From Polytrichum commune (taxonomy: Eukaryota; Streptophyta; Polytrichopsida; Polytrichales; Polytrichaceae), in the NCBI GenBank assembly GCA_950295325.1, contig OX485806.1, positions 3,904,001 through 3,968,000 of the forward strand: a stretch of 64,000 bases of DNA, written 5' to 3'. Positions 1 through 64,000 of the stretch are shown piece by piece (the first letter of the stretch is position 1; every line of letters begins with the position of its first letter). A program made the position numbers and the translations under genes. The notes under the pieces were generated by a model, which ran no database searches, was not told where the DNA came from, and saw only the letters and a program-made list of their open reading frames with translations.

Positions 1-1840
1 AATGCTTCCCACAATCATCAATTTGGTGCATGCTGCTTTATTTGCATAGGCGCTTTTGAGAAGAAGCTGGCCTCCACCTTGTTGGGCCACTTTTGTTTTT
101 GCACAATGGGGCCAACAAAAAAGGAACTTCAGTTGGGTTTGCCTTTCATACCCAGCGACCAAGTCAGTGCAGCTCACAACTTGTGAATATGACGACAATT
201 TTCTAACCTTGGTTATTGGCGAGTCTTTGATATGTAGTAATGTAAGGACACATCAAGTTCCCACAATAAAGTTCTTGTCTCACGCAATCTGTACTTTAGG
301 TAGCCTGTGTGGACGTAAAAAATTGGTTCCTTTGCAGATAATGTATTACATTAATACATTCGGACAGAGTGCTTTGGCATCCTCAAAATAGTTGTGCAAC
401 AAACTCGATCTTGACCTTAGAGTATAATGACAATTCACTCTCCTATCACCATCTGTACTCGTAATGTTGTTTCTTGATATATGAAAATTCCAGTTAGGAT
501 GTGACTCTCGTGTATATGTAGCTAGTGTAGTACATGGACCAACTCGAAAATGAAGCAACATCGTACCTCACGCCGGTGGTAACATTGGAGTCGTCTTTCA
601 TTCCTTGTAGCTAGCTTACACAAGAGAAGTCTTGCAAGGCAAGGGAATTGAGGAGCAACTGATGTGAATCACACTAGTTTTTTTCCCACAGGTATAAAAT
701 ATAGTGCGTTTCGAAAAAAAGTTGTAATTTGTGTGATTCTTGAGAAAAGGATTGACTTTTGAAGAAAGTGCGTGTAAGGAAAACTCACCTTAAAAAACAT
801 CACCACTTTTAAATAAAGTGTGAGCATCTAATCTGGAGTTTTGTGGCTTGTGATGAACACGTATGTTTGTGTGGATCATGATCACTTTGTTATCACTTTA
901 TGAACATGAATGTACGAAAAACAGAGTGTGGCACTTATATTGTTGTACTCTAAGGATCAAAAACAGAGTCAATCTGTTTGAATAGAGAAAACTTGTCAAT
1001 AATTCGGCTACACACTATTCCCTAAAGGTGCCCAGGTACTCGTTGGTTATGAAAGTTTGAACACATTGGCTCCCCATTGACATGTCTACCTTGCATTACA
1101 ACCCGCAAAACTTATGAAGCAAGTGCACCTTATTCTTAGTCCTGAAAAGAATTTTCAATCAACCTATTTCTCAAAAGTTGGAACTAGTAAATCTAGTAAT
1201 TTTATAGGTGCACAATGTACGTTCTTAACTTGTTGACCACGCTGATTGCATTATTGGTGTCAGTATTAATGTGTGTATATTACTGTGATAATCGTGCAAA
1301 GAATTTGAATTGCAATTCAAGTCTGTCCCCCTTTTCCCAACTCAAACTCCATTTACTTGATCAAATGACCTGGCTAACCAGCTGGAGTATAACATCATCT
1401 TTGTTCGTCCGCATCTCCGATCAATAGGTATATGGGTTTGTTACCATCGGCTCTGACATAAAAATCTGCCGCCATTAAATTACACAAGTGAAATCTGCAC
1501 TCAAGCAGGACCATTTCTCCCCATCCCTACTCAAGATTTCCCTTGCATGCCAGACATTCTCAAAGTAAATTAAACCCTAGTCTTTGACCTAGAGTCAACC
1601 TTTTGGACGCACCCACTTCAAATGCTAAGGGTAGGTGGATTGGCACACAAAAATAGGAAGAAACAATGGAACCACGGAAGGAAGACAAACGTCTCTACAT
1701 CAAAATGATGAATCCACCTAGATTGAAACAAGCATGCAAGATTACATCTCTATTTGTAATTGAATTGCTCAAGAGCTGCGGCCTAAACTTGACGGTGCAT
1801 TCTGCATCCCCATAGCAGGAGCTTAATTAGCTGCCACCGC
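1..1840. other. Intergenic, nothing recognised
   Basis: AT-rich sequence with only short open frames on both strands (the longest is about 111 codons). I see no domain, splice pattern, RNA gene or repeat shared with other parts of the window. Confidence 0.5.
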
Positions 1841-2212
1841 ATAAGTTAAAAGGCTAATTCACTCAGTCTAGTCTTGTACTAGAGGGAAAGAGGGAATTAT
1901 TGTACACAAGCATACCTCACATTCATCCAACATAAAATCCCTGAAGTATGCATCCCGGAGGTTGCTTTTTACAGCTGATTCGACACCGGAAATTAGTTTC
2001 AAAGACCCCCAACTAGTCAATTGAGGTTCTTTTAAGATGAATCGGTAACAAACCTATAGGAGGTCAACTTCTTATCCTGGATGAATGAGAGGTACACTCG
2101 TGTACAATAATTCCTCCTCTCCGTGACAAAGCATTTAAGATTTTCACCATAGCCGCCTGTTGCATACACATAGTCAAATTGTCAAAGTGCGTGAATTAGC
2201 CTTTTAACTTAT
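1841..2212. repeat. Non-autonomous foldback/MITE-like element with 22-bp perfect TIRs
   Basis: Positions 1841-1862 and 2191-2212 are perfect reverse complements over 22 bases (ataagttaaaaggctaattc plus ac). A second, imperfect inverted pair lies inside, at about 1890-1935 and 2078-2123 (gaattattgtacac on one arm, its complement on the other). There is no coding capacity. Related inner-arm sequence occurs near 27,740-27,950, so this is probably a family. No clear target-site duplication is visible, so the superfamily is left open. Confidence 0.75.
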
Positions 2213-3732
2213 CGACGTGCCATAAGTTCAAGGTCTGCGAATCAATAGTTCTAAGCCTCCCACTTTTTAATGTAGAAAGTGGCATGCATCATGAACGGAA
2301 GAAGGTTGGCATTGTTAGGTCAGTGGCCAATAACCTGTGACCAATCATCGGCTGCAACCTGTCTTATGATTGCACACAATATTCCCAGAGACTCAGTAGC
2401 CCATACTAACGTTGCTTAAGACCCGGGTACGATAATGAAGTACTCTTTTGCCTACTAAGCCGAGAGCCTAGGTAAATTAGCATATTTAACGTAAGCCAAA
2501 ACCCCAGGTACGTTAGTATCAACTTTAATGCATATGGAAATGGCCTATTATTCTTGTAACTGCAATGGTTTCTCATTCCTCATCTAGGGATGTGGGTGCC
2601 CCATTAAGAAACTCATCTAGAGTGGAGGCGCCCATAACCAATTACTTAAGAGATTCTGCACGAGATCTGGAGAAGTATAAGGCGGTGCAAATTTTTCCCG
2701 TGCAGGTGGATTGCAAAAAGAACTAGTAGTTTTATTCTTTAAATTGAAAATACTGTGAAATTTTGAATCCAAAAGTTGGCCTGAACATATTACCAATGTC
2801 TAAAATCTGTCACAACTGCTCATTCCTACTCACTTTAGCACTCAAAACCAGGACATGTGTCATGACACTATTGGTATCGACTTGATCGAAATTCCGGTGC
2901 CCCATAGATTGTTGATGGGGCCCTAATCGGGAATAAGTGCCTCTACTATAAGAAAATTGCAATGACTTCTTTCACATGAATGCCATAGTTGCCATATTAG
3001 ATGCATTCTCGTCCACGTGCCCAAAAATCACTAGAGGACAAAGTTTCCTACATGATTTTGTGTTGACAGGAGTAAATCATATGTGTCATCTGACCTAGCA
3101 ATGTAGCACTGAATGGCCAGTTTTTGTTTTCTTCTACGCACCATATGATGGCCATGAAGCCAAAATGACGACCACGGACCACATGCACAAGTCCCTAGAA
3201 AATTGAAGCTCATGAGCTCGCTCACAAGTTCTCGCTAGTATGCGACAATTGTTCTCTAAATTGAAAACGCTAATTACTAACGCGAGTTCTCCTACACATG
3301 AGTGAATGAATCCCTTTCGATCCTCGCAATTTGCATTTTTTTTCAACACATTTCGGCATGTTGCATATTTTTATCTGGCTTGGGCAGAAGAGTGAATCCG
3401 ATTGTTTCGGATAACTCGAAGATTTCTCTGTTTTTGTTCAACATTCGTTGCACAGTTCACGAATCTGCCCACGGTATGGGAATGTGAAGGATAAATCTCA
3501 TGCATTCCATCTGATTTTTAAAGTTGCCTGAAGATGCCAATATACAAGCTGAACACACATTCATCAATGATGGAGATGACAGAAACAAACTAGACCTATA
3601 TTGGGTTATAACCAGTGTTGGACTGGTCTCGCATCTTTTAACAATTCGGGTATTCCTAATGAGGATTTTTCATTTTGTGATACCAGTATTTGAGGATATA
3701 TATATTGGGTCTATGTACCATGCAATAATCTT
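2213..3732. other. Intergenic, nothing recognised
   Basis: No supported gene. The open frames here (61-73 codons) overlap each other on both strands and show no family resemblance. Confidence 0.45.
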
Positions 3733-3940
3733 CATATCTAGGTAAAATCGAGAAATTGTCCTAGTCTCAATTTGGTTTAGAATGGTATTGATTTTAATAA
3801 TAACTCGGATATGTAAAAACTCCTCCACCTTGAAATACTTATCAACTATCAATATTTGTCTAGTGGTATAAAATTTGATATCCACGGGTAGGTTCTTTGA
3901 TACCATTATTGATAACACGCATTCACCTATATTCCGCTCC
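3733..3940. repeat. Dispersed repeat, uninterrupted copy
   Basis: This is a diverged copy of the sequence that flanks the retrotransposon at 48,546-48,670 and 57,157-57,225: the shared blocks start with tcatatctaggtaaaat and end near aggttctttg / agattctttg. It therefore shows roughly what the retrotransposon's target looked like before insertion. Confidence 0.6.
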
Positions 3941-5439
3941 AACATTGGATATAATGTGCAAGAGTAGGTGTGAGGTTAATCTTGTCACAAGTCCTTTCTC
4001 TGTTCTTTACGTGACATGTCCAAAGTTTCAGTTTCCTTCACGGGACACATAAATTTGCATTTTGCACTTCAACCACAAAAGGTACGAATCTATAACTCGG
4101 TGTGATCCCCAAAGGTCCGATTTTCACTCCGACCTGTACGGAAGATATATGTCGTCGCCCTTTTCAAATGTTTTCATTTTATTTTATTTTTTGGGTTTGT
4201 TAGACAAGTGCTTGTCACCCGATCGGCAAATGCAGATTAGGGTCAATCTTTTTTGGCAGCCTCTGGCCTAAGAATTGGCCTGGGCAGATATCTTCCTAGT
4301 GACTTCAATTAAATAAATAATGAACCCTTGATTGTTTACTTGACCTAAGCTAGGGCCAAATGTTAACGTGACAAACAAATGGCAGCAACATTGCCACAAA
4401 TGATCATGCATGTACATGAGCATCGTGGGTTTGTTAATTAGATTCTTCTCTGAATCAGTAGAGGATTCTGAAGCAGTGGGGGTGGGGCCATGGCCTTCTA
4501 CCAGAAAATCAAAACAACAGAAGCTTGGAATCATTCAAGCAAGAGCAAGATAGTGAGTACGACAACACCAAAAAACCTACTCTGGAGGGTTTGGTGTGTT
4601 GCAATGGAGACCAGTGTCCGGGGAGATTTCGGGCACAATCGATCGAGATCCAAGTGTTTAGGGTTACATGTTGGTATCTGCCGGTTGTTTTTCAACTAAT
4701 ACATTCAAGATATACTCTATAAAGTCTTCTAAATTCTGGTCCGCAATTTGCATGAAATCTTCTCGAACTTAAACTTGAACTGGAACCAGTCATTTCTCAA
4801 AATCGACCGGCCCATCTGTAACTAGCAATCAGGATCGCCCCGTTTGTAGATGGAGACAGACCTTGATAAGGAGGTGCCTTATGAATATATCTTAAACTGT
4901 ATTAAGGAAGCCGGCCCAAGAATGATTCTGCAGTTATAAGTTATGGCTGCAGGTTCCAAGGGCACACTGCCCGCTTTGCCCAATCGGAGCCAACATCGTC
5001 AATCCCCACACATCATTTCACTCACGAGAGATTGGTCCCTGAGTTCAATCAGTGTAGGCTTCAGATTGTACTCCCGTGATTGAATACTAACTTATGCACA
5101 TTGTCACATTCTGCACCTACTAGAACCATTGCCCCTGGCCTTTTAGTTGACCCAGAGCGAGCTTGGGCCTGGCCTATACGCCCAGCTCTTTGAGCCACAT
5201 TCCTACCACTAGCTAGCTCCCGAGGTGAAAGCGCATGCAATTCTATTATTGCATGAAGAGTTTTTTTTTTGGGGGGGGGGGAGACAAATCGACTCCGACA
5301 TTAACATCAAAGACTCTGATTTACTCTATGGAGACCTACTGGAGATGGATAAATCTCACAAACCTAGATATGGGGGTCCTATTTGTACTCGACATCCTTT
5401 ACCTTGCATAATTGGTAATAGTGGTGGCAATGAACGGCG
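3941..5439. other. Intergenic, nothing recognised
   Basis: Short overlapping open frames only. A T-run followed by a G-run (about 5262-5281) sits just after this interval and could be a difficult spot for the assembly. Confidence 0.4.
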
Positions 5440-6115
5440 AGAAAACTGGCCACTAAAGTTACAGATGAACCGGGTGAGTTTGAGAGATAACCGGTTGAAG
5501 CTGAAGAGTTCAGGCAAATAACCAATCATATAGGGGAATCTCTGGAATATACCTCGAATTATTAAAGATACCCCAAAAAACATGTAACTGGTTGGACTTG
5601 GAAACACTAGGATTCTGAGCGATTATGCCCCAAAATCTCCCCGCACACTGAGTGGTAGGGGCCCAGATCAAAGAGGTGTGCGTCTGCCCCTGGCACACAG
5701 CACTTTCCAAAGAGAAAAATAAATCAAACAATAAAAATAAAAAGCTGCTGGCCACAACGACTGCCATGCACTCACTGCAGGCTGGCTTGCGAGTGGCAGC
5801 GAAATTCAAAGGCAGCGTGGATTTTGTTGGCCCCAGCTGGCATCGAAGCCACCCCCAGCCGATCCCTGAAACGAATATGACCAGGAAAAACCGACCACTA
5901 GTTGCACCGGATCGAGATGAACTGATGGAGTTTGAGAAACAGCCGGCGTTGGAGTTCAAGACGTCAGCAAAGTTACCCATCATTTTAGAGGAATTTCGAG
6001 AACATGCCTCAAAATTAATGAAGAAGAACCAGAAAGATGTCAACATGCACACCAGTTGGACTTGGAAACACTAAGGATCTTGACTGAGTATGTTGAACAA
6101 TCTCCCTGGACACTG
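5440..6115. repeat. Two copies of a dispersed repeat (5.45-5.66 kb and 5.91-6.11 kb)
   Basis: The segments at 5455-5660 and 5905-6115 resemble each other and a third copy at 46,035-46,250. Shared blocks include gttggacttggaaacacta and the stretch around cattttagaggaatttcgag. A 140-codon plus-strand frame (5652-6074) runs through the second copy but matches no family I know, and the other copies carry stops, so I do not call it a gene. Confidence 0.55.
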
Positions 6116-7765
6116 CACGAAACCGTCCGATTCAGCAACCACCAGCAACACATAATTCAAGGCATATAATCAACGGAAACACTAAAACCCAGCAATACAT
6201 ACTTTGACGCATATAATCAACGTAAACACTGAAACCCAGAGATGCACAGCGTCCAGAAACGATGAATGAATACATAACCGTGCAAAGTGTGAACAATGAA
6301 TTGTCAGTGTCCTGCTAAGTTTAGATAGTATCCTGGTAACTATTACATGGTAGAAAATGGTAAACAAATTTGATGATTTTCTTTATTATAAAACATACCG
6401 TTTCTAACTAGAATGACGCAAAATTGAACTAAAACAATCACTACAAAAAATGAAGATGACTAAAAATGAAAAAAATATTGTCAATGGTTATGTATATGTA
6501 GAAAATATATCATAATTTTTTTAATTATCTATGGCATATAATATAGGGTAGCAAACTTTTTATCGCATGTGGGTATGAAACGTAAGGGGGTGTGATCGCC
6601 CTAAGTAGTTGATAGGACTGGGAGGCCTATGTGATGACTTAGAGAGAAAGAGAGAATCTTCACTTTGACCTTCTTTAACTAGAATTGCATCCCAACCCCA
6701 ACTCTAAAACTTGAAATGAGACATGACAATTTTGTGACTCATATTCGCTCACCAAATGAGACACTTCCTAATTTATCTAAGCGCTCTCGATTTACCACAG
6801 TGATTTGTGAAACCAATTCGGCAAATACTACAATATTCAAATTTGATGAAATGCATGATTGCTTTTAGGGTTAGGCTAATTGCCTATGTATCAGCTTCCT
6901 ATTCATGAACCTCGACCTTCGATTTACTATGTCAATTCTCTTACATGCCTTAGGGTTCATTCTTCATTGAAACTCTCATTGACATGCATGGACCCACTAT
7001 GAATTTAAACTTTCTATATATGAGAAAAGTATAGGAAAATTAAAAATCTATATGTACTAATGATACGCTAGATAATAGACTTGTGTATTTATGTCATGGC
7101 ATTCAAATTAAATGCAATATGTGCCTACAATATATACACAAAATATTAATCATGGAAAAATAGGTCTTATTATGTACATACAATCCACAATCACTTTTTA
7201 TCAATAACTATTTTAGGACCCCATATATTTTTAAGGAGCCCCTTTTGTACATCAACCTCTCCTCTTAGAAAATGCTCAATAGCTTTTTTTATTTGCACAC
7301 ATTAGAGAAAAAGAACAAAAGAAAGAAAGAAAGAGATTAAAATTATTAAAATAATTATTATTAAAAAAACACATGTTCCTTATGTATACTTTGTATGCTA
7401 ATGCCTCAAGTAATACCCCTTTTATACTCACGCTATATTTGTATGTGGTATGAAGATTGGACCTCCAAAGTTTACATGTCAATATGGAATTTAACACATG
7501 CCCATCCTATCTTACCCCTTTGGCTCAATGTACCCCCTTTAAATATATGGAATCATTCATCATCTATGATTTGTATTTATAGTCTTCTTCTTGATCTCAA
7601 GTATATTGTATATGTGAGATTTTATAAGGGGTCCCACATGCACGTGACTCTCTTACTCAAAAAAAGAGTATTCCCCCCCCCCCCAAAGGTCTTAGCCATA
7701 GTACACAATTTAATGATGCAGCTCACCTAAAACTGGTACATCCAATAGATGGTGCAACAAACCCA
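6116..7765. other. Intergenic, AT-rich, nothing recognised
   Basis: Very AT-rich DNA with no gene or shared repeat identified. A C-run lies at about 7,673-7,684. Confidence 0.4.
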
Positions 7766-8145
7766 ACTATACCATTTATGGTATTTAGTGTCACGTACAT
7801 TATTTGTGATGCTAAACTAGACCCCTAGAGGTCTCAAAGTGTCATGGTCAATGATTATCAATATTGATATCATTCGTCAACATAGAGTAACTTTTTGAAG
7901 TGAACTTTATTTACATCACGACATTTAAAATAGCAAATACGGATACTTGAGATGATAGTATTGCGTTTCAATATGCAAGGGGAAGATGTTATTGAGCATA
8001 CTAATCGCATGTGTCATGTGTTTTACATTTAGTATGCAAGAGGAAGATATTCTTGAACATACTAATTCCAAGTGTCATTCGTGTACACTTTAATCAACTA
8101 TTACATACGTGACACTAAATAACGTAAACAATATACCACTACAAG
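7766..8145. repeat. MITE-like element, family A
   Basis: The left end (ataccatttatggtatttag, then tgtcac) and right end (gtgacactaaata ... gtatacc-like) are imperfect inverted repeats. The interior, including tatgcaagaggaagatattc and cattcgtgtacactttaatc, matches the element at 29,476-29,894. It has no coding capacity. The termini recall CACTA-type ends but no target duplication is clear. Confidence 0.6.
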
Positions 8146-8319
8146 GATCACGTGGTTTTCCCGCATGAAATTCATTGCCATTTTCTAAAAAATAATACAC
8201 TTCTCAAAAATACAAAACCCTAAGAAATAGTTTCAACCTACCAGCCTCAACTTTTTAAAAGGCCAGGTGTTATTCCCACAGGCGGGTAGTACCAAATTAA
8301 GTCCGAGGCCGTTTGCACC

Positions 8320-8650
8320 GGTAACCTAAGGGCCACTTCACACACGAGACTGAGAGCCCATGACCATTACATTTCAAGCACTCTCATTGGTGGAAAAGGC
8401 GGAGCTGGTCCAAGTTCGCTTCACACTACGCTTGAGAGACCAACGGAGTATGTGAATGCAAGATGCATGTAAAGTCTACACGGATTCATACATGGCATCA
8501 AATGGATCATGTTTCATGGTCACTTGGATTATTTTCAAAAACCACCTCTTAGATGTAAACCTAACACAAAACCGGGAGACCATGGCACTCCGAACCCTCA
8601 CAACCGTTGGTTTATTCTATTTTATCATGTGTAAGGGCCCGCATGAATAG
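8320..8650. repeat. Dispersed repeat also present at 45.9 and 46.3 kb
   Basis: The block beginning gggccacttcacacacgaga and continuing with agcccatgaccatt recurs at 45,921-46,010. The block with aaagtctacacggattcata recurs at 46,278-46,330. At 45.9-46.4 kb the two blocks are separated by the repeat described at 5.4 kb, which suggests nested insertions. Confidence 0.55.
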
Positions 8651-11600
8651 AAATTCATTGAAATAGCATTTGGTTGAGGGCCCAGTCACATACGACTTCA
8701 CTCTACACTTGAGGGCCCGTGACCACACTACATGATTTGGGAGGTGTGTTGGGGACGGCCTTTGGACACTTTTCTTTTGGGCTCTCACAATTTCATGGTC
8801 ACGGCTCTCGGCTCGTGTGTGGAGTGGCCCTAGTACAAAACCGCATCAATTTTCCGGTGCGTTGTAAGCTTTGGCCAACAACTTTCTACACAGTTACCAA
8901 CAGTAACTTTATTCCAATCATATAATAATATATGGTGCACAACTAGGGTCGTCACCGAGATCCAAAGCCCCGCCCATAAAATTAAAGCACCCACTATAAT
9001 GAGCCTAGTAGGACAACATCCATCGCACTCCCTCCACCTCTTTATTTGTGCCTTTGCCACAATCTCTTTCGGGAAGCTTCGTTCGTGACACGTATAATGT
9101 GTGGGGTATATATAAACCCATTTGCGTTGGGATAGGTTGAAATTGAAGGACCCTCAATCACGTCCAAACAATAGAAACGTCGTTGACTTCCGATTTCTTT
9201 CCTTTCTCTTTTCCTTTTCTTTTTCTTTCCTACTATGTCGGGTACCCCGAAAGGAGGCCACACTTATCCATTCGAGATGGGTCTACCGCAAATCCGGTGC
9301 TCATTGGTGACAACACTTCTAAGGTTGTGGGTCATCTTCAATTGCTTTTCTTAATCGGACACCTATGTTTGATTGGTGTGTGGTTAAGTGAGGATCAAAG
9401 AACAAAGCATCATCTAGATGTATGTTCAATAGAGATTGGGCTACATCTTCAACTCTTATTATTACTACTCCACATCCAATAATGAACATGATCGAAAGGA
9501 CTTATGTATTCAGTTAAAGAATCGACAACCATGCACTTTCAATAACCGGAACCGATTTATTAATTTTTTGGAATGTAATTTTCAATTCAATGATTGTTGA
9601 TGCTACGATTGTAGATTTGCTAATGCGACACGAGTTTCATTTGTGTGCATCGAATCGGTAAAAGTCGGAGTCCGGAGAACACGCAAAACGAACCGAATAA
9701 CATGCACATGTGTTAATCCAACCTTTTACAAGTACACGTTGTACTCATCACAATAGATTGGCTAAACTTCCATCGAAAAGTTGTGATGATGGCACCAACT
9801 TTACCTTACTTTTTGCACCAAGCATTTTTCGGCTATCTCACTTTGTTCACTATATATGTCCCTTTGAATGTCGCCACTCGTCAAAGGTAGACCCACTTTG
9901 TCAATGGGTCAACTCTTGGAAACCGAACTCCTCAAAGGATCGAACGTTATGCTCAAACTTCGAGGAATCTAAGTACTAGGTACGACGATGCAAATTTTTC
10001 TTTCATTTTTCTTTTATTTTTGATCATTTGTTAGGGCGTTGGAAATCATAACATTATTAAGCAGCTAGAATATGGTCACTTTTGAAACGTCGCAATGATT
10101 TGCGAGAGTACTTTACTTCGGCTTCCTGTTTACTGGAAGTTTAGATTGTATCATTATCCAATCATTATTGCATTGGAAACCTGGCATGCAGAAAGAGGTT
10201 CCAGTTCAAAAAAAAACTCTGAATTTGCAATTGCTTGTCGAAAACCCCATAGTGCTAAACCTGAGTGCTCCCCGTAAACGGGGAATCCTAACATTTAAGG
10301 AATTTTGTTCTCGCTTGATACATGGTCCCACAGTATGTAGTCAAGGAGCTGGTAAGGTGATGATCTGTGGTTGTGGCTCTAATTGCCAATTGGCCCATAT
10401 TTTGTAGTTCTAGAAATGAAGTTGAGATGGTGTTTGTACAATTATGTGGGTGGGTGGAGGGACTAGGGATTGGGTCCACCTTTTGACAACTACCAAGCAT
10501 TAGGTGTAGTCATCCCATCATCTACAATTGAGGATTGGCAAGATCAAGGGTTGAGATTTTGGGAGTGGACAAAAACCTATTGTCTCATATGTTCGGGCAG
10601 TGGACTTTGATAACACGCAAATGAATGTAGGGGTGCATGGTGACACTAGGTGAGCATTGGGTGCGCTCCACTTGACCTCCATTTTATAAATAAAAAACAC
10701 ACTAGTTGACAATCCAGTGTGTTGCAACTAGGCACAAAGAGGTCCAATAGTTTTCAATAGTTCCAGTGTTTTTTAAAAGGGGCTGAAGTATAACATAGGG
10801 TGGCATGTATTTTTTTCAAAAGTAAAAAAATTAAAGGATGGCATCTTTACCTAATACTTATGTTAAAACCACAAAAAAAAAAAAAAAAAACTTAGCCTAC
10901 TAGTTACTTGGGAGGGTGCACCTTTCATATGAGTGCACAAAAAAGGGTATCAATTTGAGCTATTATGTACTACGTATACATATGCTACAAAAATTATAGC
11001 TTGTAGTTATGTACATGTTTGAAGGACCTCTAGAAAATATTTAACATTTGTACTTGTATGGTAGGGTCACTAGAATTTATGGGATAAATACTTAATATTG
11101 GATGAAACTAGGATGAATTGTTTTCTCATTTCCTTATCTCATTTCATGTATGTATGGAAGAGGCAATATTAGGGTTTTGGAAGGGGTGGTTGAGTTGAGA
11201 ACGAGGCCACTTCTTGCTCAAGATTGCAAGTGGAATGGCGGGCACCTCTTTGTGGCGTTTCTTTGTGGTGGTTGCGGGTGGCTGATGCCTTCGTTAGATC
11301 ATGGGCAAGATCAAAATTGCAAAGATGTTGATTCCCAAGTGGGTTTTCTCTCAATTGTTTTCATATCATTAGCAAACCTTCATTGTGTGCAACACTTTGG
11401 ATCAAGCATTTAGAGATCATCATTGTTGCAAGTTCTAATTAAGGGTTGCAAGTTCTAGGATCAAGCATGGAGATTGATTTATGTTGGTATCAAAAAGAAA
11501 CCGACAATAAGTGGACTTAGGATCTTACAGATCATCTGATGGTAGAATCACAAACGCTAGTTACATTAGCTTCTATGACATATATTGTAGTCTTAAGTAC

Positions 11601-14600
11601 ATGCTTATGAGTTACATTTGGGGGATGAAAAAGCCTTCAACGACTTTATTAAAAAAAATGCCAAGGTTTTACATTATACACATGATAGGAATTCATTATT
11701 ATTCATAATTATATTTGTATGCTTATTTTAATGAATATATATGAATGTAATTTTTTTTACATATACATATTGTCACATGTATTTCTATCATTGAAATTAT
11801 ACGTGTATTGCTTGATTTTACAACAAAAAAACATGGATATAGGGGGTTTTTAGATTATGTTGCAAACACATGTGGTTCTTTATTTTTAACAAAAGGTGCA
11901 CCTCCCATGACTAGTTATTAGCAAATTTTCAAGAAAATATTGCAAATAACAGATGTGTACAAATATCTCAACAGAAAACTCAAAAATTGGTTGAGATCAT
12001 ATTTTGCAAGATCACCAACAAAAGCCGAATTGTTGTCTAGACCTTAGGGAGACCTTGTGATCACAAGAACTCAAAGCTCCCACAATGCACGTTTTGTATG
12101 GTGGGTATTTGATGCAAGAGAGGGTTTGAAGAACTCAAGAATCAACAACGCATGTTCTTGGTGGTGGGTATTGGTGTTTTTGAAGTGACGACCCTAAAAG
12201 TAACTTTGGGTATGTCCCAAACATGAGATGTGGTGGTGGAGTGGGGTTTGGGCAAATTTGTAGGAGTGAATTTGTAGTGGAATCTTGAAAAATGTCTTTA
12301 TTACTTCTACTCCCACATTCCAATTTTTAATTTTCTAAGAGAAATAAATGGTAATGCATAATATGAATGCTCCAAATAATTACAAACAATACCATCCCAT
12401 AAAAAGACTTGAATTCCAATATGACATAACTGAAAGGTCCTCAAAATGTAGGCCAAAAAGATTAATACCTATATGTCAAATATCGCATGTACGTACAACA
12501 TTTTACCCTTGATGCACCCCCCCCCTCCCCCAAGCGTGCAATTAGGCTTTATTTGCCCAACTAATTTGGTTGGTCTTGACAAAGGAGCTCATCACTAAAA
12601 CATGATCTCAACATGAGTCTTGATGAAGTACCTAAGATAAGCTATCATTGGACTCATTTAATAACTCAATTAATCCTTTGAGGACGACTAAACCCAAAAG
12701 TAGTTAGACCCTTGCTATAAGAAGGCTCTAGGTTCGAGTAATTGTCTTATTTGCCAAAATCTCAAAATTTATGGAGGCACTAGTCCTATGTATAAGGTCA
12801 AATTTAGAATATGATACTTATAATATTTGTAGCATGTGTGCAACGCTTAAGTGTCCTAAATATGTAATAGGGAGAGGTTGGCATGTAAACTTGGAAATGC
12901 TTGGTGAGGATATGTGGCAATCATCACAATGTATACAAGAATTTCCATGGCATGTAGTATCGGCCGCCAAGCCATTTATGGCTGACCTATCTAGGTTGAT
13001 GTCATCATGAAGAACCTTTCTACATGTCATGGAGGTCCCAATGTGACCTTGGCACATGGAATAATGTACCCCTTGGATACTGGAAATGATTGTATGTGCA
13101 CCATCCATGTGGCTATCATATGTACCATATGCCTTATGCAATATAGCGTACATTGTGCTGGTAGTATGATAGCTGGGGGCAATATGAAGTGCTTTGTAAA
13201 AGCACGTGTAAAAATGTTGAGAAATGCAGTTGTGTGTGAGATCTTGTAGGCCAAGCCCAATCCCCCCACCTTTGCACACGATTCGAGACCGTTTGGTGCT
13301 TAATAACCATTTCTTTTACTTTAGTGTTGCATACTACACTCCCTGCATACAAAATAAGCCTCGAACCTAAATCCTCAAAGGACACATTGTCTCAATATAT
13401 GAGTATATACACAATTCATACATGCCGCACCTAGTTTGAAAATCAAATTTTATATATTTATTGGTTTGAAACCTTATTTTATGTAGTTTCTTATGTTCAG
13501 GAGAAAATGAGAATTTACTCATACTTGACATTGATGATCAAAATGCAATGTATGTATATGCATGCAAGGACACACATGCCGTGTATTTGGACTTAAATCT
13601 TCAATATCATCATTCTATTCAATCGATTCAAAAAGTATACTCGACCAATATGTTAAATTTGGATGATGTTGCTTTTGACATAATTAGTTTAAAATGAAAA
13701 CATGTAACTCAAACACATGGTTTTGTTGCATGGAGAGGCCCAATCTAAGTCTCTTGGATGGCCTTTACTATTCCTAAGATGTTGTGTATTTTCAAGATTA
13801 GTTATAGAGTGAGATCTGCAAGCCCTTTTTATGAGATATTTATGAAGCAAAATGATTCACACAAAGTTAAGAACACTTCTGTAGGGTTGGACAATTTCAT
13901 ATAATGTCATGAGCTTTGTATAAGCATAACCAAAGCAAAAACTTCATGAAAAATTCATAAAATGAAAATGAAATTAGTTTGCATTAATATTTTGTAGATA
14001 TGTTCATCTTACGAAGATGTAGATGGTGTGTATTAAAATGCATAGAAAAAAATATGATCATATGTATAAAACGTGAAATTTTTTTGTTGATGAAATGTAA
14101 ATCTTAATGTCATTCAGTTCATCAAAGATGATTTTTTTTTCTTTCTTTCAAATGTTTTTGTCTTGCATACATAGTCACCTTGGTGGTACACATGTCAAAT
14201 GTGAAACAAATTTGATGCAACCAACTTTACTTAGGAACTATTGCAAATTGACATCTAAATAATCTCAAAGCTTAAAGTCAATAGTTTTTTCTGTAAAAAC
14301 AACAATTTTGTCTGGAAAATTGTTCACCAGTTAGGATGTTGGCCATGAACTCAATGAAAACCCATAATAATATGATAACCCAAATCCACTCTTCATAACA
14401 TCATTATAAACAAATCCTGACACACTCCCCCCATAAACAATTCTCTTCTCATAATGGACCTCCCATTGGACCCTGAGCTGAAGACCACAATGTGGTCTTA
14501 ATAACATTAGGGTTTAAGGGTTCATGACCTTCAACCATACCGTTTAACCTTCATCCCACAAAGTTCCGCAGTCTCACGTTCATTTAATAGATTAAAAATT

Positions 14601-15550
14601 ATATCTTATTTGGAATTCGACCCTAGTACTTTACAGTCTTTGTCCTTGTACAAAACCAAGTACGTTTCTGCTAAGAGTAGTAAGGGTAATTAGGGTCACT
14701 CATACACCAAGGTGCAAGCCCCGAGCCCGACTCAAAATGGAGTGGATAGAATTTTTGTTGCTTTGGAACCCTAAAAGTGCGTGAAAGGGCTTTGAACGAT
14801 TTATGAGGAATGAGTTGTTTGCTTATATGGGCCTAGGCATGATTCTAATTGCTAACACATATCATTGGGGATGGGGTAAAAATCTCTTCCTATAGATTTG
14901 TTGTTGTTGTTGTTGTTGTCGTCGTCGTAGGATTAGATTAATTTTAGTAGATCGCTTGAGAAACCAATCCTTGGGTTCTACATATGAATCTACATTTTCA
15001 CCTCACGATGATAGTTGTTATGAACATGTATCAGTTTAGGTAGTCCTAAAGAACTTAGTCATGGTCCACTCAAAAAAGTGCGCTTGTTAATTTGATCAAG
15101 AGATCCAGTTATTTGTAACCTACATGGGTGAGGATCTAAACTTCTAATTTACTAAACTTATCTTTGGTGTACCACACAAAGTCCAGACTCCATAGAGACC
15201 CCGTATCCTCTTGGCTCGTGAAATCTTAGACTTGGATCATATGTAAGCTTAGGTTGGTGAGCAATGGAAAAGGGTTAAATACATGTTCATAGTCCATCAC
15301 ATAACCTGGTTTAGACACAATATCACAATTCACAAAGTTACAGTCCCCACATGTATCCAAGGAAACAACCCGTTAGTAGACATAGCCACAAATGAAGGCA
15401 CCACCAAGGACACCATCACCCCATACCCCACATACACATAGTCCACTCAATCCCATATTGATTAGCAAAACCACTATCAAATCCAACCTAGCAAGAATAA
15501 TAAGGAACTTACAATCCTTCTAATAAAAAGAGCATGACAAACTCACACTC

Positions 15551-15593
<43 letters not shown>

Positions 15594-16680
15594 ATGGGCC
15601 ACCAAAGACCAGATTAACCACAAGCTCTTTATCCCTTTTTGGCAACACAACAAACTACATACACACAACTTACACAATTACCAAAGTTTGGTTTCCCCCA
15701 ATACATGGGTAACCATAGGCCCAAAAACCTTCTTTTCACCTTGGATACACAAAAACACTTATTGCACACAATGGCACAACAATGATAGGGACACGTGACC
15801 ACACCTACTATTGCTATGCAACAATTGATTCCTCAAAGGCCTTAGTATTGCAAGACGCAATGTTGCTACCCACCAACTCATTAGCCTCCTCACATCAACT
15901 CACACGTCATTTCGCAATCACCAACATTGGCCCACAAAATAACAACCCTCAAGACAACGCCATGACACCATGAATTTTAGGTTGCACATGTAACTCCCCT
16001 AGGTGCACACACGTAGCAAACTTTAAGGCCTGACATTGTATACATAAAATGTGCAGTGTTTGAACACTAGATCATACCACTACTACCCACAACCAACCTC
16101 CTTATCTAGATAATCAAGTTCACATTCCAACATGATAGATGCATTGACCAACCTGTCACTAAAAACAACACAAAAAAGTCAAAACACAAATATAAGTAAA
16201 AGTGGACTAAGTCCAAGTCCAAAATGGTTCAAAGTACATCAAGATGGTGTCAAAAAGGCCAATTCCCTCAAATAACAGAGTGGAGTGACTTCCGCGAAAT
16301 AAGGCTAGTATCAGCTTGAGGGAAGAAAGGCTTGAGACTGCCTAGTACTACATTCTGAAATAGGAAAGAAACCTATATCTTTAATAGACTTAATGGATAC
16401 AAGAATGTTAAGTGCAACTGGGAATTTAGCTATATGCAGCAACAAACCGAGGAGGACCAAAAATCAGAACAAAAAACAAGACCAAGACTATTAACAAAGG
16501 CTCTGTAAACTATGTCACTGGAAAACCCAATCACTACCATATCATCTCAGTGAAATTCAAATAAAAAGCACAAGAAAAGGAGGCATCTATTGTTTGACAT
16601 ATCTTATCTAGATGACGCAAAGCCTCTCACAACACAGTGTTTTAAAATATTACATAACAGGGGATGATTCTGAAACTTAC
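8651..16680. other. Long gene-free stretch
   Basis: No supported gene over about 8 kb. Visible landmarks are a poly-A run (about 10,873-10,891), a C-rich run near 12,516, a TTG/GTC run (about 14,900-14,928) and the AG microsatellite listed separately. Open frames up to 153 codons (12,818-13,279, minus) overlap one another in several frames and show no family signature. Confidence 0.4.
15553..15590. repeat. (AG)n microsatellite
   Basis: An uninterrupted run of about 18 AG dinucleotides. Confidence 0.95.
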
Positions 16681-16766
16681 CCGATGCACGCACATAAGCA
16701 ACAGATTCTGGCGGCAAAAACTCAGGGAGCATGGGCCCTGTTCCTAGTCCAAACATAAATACCCTT
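16681..16766 (-). CDS. Orphan exon-like segment of an unidentified gene
   Basis: On the minus strand an 86-base segment is flanked by a good acceptor (pyrimidine-rich stretch ending tttgcag) and a consensus donor (gtaagt). It is open in the frame that reads GLGTGPMLPEFLPPESVAYV, a composition typical of real protein. I do not recognise the family. A weaker candidate partner lies upstream on the same strand (18,387-18,513, an ATG-started frame containing TPRKMGAGTWEMETRES, donor gttttg). A gene running from about 18.6 to 16.6 kb, divergent from the Yip1 gene, is possible, but I could not assemble it. It may equally be a relic. Confidence 0.3.
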
Positions 16767-17779
16767 CTGCAAACGAGAGATGTTACTATCGTCAATCCTT
16801 GGATTCATGAGTATTTCCAAGAGATTTTCTGTATTATGCCTCGATTATGATTTTGTTGATTTTGGAGCAGTTTGTCCAGTTTGGGACGACGAAAAAATAG
16901 AATATTCAGTGTAAACAGGGAGGTCACTGCAGATTCACTTTGGAATTGATAATAACACAACCGGTGTCATATCTTAGGTGAGAAAGTTCAAAAATAATTC
17001 TCAGGCTGAAGAGTTATGGGTCTCACCTAGGAGGTTGACAACTCTAACAACAACATTAAGCCCCCACATCTGATCCTACACTGGCGCTCTTGAAAACAAT
17101 ATTCTATTTTGCGAAATCTGAATTTCTCCTTTGACTCAACATGGTCCATATCATTCAGGCACAACTGGAAGACCTGCCACCAAAGCACCCAGAATTCCAA
17201 CACATGTGACCATTTGCAGAAGACTTGCCATTCCATGGACATGAATAAGTGATCTATTTGTGAATCACTGTTTATCTCAATGATACAAAAAATCAATACG
17301 TCACAGAAACTTGTTTGGAACGTGTACATTTGAGCACTTGTATTCCACCACTCACATTTTCATACTAACTTAAGTAAGCATGAATGAGAGAAGTAATGAT
17401 ACCAAAGTGCGCCAACAAGGCATCTATACTCACAACAACTCCTGCAAATTGCGATGTAAAATTTCAATCTCTACATAGTCTACAGGCACGGACTGTGCGC
17501 TGTTTATAAACTCAATCCAGATCGCTTGTCCACTTTAAAATGTACCCAAAGCTGTTCAGTAACAAGTTACTCATTGCATGCCTACAAATATAAAAGTATG
17601 AAGAAATTTCAAATTTCCACATGAAATCGATCCACCAGTCAAAAGTGGAGAGAGTGTCAGCCTATAGATGTACCTTGAGCATGGGCATTTCCAGCATATC
17701 CAACATCTTTTGCTACGTACTGTTTGACAATACAAACGGACACTTCATTCACGCCAGCCCCTTAATTGGGACCGGAGTT

Positions 17780-17802
17780 TCTATCTATCTATCTATCTAT
17801 CT
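17780..17802. repeat. (CTAT)n microsatellite
   Basis: About five tandem CTAT units. Confidence 0.9.
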
Positions 17803-19200
17803 GCTACGTACTGAAGATGAGCATTTGAGATATTCTCCTGCAATACAGGCATTGGGTGAGAAATTCCACCCATCCACTCCCCAAAATTGCAAAATGTCTG
17901 CATCCAGAGATCTGGAGGTGTAAATAGATACACATCAATTCCAATCAAACAAGAGCAGGAAATTGACCTTCATCACTACCAGCATGAAGAAATACTGTCA
18001 AAGGAACATATGACTTGCTTGAAGGAGGTACATAAGTTGGTAGGCAAACTACCTTTCGAAAGGGGGGCACTAAACACTATTATGCTATCTAGTTCAACTG
18101 CGTAATTTATAAGTGCGTAATTTATAAGGCAAATGGGCTCACATTCAGGTTGGTGTAAATTGCACTGTTGTTTATTTTACTATTTTTTTCTATTCTAATT
18201 TTCTCGGTAGGCAAATCTGTCTGATCCCAATATATGTGCTGTAGCTGAGGATGAAAGACGTGTACCTATTTACACACCTGTTTCTTTATTGCCCCGGTTG
18301 AAGAATTTGCTGTAGGTGAGGGACTACTGGCATTTTGATGTGATGCTGTTTGGACAACTATAGACAAGGTACTGGTGCTCCAAAACCTGTGGTGACCACC
18401 AATTTTGTCAGCGAAACGGTGGAAATTATATGTGGGGCTATGTGCAGAGTAGACTCTCGAGTCTCCATCTCCCAAGTACCGGCACCCATCTTTCTTGGTG
18501 TTCCAGAAGACATAAAAACCTTCTCATCATGTAGACTTTGAAATTTGAATCGACACAGAAGGATTTCGATGGTGCGTAGAGAGAACAATGGCATCTACCT
18601 TTGCAGAGTCCCGACTCCTGGGTCTAGATTCTTATCAATTACCCGCGTACCATGGCAGCAGAGTTCGACACAAATCTATTCGTTTCTGAAGCTTAGTTGC
18701 CACGTGTCGCGAATCTATTGAACGAGACGTATGTAGAGTTGATGTGGCGCAAGAATCACTAATAAGGATTCGCCATTCGAAGCGTTGATGAACCTGCCAT
18801 GGTAGTAGGCACTACGGGTAAGTAGGTAGTGAACTTCAAGTCTTTCCGAGGCAAGCGAAATAATTATCTTCATAGATTACAGATTCTCTTCGGTAATGTG
18901 CTCGTCGTTGATGAGGTAAGGGCGGAAGGGTGGCAAAAACCCTCACATTCTGAAACATTCTCCCCACATCATCGCAACCGCGAGGGTTTTTGCCCATCAT
19001 TTCGTTGCAGAAATCATTCGTAACCATAACTCTAACTCTAACCCTAGCAGCCAGTGGGCATGGTGATGATGTTCGCAATGGAACAGGAGATGAGAGAATG
19101 AATCAAAGGGTTGGCTGCATTCCAGTGTGCTTCTCCGAAGTGCTTAAGTCAACTTTCTTTTGGATGCTTGCTCTTTGATTGATCGAGAACGAGGAAGAAG

Positions 19201-21699
19201 ATGAGGGACGATGTGGCATTATCGTTCGATGGAGCCGATCCATATAGAAACCCTAGGCGAGGGGCTGGCATGCCATCTGGCCCTGGCGGATCCGCCGGAC
19301 TGCCGTTCATGTCGTTCGATTTGGGAGCGGTAACAGCACCTCCACCCTCTCGGCTTGGAAGTAGCGGTGGTTATGTTGGTGGAGGAGGGGGTTTTGGTGC
19401 TTTCGAAGACGAGGCTCCTCTCCTTGAAGGTATGTGTGTGTGATATCGAAAACTCTTGTGTGTCTTCTACTAGCATTTTCTCTCTTCCTCTCTTACCTTT
19501 CCCTACCTGCCCTCGAACTTCTTTCTTGCTATTGCCAGATTGGAAAATTTGCTTTGTGCTACGAGAAGCTTGCCTCGAACCCTAAAAAAGTGTGGTCACG
19601 AAGAATGTCCACTTCAAATCACTGTTCTTACTGTGAGCACCCCGTTCTGACTGACAGTAACCAAAATGCTGAGCTGCTGGAAAAGCATCGCTATGCATTG
19701 TTATCTGTGTCATAATCCCAATTGAATCAATCAACTATCAGGAGTTTCTCATCCAGGCTGTGTGTAGTGGGGTTCAAGGGTGCAACTCCAACTTGTGGTC
19801 CTTAATCGGGCACCTGATTGTTTGCAATCTAGCCCATGAGAATATTGTCGCGAACCCTAAACAATTGTAGTAACAAAGGATGTCCACTTTATATCACTTT
19901 TCTTGCTATGAACACCTGGTTCTGACTGACAGCAATCAATATGCTCAGTGCTGGAAAAGCATGGCTATGCATTGTAATCAGTGTAATCCCAATTGAATCG
20001 CTTAGGTATCAGAAGTGTTCACATCCAGGCTGTGTTTTTTAGGGTTCAAGATTGCAAATCCAACGTTTGTTCCTTGTTTGGGCACCTGATTGTTTGCAGT
20101 CTTGCAGTTGCTGGAAAATCATTGCTATGCATTGTAATTAGTGGTATAATCCCAATTGAATTAATCAGGTAGTTTTATCATCCAGGCTATGTGTTTTACG
20201 CTTCAAGAAACGCAACTCCAACTTGTGGCAATGAAGAATGTCCACCTGATATCACTGTTCTTGCTATGAGTACCCTGTTTTGACTGATAGTAATCAAAAG
20301 CGTAGTTGTTGGAAAAGCATCGCTATGTATTGTAAGTAGTGTTATATTCCCAATTGGATTACTCAGACATCAGGATTTTTCACATCCAGGCTGTGTGTAT
20401 CTGTAGGTTTTAAGGACTGAAACTCTGCAACTTGTGATCACCTGACGTTGTGATGCTGTGTGTGCAATCTATGTGTGTTTGTGCACACAGAGCTTGGAAT
20501 AAATATCCCTCAAATCCTGAAAAGGACACGGACAGTCCTAAACCCGTTCCGCATCAACCCCGATCTACATGAGGATGCAGACCTATCTGGGCCCATCATG
20601 TTCTGCATGCTCTTCGGATTGTGTCAGCTGCTGGCAGGAAAAGTGCATTTTGGTGTGATTTTAGGGTGGATGACACTTGCATCCCTCTTCTTGTACATGG
20701 TCTTCAACTTGTTGGCTGGGAAGAATGGCAGCCTGGACTTGTATCGGTGTGTCAGCTTAGTGGGTTACTGTCTCATTCCAATGGTGCTGTTTTCGGCAGT
20801 CTCAATCTTCCTTCCTAGCAGGTATGAGAGATTTTTGTTGAACCTTAAATAACTTCTAATCTGCCATTTGCTGGCTACTGGAATTTGTATCAAGTTATCA
20901 GTAAAAGTTCTATCTGAACAGCAGTCATCAATGTTTGTATGCGAAGTATAATTCGAGTGTCTGTGGTGCAAACCCCCAGTAAGTTAATGTTGGTCCTACT
21001 TTTAAACGCTTACTTGAAGGTGGTCTGTCACATTGAATCATACTGTAAATGCAAAAATTAGGTTTTACTACTGGAATTTCTGTCAAGTCATCGTCTGTAT
21101 CACATTATACCAATTAATAAAGTTCTATCTGGACAGCACTAATCAATGTTTCTAAGTGAAATTTGACTCGAGTGTCTATGGTGCAGCTCCTCAGTGAGTT
21201 TAATGTTAGTCCCACTTCTAAACGCTTACTTGAAGGTGTTCTGTCACAGTGAATCAAACCTTCAATGCAAAAATCAGATTTTACTACTGGAATTTGTGTC
21301 AAGTCATCATCTATATTACACTTAACCAATCAGTAGAAGGTCTACCTGAATAGCAATCATCAATTATTCTGAGTCTAAGTTTGATTTCAGGTGTTTGGGT
21401 TCCACTGCCCAATAATGTTGGCAGGCTTGCATTTCAGGTTATTTCTGCTGGTGTTCTATTATCAGATGTGTCACTATGGTTTGAATTCTTTCCTGTCCTT
21501 CTGCTCCTAATTTGAAACTGTCTTTCTTTGCAGGGGGATATTTAAATACCTGTTGGGAAGTCTGACTGTGGTGTGGTGCATGCGCTCATTTACAAGTTTA
21601 CTATCAGTACTTGTACCGCATGCTGATGAGCACAGATCTTTAGTTGCTTACCCATGTGGCTTGATATACACAGCTTTTTCCCTTCTTGTGGTTTTTTGA
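19201..21699 (+). CDS. Yip1-domain integral membrane protein (YIPF5-like)
   Basis: Three exons: 19,201-19,429, 20,491-20,821 and 21,534-21,699, all with GT-AG introns and consistent phase, giving 241 residues. The first exon encodes a Gly/Pro-rich cytosolic N-terminus ending in the acidic signature FEDEAPLLE. The splice completes ELGINIPQILKRT, the block that opens the Yip1 domain of YIPF5-type proteins. Exon 2 carries the conserved DADLSGPIMFCMLFGLCQLL and GYCLIPMVLFS segments. Several hydrophobic spans run to the C-terminus, which ends in a hydrophobic VVF. In other eukaryotes these proteins cycle between ER and Golgi, bind Ypt/Rab GTPases and act in vesicle formation. Both introns contain degenerate tandem repeats (listed separately). 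The start is the first ATG in frame with the domain. Identity as a YIPF5/Yip1 member is strong; the exact paralogue is not assigned. Confidence 0.9.
19585..20450. repeat. Degenerate tandem repeats in intron 1 of the Yip1 gene
   Basis: About four diverged units of roughly 200-270 bases. Recurrent blocks are gaatgtccac, ctgactgacag, tggaaaagcatcgctatgca, aatcccaattgaat and catccaggctgtgt. The units fill most of the intron. Confidence 0.8.
20865..21420. repeat. Degenerate tandem repeats in intron 2 of the Yip1 gene
   Basis: Three units of about 190-215 bases. The block ctactggaatttgtatcaag and its variants recurs at about 20,877, 21,068 and 21,284, and aaacgcttacttgaaggtg recurs between them. 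The sequence is unrelated to the repeats in intron 1. Confidence 0.85.
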
Positions 21700-23619
21700 T
21701 CTCTGCTATTAGGTTGCAGGAACAGTGTGCAAGTTAGGCTTTGTTTATGAACTTTCCAAGGCATCCTATCTTATGCCTGAGATAACATGAAGCGATGATG
21801 ATTTTTGCCCAGGATAAACAGGTAGAATGCAATGACCAATTTTTTTTCTTTGTAGTGCATCCACCTCATTTTTCTGCATCCCTTGGATATTTAGACTCAC
21901 ATCTCAAAGGTTATGATTTGCTTACACCTTTCTTGCATCATTGCATGCATCAAACTGGTCCTTGAGATTGGAGCACCTGCCAGTAAAGACTAAAGCTTTC
22001 TATGTTGTTGGAGGCTTTATAATGGTGTAGTACTCAACCTGGTAATATATACGAAATCTCTTCCACTCCCAAAAGTTGGGTAGATGGTGTAAACTATAGT
22101 GTCTGGTTCTGAATCCAGGTATGTTGAAGGAGCAATTCCCTGCATCCTGTATCATTTTATTTTTTGGTTATTGTCTTCTGTTTAAAATAGCTCCACCCAT
22201 GGACCAGACTGTTTGTGTGCTTACTGTAAATATGAAAATCAGAGGCTTAGTGCTTAGTGCAGGACCACAAATGTGCCACTTGGAAATTTTGCAAGAAAAT
22301 GCAAGGCAGAAAGGGCATATGACAATTACTTTGAGCATTACAGTCCCTCCTCTAACTTGGAAAAAAATTCGAAATTTTAATTTGAATTAGCAGTTACATT
22401 ATGAGAACAATGGCATGAAGTGTACCTGAATTGGAGCATATCTAATTTATGTAGGATTGCCCAAAGTCATAAACGCCATTTGACCTGAAGTCAGTATAGG
22501 TTACCAACTGTATGGATACAACATAAATGTGTTTTGCAACTAAGGCCAGTTCTATTATGAGACCTGCCGATAGCTTTATATGTAGATAAATTTATTATGT
22601 CCGTAGTTGATGTGTACTAAATCCGCTTTTATTACATTTATAGCTAATGTGGTTTTCAACAACCTACTATTCTCCCTCTTTAATATGACGTGTTTGGTTG
22701 TGCAAGAAAGTGTCATATTATCCGAATGTCATATTCTACATAATATGATATTTTGGTCTTAATTGAGGTTTTTGAAGAAAATGGCATGTTTCAATGTAAA
22801 ATGTCATTTTGTATACACAATGAAGATACACAAGTATGAGAGAAGAATTTCATTAGAGAATATGCTCACAATGTCACACAATATAGAGGTAAATAATATA
22901 TATAGTCCCATGATGATGTCTTCACCATATCACATACTACGAAAGTAAGAATCTATTGTCTTCTGATGATGTTTGTTGATGTTGGAAATTGACATCTACT
23001 TCAATTTTTTCATAAAAGATTACATGTTCATCATATCTACAACTGAAAACTCTAGAGGATACTCCATTGCAAAATTTGATAATAATTAGGCATATTCACA
23101 TGCTTAAGGAGGCTTGACTACTAGGGTTGGTTGGTCATCAACATCATTTCCCTCCATTGGCTCTTCATTCAAATCTGAACCCAAATGGTTCTCTATCCCA
23201 TGCCAAATCCACCAACTCAATCGTGTTACAATATGCATCAACAATTTCCTACCCTACCAATTGCACATATTCTTCAATAGGCATTTCTTCACTTCCAAGA
23301 TTCGAAGAGGAAATGAAACTTGTCAATTCATTTGTTGCTTCTTTTATTCTCAATTTCTCATGTTCATTATATATGGCAAAATTGACACTCCAATCTGTAG
23401 GTAAAGTCTTGGATTATGATTTGGGGATTTATTTCTCTCCACACTTTACAACATCACATAATTGCATACCTTACATTAGGCACTATTTTCCTCAAATCCT
23501 GGTGAGTAGTACAAGAATCAAAGTTATGAGAGAACTCATTGCAAAAGCTACTTCTTATACCAAACTTTGAATGAAGTTATACCGTGATCCAAGGGTTGCA
23601 CTACACACTTGCAAACCTC
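21700..23619. other. 3' flank of the Yip1 gene and intergenic DNA
   Basis: The 3' UTR must start at 21,700, but I cannot place its end. A 147-codon plus-strand frame (23,127-23,570) has ordinary composition and no family resemblance, and I leave it uncalled. Confidence 0.35.
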
Positions 23620-23639
23620 GGACAACTAACTAAGTGGGG

Positions 23640-24435
23640 AGCTATTTAGCTAGCTAAAAGTTCCAACTAGCTAAAGCTATGCAAGAATTCGGTGTCTTAA
23701 AAGAATAACTAGCTAAAACTAAATGCCATAATCCAAGCGAGGAAAGTTAGCTAGCTAAAGTTAGCTAATAGCTAATTGGCATTTGAATGTAATCTCGATG
23801 GAATAAATGGTGTCATTGCACCCAAACGGTCATCTCTCAAACCCAAACTCGTTGCAGTAGCGATGTTTCTGAAATTGACCATGAGCCTAATTCTTGATAA
23901 TCCAGCAAATGTTACGGAATCTCCGATTTGGAACACCTTGATTCCATCTCGTCTTGAATTGTCAAATGACACAGATGATTCCGGTAAAAATGAAAATGAC
24001 GAAGATGATGAAGAAGAAGATGATGAAGAAGAAGAAGATGATGATGATAATGAGGATGATGACAAAGATGATGATGAAGGTGATGATCTATCACCAATGC
24101 CATTTGAAAATGAGATAGCCGACTATACGTGTTGATTTTAAGCCTTTCAATTTTCTTGTGCAACAACATGAAAATACAAAGCCAACCGAGAGCAATACAA
24201 TTAAATATATATTGTTTGGTTTCGTTTGAATGGATTTCTCTCTGGTTTAGAATGAATATGCATGTCACACAAATTTTTAGCTAGTCAAAGATGAGTGAAA
24301 ATGAGAGTTCCGGAAAAGTTAGCTAGCTAAAGCTAAGTAAGAATCTTAAGTTCGGTAAACCTAACTAGCTAAAGCTAAGTGACAAATAGGGACCCGGAAA
24401 ATTTAGCTAGGTGATGCTAGTTGGCTAGCTATCCA
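23640..24435. repeat. Two clusters of TTAGCTAGCTAAAG-type motifs flanking an acidic open frame
   Basis: Variants of agctagctaaag occur about eight times, mostly in the same orientation, in two clusters (about 23,640-23,785 and 24,275-24,435). Between them a plus-strand frame (23,776-24,135, 119 codons) ends in a nearly pure Asp/Glu tract encoded by GAT/GAA/GAC repeats. The frame could be a microsatellite artefact rather than a gene. Confidence 0.5.
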
Positions 24436-24885
24436 AGGTCTGCACACTTGTAATACTAGGTGGTAAGAAAGCAATAGAAATATTCCTTAATTGCAAGGTT
24501 GAAAAATCAAATGATTCACCCTTACCAACATGCTTAAGAGAATGAGTAGCATAATTGTCCATAAATAAAAGTACCTTTTGCTTTTGAGATTTGAAATGTA
24601 AATTGAGGCCATCATCCAACTCTCAAGTACATATGATGTCATTCATGCCATTCAGTTCGTGAACCACTACACATAATATGTTGGTAACCACCTTCCAAAG
24701 TATCTTGGGTGTAGAGATATGTAAATAATCCTAGGTTTCAACTTGTCAGTGCATGTCGTATTTACAACAAAAGCAAGAGTGAGACGGTCCTTCTAAATTT
24801 TGCACACACAAACTTTTCCTTGCGCTATGTCTTGTTTGGTTGGGCACAATAAATAAACAAGTCTCATGCATATTGTAAACATTTT
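24425..24885 (-). pseudogene. pogo/Tigger-like DDE transposase relic
   Basis: Read on the minus strand across several frames, the pieces follow the order of the DDE_1 transposase core. First comes a NVYNMHETCLF segment (the family has MDET, so the first catalytic Asp appears to be His here). Next is DRLTLAFVVNTTCTDKLKPR, then VLLFMDNYATHS (second Asp), then FLPPSITSVQTLDS (third Asp in the LDS). At least one frameshift and stops lie between these pieces, so the gene is dead. Upstream sequence to about 25,000 may contain remnants of the N-terminal DNA-binding half. These elements move by cut-and-paste using the DDE triad. The reading is clear at motif level but no intact element can be delimited. 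Confidence 0.7.
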
Positions 24886-25525
24886 CCGTTGTCATAAGCA
24901 ATGCGGAAGAGGTCACTGCTTATCAAATTGTGTGCAAGTCGTTTTGTGTGTAAACGTGGTCATCAACACCGACATTGTTGAACTTATGTCCAAAATGAAA
25001 AGCACATGCCACTCAAGATTGTTGTCACCTCCAGAGCCAAGAAATTGAAGAGCTTGGCATGGGCAAATCTAGGAGTATATGTTGGCGAGGACTTCAATTT
25101 CCAATCTAAAGAGATGTGGGATTCAAGTTTGAGGACAAATTTTGAATCAAGAAGAGAAATCAACTTCATAAGTCTACTTTGCAAATCCAGCAATCCCCAA
25201 ACCCTCAACCTCCACCCAAATCCAAAGACTAAAAAATGCAACATTTGTTTTGAAACCAAAATTTTAAACAATCAACTTAAGTTAACTTGAGTTAACCCAT
25301 TGACGAATCCATCCTTAACTCCTTGATCCCAAGGCAAATCACAGTGTTGGTCCCACCACTGCATGCATTAATTACCTCTATTATATGACAAATGAGACCT
25401 AAAAAATATCATATTACAAGCATCGTAATCATAATATCGGGGTAAATTAACACTACAAAGTCTGGTCGATGGGAAATGCGTCATATAATCGAGGTGTTGT
25501 ACTATCGAGTGTCTTATTATCGGGG

Positions 25526-26703
25526 TTAGACTGTACTGGAGTGCACCTCCAGAGCTTGAATCCAAGACCACTTCATGGGTGTGCCATGAAGTTCTGTGTA
25601 AAAATTATTGCCGAGGTATATTCGACTTACAGCGATTGCATGGACTACAGATTTTGTGGTTTCTAGACTTAGGTTCTTTGAGCGAATGCCATTCACAATG
25701 GCGTATGTCAAACACATTTGTTATTCCTCTCACGGCGTAAATTGAACTTTTATCGTCTGCACTGATGCATGAGAATCCGTCAAGCTGTAACTCATCGTCC
25801 ATGAACTCTTCGATCAAAGAATTTTGCATTTGCGGGAGACGATGCCACGTTCATTGCGTTGGATCGAGCTTAAACAACTGCAACTCTATTCTTACCTTTT
25901 GAAACCTTTGTCACGAGCACGAGGCCGCCGTTGCAAGGCACGACTTGAGGAAAGTGGATAGTTGCTGGAACTTCGTCTCCAACCTCCGTCCAGTGTTGGT
26001 GTTTACATCGCACGCTGCAGTAACCAAGTTGTTAATACTAGCTTTGCATACACACAGCACACAAAACACCCATATAAACTGCTCCTTGGCCCATCCGAAG
26101 GTGGAAAGATGGAGGAGAGCGGCCATCCCGGGTTTCCCAAGCATTCTTTGTGGAATCAAGCACGTGAGTACAATCGTGGTTCGGATCAATGTGGAGTATC
26201 TTGTAGCTTCGGAGGTCCTCTGCTACCACTAGATAGAACTTTGAATAACAACGTTCCATATGTTGGGGATTTGCCGGCCTTCCGCGTGATCCAGAGGCGC
26301 AGACCCAGAGGCGCTAGGTGTTCCTCAACAAAATCAGATATAAATCCCCTGCAACTTGAAGCGTCTTGGCATGCTTTCCTAGTTTGCATCTCCAAGATGC
26401 AAAGCTAGAAATGATATGCTTGGCATTAAGTCCCATTCTCGTGACGGAGGATGGTAGGCAAGCCTGATGTAGACTTGATTGTGTCAATTCACCTGCATGC
26501 AAAACGGCTCCGTGATGAAGTACGTGGCTCTTGCATTGCTGCCGTAGACCTCGAGCTTCAGTCTCTCGTAGTCGGATGTTGAGAGCATGGATCTCCAAGT
26601 TTTACTCACCCAAGCACAATTTCAAGAAACTGTCCACAGGAAGGCACATGCGCACACGGTTCACGAGATTCAAGGGCAAATGCTCCCAAATCTCCGGTTC
26701 CAT
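25526..26703 (-). pseudogene. F-box/kelch-type protein pseudogene
   Basis: The minus strand starts at an ATG (26,701-26,703) followed by an F-box-like segment, MEPEIWEHLPLNLVNRVRMC, then LPVDSFLKLCL, as in plant F-box proteins. A stop follows. Downstream, recognisable pieces occur in alternating frames: SFHLRMGQGAVY, VPATIHFPQVVPCNGGLVLV and SLIEEFMDDELQLDG, typical of the kelch-type substrate-binding half. Several frameshifts and stops separate them, so no intact protein is possible. Intact relatives would be SCF ubiquitin-ligase adaptors. The family call rests on motif memory; the degree of decay is directly visible. Confidence 0.65.
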
Positions 26704-28819
26704 AGATTCATCGTTGTGACTGCCATCCAAAAAGTTCGTCAAAACTTTGATGCTTTGACGCTCTCGACATTTTGGTCAGCAATTACTATTGCAAGGTGCT
26801 CAAGATTAAAGAAATGCCACTGAAGATGCACAATACTTTGATGTTGAGCTTGCACAATAGGACCTTGTCACTTAAGTCTACTTGACGTTGAGCCTGAAAA
26901 CGACACGTCCAGAAACTTTTGTATATGAAACAGGTTAAATAGCTTGGAAGTTTTTAAGAAAACATTAGAGATTTGCAAAACTATAAAGAGTCCACCCAAA
27001 AAAACAAATTAAATAATTAAACTGATATGGAATTTTGCAAAGTCATTTTTTTGACAAATGAGCTTTTACTCTGCACTAGGGGGTCCATTGATGTTGGATT
27101 GCTAGGTGAGAATTATCACCAAATCAACCTTATTGCTAGTGAGAGTCTTTTATTAAATGAAGATGTTGTTCCCCAATTGTGAATCACTTCATGAACCACC
27201 TCGTTGAGCAAATCAATGTTCAATTAGCCATTGTGGTTGATCACAGCCGGTGCTCTCCCTAAAGTGTTCTTGCATCCTTCTTACAGCTCCACTATGAATG
27301 GTCAAAATGACGCTATTTTGTACTTAATGCCGCATGTGATTGATTGCTTTTAACAATGACTTACACGATGACAATGTTGCACTAACTTGTTGCCAAAGGG
27401 AAGGTCACATACTTAAAGGCCATGTTACCTTAAGTGCAATTTGTAGTGTGTTTTCAAAGTAATTGACATTTAGCAAGGAAAACCAAAATTTAGAGAAAGA
27501 GGTCTCTTCTTTTTGCACGAGATTATAATAAAAGTTTTAAGAGTGAATTGTATTGTATACATGATCAAATAAGAATAAAGTATGCAAGACTTTATGGGTT
27601 TTTTTGTTTAAGAAAATGTCTTTAAAGTTCAAGTGGAGAGGGAGTGTTGTTGTCCTTTAGGACATGGCTATGATGTTGTATGAACAAAACACGCTATTCA
27701 GTCCGGCCTTCCCCAAAGTCCGGAATTGTTCTTCTTGAAGAGGAAATTATTCCATACAAGTGTACCTCATTCATCTAACATAAAAACCATGAAGGAGTAT
27801 GCAACCAAGAGGTTATTACTTTTGGTTTATTTGACACCTTAACTAGCCCTCGAGACCTTGAATTAGTCTAATCCAAGTCAAAATTTTATGTTGGATGGAT
27901 CAGAGGTACGTTCATGTGCATTAATTCCCTCTCTAGTTGGAGTTACACATTGCAATAACTTTTGACTAAGAATTTCGTATTTTAGCAAGCAATTGATTTC
28001 ATGTTCCTTGATGTGCACACTAACAATTTATATTGTACATGGAAAATGACATTCTCAGTTCTAGATTTGGAGTTAGCCATTTGGATATTTAGCAACGTGT
28101 GACTCCAAATGATCACCCACACAAATAGGCGATACCAATGTGGCACCCACAGAAGGTGACATTGAAAAACTATTGCTATAGGACAAGTCATGGAGGCCAC
28201 TCTTATTAACATGGAACATCTATTTTAACACCACACCAATCAAATATATAGTTTAGCTGCCAAGTTTCATTCCTTGAATCAAAGTTAAGCATTTACAAAT
28301 GACTTTATGAAGAACGTGTTCAGATCAACCGTCGTGTTGAAATCTAAATGTTGAAATGCACGTGTATAAACCATGCCCAAAATGGTGGTTGAAACTGTAA
28401 TGTGTTGTTTTGTGAAAGGCTCAAGGGCAATTTCACAAATGTCCCTAAATCACATAAGCTAATCTTATTTGAAATTAGCGTAGGTCCAAAATATTTCCAG
28501 CATTGAGCTGAAACTGAATTACACATTGAGTAAATGAAAAAATGCACTGCACTTCATATACCATATTGTCCACACCCTTTGGTAGAGATTTCAATCGACA
28601 CAGGGTAGGCACTGAGTCACTGACAGCAAGAAAACATTTCGACATACCAACCTTAAGATACCAGTCACCAGATACCAGATACCAGAAACACCTCAATGAT
28701 AGATCATTAAATTTAGAAGCTTTAAGCCTTCTAATGGGGGCAAATGAATGTCATTACTTACCTGCTGTTACCATTAATAATACAGCCACTAAATTAACTC
28801 CTGCAAAAGTATGATGCTA
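26704..28819. other. Intergenic, nothing recognised
   Basis: No supported gene. Around 27,690-27,950 there is sequence related to the inner arms of the foldback element at 1841-2212 and to 36,450-36,530. Confidence 0.4.
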
Positions 28820-31800
28820 TCACTTGGAGCGCGTAATAACTTGGTGCGCCAAGTCTATCAAAGCACGGCGACACTGCTGCACTACCAGTGAAGGATTTGG
28901 AGGCAGCCTGGTGATTGATTCTACTGCTTTTTGTGCATGCTCAGCAGCCAACTCATGAGTCTTGGCGATGCCACGGCTTTCTTTCACCATTTCTACAGCC
29001 TGCACAGACAATTCTTTATGGTATTGGAAAAAAATTAAATACACATTAAAAGACACCACAAGAAGACCAAGGCTAATTTCAAACCACAATTGCTCTCTGA
29101 ATCACGCAAATGATCCAAAGCGCCTTTAAATTTGAAACATTGGTGGGTTACGATATCTAAGGGTGGGTGTACATTAAGGTACAAGTCCAAGAAACTTGGG
29201 GTCCAGAACACCCCTTCATGGACCTTAGTTTCACACTCAAGCTTGGAGTCTTGATTTCTTAAACTAGGAGTAGTTTTTCTTGAGTTGGGACCACCAAGAT
29301 TTGGCAGAAACATGATGCCTCATTAGTGCCACTTCGTTTTTTCATACCTTGAACCCAAACCCCTAGCATAAACACTTTGGGTCCAAAATTTTGCTCACAA
29401 CCAATAAGAGCTCAATTCACATCCAAAGAATATTGTAATATTAACTACCTTGCAACAATGAAGTCAAGATCCCACTACACCATTTATGATGTTTAGTGTC
29501 GCACACACTATTTGTGAAGGGCCTAAACTAGATGCCTTGGGCACATTTCTAAATGTCTACATTACGACATTTAGAGTAGAACCTTGGGATACTTTAGAGG
29601 ATAGTCTTGCGTTTTAGTATGCAAGAGGAAGATATTCTTGAGCATAATAATGGCAAGTGTCATTGGTGTACACTATAGTCAACTTGTACACCATTGTGTA
29701 ACATAGACATACACCTATTAACACTATTGAACATGCTCATGCCAAGATTTTAGTGAGCACACTTGAACGCCAAGTGTCATGAAGTGACACTCATAATAAA
29801 GTCATTAATAATCAATATAACCTATCATACGCCTCAAAATAGAGTAAGTGACACTATTACGCATGTGACACTAAATACCATATACGGTGTAGTGAACTAC
29901 ACGTACCCTCTGTAAGTCGGCATCTTTTTTGAACTTTTTCTCTATAAGTTTTGCCATCTCTGGAAACTCCTTGAGAGCAAACAATACTGGAGCTGTCACA
30001 ATACCCTGCTCAAAACTCATGTTCCCCCCACACAAGCATACACAATGAAGATCACTTCTAAATCATTTGTGCAAACTGCTCACAACATTGTTCCTTCAGA
30101 GTGTGTTGTACTCTATGTACAGACCCTATACCCAAAACCCAAAGATAGATGCAATCAAAATCAGCAACAACAGCCACATTCATGAAGCACGACTTAAAAC
30201 TAGTCCAGACACAAACTTAGTCATCCTTCTACACCTGAAATAAGGAAATACTGTGACAGACCTGGCCAAGATCAGAAAGTGCAGGCTTCCCCAAAGTTTT
30301 CTGGGTGCCTGTGAAATCAAGAGCATCATCCACCAACTGATATGCCAAGCCCTGCATCATCACCCTATTGTAAGCCATCATGCTGACTTTGTGCCAAAAT
30401 TGATGGGTATTAACTTGAGGGTGGTCCAGAGATTATAAAAATACAAGGGATAGGCAGGTATGGTACCAAAAGCAATATCCAGACTATCATATAATCAAAA
30501 GCAACAAACACAAATTTCAAGAATTTCCCAAGCCAAGTAGTTATGGTCTTTGACATATGATGCAAATAACACTCAAGTTTCACATCCAAATCCAAGGTAA
30601 TCCAGTTACAGATACCTAGCCATTCACAGTGGTGCTCAAGTCAGAACTCCGCTCAACAGCATATTGCTTTGAAATCAATCTTGACAAAAGCTTTCATATT
30701 CACAGCAACATACCAGGTGACGACCGTAATCAAATGCAAGAAGGGCTACTTCTTGAGGTTGACCAGCTAGTACTGCAATAGATTTACAGCTATTGGCCAT
30801 AAGAGAAGCAGTCTTGTAGAAAGTCTTTTGCATGTAGTATTCCATACTGCAAAACACCAAAAGATAGTACAATCAACTTCAACTCACAGTTATTCACAAT
30901 AAACCCAGCAATAAACCTTAAATTCCTCAGAAACGAGGCAAAATCCCAGTGAAGAGCAGTTCAATAATGAAACACATGACATAAGGAAAGGCACCTGCAC
31001 ACATCTTTTGCATCACTTGACAACTGCATGATCTCGCCTGTGACCAAATGCTCCAGAACTTGCGATAGTAATTGCACCACCTCTGTATTTTGTAGTGACG
31101 CTAAAGATAGCGATGCACGAGCTAGTAGAAAGTCGCCAGCCAGCACTGCCAACTACACATTGCAAAGACATCACATTGCAAATTCATCAACACTTTGCAA
31201 AAAGTCATCCAGAAAGTAATGTTTGAGATACACACTAAAGTATAGGTACTTCACTCCAAGTATTCAATAATCAGGATCAGACAATCTGCAGCAACGCCTC
31301 AGTTCTGATCTAGATACTGCACCCTTGTACTAGGTACATCCCCCACTTCCTAACGTTGCCAACATAATCTACAAAGAAATTGACATAAAATTCGACATAC
31401 TTTTCTCCCAAAAAAAAATCTGAGTGTTGAGAGGTTAAAGACTAACACAAGCCAATTAGACAATGTAATGCAAGGGCAGTAGAAGGCTAAGATATCCACA
31501 AAACATGATACTTGAAGCACTACCACCTATAGTTGGAAAGACTGTTGAAAACTATCTTAATGAAAGGCCCTAACCAGGATGCAGTTTGAATTCTGAAGGG
31601 GCATTTTCACACTACCACCGTTTCAGTGGTTGATGATTGTCATTTACTCTCTTTGGCTCTATTTTTTAGGGTGCATGGATGACAACCACAACCCCAACTA
31701 TTCTTACTTGCCAACTAGAATACAAGGTGTAGTTGGGAGTGGTTGGGATAGTTGCAATTTTCTTTTGTTGGTTTTACTTTTTTTGTAGTTAGTATGTAGC

Positions 31801-34800
31801 ACCGGGAGAGAACTTCAAGGCCAAAGCATGGCACTAGAATTGTAGGAGGCAATTACTCTTGAACAAACTTTCCATTAGAATCCAGATATTCTTTGTCTCC
31901 ACTCCCCAGATTGCACCAACAGGAGGGACAATACTTGAGGTCAAATCCACTCTTCAACTACAACTCCACCTTTGTGTGTAAATGAAAAAAATCGTACTTG
32001 TGGATGACAGTGGGGCCAAACCACAACCACTGAGTACTTGTGTTTAAACGCCCCTTATAAGAACTTACCTTGTTACCCATGGCGGTATTGAGGGACGTGA
32101 TGCCTCTCCTAGTATCCGCATGGTCCAACACATCATCATGCAGCAAACTCGCAACCTATCCCAAAAAAGAATGTCCTGATCAGCATAGACAAACTAGACA
32201 CATTCTGAACACCACGTGTACGATAGCAATTTCTAAAACTGAATGACAACCCCTATGAGAGGGTGAAAGTTCCTACTAGAAGAGGGTGATAATAAAGAAG
32301 CTAATTAACCATGTCAAGTTCAGTTAGACAGGTTTCCGTACCCTGAAATGATTGAAATCTGATTTAGTGTAGGAGACCTAGATGTAGGCATCCGAGATTG
32401 TCATCATTTGAGAAACTGTGATGGATAAGATGGTCACTTCAGTTCACTAATAGTAGAGAAATATGGGAATGGAGGCTCTCTTTTCAAGAGATATTTATTT
32501 TGCAACATTTCTACCAATATGCAACAATCTGTCCATTTTATTTAGGAAAAATGAAATAAAATATACTAGAGATGGCCAGCTATGTGGCCCAGAACACCTT
32601 GAAAGAGGCATTATAAGAATCTAGACACTAAATATCCAAAGGCTTCTCTGTACCTCTGCTTATGTGCATAATGTGAAGGCAACTGAAAACGACATAATGA
32701 TTAAAGCCTTCAAAATGAAGCATCCACATAAAATCAGATCACTCACATGAATCATCTCGGTGATTTCAGCAAGTTGTTGTTGTTGCAATCTTCGCTTGTC
32801 AAAAACTATGTCCGCTAACCCATGGACAGGTGTAGTCATTAAAGATGTCGACAATAGTAAAAGAATCTAAAACAGCCCACCACTTTCTGTAGTCAGGCCT
32901 CTATCCAACCTATGGAGTGTTGTCTGAAACATGGAGGTCACCTCCAAAATTTATTACTTAACCCAAACCTTAGTATTAGCACCTGCAATGAGGTTTTCAT
33001 GCATCAATAGGGTCAAACCTGGAAAAATTGCTCCACTTATTTGCTTGAAGAAGTAATGAATGTTTTTCTAGCAAAAGAGGGTTGGACTCTGAAGCATTTT
33101 GTTTAAGCTCTAGATGGCTACTGAAGAAACAAGATTCAATGAAACGCACACCTCTTGCACAACAAAGGCAGAGCTTGGTTGCACAAAGTGAAAGGTACCA
33201 TTGGCCGAAATCGTTTGCCTTCTACACCCAACTTGAAGAAGTACTCGGCTGCTAATGCCAACACAGGAACCTGTTTCCACCATTCTCCAATGAGCAATCT
33301 CTTCATGAAATGGATCCCAAAACTTCTGGATCACGGGAAAGAGCTCTTGTTGGCAATTATCATACTTGATTTTTTTCTTCCAAACGTCACTAATCATAAG
33401 CATCTCTTTCAAGATCCTTCCAGGATTGTACAGTTGGTTTAACACTATTTCCTAACCTGCACGTCCAAGCCAACTTAAACAACCCAACCAAGTTGCAAAC
33501 AACAGGTGACACTTGCCATTATTTAAAATGGCTTGAACTTCCTTTCTCATCAATACCAACATGCCTAGGTTTTATGACAACAAACCCACAAATTACACAA
33601 GTAAATCACGATGATGGTCAAACGCAGTCCCGACACAGACAGGCCTGATGAACAAATACCTCTGCTGTAACCATTTCTCGTAGCCGTACAGCTACTGCAT
33701 TCAGCTCATCTGCCACCAAAGAGAAAGGATCCACCTTCTCCTGTAAAAGAAGGAACTCAATGTCTTTAATTCAGACCACCATAACCTTAGCAAGTACTCA
33801 TGTGTCATGCTTAACTTTCATATACTGAATGCAATAATCGACAAAGTTATGACAATTCTTGACGTATTGCAGTCATGTACACAAACCTTATCATTGATCC
33901 AATGACCAGCTCATGAGGCCAAAGAAATATAGGATGCTACATTATAAAAAGTAATAAGCACTACCACCAACCTGGAAATTGGCAAATGTATGATCCAACC
34001 CTGAAGAGGCAGCTCCACCAACGTGCCTGTAGAATACACTTGGAAGCCATGGCGATACAGAAGGTGATGTTTTGCCCTCTGATTGACATGGTCGAAACGA
34101 CACTGGAGATTGCTTTGAAAGTGTAAACAATTGACGAACCTGTGGGATACATCACTGACTGTTAGGATTCTTCTGAATTACATACACCATTGTCTCCACT
34201 GACAACCTTCAGGCCTTCTAACTTGGTACTACTGCAAGAGATCAAGTTAAAGGGGTTCTGAGTTTCTGAAGAAATACTGAAAGAGGGAATGGAGGGTACT
34301 GTTTTATATACAATTTATAAAAAAATTATAGGGTTCTCAAGAAAGTTGTCCAATTGCTTCATGTGTACAAAATTGTAGGCAGGGTGCATTTAATGACTTT
34401 CTAAATGTAAAGAGTGAGTCTCTGTGGAGTGCTTGTCTTCGTCTCTCCAATCTGACAAAATGCTGAATCTGTCGATGGCGACATTCACTCCTTCAACGGA
34501 ACATGGAGAGTAGAGTACCAGATTCTCACCTGCGAATTGAGAGGCTATGTTGACGACCAAGAAGAATAATCAAATCTTTACTCTATATCTACAAAAGAAC
34601 CAAATATAGCTTTGTCCATCAAGAGTACAAGCCTTAGAATGTGATTGTCTCTTCAGAAAAAATTAGATCAAGACAAGTTCACTTGACAATGCAAAACGCT
34701 CTGAATTTCCTATGAATCAAGAAAGGCTTTCTACCCCGCCAATTCCAGGAATATTATGCCTTCAGTCGATTGGACAAACTTTTAGCAACCGAATGCACAT

Positions 34801-35524
34801 ATTATACAACTCAATTCTAGCAGTTGATTTCTGGTGCACCTTACCACCTATGGTCCACCTAATTACAGTGGGGGTATCTGGGTGAACGGGGTGTTTTTTC
34901 CAATCATGTGGGAACCTAGGGGCATGCCCTTGGGGGAGATAAGTGCAGATCAACTTGTCGACGCCCATCGCTAAAAGGGGGTAAGAGTCTTCAGGGGCCC
35001 TCTAATTCTTGTGATGCCCGTTTCCAGGATTACATATAGACCTGGACTACCTTGAAGATGAAGCAACACCACAATTCACGCCGATGGCAAACCTTGGAGT
35101 CACCTCTACTTTTAGAACTCAATTTTAACTATGGACATAAAAAAATCAACTTGGGTCAGCTCAACCATCACCAAGGGCTAGACAAATACCTAGTTTTCAT
35201 TCTCGAATTCTAATCACAACCTAACACCTAATCCGAGGATGCTTCCACTTCACAAGAACCATTAAAACGTTTCACCGCCCCCATACATACATACACGGAC
35301 AATTTGATTCTAGCTATGGACATGGTCCACAACAAATCGCCTCCGGTATGCTCCAACGTCACTTAGAACAAGACCAACACTCAATCAAATGTGCAGTAAT
35401 ATTTCATCAACTTGATTTCTAACCGTGAAATCTTCAAACCTGGGAGCAAGGGCTTAGGAGTTCAAAGACTAGACACAACCTTCAAAAGCCGGACCAGGTC
35501 GCGCCCGCCCTTCGCAGCCTGCAT
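28820..35524 (-). CDS. SPS3: Solanesyl (polyprenyl) diphosphate synthase, mitochondrial SPS3/COQ1 type
   Basis: Eleven exons on the minus strand: 35,480-35,524; 33,972-34,139; 33,660-33,740; 33,199-33,270; 32,747-32,866; 32,069-32,155; 30,995-31,152; 30,714-30,846; 30,262-30,351; 29,907-30,005; 28,820-28,999. Lengths sum to 411 codons including the stop (410 residues). The core shows DPFSLVADELN, the GKRFRP substrate-binding block, the first Asp-rich motif (HDDVLD), the second (VDDALDFTGT) and the family C-terminus ALIDLAHQVITRSK. Such enzymes extend prenyl chains with isopentenyl diphosphate to make the ubiquinone side chain. The N-terminus is Arg/Lys-rich and lacks acidic residues apart from one Asp, consistent with mitochondrial import. 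Exon 1 (MQAAKGGRDLVRLLK) is the least certain part: it was chosen because it is in phase and has a usable, non-ideal donor, and an out-of-frame ATG precedes it. An MITE-like element abuts the donor of the tenth exon. Confidence 0.9.
29476..29894. repeat. MITE-like element, family A, inside an SPS3 intron
   Basis: The ends cactacaccatttatgatg and ...atatacggtgtagtg are imperfect inverted repeats with CACTA-like outer bases. The interior matches 7,766-8,145. It lies in the last intron of the solanesyl diphosphate synthase gene and stops 12 bases from the 5' splice site. Confidence 0.7.
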
Positions 35525-36814
35525 TGCATCCCTCCAAGGACCACCTCCTTCTAACTTGAGAGATTCTTCGCAACGATCACCTGCATGCACGTCCTAGAAC
35601 CCTTGCAAGACACCAAGCTGCCTCAAAGTGTGTCGAATTGTGACCAAATTCGCTCGAACCAGACTCAAATAAAGCGCGTAGAGGCTCAGAATTTTAGCGC
35701 GGACGCCGAGGCCGTGGATCGTCGACCGGGGGCCACAATCCGAGGGAATTGCTGTGTTAAGCTAAGTAAGTCGGTCAACTTCCGCGACGGTGTGTTGAGT
35801 CTGCTTCTTTCCTTGCCGCTGGAGCTCTTTCGGGTCCCACCAGTATTCGTTTACCACGTGTCTGATTAGGGCTGACGCGCTGTGCCACGTTGGCGGTTCT
35901 CGTTGGTTGGGAAGTGTAGTTCAAACTTATTATTAAAAGCTGGACATTAACCCCCCCCCCCCCCCAAAACTAAACACCAAGCCAAGGTTCAACCAAATGG
36001 GGCACGTGACTTATCAATTGGCATATTTGCGTCTTGACCGTCCTATGTGAAGGTTCATTTACGTACCAAACAACTACTTGAGTGGTTGGTGGTTGTAGTT
36101 TGGGCCCGCTTCCAACCACAACTATAATTGCTTTTGGTACACACAACTCACTCTCCTAGTTGCAAAGCGGACTTGATTTTAACAATTGTTCCTCATATTG
36201 ATGCAATATATGAAATGGAGACTAACAATTTTATGGATTCTAGTGGAAATTTTGTCAAAGAGTTCTTCTCTCCCACAAATCTTCTCCCATGCTTTAGTTT
36301 TGAGTTTTCTCCTGGTGCCACATATATAGTAACTACAAACAAAATAGAGTCCAAGAAAGTCGCCTACAACCATCGCATCTACTCCCAACTACACCTTGTA
36401 TCATAATTGGGTAAGGTATAGCATCTAACGCCATTGCCCCAGTGCGTGGCTTAGGATGTTCTACGAACAGACACTCTATTCACTCCGCCCTCCTCTAGAG
36501 ACCGGAGTTCTTCTTCTTATGGGTAAGGCATACCAGTTGTGGTTGCCAACACTGCACCTTGCCCCTCTTTATTCCTCAAAAATATAACCAAGGAAAATCA
36601 AACACAACCACTAACCCGTGAAAAGAATGCTCGCATGTAAATGCACCTTCAAGGGCATCACTTTTACCTCCCCCCCAAAACAAAAAAACAAACTCTACAC
36701 TATTTTGTCTAATTAGTGTGGGTCATCATTTAGAGTTATGTGTTGCTATAACTCTCTATTGACATAATCTTTTTTTACCAACTAAGTTATATCGCATTTT
36801 TTGGTGTACATACT
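35525..36814. other. SPS3 upstream region and intergenic DNA
   Basis: Bases 35,525-35,900 are GC-richer than the surroundings and should hold the SPS3 5' UTR and promoter; no TATA element is assigned. A C-run lies at about 35,951-35,965. The rest contains short repeats (for example caaccacaact and its complement) without coding signal. Confidence 0.4.
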
Positions 36815-37195
36815 AACTACACTAAATATGATATTTAGTGTCCTATGGTATTTTTACGTCACTCTGGTAACTTTTTGGGTGACACTTCTTACGAACAAGT
36901 GAACAAATATTGTCATAGATGATGGATGAGTTCATCCATTGGCCAAACCCCTACCTTCTCTTGTCACCAACTTGTGATGGAATATTTTCATGAATGATTG
37001 AAATTTGGATGGAAAATCACTTGGTAAGTGATTGCAATTGTAACACTGTAAATCTATAATTATCCAAAATTTTACAAGGAATGACAAATAATGTTGGGTT
37101 TAACATTTAGTGTTGGTGATACTACACCACGGTTTACAATTAGTATTGAGCAAGACAATAAGAATCGGTGACCCTAAATATCATATTTAATATAC
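36815..37195. repeat. MITE-like element, family B, copy 1
   Basis: The left end cactaaatatgatatttagt is inversely repeated at the right end (ccctaaatatcatatttaat, imperfect). The interior, with gaacaaatattgtcat, tctcttgtcaccaacttgtg and aacatttagtgttggtga, is shared with copies at 45,320 and 46,712. Confidence 0.75.
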
Positions 37196-38973
37196 TTATG
37201 TTATTTGGGTAAAAAATGATACTCTCAGTAAAATGTTATCGCAATGCATAACTCCAAACGGTAACCCACATTAATTAGACAAAGTAGTGTAGCTAACAAG
37301 TTCAACTTCACCTGGAGTCCACCCACAACCACCCATTGTGAAATTTTGATTTGACCATCGTGTTGCCCAAGTATGACACGCCTGCTTTAAAACTCCAATG
37401 ACATCATCCTCAACATGCAAGAAGTATGGTCATCGGAGACAATACAAAACAAAACAAAACAAAAACCCAAAAATTAAAATAAATAAAAGAATTATCTTTG
37501 TTTGCTCATTTAATCTTCATCGGGTAGTTCAGTTATTGACATGTTTCGCACTCATTGGATATCAGGGTAATCACAATTTAAAGTTGTAACCACGAATCTA
37601 TACAACATTTCCTTACAGTGATGAACCACATAATTCCGCCATGAATTAGTGCATGAGATATCATCACATCATGCAGTCCACAAAGTTGTGTTGATTAAGA
37701 CTGTTATGTAACTTACTCAAGTTTTTTATGGGGGATATGTGGATTTGTTGAACAAGAACAAGGCTCTTGCTGAGATCATTCCATTATAGTTTAAGGCAAC
37801 TAGGAGGTGTGCAGGCTAGATGCAATGCTCTTAACCTTCCACAGAACACTTAAATGCTAAGCAACAACCTAGATTCACTAGCCAGTCGTCACCAGATTGT
37901 GGCCAGTTTTGAGGTCCTTTCAATCTCATTATTATGGTATTAGGATACATATATTGGTGAATATTTGCTTTCACTTATGGGTCAAATCTCATACTCCATT
38001 TGTTTTTGGTTAATAGATTTGCTGGCCTGAATTCACCTATGCTTTTGACAAACACTCAACATTTGTGTACTGAAAGTAGGAATTCGTTTCCCACCACCCA
38101 CCATAGGGTAGTGACGAAGAATTCTGAACTAAAAGAAAACGTTTTGTACAGTCTGAAATTCAAGATGAAACTAGTTTTAAACACATGAGTTGTGAAACTG
38201 ACCTAGGAAGATAAAAGCAGATGATTCTCAAAGAATCCTCATGAAGGATATGTATGTATTGATGAGTGCAGACATGCAGACCTAGAAAAACAGCGTATTA
38301 CTGTGAATCAGACTAATTATCAAAGCCATGATTCATCATTTCCGTTTCCTCCTGTATTGCAGACAGAATTTGTTTCCAAGCAGGATGCATTTGTCTGTTG
38401 GGATAACAGTGGAATTTTTTTCCAGAGGGGCCACTTTTTTTTATTGATCCTCTCCACTTTTACAACATACCCTTACTTGACACCAGCTACCCGTACATTC
38501 TTTACAAGACCATAGAGCAATCAACTACACCACCAGATAGCTCACACATTTGACTTGTTCTTCAAGTTGGAAGTATGTATCACTAAACCCTGCATTTCTG
38601 CAATTCCACACAAGGTATTAAAGACAGGTTCACTTCTTCAATAATTTAAGAAGAGAATAGGTTTGTGGGCTTGTTGGCTCTATACTGGACAAGTGCTAAT
38701 ACACTCTAACATCCACAGCTTTCTGGTGAACAGAAAATTCTCAGAAGAATGTCGTTCAGCAGAATAATGGAAGAACTACAAATTACCTCCTTCAAAATGA
38801 TGGAATTTTTTTTGAAAGACTGAAAAATGCAGTGAAAAGTACATGTAGATAAGCTGGAAAAGGTGTCATAGATCAAGAGGTACCTGTAATTGCCATCATA
38901 AAACAAACTCTCTGCCCATTGCATGCGTCACAGTAGGGAAGTGTACCTGCCTCTAACAGATTATCCCACATTT
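37196..38973. other. Intergenic DNA and likely SCY2 3' UTR
   Basis: Just below the SCY2 stop the minus strand has an exon-like stretch (about 38,570-38,930) with acceptor and donor signals and an open frame. It lies after the SCY2 stop codon, so it is either 3' UTR or unrelated. Nothing else is recognised. Confidence 0.35.
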
Positions 38974-41900
38974 TCACGCTCCATATCTTTTCAACACTTT
39001 GCTTAGCTCTGGCATTACATTATAAGCCATAAACGACCTTCGTAACTCAATAATTGATCCCACCTGTTAAACACATCCAATCGTCACATGTTATGGCAGC
39101 AAGGATATATCACACATCCTCAGGAACTCCAATTCCAAGACTTACTGATGATGTCATGACCATTGCAGTCATGACCATTATAATAAATTCAATAGAGATA
39201 CCTCCAACAAGACAAAGAAACAAGAGACATAAAAAATGAATGCACAAAAACCAGGGGAAACACAGGGGCTGCAAAACAAAATCAAGAACAGAAAAACAAA
39301 AGCAAACCTTCACATGGACTAGTAAGGTTCAATGTGTACATACAATAATTAGCATGGATGTGAAACCAATGCTGCCGCCTTGGTGTATAGCTCGAAATCT
39401 ATTATCCACAATTGTTGAAACAGTTGCAAGCATTGCCAATAGTACTCCACCTGCACAAGTATTTGAGCAGGACTACAAATGGTGAGAAGACTTTGATGCG
39501 ACCAATTTCTTCTTTCACTTTCAAAGCATGCTCCTCAAGTTTAGAGACCTCCTAATGCATACCCAATAAGGATACTACAAAAGAGTTGTCGAAGAACATT
39601 TAACCCCAAAGGACCAAGATTCATGGTAAAAATGATCTATTCAATTCATCAGAATGTGAAACATATGGGGATAATATTCATTTCACCAAATTCAGTAATA
39701 AGCTTTTACATGTGTCCAAACAATAAATTAGATTGAGGTAAAACGAGTCTCTATTACCTTATTGTGATTATCTACTTCCAGTTTCATTTCTTCAATGAAG
39801 CAGTGGTCTAAAGAAAATGGGAGAACAATATTCAAAGCTTATAAGAACATATTTTGCAAGTGATATAACTATGAAAGCTATTCATCTGAGCACATGGAAT
39901 CTCTTGATTAAAGACAAATTTCATGTATATGAGAAAGCAGAGAATAAGGAAAAGCAACTTCACCCCAAAATCGTGTAGACTGCTGAACTTTTGTTAAATA
40001 CTCAATTGTTTGACGTCCTGGCTTGAACTTTGGGACACGAGCACCAATTTTCATCATATACTCTGTTACCTCCTTTGGTGTATCCACCTACATGACATGC
40101 AACTAACCGTATTAGTTCTACCTCTTACAAGAGCTATCAATCAAAAACATCACCTTTACTCACAAGAGGTACCAAAAATCAAATTTGTAATGCACATACC
40201 AAACTACCATATAATAGACAACATTGTCATAATAGAAGGCCATCCTTTTAAACTGACATGCTGTGGTGAACCCTTCATAACTACCATCTCCCAGAAGTGA
40301 GATATCCAAAACACTCATTCAAAACATTCTTGTATCAACAATATTAAGGATTCAGGAATAGCCACATACTATATCCAAAACGTTGAAGATGAATATGAAT
40401 AAAGCATTGGCTCCATAATAAAGCCAAGGTTTTGCTCCAGGGGCAGCAGGCCATGCAGGGTTAAGAGAATCTCTTAACTGGTGCCAGAACCCTCCTGAGC
40501 ATGTAAAACTGTAATCACAATTCCTCACATCATCAGCCTTTGTAGAAATAGAGTAAGAACGAGTTGCATACATGCAAGAACAACTTGAAATATCGATGCT
40601 CACTTGGAATATTGACAACTTACAATACAAATAGCCAAAATGGGGTTTGAGAGATGTACTTGGCAACCAGAGATGGCACTGCCATAAGATATGTTGTTGT
40701 GAGCACAGGTTGCATTCCAGTTGGATTTATGTTGAATGGAATATAAGGCTCCACTTCAGGCAGTGATACACCCATTTTGCTGCATCAGCAGACAACATTA
40801 CTTCAGTCAATGACTAATTATTCTCTACTGCAGGTAAAGCACCCACAAAGACATTTCCCGTCAAGCTATAAACCTAAAACCACTTCGCACTGGTAAAACA
40901 AGAAACGAATGCAATTTGGAAAAATATAGAAGACAAAAAAAATAACGAAGTGTTCATCTATCATTTCTATATGTGGATCTGTGGCATGCTAGAAGGAGAT
41001 AAAAGGGCTTTGCAGACAACAATGCCCAACGACCACAACCATCCAACATTATTATGCAAAGATAAGTAGCAAGAAAGCAAACAATGTTATACCCTTTAGT
41101 AGGAGCTAACTCAAAGTTGTAGTACACCATTGATATTTTGCGACGGCCCTCGGTAACAAGAACTGCCCACATAGTGATGACGAGAAACACCCCCAAGAAC
41201 ACAAGTATTGATGGACCCCAACCAGTTGAACCCCCTGCATTTGTAGCAAATTCATAATCAATAATCCAGCTTTTACCAAAGGCTGTCAATATAAACAGAA
41301 CAATAAAGTACTAAATTAGCTCAACATCCAAATGATACCACTAGAAAACTGTGCTCTTTTATGCTTTCATAAGAGGCCCTCCTGAACTTCAGAGCAATTA
41401 AAATGCTGTGTCAATAGGATATTCAGAAAAACAATAATTTACACACTCATGAGAATTCAATTTGACTTCATCCATGAACAAACACCAGCGAATGCATAAG
41501 CTGTCATTCATGAAATCACAACAAGACCAGAGTGGTAGGTACACCAAAATACCACATACGTTGGAGATTACTTATCATTTTGAAAAGGGACTCCGAATAG
41601 CCCTTCAGAATGCCGATGCAAATAATGAGTGAGGATCCCTGACCTGCAACACAGATGAAATGTTCACATCTTTTTCTAGAGTCGGGAAAAGATGGTCCAA
41701 CTCAAGCAGATTTCCATATAAGCTGCAAATATAAAAGAGCATTACATAGACTCCACTCCAGAACCAAGACCCATATGTGCTGATTATTATAGTCTTGTGA
41801 CCACATCACCCAACACCTTTCAGCAAGGTGTAAATTCTTTTTGAATTCCACCCAAAACTGCCTCAAAACCAGTACTACTTTACAAAAAGTCCCGCCTCAA

Positions 41901-44656
41901 GACAATATGTGACAATCACTCACCAAAACCAGCTTCTGTAATTTTCTCACATATCCAATTCAATATCACTGCTCCTAAAGTGAGTAGTCCTGTTGTTATA
42001 GCCAAATAACTAAACCTGGCCAGAGTCAAAACAGAAAGATAATTAATCTTCACAAGCAAAGTCGAATAGGTAATACAAAGTGCAGCAGATGAATTGAAGG
42101 TTCTTGACAAAGAAATGGATGTTGATGAACAGCTATATCTACATACAACATCCCCAACCATCTGCACCATGTCAGAACTTGAGATGAATCTAGATTTGTT
42201 GATAAGTATCCAAGGTTCCGAATTCAACAACAACAGGGCGTCAGTTGCCATTGTAACCATTTCCCAGTCTGTAAAAACATATTACAACCTGTACCTGCTT
42301 TGTGCAGCATACACAGAGTATGGTGTGGAATGTATAGCTATGCCCAAAGCCTCCACCACTGCTACTCCTAATGCTAACCACCAGCTGCACCATTAAGCAA
42401 GTTCCTCATCAATCAATCAAAATGGATACCAAATATTCTAGCATTTAAACACCACTTCTGGTCACCAATCAATACATTTGGCCTTATATTGGGAGCCTCC
42501 AAACCCTGCTTGAAAGACAAGGAATCCATGTTGCAATTAAGTGTGAATACAGTGAACAATCAACAGCAAGAAACAGGCAACAAAAGAGCAAGAAACAACT
42601 GGGAGGGGTGAGACACGAACGTGTATTGTTTTATTTTCTCATTACCGTCAATCCCTTCCTTTCGAAGCTTCACAAGTGATGGAACTAGGTGACAGGATAC
42701 CTGAACAGAGAAACTGAAAGTGAGCTTCAATATCTACATGTATTGGATCCTAACCACCATGGTCAGTGTATGCAAATTATGAGTGCAAGTCATGCTTAAT
42801 ACCTGAAGCATCTAGCAGGATAGGATTTAAGACCATAAATAAATGAAAGTGAAGAAATTAGATACCTGCATGACAATAGATGAAAGGATGTAGGGGCTAA
42901 TACCCAATTGAAATACAGAAAGCTTCAACTCTGAAACGGCATCTCCAAGTTCCTCTGATGTATCACCAAGATTAAATGATCATACATTAGAATCTCAAAA
43001 TATTACACGTCCTACTGCACTTCATGTCTGACAAGGAACTCTGGGGTGAAGGATAGTTAGTTAATTTCATTGACTCTAGAGTGGTGAGAAACAAAGCAGT
43101 CATGTTCACTACAAGCAGGATTTCTTCTGTCATTAAGCACTTTGGTGTCAAAAATTATCCTTCTTTGTATTGCCTTCATTTATATGCTAAATATACTTCT
43201 GGGAAACAAATATATACAGCCTTTAAAATAAATAGATAGCATCTGAATAATTTGCCATAGTTTTTTAAAGTATTTGAGATGTTGATGCTGTGCTCACCTA
43301 CTGCCCCAGAGACAAAGCCAAGGTAATCTCCAGGCATAGAACGGCGATCAAAACCAGGAAGTGGGATGAAGTAGCCTGCACGACTGGCCATGAGAAGAAT
43401 TATTGTCACACATATCCTTCTTCGGATTTCACTTTTAAAAAGGGATTCTGCAGCCTCAGCAATGTTGCTCCGCAGTTTGATTATTCCAAGAAAACGATTC
43501 CTAAATCTTTTGGGCAGTCCATGATCTGGCTTTACAAATTCATCTTCAGTGAGTTGGGCAGATGATGTTGATGGCAGCTCCTCCTCAGACTGTTCAGAAA
43601 CAGAACCATTTGATCCAATCTCTTGTCCATTTTCAATTTGCTGGCGACCCTGTTGGAAAACTAGGACGAGGTAAGAATTTTGTGAAATTTGCCAAGATGC
43701 ACTATAACATCACGATGAATTATCAGACACCAATAAGGGAGGAATTAGTTTGATTTCAGACCTCATCGTTTTTGTTCTCAAAATCCATAGTGGACTTCTC
43801 AAAGGGGAGAGCTCGAGACTTGAACTTTTCAGGCAACGGCTTAAAGTAAGACGTAAACCCCAGGGAGGCATTTCCTCCACAATCCCCCAAGAATTTTCCT
43901 CTCCCCCTCTGAAAGCGCACCGAGCCAAAGATTCTGCTCCGCCTTTGCTTTACAGTTGCTCCATGCTTGAGGAACAAAACTTGGCTAACACATTCCCTCT
44001 GCGCCAATGAAAGAAGAAAATGTTTAATATCCTCAATGTGATAGCGCTCTAATTCAAAAACCGTTCTAAGCTAGAGGGTGCTAAAACCAACACCCTAAAA
44101 TCTTGCAGTATAACTACATATTTAAAAACGTCCACCACCTTAAACATCAGGTTCCTGTGTTGATTTTGGGTCAACTACCAATGAAACTTTGAACCCTCGC
44201 GACTTTTGCACACGGAATTCAAGTAAGGCATGATTTGCTGCATTGAAATCCCCTCTCGACTGCTTAAGCTCACGATAAATATCTAAAACTTTATAAATCT
44301 AACAATTCACCTACGCACTCAGCCCTTAGAGTGACGGTTTTAGCACCCTCTACCTTATATATGAGTTTCAGCAATGGAAAAAGTGTACTTCAAACTACCG
44401 CAATCAAAACATTACATCCCTTTCAAAGCGCTCCAAAAAAGGGCCACTAAACCCTAAAACAACTCTCTCCACGGCTTGAGGTTAAAACCGACCCAAAGTG
44501 AACAAGAACTCCAACAGCTTCTTAACGCGTCTTAAAAGGATGTAAGAAGCGAGAAAGTAAAGATGTAAGCAAGGGCGAGAGCGAGCAAAAAGGAACCTCA
44601 AATGACTTGATAGGAATGTGAGGCTGGGTGGCAGAGATGGTCCCAAAATTTGCCAT
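38974..44656 (-). CDS. SCY2: Plastid SecY2 preprotein translocase subunit with a RAE1-derived first exon
   Basis: Fourteen exons on the minus strand: 44,597-44,656; 43,762-43,998; 43,298-43,649; 42,866-42,954; 42,621-42,700; 42,295-42,384; 41,924-42,015; 41,560-41,643; 41,093-41,282; 40,660-40,779; 40,370-40,508; 39,964-40,087; 39,344-39,450; 38,974-39,063. Phases agree throughout and give 617 residues. Family blocks include GYFIPLPGFDRRSMPGDYL, VEPYIPFNINPTGMQPVLTT, QSTRFWGGVLL and the C-terminus VMPELSKVLKRYGA. SCY2 forms a second Sec channel, thought to act at the plastid inner envelope. Exon 2 is Arg-rich and transit-peptide-like (KQRRSRIFGSVRFQRGRGK) but offers no suitable ATG. It begins at a strong acceptor, and the start comes from an exon that is a copy of RAE1 exon 1. 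The donor at 40,659 was chosen over a stronger downstream gtaagt because it gives the family length. Confidence 0.9.
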
Positions 44657-44907
44657 CGCTTGCTATACTCGTTCCTTTTAGCTCAGAGCAGTGAATGAGT
44701 GCAGGGAATCGAAAGGAACAATGATGCAAAATTGAATGTCGCCCTTCAGTGGCGACGACGAAAAAGCGCGCACTGGAGCTCCTGCTGCTCTGTGTCTGTT
44801 CGGTTTGTGTCTCCGACAATTGGAGAGAGCTTCAAAACCCAATTCCGCCCTTTGTGCATGGGTTGGCAAAGACCATCCTGTGGCCGTCCCTTGCGAGACC
44901 CTCACCG
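44413..44907 (-). repeat. Inverted duplicate of the RAE1 promoter, exon 1 and start of intron 1
   Basis: The reverse complement of this segment aligns from end to end with about 57,757-58,245. It includes the upstream stretch with tctctccaattgtcgga and gtcgtcgccactga, the 60-nt first exon (56 of 60 bases identical) and the intron start, up to ttgttttagggtttagt. Coding bases are better kept than flanks. In this place the segment supplies the start of SCY2 and presumably its promoter. Confidence 0.9.
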
Positions 44908-45319
44908 CGCAATGCTGGCAGAAATGCTCCTCATAATAATCGCCATTGCTTGCTCCACTCCTTCACGAGAGGAGCAAGATGCGAAGAGCTCCAATTGTGA
45001 CCTCCTGACGACCAGAATGCTGCGCACGGGAGTCGATGATGATCTTAGAGTCTGAATTCGAGTAATTCCGTCGTGGGCTATCGGTGTGTGAATCTCTTGT
45101 CTCCGAGACATTCCATGGACAACAGTGGCAGTCTTTCGAGGGCCTTGCTCAAAAGCAAAACCTCGAGATGGGCAAAACCTGGGTTTTGCATCAACTTTTA
45201 GGTTTTGGGAGGAGCTAGTTTTTTGCCACTGGTTATTCTGGATAGGATGTCATCTGAGGAGTCCATCCTATTATTAACTTAACAGTATTCAATTTAGCAC
45301 ATTCAATATGGCAGTGTGG

Positions 45320-45694
45320 TACACTAAACATGATATTTGGTGTCATATACTATTTAATGTCACAATGGAACTTTTCGGATGACAATTCTTATGAAGAAGT
45401 GAACAAATATTGTCATGGATGATGGATGAATACATCCATTGGCCAAAACCCTACCTTCTCTTGTCACCAACTTGTGATGAAATATTGTCATGGGTGATTG
45501 AAGTTTGGATGAAAATTCATTTTGTAAGTGACAGTATTTGCAACACTATAAATCTACAATCCCTGAAAGATTTTAGAAGGAGTGACAAATAGTGTTGGGT
45601 TAACATTTAGTGTTGGTGACGCTATACCGTGGTTTATAATTAGTATTGAGCAAGACAATTAGAATCGGTGACACTGAATATCATATTTAGTGTA
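45320..45694. repeat. MITE-like element, family B, copy 2
   Basis: The ends tacactaaacatgatatttg and aatatcatatttagtgta form an imperfect inverted pair. The interior matches 36,815-37,195. A 5'-TA-3'-type duplication is possible but not certain. Confidence 0.75.
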
Positions 45695-45914
45695 GTATTC
45701 TTGGGCATGATTCAAATTTCCTAATTTGGAAAATGTCAACTGCAAAAATTTAGAAAAATATCAAAATGTTTTGACCCAAGGACATAACATTATTCAACAG
45801 TGTGCATTCATTCATATGGACCCCATGAATATAACCATGGGATGTTGCAGCCAGTGCAAAATTATGGAAATCTTCAATTATTTTTTAAGAAAGTTATCCA
45901 AATACTTCTCATAG

Positions 45915-46445
45915 CAGTAGGGCCACTTCACACAAGAGACTAAAAGCCCATGACCATTGCATTCTAAGATTTCTCGTTGGTCAAAAAGGCCGAGACTATC
46001 CAAGTTCACACCTATGATTGGGGACAACCAGCAATTAGTTACAGATGAACCGGTTGAGTTCGAGAAATAATTGGTTGAAGTTCAAGACTACCGATCATTT
46101 TAGAGGAATTTATAGAATATACCCCAATTTAATAAAGGAAAACCAAAGGATGTCAACATGTAACCAGTCGGACTTGCAAACACTAGGATCTCAACCAATT
46201 ATGCCCAAAAATCTCCACGATCATTGGTTCACACCCACACTAGAAGGTGAAGGCCTAAGGGTCCAAAGAAATTATCATGGATGAAAAGTCTACATGGATT
46301 CCTACATGGCAGACTATGGATAATGTTTCATGATATGCCAAAATTTGTGGTATGACCTTTGGATGAGAATCAAAGGCCCTCACAATTGCATGGTTGGGGC
46401 CCTCCTTGGCTTGTGTGTGAAGTGGTCCTTAGTCTACCTTGTAGT
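45915..46445. repeat. Composite of two dispersed repeats
   Basis: The outer blocks (45,921-46,010 and about 46,278-46,440) match 8,320-8,650, and the middle block (46,035-46,250) matches 5,455-5,660 and 5,905-6,115. This looks like one repeat inserted in another. Confidence 0.5.
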
Positions 46446-46711
46446 TGTACTCCCTTTTCTAAATTGGGTGTCAAAGTTTTCAAGTATGGGTGAAGAAGGC
46501 AACTAGGGGAATATGCAACCGAGGCCTTTGCTTTTAATTGGTAAGGAGAGTTAAGCTTAGGGCATGTTTACACGAAAGAAACTAGGTCATGACTCTTGAG
46601 AATCTTTGAATTCTCATTGGTTGAGAGTGTCACAAACCCCTAATTTACGTTTACATGAGGGCAATTTTGGACTACATCTCAGTGCGTTGTAATGCTTGCC
46701 AAAACACACTA

Positions 46712-47045
46712 CTCTAACACATGATGTTTAGTGTCATATGGTATTTAATGTCACTATGGTAACTTTTTGGATGACACTTCTTATGAATAATTGAACAAAT
46801 ATTGTCATGGGTGATGGATGAGATTCATCCATTGCCGATACACTGCCTTCTCTTGTCACCAACTTGTGATGAATATATTTTCATGGATAATTCATTTTTG
46901 GATGAAAAAAATCACTTAGTGAGTGACAGTAACTGCAACACTAAAAATCTATAATTCCCCCCCCCCAAAAAAAATACAAGGATTGACAAATAGTGTTGGA
47001 TTAACATTTAGTGTTGGTGACACTCTACCACGGTTTTACAATCCT
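46712..47045. repeat. MITE-like element, family B, truncated copy 3
   Basis: Matches copies 1 and 2 from the left end to about the block gttggtgacactctaccacg, then diverges, so the right terminus is missing. Confidence 0.65.
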
Positions 47046-48545
47046 TAGGGGAGTGATTGAGTGGTAATTAGAAACCTTTGAGTGTATGTTGCCGAAGGGG
47101 TTATGCCTTTGTTAGGGGGTTGGATTTTATTTTCTTTGTCAAATTTCATTGTCATGCATATACATTATGTTCACAATTGAAGCACCGTAAGTTTCAAGGT
47201 TATGATTGTCTCAAATTGTTATTGTCTATTAACTCATATTTAAGTATCTCTAGATATATTTTTAGAATTTTGATATTTTGGTTGCTTCAATTCTATGAGC
47301 AAATATGTCAACATACTTCAGATTTATCCAAATTTTATGGGAGATACATGAATTCTTAGTGATTACTTTAATGTTATGCTATCAAAATATGATGCAAATA
47401 ATCAAATATCTATTTCTAAAATGCTCAATATATCTTATCAATAGTTGAGTAGTGAAAATATAATGATAACAACTACTAGAATATTTTCAAAATAAACTAT
47501 GCACATTCTATCAAAGAATCTTATCATATAATCCTATTGTAAGATCTTACAATAGAAATCAACATGTTATAGTTTTGGACTTGGACTTAGTCCAATTTTA
47601 CTTAAATTTCACTTCATTACAACATAAATTATATGGTTTGCACTTGATTTTTTTTTAAAGAAAATGGACATGAAGTTGATGCTATTTTGGGGTGCTTTTG
47701 GTCTAGACATGTGTGTTCAATTTTGGATGCAATTTCATTTAGTGAATGAGCCCAAAAATTATTATTCTTTAACTTTAAAGCTTAAAATCCAACGATGGAA
47801 TTGATGAATTCATATGACCAATAAGGTTATCCACCTATGTGTCAAATAAATGTGACCTTTTAGGCTAAATAATGCCTCTCAAAACATCACATTAGCTGGG
47901 AATGGAAAAATCCAAATCATATGCATTTAACACCTTCAAATTTTGTCACCTAAATTAGGATTTCCAAAACAAAGTTCATCATATCACCCATTTAGTGTTC
48001 CAAAGTGACATAAAATTTTCCCATGGCCCAATTGTCCCAAATGACCACCTTTCATGTTTTCATTGTGATATCCACGATGTTTATGTTTGTATATTGAAGT
48101 TCCTCGGGGCACTCTAACTACAAGACACACCTAGCCATGCATTTGGATGTCAAATGCCATACCAAGATTGCATGTGAGAATTGTCCAAAATGGGTTGAGA
48201 GTGATTTGGGCTTGGACAAGTAACGAGGGTTTCACATTATTTGATAATACGCAAATTATTCCGATTAGTATGTGTTACCATTTGGAGTTACGCAATGCAA
48301 TAATGTCTTACTTAGGAGTCATGTTTTTACTAACAAAAGTTCGAACATTGAATTTGGTTGTTCAAACATTATAGATCATAAATGACTTTGCTTGGTAAAA
48401 TGACACGTTATCATTAAAAAGTTATATCACTGCGTAAGTCTGAATAATAACACACAATAATAAGGATTATTTGTGTAGTAGGGTATGAATGATTGAGGAT
48501 TGTTTGTTTTTCAATACCATTTGGATCTACAGACTAGGCGGGAAC
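47046..48545. other. Intergenic, AT-rich, nothing recognised
   Basis: No gene or repeat family identified over about 1.5 kb. Confidence 0.4.
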
Positions 48546-48670
48546 CTTCATATCTAGGTAAAATTGTCCTAATATCAATATAATTTAGAATAATGTTGAC
48601 ATTAATAACAACTCGGGTATACAAAAGATTTTCATGCCTTGAAGTACACATCAAATATCAACATGTGACA
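48546..48670. repeat. Left half of a dispersed repeat split by the retrotransposon
   Basis: Matches the left part of 3733-3940. The right part resumes at 57,157 after the retrotransposon. Confidence 0.6.
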
Positions 48671-48776
48671 TGTCGTGTAAATAACGATCGTGTGTCACTG
48701 CAGCTCGAGTACCAACCACCGCTAACAAACAACACTAAAACATAGCAAAGTCACACATAAACAACACACCTCGACA
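48671..48776 (-). repeat. Extra partial LTR (first 106 bases of the LTR) at the outer end
   Basis: Identical to 49,112-49,217 except for five transitions. In coding orientation it is the beginning of an LTR placed after the complete 3' LTR, joined by aa/tt at the junction (48,777-48,778). Confidence 0.85.
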
Positions 48777-48778
48777 AA

Positions 48779-49217
48779 GAAGGAAGATAGTAGAACACTC
48801 ACAATAGCTCTAAATCTCTTCAAATACACACAAATTAGTCAAGCTATCTCTCACTCCACCAAGGGAGAATCCAAGAGTGTAAGTAGGGGAAGAAGAACTC
48901 AAGATTTATTGCAAAATCATGCAATCTACACCTCACACAAGCTCTCTCCACACACTAACTCACAAGACTTGACTTGGCAAGAATGCCAAGCCAAGGAGGA
49001 GGCTCCTCACTTAGGAGCCTTCCTCTCCACATCTAGATTCATTCATCTAAATCTAGATGGATGAAACCCAACGGATAAGGTGCGGCCGTCGACGCCGCAT
49101 ACCGTGACAGCTGTCGTGTAAATAACGATTGTGTGTCACTGCAGCTCGAGTACCAACCATCACTAACAAATAACACTAAAACATAGCAAAGTCACACATA
49201 AACAACACACCTCAACA
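48779..49217 (-). repeat. 3' LTR (complete)
   Basis: In coding orientation it starts TGTTGAGGTGTG right after a polypurine tract and runs 439 bases. It contains palindromic gacagctgtc (49,106-49,115 region), a hairpin around gaggctcctcacttaggagc and an AATAAA polyadenylation signal (minus strand, within tgcaataaatcttg). The last 331 bases match the 5' LTR with four differences. Confidence 0.85.
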
Positions 49218-49230
49218 TGCCCCCCCTCAG
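49218..49230 (-). other. Polypurine tract
   Basis: The minus strand reads tgagggggggca immediately before the LTR start, the expected position of the plus-strand primer. This places the LTR boundary at 49,217. Confidence 0.75.
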
Positions 49231-49501
49231 CTGACTATGGAGTCCCGCCAAGCAGCTAGGACCAATGCCAATCTAAAGGGCATGGATAATGAAAGATTGC
49301 TCCGCAACTAACTAGTGTGGTAAATGTTATTCCAAGGAACTGTAGGCTGGGTGCAATGTGAGTCCCATCCTTAATCGCCTCTGATGTTTGGCCATCAGAT
49401 CCCAAAGAATTAAATCCACCACCTCATGTTGATTGCGTCTCTAAGCCATAACTCCTCATTTTCCATTTGGACAGGCACAAGATGATGAAAACCACACAGG
49501 A

Positions 49502-51238
49502 TCATTGAGTACGATTGGTGGAAGCACCAAGTACCGACGATCTTCGACAGCGAGGACAACTCCATTGTCTAGATGGTAGAGAAGTCAATGGTGGCCTCAA
49601 GCATACCATGTGCCAACCGCGTTGACATTGATCATACAAGAGCATAGTAGCCGCTCCTTTCTTCTTTCCACACACAAAACATAGAAGACCCTCTGGCACA
49701 ACGGCCAGTTCAGGATGAACTGTACCCTCAATAGATAGATGACATGGGGCACAGTTTTTGGAATGCTCGCGACATTGCCTGCCATCCTTGCCTTCCAACA
49801 ACAACAAACCACTCGGCAACATCTCCTTCACCCGAAGGATAGTGCGCCCCGCCCTGACATCCAATGTCGTAGGCGCCTCATGTTGGAGATAGACATAATC
49901 CCCTTGCCGAAATCTCCGCAACTGAGGTCGGTAAGCACCACTACAAATGCGTGCATAACGCAATGTGTCACGGTGCTGAGCAATGGACAAATTCTCCATG
50001 GCCATAGGTATGGCCCTCTGGAAGAATTGAGCCCGCTCCTGCAAACACTCTGCCCAAAGGTCTGGGTCATCCAAGTTCACAACATGAGCTAGTTTTTCCC
50101 GAATAGAACTCGGGAGTATAGGCTCACGTCCATACAATAATTGATACGGGCTGTAGGATGCCAGAGAGGCCTGCCTACTAAATCGATAACCCATAGCAAT
50201 CCATGGCAACATAAGGTCCCAATCCCGGTGGCTTCCCCGAAGTAATCCATACTTCCTCAAGTCACACTTGGTTGTCTGAACAACCCATTCAGCCAAGCCA
50301 TCTGCCTCCGGATGATCCCGAGAGGTGGTGCGGTGATCTATGAGAGCCTGAGTGCACAACTCCTCAAAAGCACCAAGGAACTCCCTCCCTTGGTCCGTCA
50401 ACACCTCAGCTGGTGCTCCAAAACGTGCTAACACACGATCCAAAAAGGCGGCCGCGGCCAACTCTGCAAAGTTCTGGGGTAGAGCAACAAGCTCAATCCA
50501 CTTGCTAAAATGCTCCACCATCACCAAAACGTACTTTGCTCCACGTGGTGTAACCATCAACGGCCCTGCAAAGTCCAGCGACCAACGGTAGCCTAATCCC
50601 ATGATAGGTAAGGGCTGTAACTGAGGTGATAAGGTGTTAAAGCTAGACCTGACCCGGTCACAAACTTCACACCTCCCGACATATGCAGCCACCTGCTGAT
50701 ACATGCCAGTCCACCAATATTGGCCACGCAACATCGAATGTGTCCTGCGTATGCCAAAATGGCCAAGTTCCTTGTGCACTTGTCGCACCAAGGAGGCCCT
50801 CTGATCCGGCCTAGGAACAATACGCCTTGTCCCATCCGGCCACAATCGAAATAACAAACCGTTCTCCCAACGGAACCTTGTTATCCGATGTCCAATCCTA
50901 TCCCTTTTCATTGCCGAAATAGACAAAGGACAGGTACCCTGTTGAAGCTTATGCAATACAGGAAGGTCCTCCCATATATCCGCAATAGCTTGAGGCCGAT
51001 CAGTCTCATCATCCGAGCCTTGTATCGGAATCTCAACAGATGAACCAGAAAATAAAGTGAGGTAGGCAGCCGCGTGCCAACCTGGAACCGCCTCTCGATC
51101 ACAATCTCTATGCCACCTGGTCCCGGTCAAGTCCTCATCCGAAGGACTTGGATTGCGTGAGAGTCCATCTACATCCATGTTGGTAATCCCAGCACGGTGT
51201 ACTACCTCAAAGTCATACTTTTGGAGCAACAAAGCCTA
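49502..51238 (-). pseudogene. End of RNase H, integrase and C-terminal PHD finger of the retrotransposon
   Basis: A long open stretch of 576 codons (51,232 down to 49,502), cut off from the upstream part by a TAG at 51,236-51,238. It begins with the RNase H end (NMDVDGLSRNP). Then come the HHCC zinc domain (HKELGHFG ... CEVC) and the integrase core with its catalytic Asp (SLDFAGPL), Asp (LTDQGREF) and Glu (GLAEWVVQ). After the integrase C-terminal region comes a PHD-like module, CFVCGKKKGA ... GWHMVCLRPPLTSLPS ... WSCPRC. Its spacing fits C4HC3, but the third ligand position reads Tyr in LLYDQC, where family members have Cys. PHD fingers read histone H3 tails, and chromoviruses use a chromodomain in this position. 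No chromodomain is seen here. Confidence 0.9.
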
Positions 51239-52636
51239 CATGGCAAGCTTATCCGACTCCATGAGCCACCGTAACGGCTAATGATCAGTTACCAAAGTAA
51301 AGTGTTGACCATAAAGATATGGCCGGAAATGGGCAATAGCCCACACCGCCGCCAATGCTTCTCCCTCATAGGACGAATAATTGGCCTCCGCTGTGTTGTT
51401 GCTTCGCGACGCGTAAGCAACAACATACTCCCGGCCAACGTCATCTTTCTGGGTAAGAACTGCTCCCAAACCCAATGAGCTCCAGTCTGTATGCAACTGG
51501 AAAGATTTGGAGACATCTGGACGTCGAAGCACTGGAGCCGTACCCAGTTTCTGCTTCAATGTCTCAAATGCCTGATGCTGCTCACGACCCCAAGTCCAAG
51601 GTTGGTCTTTGCTCGTGAGAATGGTGAGCGGCTTGGCAATCAAGCTAAAGTTCTTGACGAATCGCCGATAGTAATTCGCCAAGCCCAAGAAAGCACGAAG
51701 TCTCGACACATCTACCGGTGCTAGAATCTTCTGCAATGCATTCACCTTAGCTTGTTGTACCCCAAGACCTCCTGAAACAATCATATGCCCCAAATATGCC
51801 AACCGGTCATGAAAAAACTTGCACTTGTCGTGGTGCAAGCGTAATCCCCACCACTGTAACCGTTCAAAAACGGCTTGCAGATGCCTCACATGCTCCTGTG
51901 GTGTTGTGCTGAAGATGATCACATCGTCTATGTAACACCGAGCAAAAGGCAAGCCAGAGAGAACCTGATCCATCACCCGCTGAAACTCAGCGGGTGCATT
52001 CTTCAGGCCAAATGGAAGAAACTTCCAATGATAAAGTTGATCTTTCCCATCTTGATCAACTCCCCAAAATGCGGTCTTCACCCGATCTCCCGTAAGTAAT
52101 GGAAGTTGGTGATATCCGGATCTCAAGTCCAAGGTGCTAAAGACTCAAGAAAATCCGATGGCATCGAACAACTCCTCCGGGATCGGCATGGGATACCGAT
52201 CCGACTTGGTCTTCCGATTAATTGGACGGTAATCCCCACACATCCGTTTCTCCGTCCAATTGCCAAAGATATCCTTCTTCGATGGCATAACCATAGCACA
52301 AACATACTCCCCGTTGGAAAGTTCGATTAGCCCTGCTGCCAAGAGCTCTCCGCAACGAGCCTAAACGCCAATCCGCTCGGAAACACTGAGCCTGTAAGGT
52401 CTCCGAAAAATGGGATGGTCGTCCTCCAACTGAATGTAGATGGGTTTTCCTTTATAACCTTCAAGATCCTGAAGGCTAAAAGCAAAACATCTACGGTACG
52501 AGCGAATAAATGCTCGTACCTTCCGTGCCTCAGCACCAGTGAGACGAGGGCCTAATTCAAGTGGCCAATCATCAAACTCTGTAGTCTCCCTCTCCACCAA
52601 AGGAGAACCACCTGATGCTAGTACAAACTCTAATCG
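51239..52636 (-). pseudogene. Reverse transcriptase and RNase H of the retrotransposon
   Basis: Four open pieces in one frame are separated by stops at 52,361-52,363 (TAG), 52,145-52,147 (TGA) and 51,278-51,280 (TAG). The piece is bounded by TAGs at 52,637-52,639 and 51,236-51,238. The reverse transcriptase shows RMCGDYRPINRKT, LDLRSGYHQ, FLPFGLKNAPAEFQR and the active site CYIDDVIIFS. RNase H shows LHTDWSSLG, SYEGEALAAVWA and the VTDH Asp. The enzyme would copy element RNA into DNA; with these stops it cannot be made from this copy. Confidence 0.93.
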
Positions 52637-52639
52637 CTA

Positions 52640-55600
52640 ATGAGAGGAGGGTGCATTAACCATGCCCCCAGTCTCGGTGCTAGTACTAGAGTCTGACATT
52701 TCTTCATCACCACCAATATGTGATGATGAAGCCACCACCGGAGGCGAAAAAACCGAAGCAGTGTAAAAATGTTGAGCTCGAAGCTCCTCCATCACATGCT
52801 GCTTGAATTGAAAAATTCGTTTGGCTTTTCCAACCATGGCGTGAATTCCCTCCTCCATGGGTGTGGACCGTTGTGCCCCTTGACCAAAGTCCTCTGCCCC
52901 TAGAGACAACCATTGGTCACCACGATGCCTTTGCAATGAAACGCATAAAGCAACAGTCCACACCATAGTATGAAGATCCATAGCTTGGCCCAACACGAAG
53001 CATCGTTGGCCCTTAGAAAGGCCGGGAGTTGTGGTGGTGCCAGTGCGGAATCCCATGGCACGTTCCCGTTCGTCAGCCAATGGTTCGGTGTGGGTTTTGG
53101 TGTGAACATCCCACACCATACCCGGCCCCTATCGCGGAAAGCGAATGACTGTGGAAACGTCATAAATGTGGGAAAGGCCCGCCGTGGTGCCCCCATTTTG
53201 TTGACCAATGCCAACTGGGGTAAATCATCTCGAACAACCGGCAAAGAAGTCCGGTTTGGATCCAAGATGTCATCCACCTTTTGATCAAAAGGTGGAAGCA
53301 CTGTAGAAAATGTTGCAGCTAAAGTAGATGACGGTGCGAGGTTGGTCCAAATCCACCGAGGCCGGTGGGCATAAGAACCAATGCTCGCGGCATCCACAAA
53401 AATGGGATCTCCAAGGTGTTGACGAACATAATAATCGCCTTCCAACACCTTGTCCCGAGAGTCTCCCAACAAAGGTACATTCTCGAAAATATACCCTGGA
53501 GGGAAAGGTTGGTGGGAATACCACCACTGCATGAGGCGGATGAGGTCCCAAAATAGAGTAGACCTGGGATCCTCTAGTCCTCCGCCTGCTCCAGCACGTG
53601 AATGGCCCTGGCATGGCCATCTCGCAATGACCATATCCACCGGACCTAAGTGTCGTAAGTCGGCCTCACTGATGAGTGTGACATCACGAGGGAGACGTGA
53701 AAAACACCCACGAATGGCAGTCGGGTGTAACTGTTGTGGGTACAATACCATCAACTGGTGAAGATGATGACGAGCTGCACGGGTGGACACTGGAGAGTTG
53801 TCCACATAGACATATCGGTTGACCGTAAGGCCAACCTCCAATACGGCTGCCAAACCTGTGGCAATGCCCCCAAACAGCTCCACCAAAGTAATTCCATTGT
53901 CTGGAGGACGCCACAAAATGGGACGTGCCAACGTTGATAGACTATCCGATATGACAGGTGTGATAGAACTGAGAGAGAGGACAATGTCATCACACCTTTG
54001 GAACAAGCCAATGAAATCACGCCACGGAGGTAGAGGGTCATTGGGATGTCGCACCAAGGAATGCCTAGGTGCCATCGCCTGTGGGTCTTCAACACTCCCC
54101 AGGAATGCTAATGACTCCTCCAATAATGTGGATCCATGAGGCAATGTATCCACCATAGCACTGCATCCAGAAAGCATGGATAATGGTGCGATAGTGGCGG
54201 CTGCTGCGAATGCCACAGGAATGAGTTCCCTACGACCGTCTCCAGCCGACCAACCTGGGCGGATCCATGCCTCCTCAGTCCAGTTGTCCAACCCAAACCC
54301 AAGAGGATAAAGTGCTTGCTGACCAACTAAAATGTCATAGTTGGTCGCATCCGTTACCGCACACCTAAGAAGAAGAGGTGCGGGTGAATCTCCAGGCTTC
54401 AAGCGGAAGCTAAGCTGTAATGGCTCCCGAGTATAACCAGTGGCCCGCTCCACGTGGCCAATAGATGTGACGATGGTAAATGGACAAGGAGCCAAGTCGT
54501 CGGCCGTCAATCGCAATTCATGCGCAAGCTTTTTGCCGATCATAACAGGTTGTGCTCCTGAATCCATCATCACACACTGGGGAGCAACTCGAATAGGGTT
54601 GCCCCCAGTCCGGCCGACCATCAAAATGTCGGAATCATTCACCATCCGTATAACGCCAGGTCGAATGCCTCGACGCTCGCGAGCAGGTCGAGCAGTGACA
54701 TCATACAGATAAGTTGCTCCAGCGGATACTAGTGAGTCATAAGACGTGGTCAGTGCCCTATCATCTGAGGCGTGTGCGTCAAAATACGCAATGGTCTGTG
54801 CCGCAAGTCTCGCTCGCCGTTTGGCCACCTCCTCAGGATCTTCAGAAGCAGGGATGTCTGTAGTGGCTTGAGCCACGGTCAGAGAAGGTAAGGATGCCTT
54901 CCCTTCCAAAATCCTACCTGCTAAGTGAAAAACCTTAGCAAGTTGGAACTCTGGCGACGACCACTCCATTGCCGTGAACAAAGGTGTGTGCAACACCTTG
55001 GATGCCAACGTGTGTGCCATGTCGGTCGCTGAACGTGAAACCTCATCGTTCGGATGATGACCACTGACAGATTGGACGGCATCGGCCAATCCAAAGGATA
55101 ATGGTAGGCGTGCCTGACCAATTTGGTCCGCGGGCGCATTGTCCCGAGCTTGCAAGCTTGCCACATTTTCATTTGTGGTCGAAGGTATGGCTTGTGACAC
55201 GGCTCGAGCACGTGTCACGGCTGCGGAACTCACCACCTCGCCCGAGGCTCCGAACATATAGTAATCCGGCGTGGAAGAACTAGCCTGAGCTCCGGAGGAA
55301 GACGGTGAGGCCAAGATTTGGCTGGATGACGCTAAACTTTTGAACCTTTCCTCCATGGCTCCAATCTTCGCCTCCAACGTCTTCTCCCGGTCGGAAGAAG
55401 GGCGTTTCTCAAGATGGAGAGCAAAGCAGTTCTCCACCGTATGATTGTTCCGCCCACAATGGGAACACTTCAACTGGTTGGGTAAATGTTTACACGTGCC
55501 CTTCGTTGAATCCTTAGCGGGAACAAATGATTTCCGCTTCAGATTACCTACAGTCTGGGCTGGCTTTTGCTTGGAAGGACAATCCTTCTTAGCGTGGCTG

Positions 55601-56754
55601 GCCTGCCCACAAGACCAACAATACATGGTCTTGTCCATCTCGGCCTCCGCCAATCCCGCAGTTGCCACCGGAACTCTTCGGGATTTGCTAGAATCTACTA
55701 GCAGGGACACCAAATCAGTGGCGTTGTGCTGACACAATGCACGATCACACTGCTCCACAATGGCGAATGCCTCTGCGAGTGTCGCCCGACTACCATAATC
55801 CATGATGATCCTGGGTAGCGCCAAGTCAATGAGACGTTTGTCAATCTTGGACAAAAACACCTTCACCAATTGACTTTCCGCAAACACACCTCCAGATTCT
55901 CTGGCAAACCTCGCCAACCTCGTATACATGGTACGAGGTGTATCATCCTTCTCCCGTCTAAAATCTTGTATTCGCTGCATCTGGTCCCGACGGAAACCTC
56001 CGTACTCCTCATGTAGATGCAGCTCAAATGCCCGCAATGGCTCAAAAACCGGCGGAGCCCCCAAAGAGGCTAAAGCCGCCTGGGTAGCCTGGGCATAACG
56101 GGAGAGTGGAAGAATGGGGCTCGACGTACTCGCCACAGCGGGAGCAGAACCCTTATCCTTGGGTTCACCAGGAGAAGCTCCCTCCACGTTCACCACAAAT
56201 ACTCCCTCCGGCACCTCCGATTTAACCTCAGGGACGGCCATGAAGGTGGAAGCTGCGCCTTCCTTCAATGCGGATACCAACTCAACCCGAGTCTCCCAGT
56301 ACCGCTCCACCTGACGCAGCTCCATCCAATGAGCCTCCGTCCACTGTTCATAAGTTTGGAGAGCTTCATGCTCCAAATGCTGAGGCAGAAGCTCGAACGC
56401 ATACCAATCGTTGAAATTGGTATTGCGTTGGCATTTCTCTCGCATCCACGTACGAAACCGGATTTTTCAGTATTGCAGAAAAATGGTCCCTGCTCGACCG
56501 GAAAACCAGTCCCGTATCCCTCCCCTAGTCTCCTTCTCCATATCGTCAAAGGTTCTCACCCACAAGACGTGAGACCGAGTGATAGTCCCCCACGCCGAAG
56601 TAGGCTGAAAAGCCTCGTTGGGTGCTACCACTGGTTCAACGTCCAAGAGGTCCAAGGGATGACCTTCCGATGCTCTTTTTTCCTCCTTGTTTCTCCGCGA
56701 ATCCGCAATGTTTGTCTTCCTCCACTCTAAAATCTCGCAACTACTTGTTTTCAC
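52640..56754 (-). pseudogene. Gag, protease and DNA methyltransferase part of the retrotransposon polyprotein
   Basis: The frame opens at an ATG (56,752-56,754), about 70 bases after the primer-binding site. It has a TGA at 56,467-56,469 and is then open for 1,181 codons to 52,900. A Gag-like helical region (GGFRRDQMQRIQDFRREKDD) is followed by two CCHC knuckles, CWSCGQASHAKKDC (about 55,580-55,625) and CSHCGRNNHTVENC (about 55,425-55,470). A retropepsin-like site, MMDSGAQ, lies at about 54,555-54,570. The methyltransferase follows (about 53,900-52,915, listed separately). At 53,121-53,130, in a C-run on the plus strand, the frame shifts by one. The methyltransferase end and all of pol continue in the other frame down to the TAG at 52,637. 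Confidence 0.9.
52915..53905 (-). pseudogene. C5-cytosine DNA methyltransferase domain inside the retrotransposon
   Basis: Motifs appear in canonical, unpermuted order. Motif I is ITLVELFGGIATGLAAVLEV (about 53,840-53,900), motif IV is ARWPCQGHSRAG with the catalytic Pro-Cys pair (about 53,590-53,620), motif VI is FENVPLL (about 53,470-53,490) and motif VIII is AHRPRWIWTN (about 53,345-53,370). A target-recognition-like segment follows (RAFPTFMTFPQSFAF). After the frameshift come motif IX/X-like pieces (ERAMGF and CFVLGQAM). The FGGIATGL block and the HRPRW block resemble DNMT3-type enzymes more than CMT or DNMT1, but I cannot run a phylogeny. An intact relative would methylate cytosine in DNA. 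All key residues up to motif VIII are intact in this copy, but the frameshift separates the C-terminal AdoMet-side motif. Confidence 0.9.
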
Positions 56755-56809
56755 ACTCTTTCTCGAGTGTCGGAGTTCAAGATTTAAAGAAAAGAGCTGG
56801 AATCATGCA

Positions 56810-56823
56810 CATTCTTGCCAAGT
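56810..56823 (-). other. Presumed primer-binding site, complementary to the element's own LTR
   Basis: Directly after the 5' LTR the coding strand reads acttggcaagaatg. It contains the TGG expected of a tRNA-type site, but all 14 bases are also the exact complement of LTR sequence at 57,019-57,032 as transcribed. Confidence 0.6.
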
Positions 56824-57156
56824 GAGAAGGAAGATAGTAGAACACTCACAATAGCTCTAAATCTCTTCAAATGCACACAAATTAGTCAAGCTATCTCTCA
56901 CTCCACCAAGGGAGAATCCAAGAGTGTAAGTAGGGGAAGAAGAACTCAAGATTTATTGCAAAATCATGCAATCTACACCTCACACAAGCTCTCTCCACAC
57001 ACTAACTCATAAGACTTGACTTGGCAAGAATGCCAAGCCAAGGAGGAGGCTCCTCACTTAGGAGCCTTCCTCTCCACATCTAGATTCATCCATCCAAATC
57101 TAGATGGATGAAACCCAACGGATAAGGTGCGGCCGTCGACGCCGCATACCGTGACA
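56823..57156 (-). repeat. 5' LTR lacking its first 106 bases
   Basis: Matches bases 48,779-49,109 with four transitions in 331 bases. In coding orientation it starts TGTCACGG rather than TGTTGAGG and ends CTTCCTTCTCA. Confidence 0.85.
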
Positions 57157-57230
57157 GACCGGTATTACAATTGCGATCCTCACAGGTAGATTCTTTGCTA
57201 CTAAGACATGATGTTGACCATTATAACCCT
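57157..57230. repeat. Right half of the dispersed repeat split by the retrotransposon
   Basis: The sequence ggtattacaattgcgatcct and onward corresponds to the part of 3733-3940 that follows the break. Confidence 0.5.
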
Positions 57231-57756
57231 ACATTCATATATATAAATATATATAAGTTTGACATTGCAATCAACTTATGGAGCCCACACTTTGAAATCC
57301 ATTGAATGGTCCTATTAGTGTGGGTGGAAAATTAGAGTGGAAGTAATTAGAGTCGGCCTCACTAAACTTCTAGTCAAAGTGGAATTATTGTAGATCCAAG
57401 TCCCTGGATCTTCCTCTGAGTCTTCATCAAGAATCCTGACCAACACCTTACATAAAATAAAATAATCACCTTAGATAAAAAAAAAGTCAACACAAAAGCA
57501 AATTATCACCAACATTAATTTTCTAATCATTGTGGCCCATGCTAATTGTCTACTAGAAATTTAGCATGGGTGGAAAGTAGATGTGGCCCACACTAAATCT
57601 CATTATGAGAATTAGTGTTGGCTCTAGAATATTGTGGGCCACAGTAATAGGACTATTTAGTCCACTTCCTAGTCCCATAACTCTTTTGGCTTCCCGGACT
57701 TTATATTCAATTTCATTTCATTTCATTTCATTCCCTCCGAGTTGCGTGCACAACAC
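57231..57756. other. RAE1 upstream flank
   Basis: AT-rich DNA without coding signal. A short (TTTCA)n run lies at about 57,710-57,733, shortly before the duplicated promoter block. Confidence 0.5.
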
Positions 57757-58245
57757 GGTTTAAGGTGTCGTAAAGGACGGCCATAGGGTGGTCTTTGCCA
57801 ACCCAAGCACAAAGGGCGGAATTAGGGTTCGAAGCTCTCTCCAATTGTCGGAAGACACAAACCGAATAGACACAGAGCAGCAGTAGCAGCAGGAGCTCCG
57901 GTGCGCGATTTTCGTCGTCGCCACTGAGGGGCGACAATCAAATTGCAGCATCGTCCCTTTCGTTTCCTTATCCCATTCATTGCTCTGAGCTCCGAGGAAC
58001 GAGGATAGCAAGCGATGGCAAATTTTGGGACCATCTCTGCCACCCAGCCTCACAACCCTAACAAGTCATTCGAGGTTCCTTCTTGTTCGCTCTCGCCCTT
58101 ACTTACATCTTTACTTTCTCGCTTCTTACAGCCTTTTAAGGCGTGTTGAGAAGCCTGTGGCGTTATTGTTCAGTTTGGGTCGGTTTTAAGCTCAAACTGT
58201 GGAGATAGTTGTTTTAGGGTTTAGTCTCCCATTTTTTGGCCACGG
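57757..58245 (+). promoter_or_regulatory. RAE1 promoter/5' UTR, exon 1 and intron start: parent of the SCY2 duplicate
   Basis: The segment shared in inverted orientation with 44,413-44,907. The part before 58,015 is upstream/5' UTR sequence common to both genes, so promoter function is inferred from position. No core element is assigned. Confidence 0.7.
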
Positions 58246-61200
58246 TGAGCTGAATTTCCATGAGGACTGGGAGGAATTATTTTATCGAGTGAAGGATTTG
58301 GTGCATGCTGTGAGTGTTGCGATCAAGCAAATGGGATATGCTGGATGCCAATTATGGCTGTAGGTCTGATGTGTAGTATATGTGTATCAAAACAAATCCT
58401 GTTAGAAATGGTTCCTGCTGTTACTCGTTGAAAGAGAAAAGAGATTTCAGCATAGAGGATCGACCCTAGTCGGAGAGAGTATGCACAAGTGATGTGGTTC
58501 AACTGTGTGATGGTTGTGATGTACACTATGATGGGACTTGCGAAATTATTAGACAGAAGCAGTTTGATTTGGGCTGGGAAAATTGAGCATGTCCCATTTG
58601 TCCAAATGTTGGTTGAACCACATATTCAGTAAGCGCGTGAAGAACGCTATTTAGTGAAGACAATTTTTTTGGGTGTAGGGTTTTGCTCAGGATGTCGACC
58701 GTTTCTGTTGACGAGGGAGGTTATGTTGTCCTTGGGTTGCTCAAGTTAGGTCAGGGGAAGGATATTCCTCTTTGAACCTCTGTGATGAAGTCCTTCTATG
58801 GGTGTGTGGAGCAGGTTGTCTCTGCTGTGTGTAGGTGTAGTCAAAATGCATCCTGTTAGACATACTTCCTGTGCAATTAACTGCTATTACTTGTCGAAAG
58901 AGGGAAGAGACTCTGGCGTACCGGATTGGCCCCTGTACCAGAGAACATCCACAATGGCTGTAGTTCGTTGTGTGATGTACATAATGATGGGGACTTGTGA
59001 CACCATTAGACAGAACAGTCTGAACCGGGTTGTGAGAATTGAGTACTCACTAAGCGTTTGAAGAACGCTATTGAGTGGGACAGAATTGCAGGGTTTAGGG
59101 TTTAGATCAGGTGAGGATGTCGAGTGTTTCTGTTGAAAGGAGAGGTTGTGGTGCTCAAATCTGGTCATAGGGATGATATTTCACTGTGATAAACTCCTTG
59201 TGTGGGTGTGTGGAGCAGGTTGTGTCTCCTCCTAATGATGGCATTTCAAGTCTGAGCTTCAGTCCGAAAGCAAACTACCTTGTGGCCACTTCCTGGGATA
59301 ACCAGGTTGTCTTTTACTCCTTCTCAACCTCTCCAATATGGGCTGTAATCCTTGAGTGTTGTTGTAATGTTTCCCTCTCTGTTTCCTTCCCCTATTGCTT
59401 GTTTCTTTTTTTCCCCCAATGAGCAGGTATCTCAGTCCTCCTTACTTTATTGGGTCTTCGCTTGCCTGTTGAAGAGCTAAAAGTAGAGTTAACATCAAGG
59501 GTGGATGAGTATCACCGGCCATTTCTCCATGCTTCATGGTGTTATTACAAGAAGTAGTAATTTGATGCCCTTGTCTGGGCGCACTATAGAGTGAAGGGCA
59601 CAACAAATGAGTTTACTAAAAGTTGCTGGATTTTGAAACCAAACATTTAAAAGATAGCACTGTTATTGCTTGAGTAGGGTAAAGTGTTTGCATTAGAGAA
59701 CTATCACAGCTGGGGTTCTGAACATTTGGCTCTTTGGTGTTCAGGTGCGATGCTGGGAGATCCAATCTAATGGCGGCAGTGTTCCTAAGGCTGCCATTTC
59801 TCATGACCAGCCAGTGAGTTTTTAACTCTTAAACTCTTGGATTGTTTTCATGATAATGGTTGGTAATCCATATATACAAACCAGTATTCTACTATTCCTC
59901 ATTACATGTAGTTGGGCAGCAACTATCTTGCTGTCTTAATTGTTTGTTCTGAAAGTTATAACGATTTGTCTTTAATTGTTTGAAAGCAATTAGAGGTAGA
60001 TTCCAGTGATCATCATGTGTGTTAGATTTGACTTCCAAGGACAGGCCGATACTAGTCTTGGAGTAGAGACAGCCTTTATGTTGTAGAGTTGAAAGGCTCT
60101 GGTTACTACTGTATATGCTTCTTGTGATGGTCTATACTATATTTTTCAATGTTGGGAGCAGTTCAGTTAACAATAAAATTATTGAGTTGTCTATGATCAT
60201 CTGAATTTTTTTTAAACTTTATTTGAGTACCTTGACAAGGTCGTAAAGTTTTCTACTCCAATAACTACCTCTTCTTGCATCAAACCCCATCCCAACTTTC
60301 TGTGATAGAACAATGACTGAATATCTATGTTTATTGCAGGTACTCTGTTCAGCCTGGAAGGATGATGGCAGTACAGTTTATTCAGGGGGCTGTGACAAGC
60401 AAGCAAAGATGTGGCCTATTCTATCTGGTGGCCAGGCAGTAACAGTTGGGATGCATGACGCACCAATTAAGGATATTGCATGGATTGCTGAGATGAACCT
60501 CCTTGTAACGGCCAGTTGGGACAAAACCCTGAAGTAAGCAATTTTGCAATTTCACTATGAAGTTCTTTGTGAAGTTTTCCATGTGGAGTTTCTTGAAGTG
60601 TCTTTGAGTGCATCATTTGTGCTTTGTTTTAGTCAACAGACTTGCATTTGTCCCTCTGGAGTTCCTTTGCCGTTCTACTTTTCCCCCTTCATGACTTCTT
60701 TTGAAGAGGCATTCTGATGACATCAAAGATCCTGTCAAGAGGATTAGAATTTGTTGTACTTTTCATTTTCCTATGTCAAGAGTGGGTAGGTATTCTTCAT
60801 AAGTCTTTAGTAGGGAGCTTCACCTTGTATTGACTTCTGGAGGACTTGGATAGGTACTGGGATTTGCGTCAACAGACTCCAGCACATACTCAGCAACTAC
60901 CGGAGCGATGTTATGCTATGAGTGTCCGCCATCCTCTCATGGTTGTTGCAACTGCTGATCGGAACATTGTGGTCTACAATCTTGCAAATCCTCAAGTATG
61001 CATCTACTGATGTAAAGATGTGTAATGTCATTGATTAACTTAGATGAGTAGGCTTACTTGGTGTAGTGAGCAGTTGTAATGACTAAATAAGTAATCATAA
61101 ATTTCTATAATTTTATATCTTCAAATGTCAGTTGGCTTTCACTACTTCTAGATGGCTTTGATACCTGTGGATTGGGAGGTTGAAACATGTCCTCAAACAA

Positions 61201-63087
61201 GTTCCTTCATACCTGATATGTATATTGTTCTCCAATGCAGACTGAGTTTAAACGGTTACCTTCACCATTGAAATATCAAACTCGATGTGTTGCAACATTT
61301 CCTGACAAGCAGGGCTTTTTGGTAAATATTTTTAACTCTGCTGGTGATTGTTTATAATTGTCTGCTTTATTTTAGCCTGCTCAAAGGTGAAACTTGTGAA
61401 CCTGGTACATCAGTAGTGTGGTTATCCTGAGATTATTGTACACATCTATGGTTCTTTCTGCTCAGATTTAAACATTGCTGTCCTTTTCTCCCAAATATGA
61501 CATCCGCACTCTTGACCTTCAGCCTATAAATATCCTACTTCGGTGTTGCAGTGCATGCCAAGTTTACTTTATTTTTCTTTCATGTTCAATCATTCTCAAT
61601 GTCAGGGATAGGTTTTTTTCCATATTTCAACACATAAAGGTGGCAGCTTCAACATTACATTACTTTGGAGATTGGCTTAACACATAATTTTGTTGTGCAG
61701 GTGGGTTCTATTGAGGGAAGGGTTGCAGTTCAGCATATTGATGAGGCGCAGCAAGCTAAGAATTTCACCTTCAAGTGCCACAGAGATAACAATGACATTT
61801 ATGCAGTCAATGCTATCAACTTTCATCCTGTACGTTATTGTTTGTGCAAATATACATGGTTCACAGAAGCTTATTTTATTTTTTCCTGGCATGCTGCTGC
61901 CTTGAGGGTGTGGGAATGTGAAGAAGTTGACATTTTCTATATTGCGATATCTCGAGCAGTGGCAAACTTTATTTTACTGCTGCCTTGTGCTACTGAGCTG
62001 CAATTTGTATTGCGGCCTTGACTACTTTATTACACCACATCTCAATCTTTTCTGTATGAAGCTTTCCTAGCTGCTTATGTGATGTCTGAAAATAGCAGGT
62101 CCATGCAACTTTTGCCACCTCTGGATCTGACGGAGCTTACAATTTTTGGGACAAGGACAGCAAACAGAGACTGAAGGTATGTATTTGAAGGCATAGCTCT
62201 GCTTGCTCATGAACTTGATAACATGTAAAGTAATTTGATTCAAAGAATCATTGAATTGATATGTGTGGGATTGATCAGGCCATGCAGAGGAGTAACCAGC
62301 CAATTCCTTGCAGTACATTCAATCATGATGGTACCATCTTTGCCTATGGGGTAAGTATGTTCTTTCCACTCAATTGCATGGCAAACTGTAGAAGATAAAA
62401 AATTCCAGACCCAGTTTTTCACTAAAATCTGTACAAAGATATCCTTATATATCAGGTTATTTTATTCTCAGCTCCAGTTCTCTATGAAACGTGCTACTTT
62501 ATGATAAAGTAGCTGCTAGTGGCTTTTGCATCTCACACAAGGTTGTGCTTTTCAGGTTAGCTATGACTGGAGCAAGGGTGCTGAGAATCATAATCCTTCA
62601 CAAGCCCGCAACTATATCCTTTTGCATCCCACTCAGGTGCAAATTCGGCTCTGATATGACCTTTTCCTTGCCTCCTATCCATTGATTGTTTTGCATACAA
62701 AGTCAATGATTTATTTTCACTCATGGTGCATACTTGGAAGTATTGCTTGAGTTCAAGTGTATATAGCAAGCTATTTGGGTCACTGAGGGCCAAACTCATA
62801 TTAGCACCTCTTGGCATACCAAAACGAGTTTGACCCTCGAACTGATATAATATGTTGTTTGTTCAATCCTCTGCACTACCTGAGTTTGCACCAAAAAATT
62901 ACCAAACATGAAAGGTTGTATGCAAATCAACCAACTCCCAACCGAAAGTCCTGTTGAGCTAAAAGATAACCCTAGTGTTCTGAGCAGACTGAAGAGTACC
63001 AGGATATGACATTTTTTTTTTCTTTACCTTTTGCAGGATGCGGAAGTGAAGGCTAAAGCTCGGACTGCAACTAGTGGGAGGAAATAG
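58015..63087 (+). CDS. RAE1: RAE1/Gle2 mRNA export factor, WD40 protein
   Basis: Eleven exons: 58,015-58,074; 59,219-59,305; 59,745-59,813; 60,340-60,533; 60,854-60,995; 61,241-61,321; 61,701-61,829; 62,099-62,176; 62,279-62,350; 62,556-62,636; 63,037-63,087. They sum to 347 residues, close to the plant RAE1 length, with correct phase at every junction. The start is [15 protein letters not shown]-repeat blocks include [53 protein letters not shown] and [20 protein letters not shown]. The typical C-terminal block [16 protein letters not shown] precedes a basic tail ([12 protein letters not shown]). RAE1 docks at the nuclear pore through Nup98 and acts in mRNA export. The first donor is gttcct, weak but identical in the SCY2 copy. 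Intron 1 contains a tandem duplication that repeats the exon 2 acceptor. Confidence 0.95.
58310..59218 (+). repeat. Tandem duplication of about 404 bp in RAE1 intron 1, including a copy of the exon 2 acceptor
   Basis: Blocks recur about 400 bases apart: cctgttaga with the following ttcctg..., gttgaaagagaaaagag / gtcgaaagagggaagag, gaagaacgctatt, gatgtcga..gtttctgttga and tgtgtggagcaggttgt. The last block ends at 58,814 in the first unit and at 59,218, the real acceptor, in the second. Confidence 0.85.
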
Positions 63088-64000
63088 TTCCAACTGATTG
63101 CCTATGTTGTTCTTGTGCAAATGTGTTCTGTTCAGGGGTTATCTGTCTGGGGCTCTGAAAGTTGGTGAAGAGAAGGAGAGTCTTTTTTCCCCATGTCTAC
63201 TGTAGTATGCTCTACTCCCTTGCGACTGGGACCACTGTACTACTGTCCTTATTAGGTTGGCAGGAGAGCACGCGAAGAGAGATGAAATTACAGAGAGTCC
63301 CCTAGAGGGTGTTGTGACGATAGCGGGAGCATGTTACCCAGTGAAAGATCGCATCACATGAGCATGTTTTGGCATTGGCACTGCACTCAAAATGCATCAC
63401 CATGTTCATCAGTTGAAGACAGATACTAATATCTGGTGCATGTAGAGTGACAGGTTATTATGGATATTGACTATGTCAGTTCCACTTGGATGGGCTTTTT
63501 TGAAGCCTATGTCAGAGAGATGCACAGTGCACATAGATACTGATATTTGTAGTCCAGAAATCACCTACAATTTTGGGTTTAGTGAGCTTTTAGCCTGATT
63601 ATGTGCTGCATTTAGTTCAGAGGCCATTGTCCACCATGTTGAAAAGGGTTGAGAAGACATGGCATTCTATTATCTTGCAAAGGTTCTGAATATATTGGCT
63701 CAAAATCCTGTAGAACGTCCAGATGTGTATATTGAATACCAGTAGGAAATGAACGACTCCGGTTTATTAGAGCATTTTCCCAGGTTGAGCGCAATGTACT
63801 TTGTTTTGAGGAGCGTTCTGGGTGTTATGTAGCACCAGATTTCACACATTCATGTTCTTTCTGCATGATGGATTGTTTGCACATTTTGTTGTTTGCACAT
63901 TTTGTGGAATTCTGCTTTACCACCATACAAATTGTGAATCTTTACCCAATATTTTATGAAGATTTTCATGCATTTAGCACTAAAAGTATGTTCTTTAGTA
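63088..64000 (+). other. RAE1 3' UTR and downstream flank
   Basis: No further coding signal. The 3' UTR begins at 63,088, and its end cannot be placed from sequence alone. Confidence 0.5.

Follow-up and report, generated by a model that had tools for sequence, protein, structure and literature searches.

A copy of the RAE1 start region lies inverted in front of the plastid gene SCY2 in the moss Polytrichum commune and may provide its first exon

Introduction

When the start of a gene is found copied in front of a neighbour that encodes a plastid protein, does the neighbour use it? This question is raised by a 64,000-nucleotide stretch of Polytrichum commune DNA (the window; OX485806.1, positions 3,904,001 to 3,968,000, our contig C4), in which the SecY2 gene SCY2 and the gene RAE1 lie head to head with a copied piece of RAE1 between them. 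Coordinates below are positions in the window unless a contig is named.

Results

SCY2 and RAE1 are neighbours in the window

Both genes were modelled with a home-made spliced-alignment program, using Ceratodon SCY2 and Sphagnum RAE1 as templates. SCY2 lies on the minus strand. From the FRNRFLG region onward its model has 12 exons and 11 introns and is free of stops; the alignment spans 43508 to 38980, within the exons that encode the SecY2 core (38980..43649) downstream of a proposed short intron, intron Y. Among the 120 protein matches listed of 349, the best come from Ceratodon (78%), Marchantia (73%) and Sphagnum (69%). They are named hypothetical protein, SecY and SCY2, respectively, and each carries PF00344, which identifies the gene as a member of the SecY family. 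On the plus strand, the RAE1 model has 11 exons and 10 introns, again free of stops, with exon 1 at 58015..58074 (spliced alignment and relatives' rows) and exons 2 to 11 at 59219..63084 (spliced alignment). Its WD40 product matches Sphagnum and Marchantia proteins at 89% over the full length, the Marchantia protein being named an mRNA export factor, which marks the gene as a land-plant RAE1 orthologue, and we take RAE1 to be a nuclear-pore/mRNA-export protein. Neither gene has a close second copy among the own-genome matches listed: the next RAE1 match is partial, at 51% on contig C5, and the next SCY2 match is partial, at 32% on contig C2. A close paralogue of either gene was also considered as the origin of the second RAE1-like segment described below, and none is among the matches listed.

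The window contains several other repeats. Within RAE1 intron 1, a sequence of about 450 bp is present twice, head to tail, the two being 64% alike (58376-59230); two short translations from this stretch look PHD-like by eye and gave no match in Pfam. A repeat of 330-370 bp occurs in three copies that are 82-85% alike (36816-37189, 45320-45689 and 46708-47042), and tandem-like repeats with a unit of about 270 bp occupy 19563-20439.

An inverted copy of the RAE1 start precedes SCY2

The original prediction placed an inverted copy of RAE1's upstream region, exon 1 and intron start before SCY2, and this is borne out. In a BLASTN comparison of 43600-45300 with the window, 44433-44900 aligned inverted to 58239-57764 with 86.43% identity over 479 columns including gaps (E 3e-160). 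The copy as a whole (44433..44907, minus strand) comprises the RAE1 leader, exon 1 and the first 165 bp of intron 1. Counted over ungapped sites, the leader part, derived from the ATG-free RAE1 leader (57764..58014, plus strand), is identical at 214/240 positions (89.2%), and the intron part at 145/164 (88.4%). The exon part shares 56 of 60 bases with RAE1 exon 1 (93.3%), and the four changes are those already reported (AAC to ATT, AAC to ATC and TTC to TTT). Immediately upstream of the copied part, in 57743-57763, only 12 of 20 positions are identical, which puts the edge of the copy near 57762, equivalent to 44907. Of the predicted limits, 44413..44907, the lower one was generous by 10-20 bp, the copy ending at 44433 by BLASTN and at 44423 by nhmmer.

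As to the direction of copying, the NPNK motif at RAE1 residues 14-17 is unchanged in all 11 sequences of the alignment, the window's own and 10 others. This points to RAE1 as the donor, so that the sequence would have passed from RAE1 to SCY2.

To what else in the genome is the copy related? A search of the 407.8-Mb genome with 44300-45000, in which only the best candidates were scored and very common words were skipped, listed 30 matches: the query itself, RAE1 and 28 short ones. All 28 lie within query positions 1-86 and match one end region of a small element (44067..44357) that stops there. This element lies in what would be the first intron, and its inverted ends, of 32 nt, are 88% complementary. 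Besides RAE1, no further copy of the inverted piece is among the matches listed. Transport by a mobile element was considered and is unsupported, given the single match other than itself (RAE1) and no element found around the copy. Nor was the arrangement of a transposon-carried fragment (Pack-MULE, Helitron or rpl6-like) found, the inverted-repeat element lying beside the copy rather than around it.

A Gypsy-type LTR retrotransposon of about 8.4 kb, with RVT_1, RNase H and integrase, separates the two genes (48778-57157). One of its ORFs (49502-51232) carries a PHD finger and another (52900-56445) a C5 DNA methylase segment; at its left end (48665-49217) the repeats are more complex than a simple LTR, and its limits are approximate. 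Because its ends are 98.8% alike over 333 bp, compared with 89% in the flanks of the copy, the retrotransposon is later than the copy. Subtracting it leaves about 4.5 kb between the copy and RAE1.

A second RAE1-like start lies beside the copy

Beyond the original prediction, a second and apparently older RAE1-like start is present beside the first. It lies directly upstream of the copy on the minus strand (44914..44978, possibly to 45062; MAIIMRSISASIAR), is more diverged, and matches RAE1 around the start codon (44978-44914). The short segment scores 47, against 17.8 +/- 3.0 for shuffled sequence (0 of 2000 shuffles reach 47), and the longer stretch has a local score of 52, against 24.4 +/- 3.8 (1 of 1000 reaches 52); the segment's score of 80 compares with a maximum of 55 among 306 other tiles of the window. 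Used as an nhmmer query, it finds the copy at E 0.0018 and RAE1 at E 0.013, and with RAE1 as the query it is itself found at E 0.11. Its alignment contains 10-15 gaps in about 190 columns. Taken alone, the part upstream of 44992 shows a weak likeness that is not significant (43 of 500 shuffles reach its score, and 46 of 500 for a relative of this region on contig C2). No likeness to RAE1 was detected upstream of 45063, where 328 of 500 shuffles reach the score, nor, downstream of 44433, any trailing part of an older copy, 92 of 500 shuffles scoring as high there. The position of the segment beside the copy suggests that RAE1 5' sequence probably came to the front of SCY2 twice.

The region further upstream (44992..45246, minus strand) is GC-rich and has two partial copies on contig C2, in two pieces, 86% and 84% alike. 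The front of SCY2 thus has more than one piece of sequence in common with other places. On contig C2 itself, 24396000-24404970 and 24440930-24449900 are 99.98% alike over 8971 bp and 45 kb apart, and each carries a piece of this SCY2 upstream region split by about 370 bp. The pair would be either an assembly repeat or a segmental duplication of very recent date; compared with 43700-46000, both stretches gave no match apart from the 44992-45246 piece.

The copied exon fits SCY2 in phase, as do other candidates

The SCY2 transit-peptide exon (RECVSQ..NKNDE; 43762..43998, minus strand) opens at an acceptor, CAG/AGG, and contains no in-frame ATG before its end, so that some upstream exon is needed. 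The copied exon of 20 codons (44597..44656, minus strand) has kept its ATG, frame and donor (GAG/GTTCCT, phase 0). Its phase-0 donor matches the phase-0 acceptor of the transit-peptide exon, and the joined ORF is intact. On these points, namely the coordinates of the transit-peptide exon, its phase with the copied exon and its want of an earlier ATG, our analysis and the original prediction agree. With a small donor matrix, built from 20 donors of SCY2 and RAE1 and leaving out RAE1 intron 1, the copied donor scores 3.77, exactly as RAE1's own does, the two being identical over the 9 scored positions. For the CAG acceptor before 43998 the score is 4.0, towards the bottom of the range spanned by the 21 training acceptors (3.5-14.6).

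Other sequences could also provide a first exon. Between 44020 and 48700, 149 ATG-donor pairs fit one of two acceptors; 16 of them, the copied exon included, score at least 3.77, and four of the 16 fit the good acceptor, with ATGs at 46098, 46884, 45111 and 44656 (the last being the copied exon). The ATG at 45111 begins a rival in-phase exon, MSRRQ (45028..45111, minus strand; MSRRQEIHTPIAHDGITRIQTLRSSSTP), whose donor CCC/GTGCGC scores 4.82. An exon built on the older RAE1-like segment would start at ATG 44946 and use the donor GCG/GTGAGG after 44906, a fair one at 4.75. The only acceptors that match its phase are a GAG scoring -4.2 and one at 44065 scoring -2.8.

Among the 8 + 14 proteins inspected, each set taken from 120 matches listed, none has a RAE1 exon joined to a SCY2 N-terminus. 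Two further comparisons proved uninformative about the choice of first exon. One was N-terminal similarity to other SCY2 proteins, tested by shuffling in 33 combinations (11 proteins by 3 versions), of which 7 gave p <= 0.03: one with the transit-peptide exon alone, three with the older segment and three with the copied exon. The other was a composition score, which came to -0.30 for the candidate N-terminus with the older segment, 0.04 with the copied exon and 0.08 with MSRRQ, against a mean of 0.24 in 118 SCY2 homologues; its means in RAE1 and SCY2 N-termini are similar (0.19 and 0.24).

The exon changes look neutral and the RAE1 TATA-like box lies outside the copy

The change of two Asn codons to Ile had been read as adaptation to a targeting peptide. 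Divergence amounts to 4 of 60 sites in the exon and 45 of 404 in the flanks (Fisher p 0.37), and if the RAE1 exon was held while the copy drifted at half the flank divergence, 3.3 exon changes are expected against the 4 observed. Neither constraint nor adaptation is therefore visible. With a neutral number of changes, and a crude composition score that falls from 0.295 to 0.035, the adaptive interpretation finds no support.

The proposal that SCY2 took over the promoter of RAE1 is likewise unsupported, although such a takeover is still conceivable. The only TATA-like match in 57300-58015 is at 57701 (box at 57699..57710, plus strand), about 60 bp upstream of the start of the copy at about 57762, and a pyrimidine-rich stretch behind the box is likewise upstream of the copied segment. 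No TATA-like match was found on the SCY2 side in 44600-45630. In front of SCY2, GC content stays near 50% to about 45.17 kb, some 270 bp beyond the copy, and at RAE1 it falls close to the boundary of the copied part. A TATA-like box outside the copy, together with a GC-rich block that continues upstream, suggests that SCY2 keeps its own promoter, and the GC-rich region at 44992..45246 may contain this promoter or leader.

The copied leader (44657..44907, minus strand) contains two upstream ATGs, at 44876 and 44859, that are missing in RAE1's own leader. The latter has no ATG at all, as do 2% of its shuffles. In neutral simulations, at least two upstream ATGs were gained in 12-32% of cases, and the gain is thus weak evidence.

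Two relatives keep another frame open at the SCY2 start

Intron Y (43650..43761, minus strand) has the donor GAG/GTCTGA, with a score of 2.48 against 1.9-9.6 for the training donors. The reading frames of two close relatives, P0241 (97%) and P0242 (94%, both over 55% of the query), run in another frame, which is free of stops across the transit-peptide exon and intron Y. At 43712, within intron Y, the window has a TGA where both encode Trp in that frame. Identity to P0241 and P0242 in the other frame is 94.6% and 83.8% in the exon part and 88.9% and 75.0% in intron Y; exon 3 gives 97.5% and 95.8% and the next intron 87.2% and 65.6%, the region limits in this comparison being off by one codon (exon 3 was started at 43652; the correct position is 43649). 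In the exon part, 22 consecutive residues of the other frame are identical in both relatives, which speaks for that frame. With both relatives pooled, 6 of 10 visible exon changes are at third codon positions when read in the frame adopted here, a weak point in favour of this frame, as the changes were read from proteins and silent changes of the other frame cannot show. Eight frames from other species, taken as mosses (P0243, P0245-P0250 and P0253), run unbroken from Met to SGAV and into the apparent next intron. We provisionally keep the two-exon reading, with the transit-peptide exon followed by intron Y.

How might SCY2 begin?

Capture of a 5' exon by SCY2 is our leading reading, though we hold it tentatively. 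In the version we find best, itself still somewhat doubtful, a RAE1 piece of about 480 bp (leader, exon 1 and the start of intron 1) would have been copied, inverted, to a position before SCY2 about 4.5 kb away, presumably through templated repair from the neighbour, and the retrotransposon of about 8.4 kb would then have entered the gap between the genes. SCY2 would be transcribed from its own upstream promoter, at about 45.0-45.25 kb, and not from that of RAE1. Splicing of 44597 to 43998 would let the copied exon give the start codon and the first 20 codons, the 20 copied residues being merely tolerated at the front of the transit peptide. Since the copy is young compared with the gene, SCY2 must, we infer, have had another start earlier, and the older segment beside the copy suggests one earlier copying of RAE1 5' sequence. 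Against use of the copied exon stand the other in-phase first exons, the gained upstream ATGs and the other frame that is open in two relatives, and also the want of excess constraint in the exon and the unbroken N-termini of the eight presumed moss frames.

The first two of these points suit a different account, a possible one, in which the copy sits inert, as a templated insertion, in the 5' leader or first intron of SCY2 and another first exon is used, for example MSRRQ (45111-45028) or the one built on the older segment, with its ATG at 44946. MSRRQ fits the phase of the good acceptor, and the two donors score 4.82 and 4.75; the GC-rich block extends to 45.17 kb, the upstream ATGs were gained within the copy, and the divergence of the exon matches the expectation from drift. 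The older-segment exon suffers, however, from its poor in-phase acceptors (GAG at -4.2, or 44065 at -2.8), all 21 modelled acceptors being CAG or TAG, and the C2 relative of the MSRRQ exon differs from it by single-base gaps, although that relative may be non-functional. The third point would be explained if the SCY2 start had been misread, the native start being a single first exon in the other frame (MPPWGLRLTLS..), broken by the TGA at 43712, with SCY2 either damaged or dependent on a new start. We consider this improbable. The frame is indeed open and ungapped through intron Y in P0241 and P0242, with its run of 22 identical residues, and the eight presumed moss frames are unbroken from Met to SGAV; but intron Y is less conserved than exon 3, its conservation is about equal to, or somewhat above, that of the next intron, the visible changes of exon 2 lean towards third positions in the adopted frame (6/10, a weak sign), and the remainder of SCY2 is intact.

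The original prediction in full, with SCY2 using both the promoter and the first exon of RAE1 and with adaptive Asn to Ile changes, now seems very improbable. The copy does hold about 250 bp upstream of the ATG, but the TATA-like box and the pyrimidine tract are outside it, the number of changes is neutral, and the N-terminal composition score declines instead of rising (0.295 to 0.035). There is also an extended form of exon capture, which we regard as unlikely, in which two or more copies of the RAE1 start came to the front of SCY2 in one orientation, the older copy replacing a single-exon start and the younger taking over exon and donor. Were this true, the opening codons of a plastid translocase would, in one lineage of mosses, have come more than once from a nuclear-pore gene, with templated repair between adjacent genes as the route.

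Discussion

If the copied exon is used, SCY2 would represent a young 5' exon capture in which donor and acceptor are adjacent and the donor is not organelle-targeted. The step from ordinary sequence to the front of a transit peptide would then be open to direct study by comparing close relatives. Otherwise, the locus would serve as a clear caution that an exon can be copied, fit well and be in phase while having no function.

The literature searched, which covered few subscription journals, contained nothing on SCY2 in Physcomitrella or on SCY2 together with RAE1. Recruitment of exons for plastid genes is already known, and SCY2 is a possible further case. The presequences of rice rps11 are reportedly duplicated from existing presequence genes; there, as may be true of SCY2, the duplicated 5' part of another gene begins an organelle protein, but the donors are said to be genes for mitochondrial proteins, unlike RAE1.

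Rice mitochondrial rpl6 gained its 5'-UTR via a PIF/Harbinger-like element (PMC2631504). Like SCY2, it is a gene for an organelle protein that received a new 5' leader through local insertion; the rpl6 event is tied to a transposable element and to several homologous sequences, whereas SCY2 has one copy with no element found around it. In the diatom nuclear PETF, a separate first exon is spliced to a plastid protein and a donor has been proposed, which resembles the capture suggested here. The possible donor, LI818, itself encodes a plastid protein (PMC3022921), in contrast to the presumed nuclear-pore/mRNA-export protein RAE1.

The nuclear chl-fus gene is described as having recruited its transit peptide through exon shuffling (PMC4522979). 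In both cases a gene for a plastid protein is proposed to have recruited a 5' exon, and probably 5' regulatory sequence, via an intron. Unlike the chl-fus case, relatives of SCY2 already have an N-terminal extension, and use of the exon by SCY2 is putative. The chl-fus event is ancient and was inferred from intron position and phase (PMC4522979), whereas the donor to SCY2 would be a known neighbour whose DNA is still 86% alike.
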